Shown in pieces: positions 1 to 64,000 of a stretch of DNA of 64,000 nucleotides. A program made the position numbers and the translations under genes. The DNA comes from Coptis chinensis (Eukaryota; Streptophyta; Magnoliopsida; Ranunculales; Ranunculaceae), in NCBI GenBank assembly GCA_015680905.1, contig CM027381.1, positions 14,361,501 to 14,425,500 of the forward strand, written 5' to 3'. Position 1 is the first letter of the stretch. Each line of letters opens with the position of its first letter. The notes under the pieces are model-generated. The model was not told the origin of the DNA. It did not search any database and saw only the letters and a program-made list of their open reading frames with translations.

Positions 1-248
1 GCAAGGAGGCTTTCAGATACTCTTTTCTTCCACACCTCGCATCTTCTGTTAGAGGTTCATACTAGCATATCAGGATTGTTTGGAGTGTTGTTGTGTTTCA
101 TTAAGATTGGTCTTAGCCTTGCATGAGATTAAGGTCAGGCCGAAGAAAAACACCTAACGTAATTAAATGACAACGTCAACAAACACGCCTTTCTAGTATA
201 CCACTCACTACACCTTTAGCTAGCATACCACACACCAAACCTGAAATA

Positions 249-2084
249 ATGGCTGAAGAAAGAGAGTCTCCTCTCTCGGACTTCTACAAAGCCTTGAGCG
301 ATAGCCCTAAATCTTGCATCGTTCTATCAGACCCAGTGGGGGATTTCCGAATCCCCCCAAATATATTTAATTTATTACCCGTTTTTCATGGTTTAGACCA
401 TGAAAAACCTTATCAGCACATGCGTAGGATTGACCAAGTCCTTACTACATTCCACCATCCTATAGTTGGTGCTGAACAAATTAAACTGAGGGTATTTCCC
501 TTCACTTTAGCCGACAAGGCGGCATCTTGGTTAACTGCCCAAGCGCCTAATTATGTGGACTCGTGGGCTAAACTTGTTCAACTGTCTATGGAACATTTTT
601 ATCCACCACTGAATACCGATGAAATGCTTTCCAAGATTCATTTCTTTCGACAGAATCCTCATGAATCATTTTCAGAGGCTTGGAATCGTTTCACCGATCT
701 TCTTATAGAGTGTCCACACCATAACCTCGCGAAAGACACGTTAGTTCGTGCTTTTTTCAAGGGACTGTCACACCACCACAAAGAGGTGCTTGATATAATG
801 AATGGGGGTAGTTTCCTCAGTAAAGGAGCCTCAGAGGCTTATAGGTTTTTAGAAGACCAAACAAAGCATAATAATAACTGGGGTAGTAACAATATCCACC
901 GCTCCGCTAGCTCTTCAACAGTTAAGGCTACCAGTATGTTTGAGGTTAAATCTGATCCTAAGCTTAAAGCTCTAATTGAATCCCTCACTAAAAAGGTAGA
1001 AGCTATTTCTGTTCATCAAAAGCCTACCCCTGTCATGAATGTCAACTCTATTCCCTGTAATTTCTGTTTCAGTCTTGAGCATCCCGACTCCTATTGTCCT
1101 CTCGTCTATGAACAACAATGTTCACAGCAAGACAATGCTTGTTCCATTAATAGTGAACCTAACGCACCTTGGAGACAAAATCCCAACTTCGGTTGGCGAA
1201 ATAATCAACAAGTTACATCTCCAAGGTTTAATAACCAAAATGTTAGGCCAGTGCCCAATTATAACCAAGCTCCCCATAGACAAGAACAAGGACAAGGTAA
1301 TTATAATAATTATAACAATAATAATTATAATGCTAATAGAGGTATAGTTTCAGTTAATAATAACTATCATAACCCACCTGTAAATAATCAAAATGAGATA
1401 GTTACAGTCACACCACCTGTTACCACTACACCTACACAACCGGATCGTCTTGATGCCTTCATACAAGTTAGCCAACAACTTTTCCAATCCATGGCTCAAT
1501 CTAACCAAAATGTTTTACAATCCATTAACCATTTAACCCAACAGTTAGCCCAAGAGAAAGCCCAACCAAAAGGCGTGTTTCCAGGTAAAGCAATACCTAA
1601 TCCTAAAATAACAAACACAGCCTGTGAGGTGAACGGTAATACTAGTACAGAAAATATAAACGTAGGTGAGCTAAATGCCATCACCACTCTCTGTTCTGGC
1701 AGAGTGGTTGATAACAATGTAACTATGTCTATAGTTAACCCACAAGTAGTCCCTACACCGGAGATTAAACTAGATACCGAAATGGAAACTGAAGAGCCTA
1801 CTCCTATAGAGGTACCACTTAAACCACAACCTAAGAAACAAAAAGCAAAGGTTAGACATCCAATTGATACATACGCTAAATATAGAGAGAAACCACCGTT
1901 TTCCCAAAAATTAGTTATGTTAAACAGAGATACAAACTTTGACGAGATTAGGGAAGTATTCAAAAATCTAATGATTAACCAACCCTTTCTCGAAGCAATT
2001 AAAAATTACCTCACCACGCTAAGTTTCTTAAGGAGTTGTGTACTACTAGGCATAAGACAAATATTCCTAAAGATGCCTTTCTAA
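249..2084 (+). CDS. Retrotransposon gag polyprotein, 611 aa
   Basis: Structural nucleocapsid-type protein of an LTR retrotransposon. Residues about 35-205 form a retrotransposon gag domain, with the run NLLPVFHGLDHEKPYQHM followed by a core rich in W and F (AASWLTAQAP, SFSEAWNRF). A zinc knuckle with CX2CX4HX4C spacing (CNFCFSLEHPDSYC) sits near residues 273-286, followed by an Asn-rich low-complexity stretch (about 340-380) and an acidic-to-basic C-terminus. The ORF is open from its first ATG, 248 bases into the window, which fits the leader of the related minus-strand copy. The last part runs past the start of the protease, which lies in a different frame, so a frameshift or later mutation separates them. 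It is probably a non-functional relic, although the reading frame is uninterrupted. Confidence 0.85.
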   Translation: MAEERESPLSDFYKALSDSPKSCIVLSDPVGDFRIPPNIFNLLPVFHGLDHEKPYQHMRRIDQVLTTFHHPIVGAEQIKLRVFPFTLADKAASWLTAQAPNYVDSWAKLVQLSMEHFYPPLNTDEMLSKIHFFRQNPHESFSEAWNRFTDLLIECPHHNLAKDTLVRAFFKGLSHHHKEVLDIMNGGSFLSKGASEAYRFLEDQTKHNNNWGSNNIHRSASSSTVKATSMFEVKSDPKLKALIESLTKKVEAISVHQKPTPVMNVNSIPCNFCFSLEHPDSYCPLVYEQQCSQQDNACSINSEPNAPWRQNPNFGWRNNQQVTSPRFNNQNVRPVPNYNQAPHRQEQGQGNYNNYNNNNYNANRGIVSVNNNYHNPPVNNQNEIVTVTPPVTTTPTQPDRLDAFIQVSQQLFQSMAQSNQNVLQSINHLTQQLAQEKAQPKGVFPGKAIPNPKITNTACEVNGNTSTENINVGELNAITTLCSGRVVDNNVTMSIVNPQVVPTPEIKLDTEMETEEPTPIEVPLKPQPKKQKAKVRHPIDTYAKYREKPPFSQKLVMLNRDTNFDEIREVFKNLMINQPFLEAIKNYLTTLSFLRSCVLLGIRQIFLKMPF

Positions 2085-2540
2085 CTGAACAATTTCCAAC
2101 TTTAACAGAACATAATGGAATTGTGAAGTACAAGGACCCCGGGTCGCCCCATCGCATAATGCACCTTAGAGATTCTCACACGACCACCGCTTTATTAGAC
2201 CTGGGGGCGAGTGTCAACTTACTCCCGTATTATTTATACAAACAAATAGGTCTACAAGAGATGCAACCTACTAAAATGACGTTGCAATTAGCGGATCGGT
2301 CTATTAAGCATCCTAGGGGTGTGGTTGAAAATGTGTTGGTTAAAGTTCAAAATTTTTACTACCCAGCCGACTTCGTTATCCTAGACACTGAAAACGCTAA
2401 CGACTCTATTCCTATCATTTAAGGGCATCCTTTCTTGGCAACTGCCAAGGCGCTAATAAATTGCCGCCATAGTTCGATGTCCTTGTCTTTTGGACATCTT
2501 TCTATTGAGGTAAATGTTTTTAAATCGATTCAACAGTACC
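2036..2540 (+). pseudogene. Retrotransposon aspartic protease, broken
   Basis: This is the aspartic protease that would process gag. The active-site motif is DLGASVNLLP (the D-x-G-A-S form of Athila-type proteases), followed by MTLQLADRSIKHPRGVVENV and a PADFVILDTE stretch. An in-frame TAA at 2420-2422 stops the frame just before the flap-distal GRPFLA-like motif, which continues as GHPFLATAKA. The frame is also offset from gag, so the product cannot be made as one polyprotein without recoding. The minus-strand relative at 11984-12535 keeps this stop region open (ILGRPFLASA), showing that the stop here is a copy-specific lesion. Confidence 0.85.
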
Positions 2541-3335
2541 CATATTCGTCTATAGATGGGGAAGTTAGCATGATCGAGAGCTTAGCTCAAGATTATTTCA
2601 AAACCACGTTTCCTGATAATCATATGCACAAATTCCTTTCCTTTGGAAATTCTGACCTTAACAATAACTCCCTGGTAGGAGACGAAATCGAGGAAGATTT
2701 CCTTAGCATCTTTTGCAACTCTTCTTCGCCACCGCGAGAGTCCCATCCTATTGATATCCATTCATCCCTTGACGCTATGACGGAAGATGAATTTTTTACC
2801 CTCTATCCCAGTGATTCTTTTGACCCACCTATTGAGGAATGTCTTGCATATCTCAAGGCTTCTGATGATCTAGACCTGAGAGCTCTAGCTGAGCCCCTTT
2901 CATCCACCTCTTGTTATCCCGTCACTCATTCATCTTCCATCACCAATATTCCCCACCTTCTACCTTTTCAAAGGAACCTGGAGTTTGCACTTGACCCTCT
3001 TAGCTTCTTCTATGCTTAATGAATTTCTAAATCCGCCTAATATGGAAATAATTCCCGAAGAAAAGGCACATGACACCTTCATTTTCAGAATTGAGACAGT
3101 TCCGACCTACACCATGAATGAGTTTTGTGTTAAACCCACATTCTCAATTCTTCCATTTCTTACTTCTACAATTCATCCATATCCACCATATCTCTCACAA
3201 CCACCCATTTTCTCACAATCATTCACTTGGACACCCTTTCGTTCAAAGATGAAGAAGAAGGTGCATGCTCGGTTACGTTCTAGATCTATCAGACTTCGCT
3301 TTCATTCCACTAAGTTGCGTCGTAGAAAATCTTAG
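2435..3335 (+). other. Retroelement ORF remnants after the protease, function unknown
   Basis: Two overlapping open stretches (194 aa from 2435 and 116 aa from 2985) continue from the protease. The first 40 residues are still the protease tail (SLSFGHLSIEVNVFKSIQ). After that the translation is acidic and Ser/Asp-rich, with no domain I recognise, and the second piece ends in a basic cluster (KMKKKVHARLRSRSIRLR). In autonomous relatives reverse transcriptase would follow; no reverse transcriptase motif is present. The likeliest reading is a spacer left after loss of pol. Confidence 0.5.
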
Positions 3336-6300
3336 TGCTTGATTCTGTTTGAGGGTGCATTCCATGTTATTTATTTATGGAAAGACCCACAGCTCTTTAG
3401 GTTATTGATATATGGTAAACTGCATGTTCATTATATACATATGTGTTAGATAAAGTCTTGAGTATCTGACTATAAAATACTCATTTTATTCTTCGGTGTA
3501 CTCTATTCCAATCTTATAATTTGGTAAGTGCACCATTAAGGTAACCGGGCCCTCCCTATGGAGTGTGTGGCTATAAATACCAGATCCTAAGTCCACGTTT
3601 CATAATTCACGTTTTCCACTTTTGCATGTTTTCTCGGTTTTTAAGTCATGTTTCTCTATGGTGTGAATTATGTCTTTATTGCTTTATTGTTTTCCCTTAT
3701 ATTAATTCATATTTATAAAAAAAAATATATTAAAACCATAAAAATAGTAATTTAGGAAGTCTCGGGAATCTGACTTTAAAAGACCCACGTTTAAAACAAA
3801 TTTTCTAAACTCTGTTCTATAAAATTTGTTTGGGGGTGGGGTGTTGGTATTTCCATCCTCATGGCCCATCTTCATCCCAGACCCAATCTTCACCTCAAGG
3901 TCCAACTTCATCACGTGGCTAGTTGTTTAGACAAATTTGTTGTGTTTCGCTGTTATTTAGTTGTTTTTATTGTTTTATTAGTTCGGATATTAGTTCAGTA
4001 ATTAAATTTGAATTTGGTTGTTTTATGTGGTTTGAATTCAATTTTAATATAATTTGGTTATTTTCAAATTTTGCGTTGTTTTTATTGTTGATCCCACCTT
4101 CCCAAATTGTTTGGGGGTGGTATTATTTATCTAACATGGTTTGTTATATAATCATCCAATTTAGAAGTTGTTTTGGAGTGATGGTGGAGAATATTGCCGT
4201 AATTAGTATACCTATGATTAGATGTTGTGGTAGGAGAAAATCTAAGAGAGTTTAGAAGTTACTATTCTAAATTTAGTATAAAAGATATTAGGGTTGTTAT
4301 AGAATCAGGAATATGGTTTGTTTCCGTTTCCGGTTTTGGAAATTTCTGTTTCTGGCAATTGCCTTTAAACGATTTGGAAATTTACCGATTCGTTTTAGAA
4401 ACCCAACCCTATATAAACTTCATTCATTCCCCCACACAACACACACATCTCTCACATTCATCTCTCACTTTTCACTCCCAATTTCCCTTATTTTTCCTTC
4501 GCGACGCTATAGCTCCTCGAAGCTCCTCGCGCTTTTCTTGATGGAAGCGCACCGCCTCTACACCGCCATAGAAAAATTCTACCCCTCGAAGCGACCTAAG
4601 CCCTCTCCAGCCCAAAATTGAGCGCGACCTGCGCCCAAAACACTGGAATTCCAGTTTTCATCCGGAGCGCAACCCGCGCCCATCCCAGGCAAAAAGTGAG
4701 CGCACCCTGCGCCCATCCCAGGCAAAAAGTGAGCTCACCCAGCGCCCTAACCCCTGTGGGCACGAAAAAATCCAATTTTTTGTGGGTTGTTCCAGGATAG
4801 TTGCAGCTGTTCCAGAAGGTAGTTTTGAGATGACAACTCCTATAGTCATACCGGAATAGTCTTTCGAAGATTTCTTTTCGAGCGACACCTATGGTGCTTG
4901 GTTTCGTGACGTGATCATACAAGCAGGCTGGGAACCACTAATGCTAAGTCCTGATGAACTTTATTCTCCTGCACTTACATCTTATTTTTATGATAATTGT
5001 AAGTTCTTTGATAGACCGGATGGGCTCCATCACTGTTGAGGATGAAACGATATAAATTACCAGGTTCTTGTTAGCCTTTTCTCTCGGACTTGCTATGCCC
5101 ACTGAAATACAAGACTCATGGGCCTATTTGGTAGATAATATGTACCTCTATAACTATGAGGATTTGCATGAGCATTATGGGGCAGGAATCTTTAGGATAG
5201 AGGACCAAGGGGAATATAACGTCGCCCTTGGTAGCCTGTCCATGAACGTGAGCACAGTGATGTTTTTTATAATACTAAACATATTAGGGGAGTGACATTT
5301 TTCTTCTGCGAATGACGCCACTTGCGACGTTTTCCTTGCTCTAGCTGAGGGACGTCTGCTATATGACCTTCTCAAGACATTAATGTCTAGTTTAGCACGG
5401 GCCCAGAACATAAGGCATAAATATCTTCTTATGCCTGTTTAGTTTGTCGTATTATGCTATGTTTCTTCCCTATTTTTTGTGCCCGTTACACGGATCGGGT
5501 TGGGGTCGACACTGTGAGACCCACCAATTCTATTATTCGATCTTTCCGTGCAATGACTTGGCCGGGATGGCAGGTGCAACCTCATTTGGTTGCCCCCTAC
5601 ACCCTATCTGACCAAGTAGCGCTAAACAGGTTAGCGATTGTAGATGATACATGGCGTAAAGCCTGGCAAATTATCATGGCATGGCAGGACGCGAAGGAAC
5701 CTTATCTCTTTAAAGAGGATGATGAGGAAGTTAACGATTAAGCAGGAGTGCAAGTAAGTTTTTAGTTTCAGTTAGTGTCTACTTATGTCCCAAGCAAATT
5801 ATTTCTAATTAACCCCATAACGGGTGGAACTCCTATAGAGTTGCGTCAGTTTTTATTTTCTATATTAGTATGTTTAACCTTATTTTGCAGATGTTCCAGA
5901 ATTTCACGCGTTTCAATGGTATTTCTCTACCCTATTTATTTAAATACTTTGAGGACAAAGCATGTTTCTTGTTTGGGGGCATAGAAACACGTGTAATTAA
6001 GGCATCTGTTAGGATATAGATATGTATAATATGCACTTGTTTTCTAGTTAAAAAAATTCAAAATTTTTAAAAATATAAATAAATAAAAAAGTATGCTATA
6101 CACTAAGGAATATTGGTATTGTTTTCTTTCTCTATGCTCTCAATAATCTAGAAGTCTCACGTAGCTTTTGCATTAGAATAGTTTTTTGAAACTTAGGCTA
6201 ATATGTAGGTAATAATCTTTGAATTTATCTATAAATATGTTACATGAGTATCTATGATTGTTGGCAATAAGTTTGTGAAATCTAGGCTAGAGTACTTATT

Positions 6301-7525
6301 CTACAAATCCTGTGAGAATATAGCCTAAAGCCTTATATGAATGAACATTTGAGAAATGACACAAGGGAGAAGTAAAATCCGGATAGAGAAATCACACGTC
6401 CACTTGCTTGATTACTATACCATATCCTAAGCGAGAATTTAGGCCCTCTTTGGATCGATATAGCCAGAAATTCAAACCTATGAATTATTTTCTACTAATC
6501 GCCCCTCTGAGCCTTTCTTTAGCCTTTCATAAACCACAAATCCTTTACCCTGTTACAAAACAAAACAAAATAAAAAAATCAACATACCCAATTCTTTGAA
6601 TAAGTCTGAGAATAGAGATGAAGAATAGAAAAGATAAGAACCTTTGAAATCAAGAATTCGTTAGTCGCTTCAGATAAGAAAAGAAAGTTTCCATCCAAAT
6701 AAAATAATAATAATAATAAATAAAAGAAAATAAAGAGTTAGAGCTCCAAAAATAGAATCAAGGAGTCAAAATCCAAAGAAAAAGAAAAAAAAATATGGCT
6801 AAGGATGGAAACAAAGCGTAGAAGCAAAAGTAAAGAATAAGGTTTTCTCTAGTTTCATAATATGAAGACTCTATTATCTCAGACTTGTCCTCTTTGAATA
6901 TCTATTTCCTTCCTTCTTAAACCATCTCCTAATCCCCGCAACACCTAATAAAGACCTCTAGCTCAATTAGGAATAGGTTAGTGTGATAGTAAGTGGCAGA
7001 TGTGTTTGATCAACTCCGGCTTCCTTGTGTGTCATTGAGATTGTAAGGTAAAGTGTGCCCACTGTACACTGGAGTAGCAAAACTTGAGCGGAAAAATTAG
7101 GGTGGTTTTTGTCTTGACATTTATGTGAGGACCTACTTAAGGACGTTATTCCGAGTTTTCATAAACGGACCTGCTAGTTCATCTCATAGTATTACTCATT
7201 GTATATATGTTTATTCGTAGATGATAGATTATTATGCATATATTAGCTTAGGTTTCGACTTGATTATTCTGTATACATTGCAAGTGGGATGTATAGATAA
7301 TTGAGACATAGATAAGGAAACAATAGTTTTATTTCTGAGTCGTTGTAGTATAGATGAAGTTTGTGAGTACCTTTACTGGAAAACTCTCACGGGGCTATAA
7401 CTCGTCCACTAGGGAATTCCTAGTGGTTTAAGGCCTTGTTGCATATGGTCAATGCAATCGCACTCGGCGAAACGAGATTAGTTAGAACTCCATTTTTGGT
7501 CACTTATGCTAATTTCTCATATTTG
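3336..7525 (+). other. Non-coding internal region of Athila-like copy 1
   Basis: About 4.2 kb of mostly AT-rich DNA with no confident gene. A GC-rich patch at 4500-4760 contains direct repeats of a unit starting GCGCCCATCCCAGGCAAAAAG. Short open stretches at 5068-5295 (75 aa) and 5454-5741 (95 aa, ending in an acidic EDDEEVND tail) may be pieces of one decayed Athila-style extra ORF, but I see no domain. Purine tracts resembling the true polypurine tract recur near 3831, 4107 and 5968. From 6000 to 7500 it is A/T-rich with small ORFs only. Confidence 0.6.
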
Positions 7526-7560
7526 CTTGAGGACAAGCAAAATGTTGTTTGGGGGTGGTT
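7526..7560 (+). other. Polypurine tract of copy 1
   Basis: The sequence TTGAGGACAAGCAAAATG, then TTGTTTGGGGGTGG, lies directly before the TGATAAG start of the 3' LTR. A G-rich purine tract abutting the 3' LTR is the plus-strand priming site in LTR retrotransposons. Confidence 0.75.
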
Positions 7561-9061
7561 TGATAAGAACCCAAAACTATAGCTTTAACCCCTTAATAAT
7601 ACTACTTTTAGACCAATTATGCAAGTAATAAATATGAGTTAATGCTAATTATGTGCTTTTATGTATTTCAGGCATGGAACTCAATTATATGCAGAAATGT
7701 GCCACTTTGGCGATATAAAGGAGAAAAGGGTTGGTTGCTAAGAAGTTCTGTGATAAAGGCCAAGATTCAAGGAGACAAAGCCTTTATAAAGCCCGGTCAA
7801 AAGCTGAAAAGTCAACACGGGCAGAAATAATGCACAAGTCAGCAGAACTTCCGAACACCATATCTTTGGACTCAGGCCTCATATTTGGGCCTACCTTACG
7901 TCAAAACGACCGACTCGGAAAGAGCTTTCCAATAGTGCAAGCCCTGACCCAATCAGATGAGCAGAAGTAGACGAAAAGTCTGATGAAGTCAAAGCCAACT
8001 GAAACGGGCTCTGTGGATGGAAGAAATTGGGCTTTGGGCTCGATTTTCCGGCCCAAAACATGGCTCCTCAGCCCATGCACGAAATTGTGGATCTGGTCTC
8101 CTCCTTTACATAAAACAAGACTTAGCTCTTAAAAAAATGAGATAGTTAGATAGCTTAGAATAGAAAGTAGCCATTAGAATATCTTCTAGATCTAGTTTTT
8201 GAATTTGAATTAGTTAATTAATCAGTTTCATTCCTTGTTTTAGATTAATTATTTGAATCATTATCCTTCATTTAGATATATAAAATAGTTTATTCTTGAT
8301 CATTTCAATTTTGTCATTAACAATTGTTTAGATCTAATTTCAATTCTTATTTGTTATTCATTCCTTAGTTGTTTAATTTCGAATTGAATTCTTGAGTAGT
8401 TAAATTAGTAAAGTTCAAATCTCTATATTATGTCTAGTTTTAATTCAATTGGAAATGATAGTTTGATGAATCAAGGCTAAACCTCCATTAGAGGGGTTTG
8501 ATGAAGCCTTGATGAAAACTTAATTGTGTAGTATAGAATCGTTGTAAGAATCTATTCCACTCTAGAAGGTCGTTGATTCGCCATGAGAATGGGTGGATGA
8601 CCTCACACGCTAGTTATGAATTGGTAGAAATTCCATGTATAGTTAGGGATTAGAACGACCAATTCTTACCGTAAGAATGTAAGAATTGGTTTACAATAAA
8701 TCTATGCTAGTTTATTAAGTTGGATTCAAGGTGGAATCAAATTCCCCTAATTCTTTATCTAGATTCAACTCTTAGCATTATGTTATTCCGTTATTCGTAT
8801 CTTGTTATTTAAATTCACATCGTAATATAAATTTCCTTTGTAAATCTCTCATTGACTTTGGATAGACCATCAATTATAGAAAACTTGAATGCTAAAGAAC
8901 TAGGAGTGGAACGAATCTTCTATTCCAACTCTACGTCAATTATCGAGAGTAGAAAACAAATATCTTTGATAATCACGAGTATCATAACAGTTTTAGTTTT
9001 ACTTGCGTTTAGAGTTTCATCGCTTTATTCTTGAGTAGAACTAGCAATTTTACGTTTATCA
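7561..9061 (+). repeat. 3' LTR of Athila-like copy 1 (1501 bp)
   Basis: It starts TGATAAGAACCCAAAAC and ends TTTTACGTTTATCA, so the ends are the inverted pair TGATAA/TTATCA. It is preceded by a polypurine tract. It resembles three other LTRs in the window (10211-11412, 15036-16392, 60992-62694) in its first 100 or so bases, including a conserved stretch around CCAATTATG and an ATTTCAGG-type motif. No ORF of note. Confidence 0.85.
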
Positions 9062-9124
9062 TGCGTAGTTGGCACCTAGGTTTCTTCGTGTCCCTAGGTG
9101 TGTGTGGATTGATTAAGTGGTTTC

Positions 9125-9442
9125 TTTTGGGGGAACTTCTTATTGATTTCTGACTGATAATTAGCCTTTGAGTGGTAATTATAGTTGAGTCAAACTTAAC
9201 CCTTTTGAAGGCCTTAAGTTGACTTGTGGTCATTTTGGGGGTACCTTGGATTGGATTTGACTGATGATTAGCCTTTGCGTGGCAATTATAGTTGAATCGT
9301 GCTTAACCCTGGCATTGGTGTTAAGTTGATTTGTGATCCTTTTGGGGAACCGTGGATTGGATTTGATTGATAAGTAGCTTTTGTGTGGTATTTATAGTTG
9401 AGTCGTGCTTAACCTTGGCGTTGGTGTTAGGTAGGTTACTTT
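9125..9442. repeat. Three tandem copies of a roughly 107-bp unit
   Basis: Units start at 9125, 9233 and 9340, each with TTTTGGGG and containing TTAGCCTTTG-like and TATAGTTGA-like runs followed by GCTTAACCxTGGC. The copies have diverged by substitution and are about 108, 107 and 103 bp long. They lie between the 3' LTR of copy 1 and the integrase end of the minus-strand Tat-like element, in the position of the latter's 3' untranslated region, where Tat elements often carry tandem repeats. Confidence 0.8.
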
Positions 9443-9562
9443 GATATCCCAGATCGGGCAGCGAGTGCAAGACGCGTGGTACTCATGGAATGCAAGGAGA
9501 ACACTTATACGTGAAATGCTGATGAAATTTTATTCATATTTATTGATACATCTGGAGAAAAA

Positions 9563-10210
9563 TTATTGGTAAAAGTGCTTGAGTAGAGCTGTATTCCAAG
9601 GTCGAGGAAGCATATCACCGAGCTGAGTTTTGATCCAGTAAGCTCTATTTCCAACTCTATGAACTATGTATGTGCCTTCCCAAGTTGGGTCAAGCTTGGC
9701 TGGTGCTAAGGTCTTTTTGAGGACTAGGTCGCCAGCTTGGAAAACTCTTGGGACGACCTTTTTGTTGTAAGATCGTTGAATGATTTGGTGGTACCGAGCT
9801 AGGGATATTGCAGCAATTTCCCTGCACTCTTCTAGGAGGTCGACTTCTTTGGATAAGATGTTGTCGTTTTCTCCTGATTCGACGATGTCAGAACGTGTAG
9901 TTGTTATTGTAAGTTCTGATGGTATTACTGCTTTTGTTCCGAAGCAGAGTGTGAAAGGAGTCTCGTTGGTACTGACTCAGGCTGTTGTTAGGTATGCCCA
10001 TAAAATGTTCTCTAGTTGTTCTGTCCATTGGCTTTTCTTGCTCTCCAACTTCTTTTGAAGATTCTCTTTGATGGATTTGTTTGTAGCCTCTGCTTGGCCA
10101 ATGCTTTGCGCGTATCTAGGTGTAGAAAATGCTTGAATGATGCGCCACTTGTGTAGGAATGCCTTGACTTGTGTGATGGCAAATTTGGTTCCGTTGTCCA
10201 TGATGAGGGT
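9563..10210 (-). pseudogene. Tat-like Ty3/gypsy integrase, C-terminal half
   Basis: Reading down the minus strand from 10210, the second part of the integrase core is clear: IMDNGTKF (second catalytic Asp), then STPRYAQSIGQAEATNKSIK with the third catalytic residue, then WAYLTTA. A frame change near 9980 follows. The C-terminal domain then reads on in another frame with ARYHQIIQRSYNKKV, VFQAGDLVLKK and WEGTYIV, ending in LPRPWNTALLKHFY and a stop at 9563-9565. This is the normal end of a Ty3/gypsy polyprotein. The N-terminal half continues at 11413-11905 beyond the inserted solo LTR. No reverse transcriptase is found for this element. Confidence 0.85.
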
Positions 10211-11412
10211 TGATCTGTCTGTAAAACAACGGTCGAGTTTGTCATTTCGTTCCCATTTCAATAAAATTGCAAAATGTTTATTTAGAAACAAAAACTAATT
10301 CAATCACGTGATGTTTGTGAAAATGGATTTAGGTGAGAAAATGATGAAAATAATAGAAAATAGACTTTGATTTCGAAGATAGAAAATCCGTTTGAGCGAA
10401 TCATATCTCCGTTAAAAGAGATAGTCTTGATTTTGGATCCTTAATAACGACTCTTCATCTCTGAACGAGTGTTATTAGCGCGTGGAATCGATTTAGAACC
10501 CCATCTCTGGGTGAACTTAATCGATTCCTAATCGTTATAATTATCGAAACACCCTCCCTAATGGAGATAATCCTTACTCGGGCAGAGTTTCTACTCCGAG
10601 ATCACAGAACAAAAGTGTTATTCTAATTAACAGAAAATAAAACTGAATTAAAAACATTTTAATTAAAAACTAGAAATTAAATTCTTCATTACACTAGAAA
10701 AGCAGTAAACTACTCTAAATCCTATGATTAAATGATAACCATTCAATGAGAAAAACTAAAACTAGACCCTTCTATTTATAGTTTTTTTTACGGTCTAGAT
10801 TCAATCCATCTAATCTAAATCTAACTGTTACAAATAAAATATAATATCCCAGGGAATATTCTAGAAATATTCTCTAGAATAGTAATGGGCTTGGACTAAA
10901 TAGTAACAGGCTTTGGCTTTATCTTCATATTCCGAACTGTACGACCATTTTTTGAAAGCTAGATACCATTATGTATAGTTTTCTGTGCTGATCATTTTAG
11001 CTAGCCAAATGCTTGAATCATAGTTAGGAGACGGAAGATATTGCCGTTTGAAGTTTTCTCCTGACTTTCAAGCTGGTTTAGGTCAGTTTGACCAAGTTTT
11101 TTATCCAAAAATCTCTTCTTTAGCCGGCTTAGGGACTCAAGTTTGGATTCTTCAACTTGTTTCATGGTTCTCTGAGTCCATGAGCTTTGCTGGCAGTTTG
11201 GAGCTTTAAATGAGTTGATACTGAAGATTTCAAGTCCAAGCTTTATTCGGCTGTATTTCTTGCTAAAACGCAGGTTTTGTATATATTTTATTGTTGTATG
11301 TTGAAACCTTTGAAAACATGAAAATACAATTAATTTCCATTTATTAAACACATAATTGACCCAAATGTAATGTCTCTACGGGGTTTAAAACACATTTTTT
11401 TGGTACTTATCA
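10211..11412 (-). repeat. Solo LTR (1202 bp) inserted in the Tat-like integrase
   Basis: On the minus strand it starts TGATAAGTACC and ends AGATCA. It is flanked by a perfect 5-bp duplication (AGGGT at 10206-10210 and 11413-11417 as read on the plus strand). Removing the LTR and one duplication rejoins the integrase motif GLPHTL to IMDNG. A TATAAATAG box lies near 10771-10780. The size and the absence of internal genes indicate a solo LTR left by recombination between the two LTRs of a former Athila-like element. Confidence 0.92.
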
Positions 11413-11905
11413 AGGGTGTGGGGTAGACCAAATCTTGTGATGATATTGGTCCATATGAAGTTTATGACGTGGACTTCCTTGACTTGAACAAGTGGGATTG
11501 CCTCAACCCATTTGGTAAAGTAATTTGTAGCTGCAAGGACGCATTTGAGTCTTGTTTTCTTTTGTGGGATAAATGGCCCCATGATTTCTAGCCCCCACAT
11601 ATGAAAAGGCCATGGGCTGGCTATGTTGATCAACTCCCGTGCTGGACTTAAGTGGTTGTGACCAAATTTTGACATTGGTGGCATTTGAGAACATACTTCT
11701 TTGCCTCGATGTGCATACCTAGCCAATAATTCCCTTTGGCAATTGATTTATGAGCAAGAGATCTTGGTCCTGCATGGTTGCCACAATCACCTTTGTGAAT
11801 TTCATCGAAGATGAGTTGGCCTTTGCATGGAGTTATGCACCTTAGGTGGGTCCTCCTGCAAATTTTTGGAACAATCGTCCGTTGATCACAGTATATCTGA
11901 TTCTC
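11413..11905 (-). pseudogene. Tat-like Ty3/gypsy integrase, N-terminal half
   Basis: The zinc-binding HHCC region is visible (HKGDCGNHAGPRSLAHK, then YVLKCHQC), followed in a second frame by the start of the catalytic core (ASPWPFHMWGLEIMGP, DYFTKWVEA-like YFTKWVEAIPL, and ITRFGLPHTL). The first catalytic Asp of the usual WGxDxxGP is Glu here, and a frameshift near 11700 divides the two parts, so the enzyme is dead. The far side of the integrase lies at 9563-10210. Upstream on this strand the sequence changes abruptly to Athila-like copy 2 at about 11890-11905. Confidence 0.85.
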
Positions 11906-11983
11906 TAGAAATGTGTTGTTGAAATAATCTTGAGCTAAGCTCTTGACCATGCTAACTTCTCCATCGATAGTCGTATTGGGTAA

Positions 11984-12535
11984 CTATTGCATCATTTTGA
12001 AAACATTCACCTCAATAGAAAGGTGTCCAAAGGACATGGACATCAAACCATCGTGGTAGTTTATGAACGCGTTGGCTGATGCCAAGAAGGGACGCCCTAA
12101 GATGATAGGAACAAAGTCGTTAGCGACTTCTGTGTCGAGGATAACAAAGTCGGCTGAGTAGTAAAAATCTTGAACTTTAACAAGCGCGTTTTCAACAACA
12201 CCCTTAGGATACTTAATAAAATGATAAGCTAATTGCAACGTCATTTTAGTTGGTTGCATCTCTTGTAGACATATTTGTTTATATAGATAATAAGGGAATA
12301 AGTTAACACTTGCACCCATGTCTAATAGAGCAGTTGTCGTGTGAGTATCCCCTAAGGTGCATTGTACAGTAGGACGACCATGGTCCTTGTACTTAACGAT
12401 TCTATTATGTTCAGATAGAGTGGGAAATTGTTCAGTTAAAAAAGCGTCTTTTAGAATGTTTGTTTTCCGCCTAGTAGTGCACAACTCTTTTAGAAACTTA
12501 GCATGTTGTGGTAATCTTTTAATAGCTAGCTTCAA
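11984..12535 (-). CDS. Retrotransposon aspartic protease of copy 2, 183 aa open
   Basis: The ORF contains DMGASVNLFPYYLYKQI (aspartic protease active site), MTLQLAYHFIKYPKGVVENA and VPIILGRPFLASANAF, the expected order for an Athila-type retroviral-like protease. Unlike copy 1, the segment before GRPFLA is open. It begins in the gag-linked KLAIKRLPQHAKFLKEL stretch and ends in SIEVNVFKMMQ. The upstream gag is badly broken, so the protein is unlikely to be made. Confidence 0.8.
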   Translation of the reverse strand: MKLAIKRLPQHAKFLKELCTTRRKTNILKDAFLTEQFPTLSEHNRIVKYKDHGRPTVQCTLGDTHTTTALLDMGASVNLFPYYLYKQICLQEMQPTKMTLQLAYHFIKYPKGVVENALVKVQDFYYSADFVILDTEVANDFVPIILGRPFLASANAFINYHDGLMSMSFGHLSIEVNVFKMMQ

Positions 12536-13154
12536 GAAAAGGTAGGTTTATCGTTAGATTTTTAAAAACTTCCCTAATCTCATCAAAATTTGTATTCTTT
12601 TTTAACATGGCTAGTCTCTGGGGAAACGGTGGCTTCTCTCTATATTTAGCATATGGGTCAATAGGATTTTTATCCTTTGCCGCTTTCCTCTTGGGTTATG
12701 GTTTATCTAGTACCTCTACAGGGGTAGGATCTTCAGTTTCTATTTCAGTATCTAGTAAATTTTCATTTGCAATGACCACTGGTGGTGTATCAACGAGCAT
12801 AGTTATGGCGTTATCAACCACTCTGCCAGAACAGAGAGTGGTGATGGCATTTAACTCACCTACGTTTAAATTTTCATTGCTAGTATTACTAGTTACTTCA
12901 AAGGCTGTGTTTGGCATTTTAGGATTAGGTATAGCTTGACCTGGAAACACACCTTTTGGTTGGGCTTTATCTTGGGCTAACTATTGTATGGATTGTTAAA
13001 TGGATTGTAGAATCTGTTATTAAGCTTGCATGTAGGCATTGAAATGATCCGGTTGTGAAGGTGTAGTGGCCATAGGTGGTGTGACAGGAACTATCTCACG
13101 TTGATTATTAACGGGTGGGTTGTGATAGTTGTTATTAACCGAGACGATACCTCT

Positions 13155-13161
13155 ATTATTA

Positions 13162-13225
<64 letters not shown>
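13155..13225. repeat. ATT microsatellite (Asn codons of gag copy 2)
   Basis: About 70 bases of ATT/TTA repeats with one interruption. On the minus strand they read AAT codons, in the position of the short Asn-rich stretch of copy 1 gag. Confidence 0.95.
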
Positions 13226-13641
13226 CTATTCCTTGAACTTGTCTTGGTGGAGCTGAGCTGTAGTTGTTTGTTGGCCTAACATTTTGATTATTAAACCCCG
13301 GAGGTGTAAATGGTTGATTATTACGCTAACTGGAGTTGGGGTTTTGTCTCCAAGGTGCGTTAGGAAGGCTATTTATAGAGCAAACATTGTCCGGCTGTGA
13401 GGGTTGTTGTTCATAGACGAGAAGACAATAGGAGTCGGTATGCTCAAGACTAAAACAGAAATTACATGGAAGAGAGTTGATGTTCATGACATGAGTAAGC
13501 TTATATTGAACAGAAATGGCTTCTACCTTTTTTGTGAGGGATTCAATTAGAGTTCTAAGCTCAGGATCAGGTTTAACCTCAAACATATATAGTGGCAGCC
13601 TTGGCTGTGGAAAAAGAAGTAGCGGAGCGGGGATGTCGTTA

Positions 13642-13658
13642 CCCCCCCCCCCCCCCCC
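13642..13658. repeat. Poly-C run (17 C)
   Basis: A homopolymer within gag copy 2 at the position where copy 1 has only GGGG on the coding strand. Confidence 0.95.
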
Positions 13659-15019
13659 TCAGTTATTATTACGCTTGGATTAATCTTCTAAAAACCTATA
13701 AACCTCTGAGGCTCATTTACTAAGGAAACTTACCATATTTATTATATCAAGAACCTCCTTATGATGATGTGAAAGCCCCTTGAAAAAGGCACGAACAAGC
13801 GTGTCTTTCGCAAGGTTATGATGTGGACACTCTATAAGAAGATTAGTGTACCGATTCCAGGCCTCTAAAAATTATTCATGAGGATTCAGGTGGAAGAAAT
13901 GAATCTTTTGAATCATTTCATCTATCTTCAGTAGTGGGTAAAACTGTTCCATGAACAATTGAACAAGTTTGGCCCACGAGTTTACGGAATTAGGCGTTTG
14001 GGCAGTTAACCAAGACGCCGCCTTATCGGCTAGGGTGAAAGGAAACACCCTTAGTTTAATTTGTTCAGAACCTACGTTAGGATGATGGAATGTAGTGAGA
14101 ATTTGTTCTATCATATGCATATGCTGATAAGGCTTTTCGTGGTCTAAACCATGAAAAATGGGTAACAAATTAAAAATATTTGAGAGAATTCAAAAATCCC
14201 CCATTGGGTCTGCAAGAACGATGCATGACTTAGGGCCATCGTTTAAGGCTTTGTAAAAATTAGAGAGAGGAGTCTCTGCTTCTTTAGCCATTGATGCAGG
14301 TGTAGTGTGTAATATTCTAGATAGGCGTGTACATTAATGTTTATGATAGATAACGTTAGATGGTTTTCTCTTACCAAACCTTAATCTCATGCAAGGATAA
14401 GTCCAATATGAAAGAAACACAACAGCAGTCAAACAACAACCTGATATACTAAAATTAGACTCCTCTGACAGAAGAGACGAGGAGTGAAAGAAGGAGAACC
14501 TGAATTTCTCCTTGCTACGCTTATGAATAGCGTCTTTAATATGAACCTCAGTGTCCTATAGAAGCTTAGAACACTGAATCAACAATTATTTCCAATGAAA
14601 AGATGACCAGTAACTAACTTGTGTAAATCGGCCTTTCTTCAGAGGGGCACGGGCGCGCTCAATTATAAGGTAACAAGGGCGTGTGCGCGCTCTGTCAATT
14701 TTTTTAGAAACAGGCTTTGTCGCGATTTCTTAATGGGCTGGGCCTTAAGAATAGAAAGAAAACACGAAACAAACTTACTAGAAGGCAAGGAGCGTGCGCA
14801 CTCAGATATAGTGTAAATAGGGAGCGTGTGCGCTCCGAGTGTACAGCTTCAAAAATTTCCATTAGATTTCCGGTGAGGCCAGGAGCAAAATCCTGTTTTC
14901 CGAAAACATAAAACACAGTTAGAAACACAAACACTTTTGACTAATAGGGTGGGTGGGTGAATTAGACTATTTGTAGAATTGAAAAAACTAAGAGAATTTA
15001 ATTCTAAAGACAACTAAGA

Positions 15020-15035
15020 TGGCAGCGGCGCCATT
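15020..15035 (-). other. Primer binding site (tRNA-Asp type) of copy 2
   Basis: Directly after the LTR end (TATCA) the minus strand reads AATGGCGCCGCTGCC. It resembles the complement of the 3' end of plant tRNA-Asp, TGGCGCCGTTGCC, with one difference. This site defines the LTR boundary and the strand. Confidence 0.8.
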
Positions 15036-16392
15036 TGATAGAATAAAAAGTAAGCTTTTACTCCTACTTACGATAAAGAGACTACGAAGAAGTAAACTAT
15101 AATTTGCATATTTTTTTTATATCAAAGTTCTACTCTCAATTATCATGTAATAAAACTAGAGTAAGAATTCGTTCCACTCTTAATTGCTTAGATAATAACT
15201 AATTCCACTAATGATGAATAATTAAACAACATGAGAGTAATGATTCTAAATATAACTAATATGGTGAAAACTAATATTGAATATATTCTAAATTAAATTA
15301 GGGCAAATAAATATTAAGATGTGAATATGAAAAAGGAATTAGGGAGATTTGAAATCCACCTTGATTAATCCCTAACATGCTAGTATAGAGTTTGTTGCAA
15401 CCTTAATATTTATGTTTTCACACAAGGTTTAACATAAAGGTTATGTTTTTTTATCCCTAATTATTCATGGTATCTCTAGCCAACTAATAATAAGCATGAG
15501 AGGAAGTTGAAACCCATTCTCATGGTGAATGAACTACCCTCTAGTCTAGAGTTATTTTACTTATTGCTAACTAGAAAACCCTAGACTTGAAGCTCTTAAA
15601 TACAACTATTTTATACTAACACATCAAGTCTTCATCAAAGCTTCAATCAAACCCCTCTAATTGAAGTTTAGCTATGGTTCATTAGACTATCATGGAATAA
15701 ATAATGAAAATAATAAGATATAATTTAAAGAAATACTTGTATTGAAAATAACTTGAATTGTATTAATGGTGGCTAGGCTAATAAAACATAAAGTAGGTTA
15801 GACTAAAGAGAAAAAGTAGGAGAGAGTTAGATTTTTGCCTTAGTCCTATTTATATAGGAGATGGCAAGGTTTACAATTTCGTGCATGGGCTTTGAAACTA
15901 TGTTTTGGGCCACTAAATTAAGCCCAAAACCTAATTACCTAAGTCCAAAAAAGGTTTCTCTACTAGAAATTATTGTAACAACATTTTTGTCTACTTTTAC
16001 TCCTCTGATTGGATCAAAGCCTAGACCATTAGAAATCTCTTTCTAAGCCGGTCATTTTGATATATAATAGGCCCAATTCTAAAGTTTGAGTCCAAAGATA
16101 CGGCCTGCGGAAGTTCTATTGACTTCTATGCTCTATTTCTGCCTGCATTGACTTTGACTGGACTTTAAAAAGGCTTTTTCCCTTTAAACTTGGGCTTTAA
16201 CCATAAAACTTCTTAGAAACCAATTTTTGCTCCTTTCTCTTGCAAAAGTGACATATTTCTTCACATAGTTGACTCCAAGACCTGAAATACACAAAAGTAC
16301 ATAAACAGTACTAACTCTTATTTATTATAAACATAATTGGTCTAAATGTAATATTATTAAGGGCTTAAAACTAAATTTTTGGGCTCTTATCA
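15036..16392 (-). repeat. 5' LTR of Athila-like copy 2 (1357 bp)
   Basis: On the minus strand it begins TGATAAGAGCCCAAAAAT at 16392 and ends TTTATTCTATCA at 15036, followed by the primer site. A TATATAAATA promoter-like box lies near 15847-15856. The first 60 bases match the 3' LTR of copy 1 closely. Confidence 0.85.
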
Positions 16393-17303
16393 GTGCCCTT
16401 GTTGTTGTCTAAGAACTGCTTGCTTTCTTTGGGTCTCCGTTTGTCGCTTACTGCGAGGACTTATTTGCCTTTACGCTAGGCCATCCATTCTTTGTACTTC
16501 ATGTACTTGTCGACTCTATGGTATAGGTCATCTAAGCATTCTTGCTTATTGCGCATGAGAGACCCTGTAAGTTTGGAGTCGTCTAGGAGGGCATTGGTAA
16601 ATGCCGAGGTTGCAAAGCCGTCCTTGAGGCATGACTCCATTGATAGCAATTCCTTTTTAAAGTGGCCTAAGAAAGCCCAAATAGTTTCGTCGTGTGCTTG
16701 CTTTAGTTGGAACAATGAGTCCAGGTCGGCTTACTTCTTCTTGTTGTGGACGAATTCAGCTACGAATATTTCGGCGAGCTTGTCAAAGTTGTGGATTGAA
16801 TCAGGCACTAGCTTATAGAACCAGTCTAATGCTCCATCTTTTAGGTTGGCTGGGAAAAGTCCGCATCTCAGGTAGTCAAAGTCTGGAGCATTATAAACTG
16901 TAAGGATCTGGCTGAACCGAGCTATGTGCTGACTTGGACACGAGCTGCCATCGTACATTGGAAACTTTGGCTGGATGAAATCATTGGGAGGCTGCTTGTC
17001 CCGGATTTCAATGGTGAATGGTGATGCTCTGTAAAATTGGAGCATCTTTTGAACGATCTGTGTTGCGATGCCCTTTTCGCTTGATTTTTCCAAGTGCTGG
17101 GCGAAGTCGACAAGGCGTTGATTTGTGGTGGCTGTCAATGCTGCGACGTTGTTGTTATCAATGGTTTTGGGATCCATGTTGTTGGTGTTAGATGTTGTTT
17201 GTTCACAAAGAGTTTGATTCTCTTGTTGAAGGGCTGTAATAGAATCTTGGAGAGTCTTCATTTGATCTAGCAAAGCTTTGAGCTGTCCTTCCTGTAGGAA
17301 CAA
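16393..17303 (-). pseudogene. Tat-like Ty3/gypsy gag, interrupted
   Basis: Gag protein of a different Ty3/gypsy element from the Athila-like copies. A predicted coiled coil (QGQLKALLDQ-like leader, residues 5-35, Gln/Leu-rich) precedes the gag domain: FIQPKFPMYDGSS, then CGLFPANLKDGALDWFYKL, SIHNFDKLAEIFVAEF, a stop, and LFQLKQAHDETIWAFLGHFKKE with AFTNAL. A stop near 16731 divides it into two open parts (17303-16731 and 16715-16476). It ends where the LTR of copy 2 begins at 16392. The integrase at 9563-11905 is probably the rest of the same element. Confidence 0.82.
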
Positions 17304-18530
17304 TTATTTCATAATGCAAATTTCTACAAACCGCGAAACCCATGCACAGCGAAATTAATGGGGTTCACGGTTTTAGATAGGAAAACATACCTGTAAATTC
17401 GATTCTTGATATCTCTGAGAATCCAATAGCTATGAATTTGAATCAACAATCAACCCCTTGATCTTCTGTTATATTCCTTTCAATAGATTGGACGTTGTGT
17501 GGGCAACGATCTACCAACCCCCTTCTTTCTCACAAAGCTAGAACCAATTTTGGATTTATCCTTCCTTGCCTCTCTTTTCAATCAAGATGAATAGTGAATT
17601 TTGGCCAGGAGAGAAGGGATTCTATTTATAGGCTACAACAGGGACCATGAGGAGAAATTAGGGTTGGGCCTCCTGACGGGCTTGGGCTTCCCATGTTCGC
17701 CCAGAACACACGGCCCAAGTCCATCAACAAATGGCTTATTCCACTAAAGGCCATTATTGCACTACCGCCCTAATCCCAAATTACGTGTCAGTGTTTATGG
17801 GCTCTATATTATATGCTTGTTGATCTCCCCATGTTTAAGATATCGAATGTCCGTTAATTAAGTCAAGTTACTGACAACTACATTAATCAACTTCTTATGT
17901 CCTTGAGTAGTACCACTCAACCACATTGTCATGTCGGAATAAATCCACCTGCAGGGTTTACATAACTATCTTTTTGAGCTCCTCAAGGGGACATCATCAA
18001 CCCGACTTCCTGCGGGTCACGGATTCCTTCTATAATCAACAGCAAACCTTACATACAATGTTATTACCCAATCCATCAAGTTTGTTGATTCACAAATGAA
18101 TCTCACTCATTGATGATTTAAAGCAATGTACAATGCACGTAAGTGCCCGTTATTATATCCGGATTAAGAAGACAAGCATCCATAATAACAGAGGCGTTTC
18201 TTCTCTTATATAGTCAGTATAAAGAGAAACAACCTCACTTGGTCCTGTTCTATACACACAAAGTGTACTAGTGTAATCCTATAGTCAAGATAGACTAATA
18301 CCAGATTATACTACAGCTGTACCAATGGTTTGTCCAAATCCATCTAGGTTGTGAATGATTATTTATACTTTATAAGATACTGATGATATGATCTTCTGTG
18401 TGTTCACACCATATCATCTACAACATAAAGTATTAGACACATGCATATAACTAATAACATATATAATATGCATAACATTTGCCCATATGATTCTCATTTA
18501 AAATATAAAGAATTAGAGTTAATACAAAAG
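17304..18530 (-). other. Possible 5' LTR/leader of the Tat-like element; no gene seen
   Basis: Upstream of the gag on the minus strand is a TATAAATAGA box at 17630-17621, followed by a transcript-like pyrimidine-rich stretch and a splice-donor-like TTACAGGTATG near 17390. This could be the promoter and leader of the gag-bearing element. I could not locate matching LTR ends. The remainder (17650-18530) has no ORF of note. Confidence 0.35.
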
Positions 18531-20211
18531 TAATGCTTTTAGTATATAACCCTATCACTTCCATGGTGGTTTTACCTAGTTTCGTGGGCTTGAGAAAATT
18601 GTATGAATGCTTTTTCTCAAGGAAACGAACCAGCAGACGGTGCCAATGTAGATGTGTGGGTTTCTACCTACAACTTGATGTTGAGGTTGAGGGGGAATGG
18701 CTGCACTCTGGCTTGGGATAAGAGTTGCCTACGTATAAAGTTTCTTGGGTGAACTTGAATCAAGCCTTACGTAGTTCATCTCTCTCTACTTATAGGTGTT
18801 TGATCTGACTTTCCTTATTTGCTTCAGGCCGTTGTCAAGTGTAGATCCATATTTTGTACTCTCTTGATGATTCGTCATTACTCCTGCTATTATAAAGTAA
18901 ATGTTTCCTTCATTGGTACGTTGACTGAGCTTCACGATCGCAGTAGATCATTTGTTTCCATGTGTGGCTGTTATTTGATATTTGGGATGACCTGAGTTTG
19001 GGTCATGGTTACGTCCTAGTGGCGTGGTACGACTTGGTGATATACGAGCTATGATGATACGATCTGATGGTTTGGACACGTGTGATGTAGTGAATGCTTG
19101 AGAACAAAGGGTACTTACATTATTCATTTTGAATTTTAACACATTCGGCAAGTAAAATTATGTCTAAGAGGTAATAAACAAGTAATGTGTTTCCAGATCA
19201 TTCAAGTAAATTTGGGTTGCTTGTTATATTCTTTTGTTTCATGTTAAAAGGCAAATTAAGGGATCCTCAATCAGGTTTGTTTCGTTTTATATTTCTATAA
19301 GGGTATACCATTGCATTTTTAGCTTGAAAACTTTAGAACTCACTTGTCATTGGGGGATTTGTTATCAATTGGGCTCAGCTGATTCAGAATTAATTTTATT
19401 ATTCCTTTTTAGGTTATGTTTGTTCTTGAGGATAATGATTACGGGGACTTTGCATTTCTATACTTGGTGAGGCCAAAGTTGGATCCCTTTTTCTGTTTTT
19501 TCTGTTTACTGCTTTTAATGTCGTTGTGATTGATGTTTTCTAGTTGATATATACATAGTTAGAGATGGTTCTCTTTTATAATTAATGTTGAATAATCAAT
19601 TGCTTTGTTAGCTCGTGTAAATTCTCTGTTTCTACTTTGTGTTTTTTTTTATATCCATATGAAAAGCTTAATTAGTTCCTGAATGTAGTTCACTATATCT
19701 AATTTTCTTAGGGAAGCATGTTATCATTTGAAAGATTTCTAAATATCAGGTATTTGTTGGTTTAAGCTCTTTTGTTGTTGCATTGCAAGAAAGAGAGGTC
19801 TTGAAATATAGAGATAGAAGGTGTGGAGGGAAGAAGAAGAGATAACAATATCTTTGAGAAAGAAGATTCTATCGCTTTATGTATGCACCTAAAAATATGT
19901 TTAGTAGCTGCTTGTGAGCAAGGCAGCAAGCCATAGACTTCTCTAAGAATGTGATTATGTGAATTCCTAGTGAGTCGACCAGAATACAAGCAAAATGTCT
20001 AGTTTCATCAGTTTTTTTTTGCTCTTGGCTATAGAAAAACGGCCTAAGTGCATGTTAGATTGTCCTTCTGGAGATGCAGAACACTCTTGTATGATATGGA
20101 TTAAATAATAATTTGAATGACTCAATTTACATTTAGCTTAATCATCAAATTCATTTGAATCTTTAATATTGCGTGCGTTTCTTGATATAATTGTAACAAG
20201 TATAGTATGGT
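18531..20211. other. No recognisable gene
   Basis: Small ORFs only (at most 78 aa), AT-rich with several intron-like T-rich stretches. It lies directly upstream of the amino acid permease exons and could hold unrecognised upstream sequence of that fragment, but I see no motif. Confidence 0.5.
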
Positions 20212-20926
20212 CAGCAGTGACTCAATGCATCACACCAGTAATAGGGTCGGGGGTCTTAGCATTAGCTTGGAGTGTCACATAATTGAGCCTATTTCTCTCC
20301 TTGCATTTGCTTCAATCACATATTACACTTCGACTCTCCTAGCAGATTGTTATAGGTGTCCAGATCCAATCACTGGCTCAAGAAACCACATGTATATGAG
20401 TGTTGTTTAATCATATCTAGGTACAACTAACTCAATACAAATATTTATTACATTTTCCTTTTCCTTTATTCATTAATTGGCAATATCCAATTTAGGGTGC
20501 TAACTGCCAACCTTTGAATCAATATAGTCTAACTCTTCTGATGTATGCTCCTAATCTGCATTGAATTCTTGAAATCCATATAAATTTATCTTTGGTTCCT
20601 ACTATCGCCAATAACCAAATTGCTCTTGCATTGGCAATTAAGTAAGTTGGCCCTTGGTTCCTTAATTTTATTACTGTTGTTGGTTTATGAGTCTAAGTTT
20701 CTTCTTATAGTAAAAAGAAAGATAACTTTGAGAAGAATCACCAAATGCAGTTGCTCTCAGGTGGTTCCTTCCATGCTTGGGAGGGCTTAGCAGTAACTAC
20801 TGACCTAAAAAAATAAATTCATGTTATTGCAGGTCTTAAGAATGTAATTGCGTGCTTCATAATGCAACACACAAATTTGTGGGGAGCTATGGTCAGCTAC
20901 ACGATTACTTCTGCTACCAGCATGAG
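20212..20926 (+). pseudogene. Amino acid permease (AAP family) fragment, two exons
   Basis: AAP proteins are plasma-membrane proton/amino acid symporters of the AAAP superfamily. The first exon (about 20212-20420) reads TPVIGSGVLALAWSV in one frame, then after a frameshift PISLLAFASITYYTSTLLA and DCYRCPDPITGSRNHMYM in another. A stop follows shortly where family members have Arg. The exon closes at a consensus donor (CTAG/GTACAAC). The second exon (20833-20926) follows a TTATTGCAG acceptor, continues in phase, and reads NLWGAMVSYTITSATSM, matching the next AAP transmembrane block. Degraded AAP-like sequence may continue to about 21015. Retained introns show a DNA-level copy, not a retrocopy. 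Only about 100 of roughly 480 residues are present. It sits beside a truncated CACTA element, like the captured fragments at 37-41 kb. Confidence 0.85.
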
Positions 20927-21244
20927 GTATGTGAATTACAAGACCTTTTTTTTTTAGTTATAGAGATTCCCATGGAGATAAGATCACTTGTAGAAAACAC
21001 ATGACTTGGCAAAATGTTCAAGGCAGGTAAGTACTTACTCTAATGTATTCTTGGAATAGTTTGCTTGCTTGTTTACTAGCTAGCTTAAATAGTTTGATTG
21101 CACAATGTTGTAGTCTACCAAGTCCAGTGCTACTGGACTTATTTCTATGCACTACCTATAAATCCCAATGCAATATGTATAGCACTATTTGCTAACGTGA
21201 TAAGATATGGTAGAACTAGAGTTACTTACTACTGGACTATCTTG

Positions 21245-23160
21245 CTAACGTATACTATTCTTATCGATTTTTTGTTTCTTACTTATGAAATATATTGTAC
21301 CCTTCTTGATTCACTAGCTCTTTAATTTTGTATAGTCATAGTGGCAAGAACTATCGACTTTTGGAATTGCTCGAGCAAAGTACGCATTTAGTAACCCAGA
21401 AAGTTTTACTATTTATACAAAGGATGATGAGAAGACTCGATATATTCAGAAGTTGGCTGAAGAACACGGTGATGAGAAGGCTTGATATGAAACAAATGCA
21501 TTTTCAGTGCAATCAAGACATCAAATATGTCCAAAGGAAAGAGAAAGATGAATCCAAATCCAAATTGGAACTATGTGACAATAAGTTTAGTTTCTTTGGA
21601 ATAAAATACAAAGTATCTTCTAATTTGTGTATATGTATTAATGCAAGTATTAATTATGTGTAGTGCCCACAACAACAGGGGGGGGGGATTGAATGCAGAT
21701 ATATATGTATTACACTTTATGCGAGATTTAGTGGAGGATCCTGGTCCACCACTCAAAAAGGTGACTATAAAGTAGCATTATTTTTCATATAGTCTTAGCT
21801 AGCTTATAAATTGGTGCATGAGTAAATACGATAGGCAATGCATTTCTTGCATTATTCATTTTCATAGTATTTATAATATAATTTTCGTCGAACAGGTATT
21901 GGAGTTCTCTAGAAAAAAGAGTTACACCACTGAAATAGATGAACTTCGTCTTGAATTCATCGACTTTATCCAACAATTTATCTGAGTAGTTAATTTGGGT
22001 AAGTGGGCTTCCATATTTTCCCTTTCTTTATGTATATATACTTTTCTTATCGATTTTTTTTTCTTACTTGTGCAATATACCCTTCTTGATTCACTTGCTT
22101 TTTAATTTTATATACTAGTCATAGTGGAATGAGGGCTTCATGATATGATGCAGATGCATGGATCGATTAACAGATGAATAGATGGCAGCTAGCTAGGTAT
22201 TTTGGTGTTGGAAGTGCGCACAACAAGCTAAGATATGGCTAGGATAGCGTTGGCATCATGTAGTTTTTTTTTTGTTTGCTTTAATTTATTGTGATTTTTT
22301 TGGTATTGGAATGACTTATTTTGTTGGGAGTCAAACTGGATGATAGATACTAGGTTTGATCCATGAAATCAATAGAAGTTAATTATTTTGAATGTTGTTT
22401 CTTTTTTCCTGAGTGGATGTTGTTTCCATATCATAAAACAAGTTAAAGCGATTTTGGTTGTGATGTTTTGATAAATGTATGTAGATGTTGTTTCTGTCAT
22501 AAAGCAGGTTAATGGGATTTTGGCTATGATGTATAGGATGCAGGTTGAGAAATGAATACGATCAAATACAAAAATGAGAAAAGGTTTTAAAAAAAGTTAT
22601 TTTCATTTGTCTCGCTTTTTGCAAAAGTGACATAATATCTATTAAAAGTGACACAACTGACCACTCTTATGTGTCGCTTTCTTTTTTTCATACGAGTTAC
22701 ATGGAGTTGATTCTCAAAAATGACACAAGAAGTGGGGGTCTGTTGTGTCGCTTTTGAAGTACTTATGTCACGCTCTGGTCCAAAAGTGATACAACTAGTA
22801 TACTTAATGTGTCGCTTTTGACATACTTATGTCTCGCTCTGGTCCAAATGTGATACAACTAGTATACTTAATGTGTCACTTTTGACGTAATTATATCCCA
22901 CTCTGGTCCAAATGGGATACAACTAGTGTCACTTTTGACAAGCCATGTGACACTCTTTCTTAAAAGTGACACAAGAGGCTATTCTTAAGTGTCATTTTAT
23001 TAACAAAAAGTGACACATTTAGTAAGGCTTTTGTGTCACTTTTGGTTAAGCTTTATGTGTCGGAGGCTGTTAGGTCACTTCATAATTAATTTCAAAATTG
23101 ACACAAGTGACTTCTTGTGTCACTAAAAAAGTGACACAAAAAGCCCTTCCTTTAGTAGAT
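21245..23160 (+). mobile_element. CACTA element A, right-hand part only
   Basis: This segment matches the right end of the complete CACTA element (42700-45144): a Ulp1-like coding remnant, the same 3' non-coding stretch, a subterminal array of GTGTCAC/GTGACAC motifs, and a right terminal repeat ending GCCCTTCCTTTAGTAG at 23143-23158. No left end is found between 17 and 21 kb, so the element is truncated or its left part is unrecognisable. Confidence 0.85.
21345..21989 (+). pseudogene. Ulp1-like protease remnant of CACTA A
   Basis: It shares the stretch GIARAKYAF...NPESFTIYTKDD with the complete element. The His-containing GHW core is missing because about 355 bases are deleted near 21475, with an 18-base filler copied from nearby. 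The C-terminal block is still present (CPQQQ-like start near 21664, DLVEDPGPP, then ELRLEFIDFIQQFI), broken by frameshifts. An ECR triplet remains where Ulp1 proteases have the catalytic Cys. Confidence 0.75.
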
Positions 23161-23693
23161 ATTGGTGAGGGGCTATACTAGAGCTCATGGTACTAAAAGA
23201 TGCTCCATCAAAATAGATATCACCAAAGCATTTGGTACGGTTAGTTGGCAATCTATTGAGATGGTAATGTCAAGGTTCAAATTCCTAGAAAAGTTCATTA
23301 AGTGGACCAAAATGTGCTATACTACACCTTTCTTCTCCATTTTAGTCAATGGCACACCTCAAGGTTATTTTGCTTGCTACAGGGGGCTTTGACAAGGAGA
23401 CCCTATTTCTCCCTATCTTTTTGTCTTAGTCCATCATGGAGATGCTAGGAGCCAAGTTGAATTGAAATGTGTCAGTGAAAGACTTTTCTTACCATTCCAA
23501 ATGCAAAAAGCTGAATATTACTCACCTATGCTTTGCGGATGACATTTTGTTGTTCTGTAAATGTGATGTTATGACTATTCAAACTGTCAAGAACACTCTC
23601 GAGGAATTCTATGCTTATACTAGTCGAAAGTTGAACAGTCATAAAACTACTTTGCTTGCTGGAAGTATGAGTCAGCATGAAGCACATGACTTA
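23161..23693 (+). pseudogene. LINE (L1-type) reverse transcriptase fragment
   Basis: Translation in three pieces: KRCSIKIDITKAFGTVSW and FIKWTKMCYTTPFFSILVNG (residues up to 23390), then after a stop QGDPISPYLF, then THLCFADDILLFCKCD with the FADD active-site motif. It aligns with the minus-strand LINE at 45205-47150. Both ends are cut exactly at CACTA terminal repeats: the right end of element A on the left and the left end of element B on the right. Confidence 0.85.
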
Positions 23694-24630
23694 TACTACT
23701 AAAGGAAGGGCTTTCTGTGTCACTTTTTTTTTTTTTATCTTGTGTCACTTACTAGAAAAAAGTGACACACAGAGTTTTGATGTGTCACTTTTTTATGGAA
23801 CGAGGGCTGATGTGTTGCTTCTAGGAAAAGTGACACAAGTAATTTTATTTTTTAGGTCACGTTATTTGAAAGTGACACTAGTGTTTTGCATTGTTGTGTC
23901 ACTTTTCAGTAAAGGGAAAACAAATAAAAAACAGCTACTATAAAAGAAGAAAAAAAATGACACAAGTAACTGCTGGACCAAAATACAAAACTATACTCGA
24001 AGTCTATTATCTAAAAATAAATACTCGAGACCAAAATATCAATAATAATAATTTTAAAGCGTTATAGTAGCTTGGTTACAGTTATTCTAACGTTTACATC
24101 CATGAGTTAAAAAAATAATAATAAAAGGGGATGACCATAAAATTGAAACCGCAACTTTTTGCTGAGATATCCTTTTTGCTCAAATTCAAGTTCTATTTTA
24201 TTTTCAAATCCCCCTTTTCATACTCTTCTCTTTTTTTATATAAAAGCCTAACAACTTGAATCATTGAATTTCCATCTCTCCCCATAAACCCTTTCAATTC
24301 CCTCTCTCGCTATCTCTCTCTCAGTAGCAGACAAACAACAACTCAGTAGCAGACAAGCCGGGTCAACAAGAGCTTGAAGGAGGAAGACTAACCAGGTAAA
24401 TGATTTCTGTCTCCTCTATTTGTTTGCTCTAGTTAACTGTTAGAGCACAAATTCTAATTGTTTTTGGTTTTTCAATTTGAGAATTATAGTGTATCCGACC
24501 TCTAGCTAAAAGGAGGTATCTTTAGAATTTTAACGTTATTTGCCATTTTTTCTTTTGTTGCAAGAATTTTTTTTATACCCTCTTTTTAGATCTTTCTGGA
24601 CTACTCGAGTCTATCCGGTAAGTTTTTCTT
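23694..24630 (+). mobile_element. CACTA element B, left end only
   Basis: It begins TACTACTAAAGGAAGGGC, one base off the canonical CACTA start, followed by about 230 bp of GTGTCAC subterminal repeats nearly identical in order to those at 28729-28960. A pyrimidine-rich leader (24240-24395) ending in a donor-like ACCAG/GTAAATG resembles a transposase 5' UTR. Similarity ends where a Copia element begins (about 24630). The right end is not identified. Confidence 0.75.
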
Positions 24631-26900
24631 CTCTATTGATTATTCTTAGCTTCTTCACTCGTACTAGCCAAAGCAATAATCTCAAACTCCATAGCATACT
24701 ATGCTATAATCGTTTGTTTCTTAGACTTCCAAGATACAACACCTCCACCAATGCTAAACACATAGCCACTGGTGATCTCGAAGTCTTTTGAAAGGATGTT
24801 CCAATCCGAATCTATTGCCTGCTAGTGTACCTGCAAATAACACCTACTGCATAGGCGATGTCAGGTCTTATACAATCCGTAGCATATCTCAAACTACCAA
24901 TGATACTTGCATATTCCTTCTGATTCACAGGTTCACCATTATTTGCAAATAATTTAACACAGGGATCAAAAGGAGTATTAATAGTCACGCAATCGAAAGT
25001 TATACTTCTTCAACACTTTTTCAATGTAGTGTGACTGATCCAACCATATGTCATCAGATGATCTTGTAATTTTGATTCCCAACATTACATCAGCCTCACC
25101 TAAGTCCTTCATATCAAAATTAGAAGACAACAGGTTCTTGGCTTGTTTCGGAACATGTAAATTAGAACTAAAGATTAGTAGATTATCAGCATATAAGCAT
25201 ATGATAACACTTATATCACATCAGAATACTTATAATAAATACACTTGTCGCTTTCATTTATCTTGAACCCACTGGTAATGATAAAGTTATCAAACTTCTC
25301 ATGCCACTGTTTAGGTGCCTGTTTCAACCCATAAAGTGACTTAAGTAATCTACATACCTTTTTGCCATTACCTGGTTCCACGTATCCTGTTGGTTGATCC
25401 ATTTAAATCTCCTCTTCTAAATTCCCATTTAGAAAGGCTGTCTTAACATCCATTTGATGAATAACAAGATTATGAACAGCAGCAACATAAAATAATACTC
25501 TAATGAATGTTATCCGTGTAACAGGTGAATATGTGTCAAAGAAATCAAAGTTCTCTCTCTGTCTAAAGCCCTTGATAACAAGCCTTGCTTTAAACTTATC
25601 TACTGAACCATCGATTTTAAACTTCCTTTTTAAAACCTATTTGATTCCTATAGTTTTACAACCAATAGGCAAATCAACAAGTTTCCAAGTTTTGCTTTCC
25701 ATGAGAGAATCAATCTCACTTGAATGGCATCTCTCCAAAACTCGAAATCAAAAGATGTGAAAGCTTCTTCAATGGAGGAGGGATCTCCTTCCAAAGTACA
25801 GTGACAAAGTCGGGTCCCAAGACCTTAGTGACCCTAAGCTCTTTTATTTCTTCTAGGTTCATCTTCTATGCTAATGATTCTATCATGCAACTAGATATGT
25901 AAGTGTCAGAAACATCAATATTAGGGGCCTTGGAGGATAATACCCCCCACTAGCACCCCCACTATTTTTAGATAAATATGGAAATCTATCTTCAAGAAAC
26001 TCAGCATAAGATGATCAACAAAAACATTACTCTTCATTTCTAGAAAAATGTAGGCATTGCTCCATAGCATTGCCTAAAAAGACACACTCAAAAGCCTTAC
26101 ACTCAAGCTTTGAGATATTAGGATCATGCTTTCTTACAAAAGCCAAACATCCCCAAGTTCTGGAGTAACTCAAATTAGGTTTCATGTTCTTCCATAGCTT
26201 ATAAGGTGTAACATTTGTCTTAAAATTAACAATACTATTCAGCACATATATAGCATATAGTCAAAACAGCTTCACCCACAAAATTGAGGGTGCTCCAGAA
26301 CTAAGCAACATAACAACAATTAATCCCTTAAGTGTTCTATTCTTACATTCAACTACTTCATTCATTTCAAGTGAATAAGGAGTTGTTGTCTCATGAATAA
26401 TACCATGTGATTGTAAGAAAAATATTAAAATCAACATAACCATATTCAGTACCTCAATCAATTTCAATTACTTTAATGTTTCTATCATGTTGATTTTGAA
26501 CCTCAAGTACATAAGTTTTAAAAGCATAAAAACACCACTTTTATCCTTCAACAAATAAACATATGTAAGTTTCGAGCAATCATCAATGAAGATAATAAAA
26601 TATCTTTTACCACCTCTAGTCAGAACACCTTCAAGCTCACAAATATCAATATATACCAAGTCTAAGCAAATTTGTACTCCTTTTAACTGACTTGTGAGGC
26701 TTCTTTGTGATTTTGGCCTTAGTGCAAGATTCACCGTGTACAAAATCATCATCATTCAAATTAAGAATTAGACCAAGTATGTTTATGTTCTTAATATATT
26801 TCGTGTTAATATGACATAATCTACCATGCCAAACATTAACATAACAAGAAATCATGTAAGTAGACGTTTAAGATTATTAAGATCGACAACATCCAATTCA
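24631..26900 (-). mobile_element. Ty1/Copia retrotransposon pol remnant, decayed
   Basis: Minus-strand order: GAG-pre-integrase (VWHGRLCHINTKYIKNI, about 26830), integrase with YIDICELEGV and FIIFIDDCSKLTYVYLL (26755-26468), further integrase pieces (26467-26027), reverse transcriptase with KARLVIKGF, HQMDVKTAFLNGNLEEE and KSLYGLKQAPKQWHEKFDN (25800-25211), a degenerate YADN where YVDD is expected (about 25190), and RNase H with TSGYVFSIGGGVVSWKSKKQ (about 24760) ending near 24636. Stops and frameshifts occur throughout. The domain order INT-RT-RH defines Copia. No LTRs were identified. Confidence 0.88.
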
Positions 26901-28728
26901 GTCCATACACCTAACAATCTCCACCTTGGACCAAAACTGGTCTAACCGAACCATCGACTTTGTCTCACTAGTAAGGCGTGACCAGGGCCAAGCCTAGGGA
27001 CCATCCATGGTACCCTCACAGATCTCTCAACTAAGACTAATATTGTCCCCAACCTTAGGCATCACTTGGCCCAATCTTCAATTGGACCTCATCTAAGGTG
27101 TGGGGTTCTATATCAATAGAAGTGTAGCTCCATTACTACTTGATGTGGGATCAACAAACTTCAATATCTCCTTACATGCATATCCCTTACCAACAAAGAC
27201 ACCAAACTTGGTGATCATATATGTACAAAAGAGAAATTAATCTCAAACAATTATATTTAGTCAATGAAAAAAAATTCAATGCATGTTAATCAACACCTAG
27301 TGCCACAACATATTGACAAGATAAATAACTAGAGCATATAGTCTTAGGTTTTAAACTTTCTTAAATTGAAAATCCTAGCATGTAATTCTATGTTTTAATA
27401 CATCTCACAATATAAAACAAAGAATTTCAGAGATTTGGTAAGGAATACGATACCTATCCGATTGAAAAATCGGATCTTCATGCATGTTTCGCTATTCGGC
27501 TGAAAATTGGCTCATAAAGAACTGTAATACTTAATCAGCTCTGGACAAACTATGCTTCGAGCCATACACCGTTGGAAACATCTCTAAGTTAGCTTTCTAA
27601 TGCAAAAAGCAGATTGTGAATCCTATCATCAAGCAAAAAGTTATAGCCATTTTCGTCAGAACTGTCCTACCATTATGAATTTCAAACTATTTCTTCTTTT
27701 CCGATAATCTCCAAATATCGAACTGGTTTGCAACCCCAACCCCAACCCCAAGGGACAACCTTCCGAAAATAAGCATAAGGAATTAAGGTTATGTACAGCC
27801 AACCCATTAAGATCAGCTCCGATGAAAAAATATATATATATACCGCCACACAGCATGGACACCTTCCGCCCATTCAATTTCTGGTGCACCAATGTGAGTA
27901 GTCCTATCCATGATTCCACAGGCCATGTGTGTCCAATATGGGGTAAGGCTCTCATATATTCAAAGTTCAAACAAGCTCACTAGATTTTCCATCTGACGTG
28001 CGACATGTGCTTACACATCACTTCTTATTGGCTCCTTTTACATGTGCTCTTAACCATTTGATTGTCACTATTTAACATTATTTGAATTGTGTTGGGATGT
28101 CGTGGACTGGGAACAATCAGGGATCAATCTGACGTTACCTCCGAACGAACTTGTGTTGGATTGTTTTCGAATTGAGTGTGATGTGGCATCGTTTCCTCTG
28201 CCATTATAATCATCGTAATCACTTAATCCATCAACGAAAACTAAAACTAGTAAACAAATATTAATCTTTCTTCATATTCATTGTCAAACAACCTTAAAAT
28301 TATTGGGAACAATTTCTGCAACAAAAACAAAGAATGAATATAAAAAGGCTGAGGCACAGATTGGTACGCTCTCTTTAAGGTTGTTTCGCGTCTGTTATTC
28401 TCTATGTAGACAGACCACGTCAACTTCCAGGATACAACAGCCAACTCTTCTCTGTTTACTGCACACAAACCAAAGAAAAAAAGGACGAACAACGAGATTG
28501 ATATTTTGACTGCCCAAAAACACAGTTTTTTAATATAAAATAAGGTTTTGCAGATTCTATATAAGTTGCTAAAAGAGGCATTTATATAGAGACAAGAAAC
28601 GTGGAACACTCGTAGATCCATTTTTGTAGAGAACTGCTTCAATTTTCCGATAGGAATTATAGTCCACTAGTCCATTACGTTTCTGTTTCCCAATCTATAT
28701 CCAATTCTGTTTCCAAACCTATTAGAAA
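26901..28728. other. No recognisable gene
   Basis: This stretch includes part of whatever flanked the Copia element, (CCCCAA)-like repeats near 27735, and AT-rich DNA. Open stretches up to 131 aa (minus, 28247-28642) show no domain. It ends at the left end of the complete CACTA element. Confidence 0.5.
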
Positions 28729-28960
28729 CACTACTAAAAGAAGGGCTTTTTGTGTCACTTATTTTTTTTGTCTTGTGTCACTTACTAGAAAAAAGTGACA
28801 CACAGAGTTTTGATGTGTCACTTTTTTATAGAAGGAGGGCTGATGTGTTGCTTTTAGGAAAAGTGACACAAGTAATTTTATTTTTTGTGTCCCATTATTT
28901 GAAAGTGACACTAGTGGTTTGCCTTGATGTGTCACTTCTGGATGTAAAAATATCGAAAAC
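28729..28960 (+). repeat. Left terminal inverted repeat and subterminal motif cluster
   Basis: An 18-bp terminal repeat is followed by about eight GTGTCACTT or AAGTGACAC motifs in both orientations. In En/Spm-type elements a regulatory transposase protein binds short subterminal motifs of this kind; that function is inferred here from position and repetition. Confidence 0.88.
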
Positions 28961-29039
28961 AAAAATTAACAAATTATCGAAATAAATAAAAGCGACACGG
29001 TAAGAGTCACGAAAGTACTAATAATTACTTCAGATGCCA

Positions 29040-29353
29040 TGAAACTCAAAGTTATCATTTTGTGGCGCCCGCTATTTTTTTAGTTCCCTCCCAAAACAAC
29101 TAACTTTCTAAACCTAAAAGGAAACGGAAAGGAAAGAGAATAGAAATAGAAACTGAAGGTGTTTAAATCACTTCAGAAACTCATCAAAAAACGTAAGAAA
29201 AAAACGAGAAAAGCAAAACCGTCTCTCAGAACCGTTCTTCTTCCCAAATTCTCACCGGTAACGCTGGCTCTCCTCACCCATCTCGTCCATCCCTCGTTCT
29301 CTCGGTTAAACTTTCCAGCTCTCTCTCTCTCTCTCTCTAGCAAAAAAATAAAG
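29040..29353 (+). other. Probable 5' leader exon of CACTA transposase
   Basis: A pyrimidine-rich region (CTCTCTCT run at 29321-29338) ends in a consensus donor, TAAAG/GTAAGAT, at 29353/29354. It occupies the same place relative to the left end as the leader of element B. The next coding sequence is 2.7 kb downstream, implying a long first intron. Confidence 0.5.
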
Positions 29354-31675
29354 GTAAGATTTTTTTTTCGTTTTTATTTAATTGTCTATGTTTTGGATGC
29401 TATTAATCTGTTCTAAGTTTTGTTTTTGTGTGGTAGCAGTCTATTATGTTGCTCTTTCAGTTGTTTCTTTGGATTTTTTTGCTTTTATCATTTGTCAAAA
29501 GCTGTGGGATCTCGAACATATGCGTCGACCACCTCTAATCTCCCCCGTTTGATACGTGTTGTGCCCTTCTGTTTTCCTCGCACACTTTTATTGTTTGGTT
29601 ACCCACTGAAAGTTGTATTACAAAGAAAACGTTCTTCTATCCTGTTTTGGCCTCTGAGCAACTTTTTTGCATTCTTTTCATGTTTCAATATCTTTACCAA
29701 AAATTCTTTGAAGTATTTTTGTTTTTACTTAATTTTTTTTTCAAGTAAGAACCCTTCTCTGTTCATAGGAAAAGGGCATTTGACAGGGTATTCTCGTGAT
29801 GAATCTTTGCCGACATTAATAACACTTGCTTCTCCTTTCCAAGACCTGTTATTTTAGATTCCGATGCTAGTTTGCTTCCCCACAATTCTTTGTAGCTAAA
29901 AATTGATATGTTTTTTTTTTTTTTAAAGTAATGAACATGGTTTTGTGATTTTGTCTATTATTGTTAGATACAAATAAGAAAAAGTCAAATGTCATGCTGT
30001 CTCTATAACCGCGGTACCCCATAATAAAAGAAATACAAAATTGATATACTATTTGGTGGAGAAATCTAGTATAGGGAGGAGCAAATACATACAAAACTGT
30101 TATTGTATGTGGGTAGTAGTTGCAATTTATTAATGGGTTTTTTTTTTCTGTATGTGTCTTGTTTCTTGAAATGTATGTGCATCAGATCCATGTGCTTAAT
30201 GACTTCACATGCTTCTATGGAGGTCCCATATTTGTCGTCTCATATGTCATATATTGTTATCTCCATTATGTGGTGGAGGCACGATCCATTTGCTCTTTGA
30301 TTGCCATGTTACCCTGTGTTTCTTGCTGAAAGGGCTTTGGATTGCATTGTTTGAGCTCTATCAAATATATCAAGTTTAGATAACTATGTTAGTTTTGATA
30401 TGTCACTGTTGTATTTTGACTGAACGGTTCTTTTGGACACTGCTTTAGGGAAATACTAGTATTATGACTGCAGTATGCATTAGTGAAACTTAAATCTCTT
30501 TTTAATGGACCTTTAAATGTTGTTTGTACTTAATTGATTCATTTGTGCCCATTTCTTCTTTTGGATTTTGGTGAAGAAGCAATGCTTGGAACCTAGACTG
30601 GACTGGATTGTTATATTTTTTATGAATCATTTCCTATAGGCAGGGCCGACCCTGACTTAGGAGACTCATGAAATCGAAAGAGATTACACTTGTCATTGTG
30701 TCTAGCATTTTCTATAGATCTATAGGAATTTTATGGTGTACTGGATCAAAGATATATGGTTAGGTCTGTATATAGAATTTCATTGACAAATTGTCAGTTA
30801 GGACCCTTTGCATTGCTTTTGGTGCCCTAATGTTTCAACTAATTCATCCATCTTCTGATGGGCATAATAATGAATGAGTGCAGTTGTGCATTTTATGAAT
30901 GTTGCAAGTGATATCGGTTCATATGGCGAAGTCTTTTAGCCCCGAAAGTACGCAATTCTGAATTCTCATTTGTCGCATATATGTTGATTGTTGTATTTTC
31001 AATCTGTTGGTACATTGATATATATTGTTTGTAATTTAGTTATTTCCTGTCCTTGTAAACATCGGGATGAGAAGTTTTACAGGTACCGGTTAATGTACCC
31101 ACTTTCTTACATTTGCTAAAAGCCTAAAACTACTTAAGTAAGAGCCACTTTTGACCGGTTCAATAAATAAAAATTGGTTTTATATAAAAAATGCAAAACA
31201 ACATATGCAAATGGGAAGTAGGTGCACCCTTTACACTTAATTTGTTTCTCCTTATGGTATATGATTTAGTAAATCCCCTTTGGCTATTCGTTTTTAGAAA
31301 CTCGAAGTAAAAAAAAAGTGGTATGGTACATCATTTTGTTGACCGAAATGCAGTCATTGAAGAGATTTTTAACCCTTGTATATATAGCCCACCTCATCTA
31401 ATTTGGCGGTCCTGTTTTTCGAAAGTGAAACACTTATGTTTCAAATGAGATTGTCATCGTCGAGAGTCCATTTTGGTTTCGTACAACGATATGCGGTGTG
31501 AATTCTTGTAACGCAAGTTCAATGAAGTTTCCAAAGAAGTTATGTTCCACTAGAGAAGTCACCGTGGAACTCCATGTTTCATAAAGATTTTTAGTAATTG
31601 CATTTATGCTTTGTATTCTCAATCACAAAGGCAACATTCATTAATACTCCACGGCCCGCGGCCCTTCAGGACGGC

Positions 31676-31717
<42 letters not shown>

Positions 31718-32070
31718 CAAAAACGTGTCCGGCGACGATCCGTTTCCTATATTTTTGAAAAATGCCGTGTCCGCGTATCCGTGTCGTGTCGTATCTGTGT
31801 CGCATGTCGGTATCCGTGCTTCTTAGCTTCTATTTGGTTATTGAGAGTAGCCTAAATTGGTTAGTTAGATTTCCAATGTAATTTGATTTTGCATAATACC
31901 ATTATCATATCATCTTAGACTTACTTAATGTTTTTCCTACTAATGTGTCATGTGTTGATATCATCTTGCCATGATACTTTATTTTTGAATGTGTGGTCTT
32001 TGTACTTGATTTTTTTTTTTTTTTTTTGACTCTGTTTTTCTTTAAGAGATCGGTTTGTTGCATTTTGCTT
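29354..32070 (+). other. Probable long intron of CACTA transposase; no gene
   Basis: T-rich, with no coding signal. It includes a (TA)n run at 31679-31712 followed by a GC-richer patch with repeated CGTGTC/CCGTGTC words, and a GCAGGGCCGACCCTGA stretch at 30641 resembling one end of a hAT-type element whose other end I could not find. Confidence 0.5.
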
Positions 32071-32074
32071 CGAT

Positions 32075-35000
32075 ATGGATAAGTCTTGGATGTCCAAGGA
32101 CCGGTTAACAAAGCGAATATATTCAAGGAGTTGAAAGGTTAATTAGTGTTGGAAAGGAAGAAGGAAGTTTCATACGTTGTCCATGTAGAGATTGTTCAAA
32201 TATCAACGAGTTAACTAAGACTGAGGTCAGAAATCATCTTTTCGAACGTGGTATTAGCCAAGGTTACACTATTTGGCGGTTTCATGGCGAAAGCTCTCTA
32301 TTTTCCGAGACCCCGACTAGTTTTACAGAACAAGACACTTTTGGACATTATGATGAGGTTGAGACTTCTGAAGATGTTGGACATTATGATGAGACTGAGA
32401 CTCCTGAAGATGTTGGATATTATGATGAGATTGAGACTCCTGAAGATGTTGAACGCATGAGAGAAATGGCGAAGGCTGCAGAGGACCATTATACGACTGA
32501 TCCCGAGAAATTTAAGGAATTGCTTGAAGATGCCGAAACGCCTTTGTACGAGGGTTGCTCAAAATTCACAAAGCTATCAATAGTTATCATTTTATTTAAT
32601 CTGAAAGCAAATAGTGGGTGGTCTGACACAAGTTTTTCGAAGTTATTGAAGCTATTGGGACAGATGCTTCCTCAACCAAATCTCTTGCCGAAATCCTTGA
32701 ATGGAGTCAAGAAGACATTATCTGTTTATGGGATGAAGTACGAGAAAATACATGCATGTCCAAATGATTGTATACTCTATAGGGGTGATAAATACAAAGA
32801 TGAAACTATGTGCCCTATTTGTGGAGTCTCAAGATATAAAGAGAACAAGAGAGCGACCAACAAATCAGGTGGAGTACCAGCAAAAGTTTTGTGGTATTTT
32901 CCACCAATTCCAAGATTCAAGAAGATGTTTCAATCTGCCCAAACATCAAAGTCAATGACATGGCATGCCGATGAAAGGGTGGTTGATGGTAAGATCGCCA
33001 CCCAAACAGACTCTCCAAAGATGGAAGTTGGTTGACGAAAAATATCCGAATTTGCGTTGAAATCCGTAAATCTTCGCCTAGCACTTTCAGTGATGGAGTC
33101 AATCCACACCGCACTCTTAGTACTAAGTATAGTTTATGGCCTGTTATGCTTTGGTCACATACAACCTCCCACCGTGGCTATGCATGAAAAGAAAGTATAT
33201 GATGCTTACGATGTTGATATCGAGTCCAAATCAACTCGAAACAATATCGACGCGTCTACTTGGCACCCTTGGTTGACGACTTACATGTTTTGTGGGAGAT
33301 AGGGGTGGATGCTTATGATGTGTACCGCCATGAATCATTTATACTTAAAGCCGCTTTGTTATGGACAATCAATGATCTTCCCTGCGTATAGCAATCTTTA
33401 CGGGTGCACCGTGAAAGGTTATTTTGCTTGTCCTATTTTGGCGAGGGCACGCCTTCAACCAGGCTTAAGCACTCGGGAAGAACGTTATACACAGCCAATA
33501 GAAGATTTCTTCCGCTATCATCCATATCGAAGACAAAAAAAGCCTTCAATGGTAAAACAGAGCTGGAGGCACTCAACCCTTAACTGGGTTTGAAAGTACT
33601 AGAAGAAGTTGAAGGGATCAAAGTCATATGGGGAACAAAGGGAACCATTACGGGTGCTACCAATTGTTTTAAGAAGAAATCAGTTTTTTTTTAGCTTCCA
33701 TACTGGAGATATCTAGAACTCCGACATAATGTGGATTTTATGCACACGGAGAAAAATGTATGTGACAGCATTGTTGGGACCCTACTTAACATTCCACGTA
33801 AAAATAAAGACACCATTAAGTCTCGTCTTGACCTCCAAGAAATGGGTCTAAGGACAGAATTGGCTCCAACAATTGGGGAAAAGCGATCGTTCTTGCCTCC
33901 GGCTTGTCACACACTATCTAGAGATGAGAAAAAAAGACTATGCAAAACTTTGCATGAGTTAAAAGTCCCAAGTGGATACTCTTCGAATTTTAGGCCTCTT
34001 GTCTCGATGCAAGATCTAAAACTGCAAAATATGAAGTCGCACGACTGTCATGTTTTGATGCAGCAACTTCTTCCGGTTGCAATAAGAACAATTTTGCCAA
34101 AGAATGTGAGATGTGCAATTATTAGGCTATGTTCTTTTTTTAAGGCTATTTGCTCGAAAGTAATAGATAAGGAAAAATTGCCTCAAATTTAGGAAGACAT
34201 TGTGCTCCACGATGATGTTTCTTTGGAAAAGTATTTTCCGCCATCATTTTTCGACGTTATGATTCATCTAACAGTGCACCTTGTCAGAGAAGTTGATCTT
34301 TGTGGTCCTGTATTCTACCGATGGATGTATGCATTTGAGAGGTACAATGAATTATATATTACCCTTCAATATTTCTTAATGCGCTTTTCTTTATAAACAT
34401 TACTATTGTTCAATCTCTTAGGTACATGACCGTGTTAAAGGGCTTTATACGCAATCGAAATCGACCGGAAGCTTGTATTGCTGAGAATTACATTGCAGAG
34501 GAAGCAATTGAATTTTGTAGCGAATTCTTACCTGACTTAGATGCAATTGGGATTCCTCTCCGTAAAGATAACACTACCACAGATTTGATATCATCTGAAA
34601 ATCTTCCCCGAGGAAGTACCCATAGTCAAGTAGATAGAAAAACATTGGACCAGGCACATCTCTATGTGTTGCAAAACACAAGAGATGTTCAGCCTTACAT
34701 CGAGTAAGGTTTCTTTAGTTGTTCACTTTAAAAGTCTATTTTAGTTCCTTGGTTTCGGATTCCGATAGCTAACTAGTTTATTTTGTGGCCTAACATGATA
34801 GAGAACATATGAACTATCCAAGGAACAACAACCTCGTAAATAAAAAAAACCCACATGGTTGCATCTTTGAACACAATCGCCATTTAGTGATTGGCTTAGA
34901 GACAAGGTATATTATAAATTGGTCTTTTTTTTTTTGTTATTTTTGTATGTTAATTTAACTTAGATTAGGACTAAAATGTTTACACAACAATACCACGTGT

Positions 35001-35515
35001 TTTTCTTTGGAGGGGAAATCGACAACAAGGTGTCAAACACCTTGAAGTGGGTATCGAAGGGGCCTTTTGGCACATGTTTACAAATATTCTACCTATGTCA
35101 CTAATGGTTATCGTTTTGCCAAAAACGGCAAGACGCTTTTTTACGAGTAAATCAAAATAGTGGCGTGAGTTTGACAAACAACAACACCACGGGTTTCAAA
35201 GCATGAAAGGATCAAAACCCAATTTTTTCGAACATGTCTTTCTACGGTGTTATTGCTGAAATATGGTTGCTCGATTATACAAATTTCAAGATTCCAATGT
35301 TCAAGTGTGACTGGGTTGATAGCAAGAATGCAATTAGGAAGGATGACATGGGTTTCACTTTAGTGGATCTTGGTAGAGTTGGCTATAAATCTGATTCCTT
35401 CATCCTAGCTTCTCAGGCCGAGCAAGTTTTCTATGTACCTGATCAACTTGACCCAACGTGGTCAGTTGTTGTAGAATCTCCTCAAAGATGCTTTCCGCGA
35501 ATCTGACGACGATAA
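32075..35515 (+). pseudogene. TNP2-type CACTA transposase (Transposase_21), frameshifted
   Basis: This is the catalytic transposase of CACTA elements. The start MDKSWMSKDR opens a transposase-associated domain continuing FIRCPCRDCSNI and IWRFHGE in the next frame. Three acidic 12-residue repeats follow at 32343-32450. The long open part 32457-33035 carries HACPNDCILYRGDKY, CPICGVSRYK and KVLWYFPPIPR, characteristic of Transposase_21. After a frameshift near 33020, fragments continue (NLYGCTVKGYFACPI, DFMHTEKNVCDSIVGTLLNI at 33731). A TAG at 34190-34192 precedes a DUF4218-like block (DVMIHLTVHLVREVDLCGPV, about 34255) and IRNRNRPEACIAENYIAEEA. A DUF4216-like block lies at 35234-35505 (FYGVIAEIWLLDY). 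At least three frameshifts and one stop disable it. 35516-35887 is non-coding between the two genes. Confidence 0.9.
32343..32450 (+). repeat. Three tandem 36-bp units coding acidic 12-mers
   Basis: Units at 32343, 32379 and 32415, each reading GHYDExETxEDV-like residues in the transposase frame. They differ at a few bases only. Confidence 0.9.
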
Positions 35516-35887
35516 CGATGATGAGCTCGTTGATGCTCATGTAGGAGATGACAATTTTGTTGAATTGCCAAATGTTGACTCATTGGATGTTAATGACCGA
35601 ATCTCGGTCGGTTCGTCCGTGAAAGATTCTTGAGGGGCACTTGGGTTGAGCATAAAGAAACTTCTTGATTTATTAGTTTTCATTGTTTTTGTGGTGGAAT
35701 CGATATTTGGTTTGTTAATAAGAGATTGTGACCAACTTTTGTCATTTATGTATTGTCCTTACGATTATTTTGGTTCTGCTCAAATTATGATATCAAGTTT
35801 TTGCCATAGACATGCTTGTTGCTCTTGATCAATGTCATCTTCTAATGATTTTCCTATTCTATAGTTTTTTGTAAGGTTTAGTTAGAT

Positions 35888-36880
35888 ATGGATCCAAAAA
35901 CAAGTGCCAAATCATCTCGAGAAAAAGGAAGCATCCAATCGAGGAAGGTGACAATATTACAAGTGTTAGGGTCAAGCTAAAAACTTTCACTCACTAAGCA
36001 TTTTAAAGGTAAGCTTGTGGTGGAGTTTAATGCGAAAGGAAAGATCAAAGGTGCATTTATTCAAGCGAAGTTCAGTAATTGGGTTGGCACACTAGTTAAA
36101 AATATGGTTCCACTAGCTGAAAATACCCAAACCGGACGAAAGTTGACAAGCAAATAAAAGATGATGTATGGGATTCAGTGCTGGTAAGCGGTTGTTTTGC
36201 CTATTATACTGATTTTGAATTATTATTATTGTCTTTATAGAAGTGTAGACTCATCTCTGCCTTGGTTATTTGTAGGAAAAATTTGAGGCAGATCCTAAGT
36301 TTAAGAAAAAAGGATTGCAACAATGTGGTAAGATATGGCGGAAATTTAAGAATTATTGCACAAAATATTTTGTCATACCTTACATAGATGACCCCGATCT
36401 AATGAATCCACCAAAAATCTATCCGAATGTTAAGAAGCAAGATTGGGAGAAATTTGTAAAAATAAGGTTATCGGAAGAGTTCCAGGTATATATCTGTCAT
36501 TTCCTTTGAATTTTCATTTCTAATAAATTTATAATTTTGTTAAGGTGTGATAAACTAATATACTATTTTCATTTGGGCTGTTAGGAACTAAGCAAGATTC
36601 AATTGGAAAGAAGAAACTTGAACAAGTATAACCATCGACTAAGCAAATTAGGTTATGATGGCCTTGTCGATAAGATGGTAAGTAGATATTATATTTAAGT
36701 TTGTTAGATAAAACCAACGTAGGTAATCTAATATTACTTGGTTGGTTTGGTTATTTGTAATTGATAATAGATAGAAGCTGGGATACCTATTGATGAAGAT
36801 GATAGATCTCTTTTGTGGCGTTTAGCTCGACAAGACAAAAGTGGTGAATATCTTTGATGATGCCACAAAGGAGGTAGTTC
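35888..36880 (+). pseudogene. Second CACTA gene, N-terminal part (Transposase_24-like)
   Basis: The ATG at 35888 opens MDPKTSAKSSREKGS. Downstream pieces read LVKNMVPLAENTQTGRK (about 36090-36160), then after an intron-like break KFKKKGLQQCGKIWRKFKNY and PPKIYPNVKKQDWEKFVKIR (36300-36485), QLERRNLNKYNHRLSKLGYDG (about 36600-36660) and AGIPIDEDDRSLLWRLARQD (about 36780-36835). This is the plant Transposase_24 pattern with several exons. A frameshift near 36000 and loss of frame after 36840 are visible. The C-terminal portion resumes only at about 41190, beyond the captured host sequences. Confidence 0.75.
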
Positions 36881-37345
36881 AAAAGATTGTAAGTATCAAG
36901 CTCATCATTGTATGTGTGTTTTTGAAGCATATTTGATATTGTGTAGGATACCTAGCTTGATATATTGATGTATTTTTGTAATCTTGATCTAGATGATGTG
37001 GTTCCCTATCTAGCTTGATCTAGCTTCGATTTATGATTTTTTTTTTTGAACTAGCAAGCATAACGATGAACGCCCGACCGAGATTGAATGTAGTCTAGTA
37101 GTAGGCACTTCTAGGCACCTTTCCATCGGGGTTCGGTTCCAAACCCCTTTTGAGAGATAGCTTTCAAAGCTTCTACGGGCATGGCTTTTCACAGCCTTTG
37201 CTTGCTACCTTTGACTTAAGCATCTTATCCTCCAAGGCTTCCTTTCTTGAAAGCTTCCTCTCCTTTTAAGTGGAGTGATCTTTTCGCTTCCTCGACGATA
37301 CCCGAAAATAAAGATCGGGGTATCCCCTATTGAGTAAGCCAAAGC
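36881..37345. other. Unassigned insert with unusual base composition
   Basis: From about 37060 to 37345 the sequence becomes balanced in GC and non-repetitive, unlike the AT-rich flanks, with runs such as AAGCTTCCTCTCCTTTTAAG and CAAGCAAGCAACCGCC. The style recalls plant mitochondrial intergenic DNA, but I cannot confirm an organellar origin by eye. It abuts the WD40 fragment. Confidence 0.3.
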
Positions 37346-37735
37346 AAGCAACCGCCTTTAATTCCGACGGGAGCTCCTCGCTCGGAGGGTTTGATGGACT
37401 TATTCAAGTGTGGGACATCACTTCAGTAGTCTCAAGTGTACACTTGAAGGTCCGGAGGGGTATTGAGTTGGTTAGGTGGCATCCAAGAGGATATGTGGTC
37501 TTAGCTGGTTCGGAGGGATTCCACAAAGATGGATGTGGAATGGAGACAAGAATGTCTTTTGAATATGTTTTACGGTCATAGTAACAACATCGCGTGTGGT
37601 GATTTTACCCGTGATGGTAAAATGGTTTGTACTTGGTTCGAGGATGCATCATTGAGGATCTGGAATCCCAGAAATGGAGAGTGTGTGCATGTTGTTAGAG
37701 ATCATCCATATCATAACGGAGGCGGTGAATAAAAA
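37346..37735 (+). pseudogene. WD40 protein fragment, AAMP type, captured in CACTA
   Basis: Two open frames together cover about 120 residues of a WD40 propeller. The first (37346-37581) reads FNSDGSSSLGGFDGLIQVWD and GIELVRWHPRGYVVLAGSEG. The second (37529-37732) reads GHSNNIACGDFTRDGKMVC and DASLRIWNPRNGECVHVV, ending in RDHPYH. This run of motifs matches the plant angio-associated migratory cell protein-like WD40 family, which has GGFDGLIQVWD and VRWHPRGHVVLAGSEDS. A frameshift near 37540 separates the two, and only two to three blades are present. It lies on the sense strand of the transposon, between the two parts of its second gene. No transposon function for it is known. Confidence 0.85.
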
Positions 37736-38174
37736 GTTATTATTCTCTACCGCATCGTTTGGTTCTCTAATGCATCTCTTTTCATGTTAAAAATCTTCTT
37801 ATAGTTGTCTTCTTTTACATTTTTCACACTATCCTCTGTGTTACCCATCAAATTAATATTTGAGCTAGTTTCAAAGTGATGGGGTTGTTGGAAAATGTTG
37901 TCCGATTGTTCTTGGAGTTAGTTACAACTTATCTTCTCAAAAAGGTGAGATTTTTATTTTTATCTATTCTTTATAATAAGATTTCAGCTCATTTGCTTTT
38001 CTTGCTCCTTATCTTTTTGTGCCACTTCTTTATGGAAAGTTACTTTCCTAGTCACACTATTATTCCTCTCTTTCTCACTCCAAATAAGAATCAAATAAAA
38101 GCCTCTTTTAGTTTTTCTTCTTGGTGTTCATTACACTTGAGGTTAAATATACTGCACTATTGAGTCTTTGGTCT
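37736..38174. other. Intron-like or unassigned sequence between captured fragments
   Basis: AT-rich with T-rich tracts; the 95-aa open stretch at 37876-38163 has no recognised domain. It may be intron sequence carried along with the WD40 or glucanase fragment. Confidence 0.4.
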
Positions 38175-38449
38175 TGTTGAATGTATTGGTGTAAATTGGG
38201 GAACTATGGCCACACATCGATTTACCACCTAAGATGTAGTTCAGATGTTACAAGCTAATGGTATTAACAAAGTGAAACTATTTGATGTTTTGCTCAAAAT
38301 ACAATGAGTGCATTGGCTGGAAGTGGGATTGAAGTAATGGTAGCCATTCGAGCGATCACCTTTATCGATGACAAGCTACAAAAGAGCTAAGCAATGGGTC
38401 AGCAGAAATGTTACTAGATTCAATTTCAATGGAGTAAATATCAAGTAAA
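38175..38449 (+). pseudogene. GH17 beta-1,3-glucanase fragment, captured in CACTA
   Basis: Glucan endo-1,3-beta-glucosidases of family GH17 act on callose in the wall. Here the N-terminal signature IGVNWGTMATHRFTT is followed, after a stop, by VVQMLQANGINKVKLFDV, then in another frame by LAGSGIEVMVAI-like residues, and in a third by SYKRAKQWVSRNVTRFNFNG. This is the order of the first roughly 90 residues of mature GH17 enzymes. The exon ends at a donor-like ATCAA/GTAAAG (38450). Two frameshifts and a stop make it non-functional. The catalytic glutamates, which lie further downstream in the family, are not included. Confidence 0.83.
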
Positions 38450-39854
38450 GTTCCAGTTACTTATCTTTCTTGTTCAATCTTGAAGTAATTTAATTATATG
38501 AAGGTGTCTATTGCTGTGATCTAGACTTGACTTAAGCTATTTGAGTTTGTACTTATTTGGCATGCTATGCTTGTATTGTAGTTTATACCTACATCTGTTT
38601 TAATATTTTGTTTATAGACACACTTGAAATCAGCTTTAGTTAGATTAGTTGTTTACCATATCAGATATGGCCTCATATGGGAAGTGTATATCAATATTTG
38701 GTCAATGAATAGTAGTGCTAAAAAATGTTTTAGTTTATTCAGATTCTGTTTTGAATAGTTTATCTGTTTAAGTTGTGTGACTATTAGGTATAATTGTATA
38801 ATTCAAATCTTCATCTTAGAATATCTTCTTATGTTGATAATCATAAGGGGATCGAAACATGAAAAGGGCGCAAGTCCGGGATTAGAAGTAATTCAAATCT
38901 TCATCTTAGAACTGATTACGGTGGATATTCCATCACTAGTTCCCCATGTATTTATATTAGAAGTAATTTTGAAGCTGGTGATCTATCTAATGTTTCTGAT
39001 TGCCATAATTCTGCTTTTACATTCATTCCAAAATTTCGATGAAATAAGCCCATTTTGCGTTAAGTTTATACTATATACCGGAATATGTCTGAAATCAGAC
39101 TTTCAGCGAGACAAGAGGATACAGATGGGAGTGGTATTGAGTGATAGTGATTGAGTTTGTTCACTTGGCTCATGGAGGTTACATTTTTGTAAGAACGAGT
39201 ACTCTGAAAAAGTAGATAAGATTAACAATGCTTGAGTTGCTGAGTTGCTTATGAAAATCTGATCACTTATTTGGCTCATCTGAGTACTTGCTAACATTTT
39301 TTTTCTTGTGAAAATATATTTGATGCAGTATTTAATATTCTGGATCTTTTTTTTTTACCTGTTAACGGCTAGTTGATTAGAATTGCATTTTATTTTGTTT
39401 TAGTGATATATTAGCATTGGGAAGGTCATCTTGAATATTATATACTTAAGCATTCTTATGCCAAAGTTAATAGGTCGTGCACCAAATTATCTAGCAGACA
39501 ATTGTGAAGGGTTACAAGTTTTCTTTGCTTTAATAAAGCTTAAGTTCAACTAATGTAGACACTAGATGGTCACAGCAGTTTGAGAACGATTAATATCATT
39601 CGGCTGCAAAAGTAAAATGGGTTCAGTTTTGGCAAAAGGATATAGTTACAGATAGGGAGTGTTTTCCTCCGTAAACAGGGTGAAGACTCTCATAGTTTTG
39701 GTAAGGGAAAACAAGTTGTCGATGTTGAGGCTGGCGAGCTGGATAACAGACAGCCTATTTATTGTGATGGATTGGTTGCATACCACCGGCAGCCTATTTA
39801 TTCTGATAACAGGCAGCCTATTTATTCTGACTCTCATAGATCCTACTTGTTTTC
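38450..39854. other. Unassigned sequence within the CACTA capture region
   Basis: No recognised gene. It contains two copies of TAATTCAAATCTTCATCTTAGA near 38797 and 38889, and direct repeats of GGCAGCCTATTTATT (39750-39835) just before the ubiquitin ligase fragment. Confidence 0.5.
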
Positions 39855-40860
39855 CTGTCTTAGATGCTGCTGATTTGCCATCTGCTTTCCTGGAGGCTGT
39901 AATGGGTGGTGTTATTTGCTCTGCGAAGCTGTTGCATGCATACCACGCTGCTTGGATGCATTGTGCTTGAATAACAAAGGCCCGCAAGCCGTTAAGGATT
40001 GCAATGCTTTGAGGTCCTTTGTAAGAATATTTACTTCGGGGCGGTATGTACGGCTCTTTCTCGGGATGCTCCGGGATCATTGTCTACAGGATTGGATGAA
40101 CTCTACCGATATATGTATTTACCGCGATGTGTACTTGCATCACGGAATGTGTGTGCGTATGTGTACCGGTAATTGCATGTGTACCGGTAATCGCATGTGT
40201 ATTTACATGTATGTATTTACTACCGTGTAATCGCATGTGTATTTACCGCATGTCACGTAATGTATTTATCGCATGTCTACCGCGGTAATCGCATGTGTAA
40301 TCTTGCATCACGAATTAAACTCTACCGATATATGTATTTACCGCAAGTTACCGTACACTATTTTTTTCAGTATTTTGCTCTTCTTGTACCGTGTTTTGCC
40401 ATTTTGGCTATTTTCCTCGTCTTGTCCAAATGTTAGACTTGGTCTTGTGGTATTGGCGTCGCCCCACACTTGTGCCACTTTCATCGTGTAAGTTTTCAGA
40501 TCACAACTTTGAGGTTAACAACACCTCAAGCAAAGGGTGTTGAGCTAAGTTGGACTCTATATGCATTAACTTGGTCAATTTCTTGCAGATACTTTTCTAT
40601 TTATGGTTAGTTCATCCAATTGAACCACCTTACCTATAATAGTATAATACTATCTTATTTTCTACGACAAAGTAATATTTCTTTTTTCTTATTATAGTAT
40701 AGATATAGAATAAGTATGGCTCCACCTCCAGATGAAGCAACTATTGCTACTATAGTTGAGATGGGTTTTACTCGAGCCTTGAGGCAGGTGGAAACAAACA
40801 GTGGAGCCGCCAATCGAGTTATGAAGATATGGTACACAATCCAGTTGAACCATAACTTTC
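39855..40860 (+). pseudogene. UPL1/UPL2-type HECT ubiquitin ligase fragments, captured in CACTA
   Basis: UPL1/UPL2 are very large plant HECT E3 ubiquitin ligases. The first segment (about 39860-40100) reads DAADLPSAFLEAVMGGVICS in one frame, then IPRCLDALCLNNKGPQAVKD and NALRSFVRIFTSGRY in the next. This is a distinctive conserved stretch in the N-terminal armadillo-like (DUF908/DUF913) region of UPL1-type proteins. The second segment (40716-40830) reads PPPDEATIATIVEMGFTRA and LRQVETNSGAANRVM, the UBA domain of the same family, with several residues deleted after FTRA. The two are in native order but the intervening protein is missing. Both are on the sense strand of the transposon and frameshifted. 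Minisatellite-like DNA fills 40105-40345. Confidence 0.85.
40105..40345. repeat. Minisatellite-like repeats around CGCATGTGTA
   Basis: Several imperfect copies of CGGTAATCGCATGTGTA. The run ACTCTACCGATATATG followed by TATTTACCGC occurs twice (about 40107 and 40319), about 210 bp apart. Confidence 0.75.
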
Positions 40861-41189
40861 ACCAGATCTCGAGTCACCACACGCTTGACACGTATCTCGC
40901 CAACTGAAGTTGAGGTGTTGGCAAGATCTACAATTCCAATATATCGGTATCTACTCATCTTCTCTGTCTAGAAGAAAGATAAGAATAATCCGATCATAAA
41001 TTAGCTTAATTATTTACATATCGATATTATCTCCTACACATTGACTAAGTTTTCTATGATGGTTTTTAACGATATACTACTCTTGCAGAAACAGAATGAC
41101 AATCTTGAAAATCCGCCGTCTTCGTCTCTTCTTAGAACAGCCTGTGGTCGCTCATTCGTTGATTTTGAATTTTATATCTATTTTTGCAG

Positions 41190-43703
41190 GAGGAGCTGAA
41201 AAATAAGGTAGAGGAGGGGGTTTTGGCAACGGAAGGAAAGAATGACATACTTACTATGGCATTGGGAACTCCAGAGCCTAGTGGTCGAGTTAGGGCGGGT
41301 GGACAATATCGACTCCCACTATGTACTTCAATCTTCCTAATAAAATATCAAAGAAATATCACGAGGATTTGGAAGTGAAGTTGAAAGAGAAAGAAGCTCA
41401 AAACGAGAAGTTGAAAATTTTGGTGCTACATGTGCTTAAAGAACAAGGTGAGACTAATTCACCAAATGACGACCAATCTGTTGGAGCGAGTTGCTCAAGC
41501 AAGGACCAAAACTCGTCAACTCGTTGCCATTAGAAAATGTGGAATCTAATAGTGCCAAAAGTGATAATAGGCATAAGGTGATTGGCAAGTCTAAGCAGGT
41601 AAGTTTTTTGGCTTTAAATTTGTATTTTTGATTTTCTACATATTTCAAGTGTTCTCTTTAACTAAACTCATATTTAATGTATAGAGAAAAGATGATGGTC
41701 AACAAAAAAAGGTGTGACTTCAAAAAACTTAAGTCGAAAAAATGTACGTAAGCTCATTCTATAGTTGCCTTAACCATGTTATATTCATTGTGGTATAATA
41801 AATGCAGGGAATGATACGTAGCTTTTTTCATTCCTTTATTCCAAGTGCTTCACATATACTAACTTGATGTACACTTCGTCATATAGTCAAAAATAGACAA
41901 CGGAAAGAGCATTGTGGATTCCGAAAAACTTAAAGCTAAAGATGGGAAGGTAAAAAAAATATTTTCTTAATTAAAAAGGTTGATTAAATGTTTGTGTCAA
42001 ATTTGTTACTAGATAATCCTGTCTTTGTTTTGCTTATTTGTTATAGGACCAAGATTGTAGATTGGCATTGGGATCTAAAGACAACATTGTTGCCGAGGGT
42101 CGTGTTTTAGCAAGGAAGGGGCCAAAGGATACTGTTCACAACATGCCTTTGGGAGAGTCATATATGAAGGTCTCAATAAATAAAGCATTGTGTGGTGATG
42201 CCTTTCTCCCAGTTCGAAACGGCGATGAACATGTATTTGTTAAAGATGCAGTAAACTCGTTTGTGGCATGGCCTAAGGAACTTGTGATACTTAAAAGTGA
42301 CGAGGTAGTATAAGGATATGGATATTTGTATGGTAATTTATTTAATTTTGTTATATAAATATCAATTTTGTTCATCAACTTTTTGTTAGGTAGAGAAGCG
42401 TATTCCACTTCCGCGGGGCAGTATTCAATATAAGATCAGAAAGTTTGTGGATTGTGTCGACAAAATAGTGAAAGAAAACGCTTTTATAGAAGTTCCAATG
42501 GTTGGAACTCTTTTCCATGATGAGATGGAGGAAGTACGAGTTTCAAAAGATGAGTTGATGGATGTGTGTGAGAAGAGAATGTTAAATGGTAGCTGCATTA
42601 TCTCCTACATGAGGTATGAATAATTTGGTGAACTTATTTGTGTTAGTTATAATTTAACTTTTCATATGCGATGACTTAACAGAATGTATATATATGTTGT
42701 AGATATTTATATGCGACTTTTGGAATTGCTCGAGCAAAGTATGCATTTGGTAACCCAGAAAGTTTTACTATTTATACAAAAGATGATGAGAAGGCTCGAT
42801 ATATTCAGAAGTTGGCTGAAGAACACGGTGATCGTGTGCTTTTAATTCCTTTCAACACAGGGTAACTGTGTTTATACATTTGTAGTACATATACATTATT
42901 TTCATATAATTAAAATTATTTTATTTTTATTTTTATTTTTATTTATTTTTTTTCGATTGGTTATATAATTAAAAGTACTTAATTGAATTTGTATCCACAT
43001 AACTGGTCATGTAGGGGGCATTGGGTCTTAATGGTTCTTGACATACCATCAATGGAAGTGTACTGGTTGGATTCTTTAAAAGATTTTCGTGGGCCGCCGG
43101 ATCCAGCTTTTAAATTATTAGTAAACACGTGAGTTTAGTCTTTATTTATTGTATTTTTCATTGTATATTTGATTCTATCTTGAAAATAATGAGAATGAAA
43201 CAAATGCATTTTCATTTTCAGTGCGATCAAGACATCAAATATGTCCAAAGGAAAGAGAAAGATGAATCCAAATCCAAATTGGAACTACTAGTGACAGTAA
43301 GCTTAGTTTCTTTGGAATACAATACAAAGTATCTTTCAATTTGTGTATGTGTTAATGCAAGTATTAATTATGTATAGTGCCCACAACAACAAGGAGGGAT
43401 TGTATCTTATTATTATGTATTATGCTTTATCGCGAGATTTAGTAGAGGATCCTGGTCCACCGATAAAAAAGAAGGTGACTACAAAGTAGCATTATTTTTC
43501 ATATAGTCTTAGCTAGCTTATAAATTGGTGCATTTGTAAATATGGTAGGCAATGCATTGCCTGCATCATTTATTTTCATAATATTTATAATATATTTTTT
43601 TATTGAACAATTATTGGAGTTCTCTAGCAAGAAGAGTTACACCAATGAAATAGATGAACTTCGTCTTGAATTCATCGACTTTATCCAACAATTTATCGAG
43701 TAG
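41190..43703 (+). pseudogene. Second CACTA gene, C-terminal part with Ulp1-like protease domain
   Basis: Exon-like pieces: EELKNKVEEGVLATEGKNDI and TMYFNLPNKISKKYHEDLEVK with a coiled-coil-like KLKEKEAQNEKLK (41190-41533); LALGSKDNIVAEGRVLARKG to SFVAWPKELVIL (42062-42305); RIPLPRGSIQYKIRKFVDCV onward (42400-42615); YLYATFGIARAKYAFGNPE (42700-42865); and a peptidase C48 core with GGHWVLMVLDIPSMEVYWLDSL (His and Asp, 43016-43075). The final block has CPQQQGG (43379), DLVEDPGPP and a stop at 43701. The catalytic ECG-type Cys appears lost (see findings). Ulp1-like domains in CACTA second genes are a known plant pattern. Introns and frameshifts both break the reading. Confidence 0.83.
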
Positions 43704-44333
43704 TTAATTTGGGTAAGTGGGTTTCCATATTTTCCCTTTGTTTATGTATATATATACTTTTCTTATCGTTTTTTTTTTCTTACTTGTATAATATACCCTT
43801 CTTGATTCACTTGTTTTTTAATTTTATATACTAGTCATAGTGGAATGACGACTTCATGATATGATGCAGGTGTCATGGATCGATGGATCGATTAACAGAT
43901 GAATAGATGGCAGGCTAGGTTTTAGTGTTGGAAGTCGCGCACAATAAGCTAAGATATTGCTAGGATAGTATTGGCGTTATGTTTTTTTTTTTTTTTTTTT
44001 TTTTTAATTATGATTCTTTTGGTATTGGAATGACTTCTTTTGTTGAGAGTCAAACTAGATGAAAAATACTTGGTTTGATCGATGAAATCAATAGAAGTTA
44101 ATTGTTTTAAATGTTGTTTCTTTCTTCTTGAGTGGATGTTGTTTCCGTTATCATAAAGCGAAAGTTAAAGTGATTTTGGTTGTGATGTTTTGATAAATGT
44201 ATGTGGATGTTGTTTATGTCATAAAGCAGGTTAATGGGATTTTTGTTATGACGTATATGATGCAGGTTGAGAAATGAATACGATTGAATACTAAAATGAG
44301 AAAATGTTTTTAAAAAAAATTATTTTCATTTGT
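43704..44333. other. 3' non-coding region of CACTA
   Basis: AT-rich, with a T run at 43982-44005. It is nearly collinear with 21990-22600 in element A, which confirms common ancestry. Confidence 0.7.
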
Positions 44334-45144
44334 CTCACTTTTGAAAAAAGTGACATAATATCTATTCAAAGTGACACAACTGACCACTCTTATGTGTCGC
44401 TTTCTTTTTCATACGAGTTATATGGAGTTGATTCCCAAAAGTGACACAAGAAGCAAGGGGCTTTTGTGTCACTTTTGACGTACTTGTGTCTCACTTTAGT
44501 CCAAAAGTGACACAACTAGTATACTTAATGTGTCACTTTTGACGTACTTATGTCTCACTCTGGTCCAAAAGTGACACAACTAGTATACTTAATGTGTCAC
44601 TTTTAACGAAATTATGTCTCACTCTGGTCCAAAAGTGACACAACTAGTATACTTAATGTGTCACTTTTGACGTACTTATGTCTCACTCTAGTCCAAAAGT
44701 GACACAACTAGTATACTTAATGTGTCACTTTTGACGCATTTATGTCTCATCTCTAGTCCAAAAAGTGACACAACTAATATATTTAATGTGTCACTTTTGA
44801 CGTACTATGTCTCACTCTGGTCCAAAAAAAGACACACAACTAGTTATACTTAATGTGTCACTTTTAACGAAAATTATGTCTCACTCTAGTTCTAAACGGA
44901 TACAACTAGTGTCACTTTTGATAAGCACTGTGACACTCTTTCTTAAAAGTGACACAAGAGGTTATTCTTAAGTGTCACTTTTATTAACAAAAAGTGACAC
45001 ATTTAGTAAGGCTTTTGTGTCACTTTTGGTAGAACTTTATGTGTCGGGGGCTTATAGGTCACTCCAGAATTAGTTTCAAAAGTGACACAAGTGACTTCTT
45101 GTGTCACTTAAAAAGTGACACAAAAAGCCCTTCTTTTAGTAGTG
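44334..45144 (+). repeat. Right subterminal array and terminal inverted repeat
   Basis: About six tandem copies of a 64-bp unit (from about 44500 to 44890), each holding an inverted pair AAAAGTGACACA and TGTGTCACTTTT. Irregular GTGTCAC/GTGACAC motifs follow, then the 18-bp terminal repeat ending at 45144. Element A has about three units in the same place. Confidence 0.9.
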
Positions 45145-45204
45145 AAAATAGTTAAGGAAAAATATTTACCAAAAAGAATATAAGAGATCAAAGAGCCCAA
45201 GCCC

Positions 45205-47150
45205 AAGCCTCAAGCCCGGTTTTATTCAAAATAACACATGCAACAAATTAGCTATTGTTGCCTCCTTAGGTAATTGGATTAATTGTCTTGCTTCCGCATT
45301 GAGGTGAAGACATTCATTTGAACACCAAGGCTCGCGCCACACATTGAGGCTCTCTCCATTTGCTATCAAGACTGTTATAGACTTGACTGCCTTCTTCCAG
45401 AAATGCTTCCTTTTTAGTTGATATTCCCATATCCACTTAATCCACAAGGAGTCTTCTCTGCTAGCTACTTTAAAAATAAACCTACAGTATGCTGCCACAT
45501 TCCATGTCTTTGCATCTATGATATTTAAGTCACCCTCCTCTTTACTAAGTCTGATAATGTTGTGACTGGCTTTATGTAATCTCCGTTCCATAGAAAGACC
45601 TGACCACAAAAACCTGTTGGTTAACTTTGAAATCTCATTTAAGACACCATTAGGCAACATAAATGTCTTTGCCCAATAATCTAGGAAGGATTGTAATACA
45701 GATTGAATCAGTTGTACTCTTCCTGCAAAAGACAACATTCTATTCTTCAATTCCAATTGGATATTCGAGAAGAAAACATCTTAACTAAAGGAAGACAATC
45801 TTTCTTCCCCAATCTTGATGCTGTGAGCGGTAGCCCAAGATATTTAACTGGCGGGCTGACTAGAGACACCTCCATAATTCCTGCCAAGTCCTTGCTTCCA
45901 TTCTCAGAGATACTTCCAGTAAACAACGTGGTCTTATTAGTATTGAGTTTCAGACCAGTCATACTTGACAAGCAAGCTAACACCTCCTTTACCCCTTCCA
46001 TTGAAGCTGCATCACCTTTACAAAATAACAAAACATCATCGGCAAAGCATAGATGTGTAATATAAAGCCTCTTACATTTAGATTGATAAGCAATCACATT
46101 TCTGCACATAGCTTGTTTCTTAAGACCACCTAACACCTCCATGATCAGAGCACATAAATAAGGAGATAAGGGGTCACCTTGCCGAAGACCCTTCTTACCT
46201 TCGAAACAGCCTTGGGGAGAGCCATTAATAAGAATATATATATGGAATAGGACAAAGATGTAAAACACATAGTGATCCATTTTATAAAGTGAGTAGGAAA
46301 TTTGAACCTTCTCAAAATCTTCTCCATTGAGTCCCAACTAACAGAATCATAGGCTTTTTGCACATCAATCTTCATAGAGCATCTATGGGGACCATGGCTT
46401 CTATTATATCCTCTTATGAGTTCATGAGCTAATAACAAGTTATCTTGTATGCTTCTGCCAGGCACAAAAGCTGATTGATTAAGATCAATCACATGAGACA
46501 TGATAGGCTTCATCCTGTTACTAATCACTTTTGATATGCACTTATATACAACATTACAACATGCTATAGGTCTAAATTCATCTAACCTTAATGGCTTATG
46601 TTTTTTTGGAATAAGACACAAGAAGGTTGAGTTGATACCTCTATGCATATAGTTATGATTAAACACATACTTGACAGCTTTTATGAGCTCATCTCCAATG
46701 ATAGACCAAGCTTTCTTGTAAAAAACCACATTAAACCCATCTGGACCAGGAGATTTGTTGTCCTGCATATCAAATAAGGCCATTTGTATTTCCTCTGAGG
46801 TATATAACTCTCCATGAACTTATCTGATTCCCCTTTACTCACTTAGGTTCTCTTCTTATCTGATTCCCCTTGACTCACTTAGGTTCTCTTCTGATTTCCA
46901 GCTCTTCTTATGCATTGACATTGCATTGTATGCCATCTTCTACTCCAAAAATACCTTCATAATATTGTAGAAAGGCTTTAGAGACCTCATTTGCTTCCGC
47001 ATATGCATTTTCGTGTTGCTCTTCTTCTTCTTCATGTGAGCCCCCATTTATTCCCTCCTTGAAGTAAGGTTGAAGTCTCAAGGTTTGAGCTTGTGTCAAT
47101 GATGGCCATCGTTTCATATGCCCTTCCATATATGTTCTTTCAGTAGACAG
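45205..47150 (-). pseudogene. LINE (L1-type) reverse transcriptase, 5' and 3' truncated
   Basis: Minus-strand order: NEVSKAFLQYYEGIFG (47000 region), a frame break, then reverse transcriptase from 46783 with DNKSPGPDGFNVVFYKKAW, STFLCLIPKKHKP, FRPIACCNVVYKCISKVI, QSAFVPGRSIQDNLLLAHEL and DVQKAYDSVSW. After a frame change comes GLRQGDPLSPYLCALIMEV, then HLCFADDVLLFCKGD (FADD active site), and KYLGLPLTASRLGKKDC, continuing into FAGRVQLIQSVLQSF and WREPWCSN (45756-45226). No endonuclease domain and no RNase H are attached. The nearest end of the CACTA insertion (45144) is 60-80 bp away. Confidence 0.9.
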
Positions 47151-47412
47151 CTAAGGCAAACATAAACAATATACTTACTCATTCAGTTCTAACTTATAAC
47201 GAGGCGTATATTGCTATATGATAAAACAGGAACACAAAACAGAATCCCTCGATCAAGTATAAAATGTTGCTTAGGGTGTTAACTGCTCAAGTCCCCCACA
47301 ACCTTCATATATATATATATATTTGTCGTTTATGTAATTATATTGAGATATAACATTATGTTTACTGAATACTTATTACAATTAATTTCATGTTTATATA
47401 CAACCCTTGTAG

Positions 47413-48017
47413 TACAAGATTTGGAGTTGAATGGTATTGCATCTCTAAAGGGTGTTCCTTACATGGCAATTTCAAAAACATCTATGTGCAGTGGACCTGC
47501 GACAGGTACCTTAGTTATTACCATCTCCAACTTGATGTAAGGTAGAAATTTGTCGGAGTCAAATAAAATATCTCGACACCTTTTCTTGCACTTCTTTTTA
47601 CTTGGGAAAAAGGTTAACTGGGATCTGTGCATTATATTTGCAGATTTGACATTAAGATGTTGCCTCCGCGAATATTCTAGCCAACTAGCCAAGACAAGGC
47701 AGCACATTCAAGTAGCAATAATCTAAGAGGCCTTGCCATTGCAACTTGCTGTCATCATCTATGCCAATGGAAACACTATATAAGTAAGTTATTCATTATC
47801 CATGCACCTGCTTGTACTGTCTGAACATATTATCCTGGTATGTTAACTATAAAATATTAAAATGTGCATTCATTGTTGTTGCAGATAAAAGTTACTTGGG
47901 AGATATTGGAATAACAAAAAATGATTTCCATGCAATCACATGGTTTACCAGCTGGGGAATAGAAACAGATCACGATCATTCTGAAATGGTTGATCAGGAA
48001 TTTTGTGTAGATTCAAT
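47413..48017 (+). pseudogene. TRM13-type tRNA 2'-O-methyltransferase, three-exon remnant
   Basis: TRM13 methylates the 2'-hydroxyl of position 4 in certain tRNAs. Three exons splice in phase. Exon a (47413-47505) reads IASLKGVPYMAIS and CSGPAT. Exon b (47644-47783) reads DLTLRCCLREYSS, then in another frame NNLRGLAIATCCHHLCQWKH. Exon c (47885-48017) reads NKSYLGDIGITKNDFHAITW and FTSWGIETDHDHSEM. The CGPATDLTLRCC and CCHHxCxW blocks are diagnostic. Acceptor and donor bases are consensus at every junction. A single-base shift in exon b and one extra residue in exon a (CSGPAT for CGPAT) disrupt it, and no upstream exons remain before the LINE at 47150. 48022-48350 shows no further exon. Confidence 0.87.
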
Positions 48018-48355
48018 GTAATACAATTAATTCATTTTATATGATTTTACTTTTTTTTTTTTTGGCTAGGTAAGTGAATTACATATTTAAAAAGACAAAA
48101 AAATTATGTATATTTTACTGAATTTCAAGGAATATGATGTATATTTTTTCACAAAATAGGAGACTGTTGGACACCCCACCCACCCCGGTTTTAGGATTAT
48201 GCAAATTTGTTTCAATTCAATAGACATTCCGATGGCAACATTTGCTGCTTGCGATCCTAAAATTATTTCTGTACCACTATCTTAATCGTATGGTAGATTA
48301 TGTAAAAGTGTAAAAGTAATATGGTTTTTCAGTCAGAAGAGAAACGAAACATAAA

Positions 48356-48475
48356 TGAATCGTGTTCCATGTTGACCAAAACCCGCCAACCCGCCAGTTG
48401 ACCAAAACCCCCCAATCGTGTTCCATTGCTACCGGCGCAAGTTGACCAAAACCCGCCAACCCGATCCATTGCCAG
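48356..48475. repeat. Degenerate tandem repeat around GTTGACCAAAACCCGCCAAC
   Basis: Three copies of GTTGACCAAAACCC, two of them preceded by a CGTGTTCCAT block, at about 48371, 48398 and 48439. No coding meaning is visible. Confidence 0.75.
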
Positions 48476-48849
48476 TATGGCAGTATAGCATGGAAATCCG
48501 GAATCCATATCAAAAGAACTTTCCAGCATATCAGACAATGAAGAGAGACCAGTCATAAGTTCTTCCTTTTTGTCTCTACTGTAACCTGACAGTAATATTT
48601 ATCTGATATAAGCTGAAAATCTGACAAAGGAATCCCTTCATATAAAAGCACCTTTGTTTACAGAACAGGAAGCATGTGTGCGACTCCCATCTTGACTTTG
48701 TGCCAAGTTTAAGGTGTGAAAATCTGTGTAACGTGTTTAAGACCTTTGGTTCACCATAAAACCCTTACTAAAAAAAATCAGTTTTCTCTTTAATTATTAT
48801 TATTTATTTTTTATTTTTTCTGCTATCCCAAACTTAAATATCTAGTTTG

Positions 48850-49880
48850 TTTTTTTGTTTTTTTTTTTGAATTTCCAACTAGGGTTAGGCAGACTTACTT
48901 GTATTAAAATGAGAATCTTAAGTAAACTTTTCCTGTAACGATATTCTCCCTTACAATAGTAGTGAGTTTGCTATCTAGAGGAGGGACAGAGTAAACAACA
49001 TGATGTTCAAGAGAGGTACTTAGTCCAGTAAGGTAGTCTACTGCAAAGTTGCACTCCCTAAATACATGAACAAAATCAATAGATTCAAACCTAATACATA
49101 AAGATTGTATATGTCCTAATAAGTTCCAGGAACTCTATGGTGCTTCAATTCTTCTGTTAATGAGATTAAAAACTATAATGGAATTAGAATGATCACGTAT
49201 GATGCCACCGAATCCACCCCCTCTATCCTTACAGACCGAACCATCAGTATTAAGAATGAAACCCTCAGGTGGTGGTTTCTGCCAAATACATTTAGTAACT
49301 AAGCAGTTCTTGAGGTTAATGTTCATACCCAATCTACTCAAAAGCTCAGCTGTTACATTGAGGTTATCCAGCTCTCTGACTTTCGCTTACGGATACATAG
49401 TGTTGTTAAATCATCTCTCATTACTTTTAGTCCATACATAGTAAACACCCGCACATGCATAAGCTTTATAGATCTCAGTGTAGGGACCTCTTTGCTTACA
49501 TATCGTCAAGAACTGATGCCATTCATTGTTTGCATTGTTACTATGTATGTTGATACCCAAACTATGCTTAATACCCTTCCATATCTCTTGAGAGTAATTG
49601 CATTCAAAGAACAAATGGTCTGAGTTCTCTCTACTTTGGTTGCAGAAACAACAGGATGAAGCGTTCAAGACTTTTCTTTGAATTAATTTGTCCTGCGTTA
49701 GGATACTATTTGAGAATAGTTGCCAACCTGCAAAGGAATGTCTCGGCATAACCAACTTACCCCATACAAGCTTACCCCATCTTACTTTAGTGGCCCTTCT
49801 TCTCGAAGCTTGGTATGCAGATTTGGCACTAAATTGCTCCAATTGTGAGGGGGGCCATACCACCACATCCTTAGGGGAAT
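48850..49880 (-). pseudogene. LINE 3' part: zinc-binding region and RNase H, with poly(A)
   Basis: Minus-strand order: SAKSAYQASRRRATKVRWGK to CCFCNQSRENSDHLFFECNY (zf-RVT, CX2C...H...C, 49866-49411), then after a frame change PPPEGFILNTDGSVCKDRGG and GGIIRDHSNSI (RNase H, 49341-49135), with a decayed tail to about 48960. An A-rich tail (plus-strand T tracts at 48849-48869) marks the 3' end. The reverse transcriptase is absent, so the copy is 5'-truncated. It is not the missing end of the LINE at 45205-47150, because the order on the strand is wrong. Confidence 0.85.
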
Positions 49881-50442
49881 GAAGGAATTAATAGAGGTAG
49901 ATAAGATAGTCTCGTTTAATTGATAAATTGTGGTCTAGTTTGTTTATTTGGTACAACATAAACTGGGTGAATTGGCATTATCGCCAACTGAACAGGGAAA
50001 ACATGCAATAGCTAGGTTGACGTTGACCTCTTTAATTTTATGAAAGACAATTTTTTTATTTTTTTGGCTAAAATTGTGATAGTCTTCCTCCACTAATTAA
50101 GAATTTCAATTTTTGGGAAATATCATGATCATCCAATAAATCCAATAAATAAGAAGGATTTCAATTTATTCAAATAAACAATTTGAACTCCTATCGATTC
50201 TAACAACTGATTGCAGAGTTGATCATTGACCTTTCAATTCATAGACGTGGATTTTGGACATATGAATGGGGATATTCCCTATATTCACAAAGAAAAAAGG
50301 GTAATTATATTAGAGGGCAAAAAAAAGAAATACAGTTCATTTCTTCTTTTTCCTTCGGTAAGAGTAGACAGACATTTTTTTTAAGTTACAAATTAAATTA
50401 AAAAGTTTGGATAAACAGAAATTCAATATTTGACACTGATAA
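49881..50442. other. No recognisable gene
   Basis: AT-rich intergenic sequence between a LINE fragment and a MITE. Confidence 0.5.
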
Positions 50443-50890
50443 GAGCATTCCCAATGCAAGTCAAAAGAATTCCCCCCCCCCCCCCCCTTATCACCTCCAC
50501 GTAGGCAGTTATTCCCCCTCTTTTCACCATTTTGGTGAAAAACAAAGTAAAGTTGTGCAATACAAAGGTGAAAAAATATCTCGGATGGGATGTTGGATTC
50601 CGTCTGGACGTAAAAATCGAAAAAACGCTCTGGACGGAGTGAAACATCCCGGCTGAAATTTAAAAAAAAATCGAAAAATCATGCGAGACGGAATCCAACA
50701 TCCCGTCCGAAGTTAACAAGTCAGCCACTATCTCGGTGATGAGTTTCACCTTGAAATCAACTTGGCAAAATATTCACCAAATAATCACCTCCAGAGCAGT
50801 TCACCAAATAATCACCTCCAGAGCAGTTTTTCCCCAAAACTGGTGACTATAGTCACAAACCCCTTGAAATCCCCTGCATTGGGAATGCTC
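50443..50890. mobile_element. Tourist-type MITE (PIF/Harbinger-like), 448 bp
   Basis: Perfect 16-bp terminal inverted repeats, GAGCATTCCCAATGCA at 50443-50458 and its complement at 50875-50890, are flanked by TAA on both sides (50440-50442, 50891-50893). It contains a 16-base C run (50472-50487), an internal inverted pair around GATGTTGGATTCCGTC (about 50588 and 50684), and a 26-bp tandem duplication containing CAAATAATCACCTCCAGAGC. No ORF. Confidence 0.92.
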
Positions 50891-50893
50891 TAA

Positions 50894-53270
50894 ATGGATG
50901 GTAATGTGCAATTCAGTTTATTACTAATCCTAAAGCCCAAGGACCCGGTTCCTGTTTTATTAGGTGTTTAGGACATAAGTCTTAAAAATTATGTACACCA
51001 AAGACATGGATCAACCTAGATTATTGCCAAACTCTCATGCATTCAGGAATTCAATTAGTAGTTTTTGTTCGTATCTAAGCTATACCGGCATTATAAAGAG
51101 AATTGTGGCTTATAAATTTGCAATAGATGGTATATATATTAATTGTACAAATGTAATTTTTTTTGCCAAGTCAGCAGTGTAAATATAATTAGGGTTAGTG
51201 CGATTGCAATTACTGAAGTTTTTTTTTTTCACATGAACAAGCATTACTGTTGGATTTTGCAACTGGAGGCATCCCTAATTTATTGCAACTATTAATTTTG
51301 GAGAGAAAAATGTACATCGTACAAACGCAAGTTAAGAAAGCGAATTGAAGAACACATAGACACAGAAAGGAGTTCCAATGTACACAGATCAATTAGTATA
51401 GTGTATCTTTAAGTGGTAAACTTGAAAATTGCAATGAAATAAATCAGTCCACGCTTTTTATCATAGTTTAAAGTAGGTAGTTAACTATTCACCCATCTTG
51501 CATTAACAAAACATAGATTCTCAATTTCCAAAAGACTGCCAGTTCCATATCCATGGTGAAAACTTTCAATGGAAGAAAAGATAATCAATTAAAAGGAAAA
51601 AGAAGTCTTGGGAGCTCAATACATGTTGCTTCTGTCTGTCTACTAAATGCCTTCCTCTCCAGATTAAGATGTAGATGCAAACTAAAACATCTTTATGTCT
51701 AAGTACCAAAACAAAATCATAATTTGTTTCTTCTGCTATTGATGTTAAAAAAAGATAGAAAACTATAAAGGTAACCTGCCGGCAACGTCAAGAAGAAGGG
51801 AGCCTTCTTGATTGGGGAACAAGAAAAAATTCCTTAAAACGTATGAGAGTGAGATCCATATTTCCTTCCCCATCAACGCATCTACCAAGATACATTCTTC
51901 TTTTTCTTCTTATTCCCATATGCCATGTGAAATTTCCCTCCTCAGATTCAATTTAATATCTCGTGTTTTGTTTCTTTTGAATCTGCACCAAAACCCAAAG
52001 TATTGATGAAGGTCAACAGTAATATCATAGTGAGTTGGACAGATCAGAAACTTGATGATGAAAATATGAAATAGAATTAATTGGCTTTGTTTGTTATGGT
52101 CTGCCATTTATTTTCATACAGTGATTTCAAACTCAACTGAGAATATCAGGAATGCAACAACACAATAGTATTATTTGCAGACTGCATGGGACGGAATAAA
52201 TATGAACTCCAACTTTCAACAGTCGATGAAAGAAGTTTGAAAAAATGTTACAAACTAAAATAATGATAGATGCCAATACACAGACTACCATAACATACCA
52301 TGGTAACCCCTCCCCTCTATATTTCTCTGCAAGTCTGCCTCTTAGATATCATGATTGTAAAAGCACAGTACAATAAATAAGAATAACAGTGCCACATTTA
52401 TTTGACCATTTAATGCATTTCCTGTCCCGTTAATAAATTGAGTTTCTACACATCAAACCTCTACTGCATTCTGTTGCCAAATCTTTGGTGAAATAGATCA
52501 ATTTGTCTGACTTGATGATGCTATCTTTAACATCATTCAAGCATATTTCCCATCATGGTGATTGCTCATAGAAAACCTATCATCAAACCCAACAACCAGA
52601 AAGCAAAAAACGCAGACTTAGTTAGTTAGTTAGTTCTAATATGTTGGTTGTGGAGTGTGGACCAAAGATACAAATGGCTCCTAACGGGACATAAACGCAG
52701 TTGGTAAATGGTTCAAGAATATATTATACAATATAAGTTGTTATCTTCAAATAAATGACCACAGCCAGATCATAGTTGTTCAGTTTGACCACCATTTATT
52801 TTCTTCAAGGTTACTAACTTCTAGGTGTAGAACATGAAGGAAACAGTTATAGCACAATCAGCAATATAACACTCAACAGTACAATAGAAAGAGAAAGTAT
52901 GCCATATGCTTCGAATTTCAACAATAAATTGACATTTCAAAGATTTTATTAAAGACTTTAACCATTTCACACAAAACCTTCCAAAAAAATGCCAACCAAA
53001 CCAAACACACGCTTGCATTCAATGAACAAATCAAGAATGCTTTTGGCCCACCACATAATACCAACAATCTAACATGATCCAAAATGTTCGCTAATCCCAT
53101 TTGTTCTTGATATACGAAAGGAGGTGTTATAATCCAATTGAAAGTTTTTGATGACATAAAATGACGAATTCATGAAATGTCAAACTATTGCACGCGCACA
53201 AACACGCCATAATACACGTGCAAATCAATATATTATTGCTAAGGTAATGAAAAGAGGGAAAAAGAGGACG
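50894..53270. other. Intergenic; nothing recognised
   Basis: AT-rich, with open stretches up to 79 aa and no domain. The right part lies immediately downstream of the LBD gene on its strand and may include its 3' UTR, since a splice donor-like site falls at 53273/53272. Confidence 0.5.
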
Positions 53271-53271
53271 T

Positions 53272-53275
53272 ACCT
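53272..53275 (-). other. Candidate splice donor just after the LBD stop codon
   Basis: The minus strand reads TTTCTAG/GTACGTCC 16 bases after the stop, a strong donor consensus. It suggests a 3'-UTR intron or an alternative 3' end. The acceptor was not identified. Confidence 0.45.
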
Positions 53276-53289
53276 AGAAATGGGAATAG

Positions 53290-54135
53290 TTAAGATGGAC
53301 CAACACTGGTGCCTTCCTCGCTCTTAGTTCTCTGTTGCAATGGTTGAGCTGGAGAATGAATTTGTTGTTGATGAGGCTGATGCTCTTCTTGGGGCTGTGG
53401 CGTATGCGGTTGTTGTAACTGAAACGGGTTATCGAACGGAACCATTGCCATAGAAGACGGCATAGCAGCACTCATATGATTAAAACCACCACCACCCGCA
53501 GCCACAACGGCATTTCCATCGAATCCAGCATTGTATCGAACGAGTTCTTGTTGCTGCTGTTCATAGCTTCTCATTAGCTCTTGTTGCTCCCTTGCAGCAA
53601 CCGCAACAGCGAATTGTTGCGCTTCAAGCAGTTGTTGGTGTTGGGGATCTCTTAACATCAATTGAGATTGCACTGCGGGTCCAGAAGGTAGGCATAACCC
53701 CATTGACGACATACCAAATGCACCAATGTTACCACCATGATGTTGAATCATTTGAGGATGGTGAGCTTGATGCAGAATAAGTGGTTGCATTGCAGACGGT
53801 CCAATATAAGTTGAAAGCTCCTTTTTCGCATTATAAAGATCATTTTGAACTTGTTTAAGCTTACTTTGCAGGATAGAGATTATCCCAACACAACCATAAA
53901 CGGGATCACGCAATCGTGTCTCGGCTTCATAAGCTAAAGAATTCACTGCGTCTTCTCTTTGTGCTGGGTTTAGTTCATTGAGAAGCTTTGCAACATTGCT
54001 AGCTCCAAATACTTTGTGAACATTAGCAAATTTTTGCGGCTGATCAGGTGGGAAATAAGGTGCAAATACACATTCCTGCGTGCATTTCCTACGCAGAAAC
54101 TTGCACGCCGCACATGGCGAATTTGATGATGCCAT
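53290..54135 (-). CDS. LBD36-like: LOB domain transcription factor, LBD36/ASL1-like, 281 aa
   Basis: This is a plant-specific DNA-binding transcription factor of the AS2/LOB family, class I, expected in the nucleus; relatives act in leaf and floral organ patterning. The zinc-binding C block is Cys8, Cys11, Cys18, Cys22 (CX2CX6CX3C). The GAS block runs from about Phe36 to Cys82, including VHKVFGASNV and LNELNPAQREDAVNSLAYEA, then RLRDPVYGCVG. The coiled-coil motif is Leu89, Val96, Leu100, Leu107, with Val at the second heptad position as in LBD36. NAKKELSTYIGPSAM and a Gln/His-rich C-terminus ending near KSEEG also fit LBD36/ASL1 better than AS2. The single coding exon starts at the first ATG (MASSNSPCAACKF), as usual for the family. 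A 5'-UTR intron and TATA box are visible upstream. No lesions are seen; it is the one apparently intact host gene here. Confidence 0.96.
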   Translation of the reverse strand: MASSNSPCAACKFLRRKCTQECVFAPYFPPDQPQKFANVHKVFGASNVAKLLNELNPAQREDAVNSLAYEAETRLRDPVYGCVGIISILQSKLKQVQNDLYNAKKELSTYIGPSAMQPLILHQAHHPQMIQHHGGNIGAFGMSSMGLCLPSGPAVQSQLMLRDPQHQQLLEAQQFAVAVAAREQQELMRSYEQQQQELVRYNAGFDGNAVVAAGGGGFNHMSAAMPSSMAMVPFDNPFQLQQPHTPQPQEEHQPHQQQIHSPAQPLQQRTKSEEGTSVGPS

Positions 54136-54149
54136 TCTTTCTACCTTGG

Positions 54150-54767
54150 CTGTAAAAATAAAATTGTAAAAGAAATAAAATAAAAAATGAAAATGTTAGT
54201 GCCAGAAGTATGTCGAAAAGTTAGATTTAGATTTTTATCTGCTAGTTTTGGAGATAGTATTTGGGGGGTATGACATTTTATCTTTGTTTAGGAGATTATG
54301 GTTTAATCCCAAAGTAAGACCAAAAAAAAAAGCGTGACAAATTTTAAAAGAGACAGAAAGAAGAATGTGAACCCTAGAATCGAAAAAGTTAAAAAGTTAA
54401 GGAAAAAAGAAAGAGACTCAAAAAATGAAAAAAAAAAAAAAAGCTAGTGATGGGTTTTGGCCATAAGAGATGACATTTTAACTGCCAAAAACTGCCTCCA
54501 TCACTTCACTAATGCTTCAAGATAACCTCACCTCTCACTTTCTCTAACCGTCTTTCCCCTAGCTTCAAAACCGTTCTTGAAACAAGAATATAAAAAGATG
54601 AAGATCAAGCTTAGTATGATTTGGATTTTTTGTTGTTTATTTCCTCTTTTTGTAAAGATGCAAAAAAATATATTTAGATCTCTTTTTATATGACAATCAA
54701 TTGGAGTATTTACAATATTCTTTAAAATGAAAAACAAAATGGAAAACAAGGACAGATCTTTTTTTAC
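54150..54767 (-). other. Predicted 5'-UTR intron of the LBD gene (618 nt)
   Basis: Donor GATTCTGAG/GTAAAAAAAG at 54768/54767; acceptor TTATTTTTACAG/CCAAGG at 54150/54149, 14 bases before the ATG. AT-rich between. AS2/LBD36 genes are known for an intron in the 5' UTR, which supports the model. Confidence 0.65.
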
Positions 54768-55091
54768 CTCAGAATCACCCTTTTTCCTTATAAATCATCA
54801 AGAATCTGCCAAAAAACAGTAAAACACGTCAAGATCAAAGATTACCCATTTCTTTTACGTGTTAGCTAAAATCATAAACAGTAAACCACATCTATCACAT
54901 CAAGATTGGTAAAAGAAACAAGACTAACGCTAAAATATTACTTCAACGAAGCCCCTCTTCTTCAAACGAAAGATGGAAGCTTCTTCTTCTTCTTTAGCTG
55001 TTTTGGAAGAAGAGGGTTTTCGGGATCCCAACAAATGGAGAGAAAGAGAGATTTGAGGAGAGAGATAGAAATGGAAACTTTGACACAAGCC

Positions 55092-55099
55092 TATATATA
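55092..55099 (-). promoter_or_regulatory. TATA box of the LBD gene
   Basis: TATATATA on the minus strand (GTGTGTATATATAGGC), followed about 30 bases downstream by a pyrimidine-rich CTATCTCTCTCC leader. Transcription probably starts near 55055-55065, giving a leader of about 300 nt after intron removal. Confidence 0.7.
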
Positions 55100-55178
55100 C
55101 ACACAACAACATGTGGAAAGAGAGATTATCTAGTGGAACCCGGATGATGGATAAGTTGTGTAGCTTACACACTATTGC

Positions 55179-55316
55179 TGACGTGGCAAGTAAGAAAGAT
55201 CTACCATGAAACAGCTCAGTGACACCTGAGGAGTGGGGGGAAAGAATAAAAACTGAATTGGAAACTCAATGACGTCAGGATAATTCTGAATTTGTTTTAT
55301 TTGTGGTGACGTGTCA
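55179..55316 (-). promoter_or_regulatory. Three TGACGT (ACGT-core) motifs upstream of the LBD promoter
   Basis: TGACGTGGC at 55179-55187, the palindrome TGACGTCA at 55270-55277, and TGACGTGTCA at 55307-55316, lying 80 to 220 bp upstream of the TATA box. ACGT-core elements bind bZIP proteins (TGA/ABF types). Function here is inferred from the motifs alone. Confidence 0.5.
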
Positions 55317-55319
55317 ATA

Positions 55320-55600
55320 AGGCCGTTAGATTGGAGAACAAGTCGTTTCTAATGTGCTTGGCAAATAAAAAAAAAAAAGGAAATTTCGTAAGGAATAATC
55401 TAATTTAATTGGATTTACTTAATTAGATATTTTTAGATTAGAAATCAATTCGTTGATAATGTAACTATGTAAGCATTTATATACACTGGTCACAGTCAAA
55501 GTCTGGAAGATAATGACAGCACTATTTAATTGGTCCTTTCCTATTACCATGAGATCGAGAATCCAAAATCACCTCAAAAGTGTTCCCCTTTGAAACAGAA
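55320..55600. other. Upstream intergenic region of the LBD gene; no gene
   Basis: AT-rich with an A run at 55368-55377. No ORF or motif worth naming. Confidence 0.5.
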
Positions 55601-55668
55601 AACAATTAAGAGTTACCAATTTACCATAAAACAAAAAAAAAAAAAAAAAAAAAAACAATTAAGAGTTA
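55601..55668. repeat. 38-bp poly(A)-tailed micro-insertion with 15-bp target duplication
   Basis: AACAATTAAGAGTTA occurs at 55601-55615 and 55654-55668. Between them is CCAATTTACCATAAAAC followed by an A run. This is the structure of a very short LINE-type retroposition product. Confidence 0.7.
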
Positions 55669-56391
55669 GTGATATAATTAGACGCCTCATAAGGCTAATA
55701 TCATTATATCTCATTATATAGTATATATACAAATATAATAAGGTGAGAACTGTGAGAGTGCAAAGAAAATTTATGATAAAGAAAATATGTTGCCGAATCA
55801 TGAGAAAAGCTTACAACCCTTTTTATTTTATTTTTTCCTGAAATTATATAATGTTTCTTTTATTTTCTTTTTTTTGGTAAATATAATTTTAATTATATAA
55901 TGTTTCAACTTCACACATTCCCACCTATTCAGATTAATCTATTTTAATAGACTAGAGAAGGAGTTGACGAAGTAATTAATTATTAATGTGAACTAGCCTC
56001 TTTGCACGTGTCTCCGCCACGTTAACAATTAAAAAAATTATGGGTCCCACTAGATTTTATTTTTTATTTAATTTATGAATGTGAAATTACCACTTTGCCC
56101 CTTTAGAATGACAAAAAAATAATACAAAACAAAATGACATGAGTTGTAATATTGGTGTTTCGCAAGGGGCAAAAAAGAAAAAAAAATAATGACCTAATGA
56201 AATTACTATAACTGTCTTCGTTTTCTTTAAAAATGAAAGATATCAAATTAGAATGTGTGCATGTGAAGAAAAATGTATAATACTTTGAACACTAAATTAA
56301 ATTAGAATTTCTTATTAATTAAAATAAAGTTTATACCATGCGTTACCAATTATTATTAAGCAAAGTAAGTACGTACAAGATTACGTACCTT
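55669..56391. other. AT-rich intergenic DNA; nothing recognised
   Basis: Several short A and T runs; no ORF with a domain. Confidence 0.5.
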
Positions 56392-56560
56392 CACTACCAG
56401 AATTTTGGCAAATTGGGACGAATGGGGACCGTTCCTGTTTGGTGTGTGTCAAAAATCAGCCAAAAATAAGCTACTGGATGAGTAAATTTGTTCATATGTT
56501 AGCAACGGACCTAACAGGAACTGCTCCAGTCAGTTTCAAATAGGAAAAAATGGTGTAGTG
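56392..56560. mobile_element. Mini-CACTA element, 169 bp
   Basis: It begins CACTACCAGAATTTTGGC and ends ATGGTGTAGTG, giving CACTAC at both ends in inverted orientation. It is flanked by CTT on both sides (56389-56391, 56561-56563), the 3-bp duplication expected for CACTA. Its terminal sequence differs from the large CACTA family at 21-45 kb, so it belongs to another family. Confidence 0.78.
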
Positions 56561-56563
56561 CTT

Positions 56564-57640
56564 ATCAATTCAAAGAATTTATTGTGATTCTTACCATGTT
56601 ATTTAACAAGTACTCTTATTTTACACTTGTACCATGTGAGTGTAGAGAGTTTTACCCAAGACAAATATTGTCAATAGAGTAGCTTACAACAAAGTTGATT
56701 ATAATAAATTGATTTAGACATACAAAAATAGAATATCCAATTGATTATTATTCACTACCGTGAAAAAGAGTTGGGTTTAAAGATAAATGAAAATTAGTAG
56801 TATAATTAAGAAATAACAATAATTTGGCTTGGCATGTGATTAATGAGGCTTTGTGTGGATTCATACACAATTTGCTATAGACTTGACGAGAAATTATAGA
56901 AAGTACATAAATTGCGAGTATACACATTCGTCGAAAACAGATAAAAATAGTTCAAAGACTTTTTTTAAAAATAGTTAGAGGGTTAAGGGAGACCCAAACC
57001 AGTTACATTGAAAGACCCTAGCCAGAAGGCTTACATTGCCCAAAGGCTCATCAACCCCGAAGGAAACCTAGCCCAAAGACTCAAAGACATTGCATTGTAA
57101 TTCAGGGCATACTCACGTTTTCAATTAGAAGACTTATGCGCGTGAGTAAGAAGTATTGCATTATTTTTATTTTTATTTTTAAAAACCTAGACTAATGTAT
57201 GTGGTTGGGATTATTTGCATATGTACGTAATTAATTGTTAGTTTCACAAGAACTCCCCATTTTACTACGAAATTGGACGTTGATAAAAATGTACATTTGG
57301 GAAATGGCACATGTCATTCTCATCAGTTGCCAACGACTTTGAATATTTGCCGTATGTATAAATGTTTGTGTTGTTGCTGAATACCACTTCCTACCTACAT
57401 TAATATCTGTTCTCCCACGATGCTCATAGGGAGCCATGTCAGCCAAATTTTAAAAAAAGTCCCTGCTTGAAAAATAAATCTTTTTCGTCTTACCAAAATA
57501 ACCCTGACTGTGGTCTGTTTTCTAATTTAATATAAATCAAATTTGTCTTTTCACGTGTTAAGGAAAAAGGAAAACAAAACTACTCCATTATTTCATTGTA
57601 CGTAGGGGCTATTTTAGTAATTAACGACCAAAAAAGAAAC
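56564..57640. other. Intergenic; nothing recognised
   Basis: AT-rich; a slightly richer patch at 56980-57110 has repeated CCCAAAGRCTCA-like words but no ORF. Confidence 0.5.
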
Positions 57641-58430
57641 AAAACCCCAACCCAACGTCAAACACCCCAAACTCTCTCAAAATCAAACAAACAAAGGATT
57701 GCCTCAAATCTAAAAAAGAGCAAGAGCAAATGTTGGAATTAAAAAGGGAAAATGTATTTTCGGGTGTGTTCTAACTAGAAGATTGGTTTTTAAAGGTTGC
57801 TAAAACAAAGGTAATGATTTTCACTTGATTTCATCTGTTTCTATGTTTTTTTTTTCTTCAAATCCGTTGTGAATAAGATTGGTTCATGAATAGCCACATT
57901 AATGACCTATTTATTATATGTTAATATGTTAACAGTGTCTGGGAAGATCCATCTAAAGAAGTGGTGTGATTGAAGATTGGAATCACTCTCCATTGCAAAA
58001 TAATTTCTTCCTAGAATCTCACTCGAGTCATTTGATTATCTTCGATCAGTAATTTCTTTAATCATATTTTGTTCTTTGTGTTAATTCAATAGTTTATTAA
58101 TATTTGATTTCATATTTAAGAACTTCTTGATTTCTTTTTGAACTAGATAGTTTGGGGCTTGGTGGAGACCGGCCTAAAGCAAAACAGATGATATAAGAAA
58201 GAACAAAAATTTGTAATTTTACTGAAATGTAGGGAGATAGCTAGATTTCCTTGAGAAAGTTTGTTTTTCTTATGCCCGTGTTTACATAGAAAATATGTGT
58301 ACTTGCAAGGGGGCAACCCATAAGCTATGTCTATAAGATTTATCTAGTTGTTCAAAATAGTGGAGGGTGTAATTGTAGCAAGCCTACTAATACTAATACT
58401 TTGGAATTTCATCTTACTGATAGATTTTAG
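57641..58430 (+). other. Possible 5' leader exons and introns of an unrecognised gene
   Basis: A CA-rich leader-like stretch (57640-57810) ends in a donor-like ACAAAG/GTAATG near 57809. An acceptor-like TTAACAG/TGTCTGG at 57935 opens a second possible exon. These precede the open exons at 58431-58917. No protein was recognised; this is inference from splice-like sequences only. Confidence 0.3.
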
Positions 58431-58917
58431 AGGTAGAGACAAGCAAGTATTGAAAGGCTACCTTGATGGGACAAAGGCACAATGCAGATGATGCAGTCCC
58501 TAACGGAGATTGTACAGGTTAGAATATATATTGCCATTTACTCATTTTCTTAATTAGAGTTGTTGTAAGTATTGTAGTTGGCCAATAGCAATATTCTAGA
58601 TTTGTTTTGTCTAACTTCTAAGCTTTATCAAGTTAAAATAATATGGCTTACATCTATGTATTTCTATAGCTGTATACAAACAATACTACTAATGTCCATG
58701 GGTGTACTTTTGAGTTGTCAACCCTCCCCAAAATACTGATGATATCTCCTTGGTTGATAAGAATTTCCTTCACCTTTACTTTTTTGTTTGTTTGTTTGGT
58801 TTGTTACATTAGGTTGGAAACAAATCATATAGAGAATGTTCAGGTGAAAGGACCCCATCCATATCCAGTGAGTGCGTTGGATCAAGGGAAACTTATTTCA
58901 ATTACAAAAGAGATCAG
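58431..58917 (+). other. Two predicted coding exons of an unrecognised gene
   Basis: Exon 58431-58517 (acceptor GATTTTAG, donor ACAG/GTTAG) contains an ATG at 58482 whose frame (MQMMQSLTEIVQ) runs in phase into exon 58813-58917 (acceptor TTACATTAG, donor ATCAG/GTATAT), reading VGNKSYRECSGERTPS and onward for 35 codons without a stop. Consensus junctions and phase agreement support splicing. I do not recognise the product. A hAT element is inserted 180 bp downstream, and no later exon was found before the LTR at 60992, so the gene is incomplete in this window or broken. Confidence 0.4.
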
Positions 58918-59991
58918 GTATATATGTTTCTTTCCATTCCTTTTAGTTCATATATTTCTTCATAATTTACACATATATTATTTCGAGTGTGATGTATTTC
59001 GTTCACGTTGTTAATGGGCATGTATAAAGTAATGAAAATGCAAGATTGAAACATGAATGACATTATTTCTTTATTTCTAACCATTAGTTGTAATAGTGGC
59101 AGAGCCAAGGGGCCTAGGGTACACCCTGGCGTACCCTCAACTCAACCAAAAAAAAAAGTCCAAAAAAAAAAGTAGTTATCAGTTAGTTTGAAAAGGGTGA
59201 TAGTGAAGAAGAAGAAAAAAAATGGCGGCATGTGCTACTGATGTACTTGACGTAGAGAGGAAACAAACTAGTAGAAACGAAACAGAAGGGTCACGTGTTG
59301 TGCTAACGTGTGATATACTTGAATACTTGATGTAGTGAACAATACCAAAAAGGTAAAAACAAGAAAATAGAAACCCAACAATCTCTTCACTGAAAAAACC
59401 CAACCCATATATAAACCCAAACAAAAAAACCCTATCGTATTCAAAAAAAAAAAAAAAAAAAAAAAAAAAACCCTCACGTACTTTACTTCTCCTCTCCTCC
59501 ATTCTCTATTAATCTATATTAAAATTGAAGTCTTCTATTCTTCTACCCAAACAAACACATTTACACCTACCGGTTTTGTGGAGCAGTGGAGGTAACTAGG
59601 TAACCCTTATATTATTTAATTTTTTGTCGTCTTTTTGTAATGATTCCTAAACCATATTATTTAGATTTTTATATGTTTCTAATTATTATTTTATTTTGTG
59701 CACATCATTGGTGGTTTATTTTAATTAGTGCAATTTCAATTAAATTGATTGGTGGTTTATTTTAATTATTTAAATAGCTATGCTAAAGTATTTGATCAAA
59801 GAAAAGTCATTGCCTGCTTAACCAACTAGTAACACAGATCATGTTGTTAGTGTTAAAGTAGGATCCTTTTCAAAGCGAAGTCACCAAGATACTGAGGATG
59901 GTGGTTTTGAACAACCTACGTCAAAGCGGGTTCAATATGAAAATCGTGAAGAACATGACTTTATCCCGATGATTTTTTAGAGATAGATCAG

Positions 59992-60372
59992 ATGAAATTA
60001 GCGGATCAGCTTGAGAATTGTATCATTGATGTGCATTCCAATACTAAGTTTGGTAAAGTAAATGGAATTAGCAGCCTAGCCGAAAAAATAGTTGAGACGA
60101 AGGAAGACATTGTGTACCCACTTGTGTATTTGTTGATTAAGTTGGCGCTGATTTTACTTGTTGCTACTGCTACCGTGGAGAGGGCATTTTTTGCTATGAA
60201 TATCCTAAAGAATTGTCTACGCAATCGGATGGTGAATGAATGGTTGAATGATTGTTTAATAACATACATTGAAAAAGAAGTTTTTGATAGCATTGATACC
60301 GAGTTGATCTTGCAACGCTTTCAAAAGATGAAGAAGGATGACAAAAAAGAAGGCCGCCGAGGACAACTATGA
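59992..60372 (+). pseudogene. hAT transposase C-terminal dimerisation domain, 126 aa
   Basis: Reads YPLVYLLIKLALILLVATAT, VERAFFAMNILKNCLRNRM and WLNDCLITYIEKEVFDSID, the hAT C-terminal signature in the zinc-finger MYM/DUF4371 style of plant hAT proteins. In active proteins the motif is usually VERxFSAM; here it is VERAFFAM. The upstream ORF segment starting near 59779 (MLKYLIKEKSLPA) stops early. Without the catalytic core it cannot transpose on its own. Confidence 0.87.
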
Positions 60373-60517
60373 AGAAGTACTTGTTTAGATTGAATTATTT
60401 TTTCTTTTCTTATTTTTTTTATAATACATTTATTACAATCATTTTATATGATTTTTTTATGTTCAAAATATATTTATTTTGTGATCCGGTTTGAATTTTT
60501 AGTTAAAAAAAGTTAGA

Positions 60518-60518
<1 letters not shown>

Positions 60519-60575
<57 letters not shown>
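60519..60575. repeat. (TA)n microsatellite inside the hAT element
   Basis: About 28 uninterrupted TA units followed by a T run. Confidence 0.95.
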
Positions 60576-60584
<9 letters not shown>

Positions 60585-60991
60585 TGCTTGGTTTCTGGGT
60601 GGTTCACCCTCACTTATAATCCTGGCTCTACCACTGGTTGTAATGGTGCTAAGTTGAAGTTAGTGAAAATGCAAGATTTCTTGGGATATTTTTCGGTGTC
60701 ATGGATGTTTTTTTTTCCCAAACACATTAGAATATTTCATTAACACGTGTCCGTCAGACGAATAGTGTTATATGTAGATACTTGCATTTGATTATTAATA
60801 TAATTAGAGGTTAAAAACTGAAATATTGTCGGTAATGTTATACTCATAGTAGAGTGAAGTGGTTGAGACATACTGAAAATTTACATATACATTAAGAATG
60901 TTGTTTAATAAAGGACACTATCCTGAAGGATACCTTTTATGTTTGATCGAAACTTTGCAAACTCTTATTCCAAGTTGCAAAATAATATAAG

Positions 60992-62694
60992 TGATAAGCA
61001 CCGAAAACTGTAATATAAAACCCCGAGAGACATAGCATTTTGGTCGATTATGTGTTTAATAATCATGTAATAATTATATTTTCGTACTTTTGCAGGTTTC
61101 CGCAGTTAACATGAAAATAATGATAAAACATGCATCGAAGTACGGGAATACTGGAATATTTGAAGTTCCCTACTCAACCCCAGTGAAGCCCAACAAAGCC
61201 TGACTAGAGCCGAAGTTTCTAAAAGAACAAAACCAGTGCAGAACGGGTCCACATATAAAGAAGCAACAAACTTCCGAAGCTCACATCTGATAAAACTGGA
61301 TGCCGACGTTGGCTAGTAAACTGCCAGAGCGACCAGGGCGACAAACTCTACGCAAGGACAGAAAGTTGTAAAAACGCCAAAATCGGCGCCGCCACTTGAC
61401 ACACCACGTTGACCACTCTGCGAGCCCAAAAGGCATGACGAGTCAGCATAGACAGGTGGCAAGTGATGGTCACAATTTTGTGCCACCTTGCAATGGGAAA
61501 GACACGTACCAATTCAATGTTTGAATTGAATTTGGCTAAAAGACAAAACCAAAACATAAAAGGACAAAACAAATTATAGTACGACAAAACTTTATAAATA
61601 CAAAGTTTTGATCTTAACAAATTGAATGAAACAAAACCTGTTAAATGTTGGGACTTCACGTGAAGGGTCTCCAGCCTATATATATGTGAGGGGGGTCTTC
61701 ATTATTCGGCCTTCAGCATTTTATGTTTTAGCCTATACATTAGCTAATTAATCGTCTGTAGTTTTCAATTTAGCACTTACATTCCGTCCTTTTCATTCCA
61801 GCAGCTTAAATATTGTAAGTCATTTCTTCTTAATAAAATTCATTTCTTTTCAAGTTTAATTCCTGTCCTGCATTTATTTATTTAATGCATACAACAAGTT
61901 TAATTATTCCTTCAATGACCATGAGCTAATCTACCCCCTCAGGGGGAGGGTTATGCTGCTCGTGTGAGAATCCGGATTGACACTTTAATATTCTAGAATC
62001 ACTACTTAGGAATTAGGTGTAGATTAGTCATCCGGTCCCAAAATGATCGAGGCTCAGACAAATTTGAGTCTTGACGCCTCGAAACGATCTCGCGAGAGAC
62101 CCAAAAATGTCTCGCGCGCGACACTCTGGTGTCAGACAGCTCTTCAATTTGTCTAGCTAATGTAGAATCGAACCAGGAGCTGAAATGATATTCTAGAGAT
62201 GAAATATTAGTTCAACTCCTTATGCTAGTGTGATGCGACTCAGAGATGTGCGCGTTTCACTAGGGATCAATACTCGACGTCGTCTCGGGTTTATCTATGA
62301 ACTCGAGACGAAATAGAGCTGTAGTGATATGGTAATATAAACTGTTAAAAAATGATTCTTGCATGAGTATAATTAATCCTCTCCCTGTTTCTCTAACTTT
62401 GTTTATTTATATCGAAATCACCGTTAGTAATTTACATTATTTACATTACTGTTAATTTGATTAAACCAACTAAAAAACCTAAAATCCTACTCACTAAAAG
62501 TTGTAATTCCAGTTGTGAACCTTGCCGAGACCTAAGGTTTGGACGATCCCTTACTCGACCTATCCTACCAAACCCACGTGAGTAAGGTAACTTGAATAAA
62601 CGGACGACTATACGGACTTTGGACTTCGGAGTTTGGACTGTGGACCTCAGACTTAAGTATAAAACCAATAACGTGTGAATTATACATTTTATCA
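60992..62694 (+). repeat. 5' LTR of a further Athila-like element (1703 bp)
   Basis: It starts TGATAAGCACCGAAAACTG and ends ACATTTTATCA, followed at once by AATGGCGCCGCTGC, a tRNA-Asp-type primer site. A TATATATA box at 61677-61684 and an AATAAA signal at 61832-61837 mark the likely U3/R region. The GC-richer 3' half (61930-62300) contains repeated CTCGCG/CGAGAC words. Confidence 0.87.
61677..61684 (+). promoter_or_regulatory. LTR promoter TATA box
   Basis: TATATATA in CAGCCTATATATATGTGAG; transcription would start near 61708, within the LTR. Confidence 0.6.
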
Positions 62695-62696
62695 AA

Positions 62697-62708
62697 TGGC
62701 GCCGCTGC
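62697..62708 (+). other. Primer binding site (tRNA-Asp type)
   Basis: TGGCGCCGCTGC two bases after the LTR end. It is identical to the primer site of Athila-like copy 2 over 12 bases and one base off the plant tRNA-Asp complement. Confidence 0.8.
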
Positions 62709-64000
62709 ATGCCGAAGGACTCTGGACATTTAACGTAATAACTGGAATACATCAAACATAAACCCCCTCCTCTACCCCCTCATCTTTTTTATTTCCATTT
62801 CCTTTGCAATACTAACGTATTACGTACCTATTTGCCCCCACTTTTTCTACTAACAGATACCTGTGAACCAAATATTGTTTATTTTTATTAGCACAGTCTA
62901 AGTATTCCATAGGAACTTGAAGTACTGAACTGACAAAAGAGTCTCGGACGAGACTACATTAGTAGCGCGCGAGACTAATCTGGAGTATCAACACTCCGGT
63001 TTTCAGGTACAGACCACTTTCCTTTTCAATACTCTTTTGGACTCTCTAGTCCTGTTTATCCACTATCCAGTAAGTTCACGAGCTCGGGAGTTAATTCGAT
63101 CGTTGTACAAGGAATCGCGGGACGCCAGGTTTCAAATTCTTAAACTTTTCAAACTTTGTCGAGGATATTATTTGGTTGTTTGCTATAACATGTTTTACCT
63201 TGCATGTTTGTGTGTTTGCATGAGAACTCTTTGCATATAAATGTGGTTCGTCATTATATCTTCACATTAACACGATTAATATGATTCGAATATATTTGGA
63301 TGTATGCGTAGTTTCAAACCACCTGCTTAGAATATTTTTGTATGTGTATGTTACATCAATTCACGTACGCGGTATTCATTTGCATGAGTTCGTTCTCGAC
63401 ATTTTCTTAGCTCACATATAGTTGTACTTATCGATAGCTATAGATTATTGCATGCATAAGACATATTTATATTCACGTATAAGTAATATAGAATTGCATG
63501 TGTAGACTTCCTGTGTAACACTAGCGTATGTTAATTGTATGTTTAGTTTTCTATTTTGGCATCTATCGTTTTTAATTACATGTTTTTGAATCACATCTCC
63601 ATAATACATTAAATACGGAAAATATATATATATAAAATAAATAAATAAATAATAAAAAAAAATATCCTAATAATTAAAATTTCATCTTAATCATCTTAAT
63701 AACACCCCGCATAATACACTATCATAAATCATCATCCTATTCCATCAGTGCCTAGAAAACTTGAAAAAATTGAGGCTGCCTAATTAAGGAACGTGCTAGC
63801 ACGAACAACCTCCCTCAATTCTATCAAGTGACCTGGCTGCTGGAATATTTACACGTTATCCTAGCTTACTTGCTCAAGTCAGCAACAGCTCAGGAAGACG
63901 TGCTTCACCTCCCTCCTTCCTTAATTCTAAATCCTCCTGTCATAAGTTGTTCCTTATGAGCCTAGAATTAAAACTTGTATTTGTATGAGACTATAGTCTG
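62709..64000 (+). other. Leader of Athila-like element, running off the window
   Basis: 1.3 kb without a gag start or other domain. The element's coding region presumably lies beyond base 64000. Confidence 0.6.

Follow-up and report, generated by a model that had tools for sequence, protein, structure and literature searches.

The window, that is, the whole 64,000-nucleotide stretch of Coptis chinensis DNA that was analysed, contains a CACTA element of 16416 bp (copy A, 28729..45144, plus strand) that carries pieces of host genes inside a single intron of its own second gene. The element is whole in outline and dead in its coding regions. We consider it probable that this is an old, non-functional CACTA in which the host pieces were captured into that intron, the resulting composite having later been spread by transposition.

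Ends and Classification of the Element

The 16.4-kb CACTA element was confirmed as genuine, starting from its ends. The sequence CACTACTAAAAGAAGGGC has a single exact match per strand across the whole window, at 28729-28746 (plus) and 45127-45144 (minus), and the terminal 18 nt of the element match each other perfectly in inverse orientation; when up to three mismatches are allowed, the window holds four matches, compared with 0.09 expected from shuffles. These termini form part of TIRs of 35 nt (5' arm 28729..28763, plus; 3' arm 45110..45144, minus) that are 97% complementary. The insertion flanks, AGAAA followed by CACTA at one end and TAGTG followed by AAAAT at the other, place AAA on each side, which fits a 3-bp TSD (the chance probability of matching 3-mer flanks is ~0.02). 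In addition, counting both strands, AAGTGACAC appears 7 times within the first 250 bp at the 5' end, 22 times within the last 845 bp at the 3' end and not at all in the 15.3 kb between them, a distribution that identifies subterminal repeats. Near the 3' end, 64-bp tandem subterminal repeats with the GTGACAC/GTGTCAC motif occupy 44401..44784 (plus). CACTA TIRs, a 3-bp TSD and two-orientation subterminal repeats at both ends, together with a TNP2-type Transposase_21 gene and a second gene of the TNPA/Transposase_24 type, place the element in the CACTA (En/Spm) superfamily. At gathering thresholds, Rfam gave no matches in the window.

The first gene (32109..35506, plus) encodes a broken TNP2-type transposase, in which Pfam recognised Transpos_assoc at the start (from 32109), Transposase_21 in two frames (33016-33234 and 33083-33580; PF02992, E=4.8e-30, broken by frameshift), DUF4218 divided between frames, and DUF4216 (35207-35506). 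Because Transposase_21 and DUF4218 are each split in this way, the transposase lacks the intact frame of an autonomous CACTA. The original prediction of a structurally complete element therefore stands for the ends, the TIRs and the AAA duplication, but not for the coding content, which is broken both in the transposase and in the Ulp1 part of the second gene.

The Second Gene and Its Enlarged Intron

The second gene, also on the plus strand, is ordered as Transposase_24, a Transposase_23-like part and an Ulp1-like part. Its 5' portion (35981..36888) bears frameshifts and comprises exons at approximately 35990-36183, 36276-36485, 36585-36677 and 36771-36888, separated by introns of 92, 99 and 93 bp with the same GT..AG borders as the fourth intron. 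The latter (36889..41189) measures 4301 bp, runs from GTAAGT to TTTGCAG and encloses all of the cargo. Transposase_24 then continues at 41190..41600, as indicated by Pfam and protein matches, and is followed by the Transposase_23 (TNP1)-like part (42047..42313; E=0.00024, also matched by P0011) and by the broken Ulp1 (Peptidase_C48)-like part (42680..43489; E=4.8e-5 on joined pieces). Judged on the window translations against the Ulp1 motif, this part appears to lack the catalytic Cys.

On the joined exons, Transposase_24 (PF03004) gave E=3.4e-5 and scored 24.5 bits, below the cut-off of 28.7, and this match (query 120-247) spans the cargo junction at query residue 206. Two proteins, P0010 from Prunus and P0011 from Acer, align through that same residue with no extra sequence, in a junction comparison made between proteins only. 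Both were among the 3 matches from 833 candidates in the protein search with the second gene, which found no Coptis relative. Since these proteins read across, Transposase_24 spans the cargo, and the TIRs and AAA match, the flanking coding parts are one gene. The cargo thus splits the Transposase_24 domain and is confined to one intron: the earlier placement of the cargo between the Transposase_24 and Ulp1 parts was right in assigning it to the second gene, but it actually lies inside the Transposase_24 part. The possibility that 36880-41190 is a native host locus flanked by halves of two different insertions, examined because it had been named as what would overturn the original prediction, is rejected on the grounds of the matching TIRs and AAA and of a single gene crossing the junction.

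The outer splice sites of intron 4 are canonical, and their use would remove the whole cargo. The captured pieces might also be spliced into a transcript of the second gene.

Composition of the Cargo

The cargo is pseudogenic, and its four pieces all lie on the plus strand, in the sense orientation, with best protein matches from Coptis chinensis. The first (37354..37723) derives from an AAMP (WD40) gene, corresponds to residues 113-237 of the 394 in the full-length Coptis AAMP (P0001; tblastn E=2e-39), has no intron within it and is broken into blocks at 37354-37515, 37530-37559 and 37559-37723 in frames +1, +3 and +2. It adjoins a GC-rich stretch (46%; 37061..37350) that has a mitochondrial look and may be of organelle origin; two 22-23-mers taken from it had no exact match in viral_contigs, a viral set with no bearing on an organelle origin. 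The second piece (38160..38450) represents the N-terminal quarter of a GH17 beta-1,3-glucanase domain, lies in three frames and is followed by GTAAAG; when the pieces from the three frames (~38160-38450) were joined by hand, the query matched Pfam PF00332 (E=8e-8) and the PDB glucanase 1ghs (E=6e-6). The third (39646..40110) is a frameshifted UPL1/HUWE1-type piece with DUF913 at 39925-40059 (E=5.5e-12), after which short imperfect repeats of five families extend over 40111..40345. The last is a weak UBA-like piece (40698..40907; E=0.0018, 18.5 bits versus a cut-off of 22.4, and E=0.08 in a second search), which may come from further along the same UPL1 gene. Hence, the claim that at least three host genes are represented in sense orientation was borne out by AAMP, GH17 and UPL1, while that of two UPL fragments is secure for the DUF913 piece but weak for the UBA-like one, which falls below the cut-off.

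Related Pieces in Other Coptis Gene Models

A C. chinensis gene model not encoded in the window (P0004, IFM89_002808) consists of DHQS (E=6.7e-40), AAMP and UPL1 parts. Its AAMP part is identical to P0001 at 96 of 99 residues, and the three differences (W153L, S191N and P200R in P0001 numbering) are all present in the window, where 11 of the 84 residues that align with P0001 are different. Furthermore, tblastn aligned P0004 residues 228-234, 239-247 and 225-282 with window positions 39651-39671, 39677-39703 and 39830-39967, in the same order. The sequences therefore point to at least the AAMP and UPL1 pieces being one inherited composite: as the window shares both the pair and all three substitutions with P0004, these would not be independent acquisitions here. 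For two pieces at least, the original suggestion of repeated acquisition at one site is consequently not supported.

Related pieces occur with other partners. AAMP pieces are also found in the C. chinensis models P0006 (with kelch) and P0008, on the 97.19- and 100.39-Mb contigs; the N-terminal part of P0008 may, judged by eye, be of kelch origin. When the UPL1 piece served as a protein query, P0009 was the sole entry listed (one of 75 candidates), P0004 being absent in spite of its tblastn match; in P0009, on the 124.61-Mb contig, the UPL1 piece stands behind an anoctamin-like part and matches HUWE1. The recurrence of AAMP and UPL1 pieces with different partners in several models therefore suggests that pieces were mixed at several Coptis loci. 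These models lend some weight to the notion that the composite was built outside the element, for instance through the activity of another transposon or the repair of a break elsewhere, and was taken up by the CACTA intron in a single step, ready-made. However, the partner models may be annotation chimeras, the cargo has no bounding inverted repeats, and 36700-41300 shows no Helitron-type 3' end, so we regard this origin as unlikely, albeit the least so of the alternatives considered. A bolder proposal, in which AAMP-UPL1 would be a mobile exon cassette, carried by this CACTA family, that lands in introns of host genes and joins their exons, with the DHQS-AAMP-UPL1 model as a live example and the element's own intron sheltering its captures so that they build up with no harm to its gene, seems to us doubtful and somewhat less likely again.

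How the Cargo May Have Been Acquired

The original idea of gene capture by a CACTA is supported by the presence of AAMP, GH17 and UPL1 pieces between matching CACTA ends. In the favoured scenario, one intron of the second gene would have gained about 4.2 kb of foreign DNA. The pieces presumably entered as genomic DNA, given the GTAAAG donor that follows the GH17 piece, and to judge from this one case they may have been copied from several templates during error-prone repair of a break in the element or of a gap left by excision. Only captures that were intronic and could be spliced out would then have been retained, through selection on the second gene, again with a single case as the guide. 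Finally, the composite would have moved by transposition to at least one other locus, all copies having since decayed.

Nested elements were sought within the intron. No Helitron-type 3' end (CTRR after a hairpin, then T) was found on either strand of 36700-41300 under a strict rule applied with no positive control, and a nested Helitron is accordingly disfavoured. A nested TIR element is likewise disfavoured by the lack of any inverted repeat bounding the cargo among the five inverted pairs found at a length of 14 nt or more; one 14-nt pair (37191-37204/40527-40540) spans much of the cargo, but it is short and does not lie at the cargo edges.

The neighbourhood of the element lends some support to the tandem-insertion model of Pack-TYPE capture set out in PMC8903248, whereby two neighbouring copies fuse and take the intervening DNA along. 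Two partial family members, in the same orientation as copy A, lie 5.5 kb upstream: copy B (21355..23160, plus) is the 3' end of a second element, with its last two bases altered and an internal deletion, and copy C (23694..23904, plus) is the 5' end of a third; a LINE piece (23162-23693) sits exactly between them. Fusion of this kind would nevertheless leave remains of inner ends by the cargo, whereas the CACTA terminal motif is absent in both orientations from 28979-44299, and the cargo lies where two exons of one gene would otherwise be joined. Capture by tandem fusion is thus disfavoured, and we deem it very improbable.

Stepwise acquisition, with the same intron acting as a capture hot spot, could explain three source genes within 4.3 kb and four of four pieces in sense orientation. 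Against it, the AAMP and UPL1 pieces share their history with P0004, and four pieces would fall on one strand by chance in 1 of 8 cases even if independent; we give it only a slim chance. Capture into the intron of the second gene, followed by transposition of the composite, remains the preferred reading.

Comparison with Known Systems

Gene capture by CACTA elements is already known, and the Coptis element is a gene-capturing CACTA like Tgm-Express1. The Tpn1 family of Japanese morning glory, related to En/Spm, is also said to capture host genes, as reported by Kawasaki and Nitasaka in 2004. Tgm-Express1, a soybean CACTA of 5.7 kb with five gene fragments, resembles the Coptis element in carrying pieces of several unrelated host genes; as described in PMC1947982, it keeps exons and introns, and RT-PCR revealed its exons spliced into host transcripts. 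The Coptis element, in contrast, is 16.4 kb long, has a recognisable transposase and second gene, bears its cargo in its own intron and is known from DNA alone. Chenopodium also has long CACTAs, one of them 16523 bp long, that have gained domains and contain tandem repeats as well as fragments of captured genes, and Peptidase_C48 is mentioned there (PMC8978399); those captures lie towards the 5' end and outside the coding sequence, whereas the Coptis captures occupy an intron of the second gene. Host coding DNA within CACTA ends is a feature shared with Pack-CACTA and other Pack-TYPE elements; however, PMC8903248 defines these as non-autonomous and classes transposase-matching elements apart, and the Coptis element has transposase sequence. 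Grapevine Cactavine-5 is similar in that part of one host gene is present in two CACTA copies, but that is a single gene, and the available part of PMC2528002 describes no intronic composite, whereas the Coptis cargo is an intronic composite of several genes.

What this case adds is a long CACTA with captured DNA inside an intron of its own second gene, a location that would explain how cargo can be carried without loss of that gene. By way of the related composite found in a C. chinensis gene model, capture, spread and possible exon joining could be traced, and this in an early-branching eudicot whose donor genes and element copies could be compared through a search of the genome.

Structure and genes of the CACTA element

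Copy A, the CACTA element at 28729..45144 (+), is complete from end to end, because its 18-nt terminus has one exact match per strand in the window (28729 and 45127-45144), its TIR arms (35 nt each) are 97% complementary, AAA borders it on either side (a 3-mer match expected by chance at ~0.02), and the AAGTGACAC motif is confined to its ends, with 7 occurrences in the first 250 bp and 22 in the last 845 bp, strands pooled, and none on either strand between these regions. The termini, the TIRs and the AAA flanks thus bear out the original prediction of a structurally complete element with an AAA duplication.

The first gene, encoding a TNP2-type transposase, contains Transpos_assoc, Transposase_21, DUF4218 and DUF4216 domains (Pfam). 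Transposase_21 is divided over two frames in stretches that overlap (E=4.8e-30 for one, 4.5e-8 for the other; third frame, E=0.09), as is DUF4218 over two frames; therefore, the transposase is broken. Exons of the second gene lie at about 35990-36183, 36276-36485, 36585-36677 and 36771-36888 (+), with introns of 92, 99 and 93 bp between them, and its coding sequence resumes from 41190 onwards (+). In its joined translation, with X placed at frame breaks, Transposase_24 matched residues 120-247 (E=3.4e-5; 24.5 bits against a cut-off of 28.7 bits), and downstream lie a Transposase_23-like part (E=0.00024) and, on joined pieces, an Ulp1-like part (Peptidase_C48, E=4.8e-5). The latter reads CPQQQGGIVSYYY where the catalytic cysteine is expected from the motif; in the alignment with copy B, a partial relative nearby, a TGC codon is kept there, but an indel shifts the frame.

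Host-gene cargo in intron 4

Intron 4 spans 4301 bp (36889-41189), starts with GTAAGT, ends with TTTGCAG and holds the cargo. Because P0010 (Prunus armeniaca) and P0011 (Acer saccharum), two of the three matches for the second gene from 833 candidates, align without cargo over the junction (query residue 206) in the protein-level comparison, we conclude that the cargo splits a single ancestral gene where two exons meet, inside the Transposase_24 domain. A native locus lying between two half-elements was rejected on the same reading over the junction. The cargo had been placed in the second gene, which holds, and between its Transposase_24 and Ulp1 parts, which does not.

The AAMP piece (WD40) runs over 37354-37723 as three blocks, each in a different frame (E=2e-39 against P0001, a full-length Coptis AAMP). 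It is adjoined by a GC-rich stretch, 37061-37350 (46%, versus 31% in 36891-37060 and 37724-38150), which is possibly organellar. The GH17 piece, manually joined from three frames, matched PF00332 (E=8e-8) and PDB 1ghs (E=6e-6); it terminates in AATATCAA followed by GTAAAG, which would fit a retained intron donor. The UPL1 piece contains DUF913 (E=5.5e-12 in one frame, 0.029 in the next), and its C. chinensis relative P0009 matched human HUWE1 (E=2.8e-12). The UBA-like piece, the last and on the same strand, may come from further along the UPL1 gene that supplied the DUF913 piece, in keeping with the UPL1 domain order. The predicted sense-strand captures are thereby recovered for AAMP, GH17 and UPL1, all four pieces being on the + strand, while the second UPL piece, the UBA-like one, falls short of the cut-off (E=0.0018 and 0.08).

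The search for AAMP proteins returned 8 proteins from 8 candidates, including five from C. chinensis, one from Thalictrum and one from Stephania. One of them, P0004, combines DHQS (Pfam, E=6.7e-40), AAMP (identical to P0001 at 96/99 residues) and UPL1 parts, and segments of the UPL1 part match window 39651-39967 collinearly. The DHQS part has no window match better than E=2.3; therefore, P0004 is encoded at another place. The window AAMP piece differs from P0001 at 11/84 aligned residues and shares all three of the differences that separate P0004 from P0001, none of which occurs in P0002, P0006 or P0008; by our own arithmetic, the chance of this sharing is well under 1 in 100,000. These matches make C. 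chinensis or a close relative the probable host of the window. That the AAMP and UPL1 pieces travelled together is well supported, and it is plausible that the CACTA family of copy A carried them to the P0004 locus. Other chimeric gene models, P0006 (kelch and AAMP) and P0009 (anoctamin-like and UPL1 DUF913, on a 124.6-Mb contig), point either to frequent shuffling of these pieces in Coptis or to models in which neighbours were wrongly joined.

Related copies and surroundings

Two partial relatives lie in the same orientation as copy A: copy B, a 3' end (21355-23160; K2P to copy A of 0.084 over 1206 sites and 0.073 over 172), and copy C, a 5' end (23694-23904; 0.076 over 209 sites). The outermost bases are altered at both the copy B 3' end and the copy C 5' end, and a LINE reverse-transcriptase piece (23162-23693) fills the exact space between them, gapless over 21355-23904. 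This is an old family, and its insertion nearby in a single orientation would fit what is described of Pack-TYPE elements (PMC8903248, section 9).

Directly upstream of copy B, 21251-21344 repeats its 22037-22127 at 84.5%, as though copied in by rearrangement. Directly downstream of copy A is a LINE (45229-46819 and 49414-49887, -) with RVT_1 and zf-RVT domains. The window also contains retrotransposon copies at 1-2625 and 11895-14515 (opposite orientations, 78.5% identical, with gag, PF03732, and aspartyl protease-like parts), an apparently intact LOB-domain (LBD) gene (53293-54195, -), likely an ordinary host gene, and a hAT transposase dimerisation fragment (59959-60369; PF05699, E=1.7e-5).

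Proposed origin and comparison with known CACTA elements

Most probably the cargo came in through repair, in which several genomic templates would have supplied the DNA to close an excision gap or a break within the element, a mechanism for which the accessible text of a Chenopodium CACTA paper refers to Rubin and Levy (PMC8978399). Lying in an intron, the cargo could be spliced out and would leave the second gene unharmed; later, the whole element would have decayed, genes and cargo included. Capture by tandem fusion is disfavored: it should leave inner-end remains, and the terminal-motif search found none in the interior of copy A. Neither a Helitron-type end in 36700-41300 (strict rule, without positive control) nor inverted repeats bounding the cargo were found.

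The C. chinensis genome paper reports 5.3% DNA transposons, and the word "CACTA" is absent from its main text, as accessible (PMC8172641). In the accessible open-licence literature, we found no report of a CACTA element with cargo from several genes in an intron of its second gene. Chenopodium CACTA elements, one of 16523 bp, are described with gene fragments that lie outside the coding sequence, in the 5' region (PMC8978399), and soybean Tgm-Express1 with five gene fragments, exons of which were seen spliced into host transcripts (PMC1947982). Pack-CACTA elements, as defined in the accessible text, lack transposase (PMC8903248); therefore copy A, which has transposase sequence, is not a Pack-CACTA.
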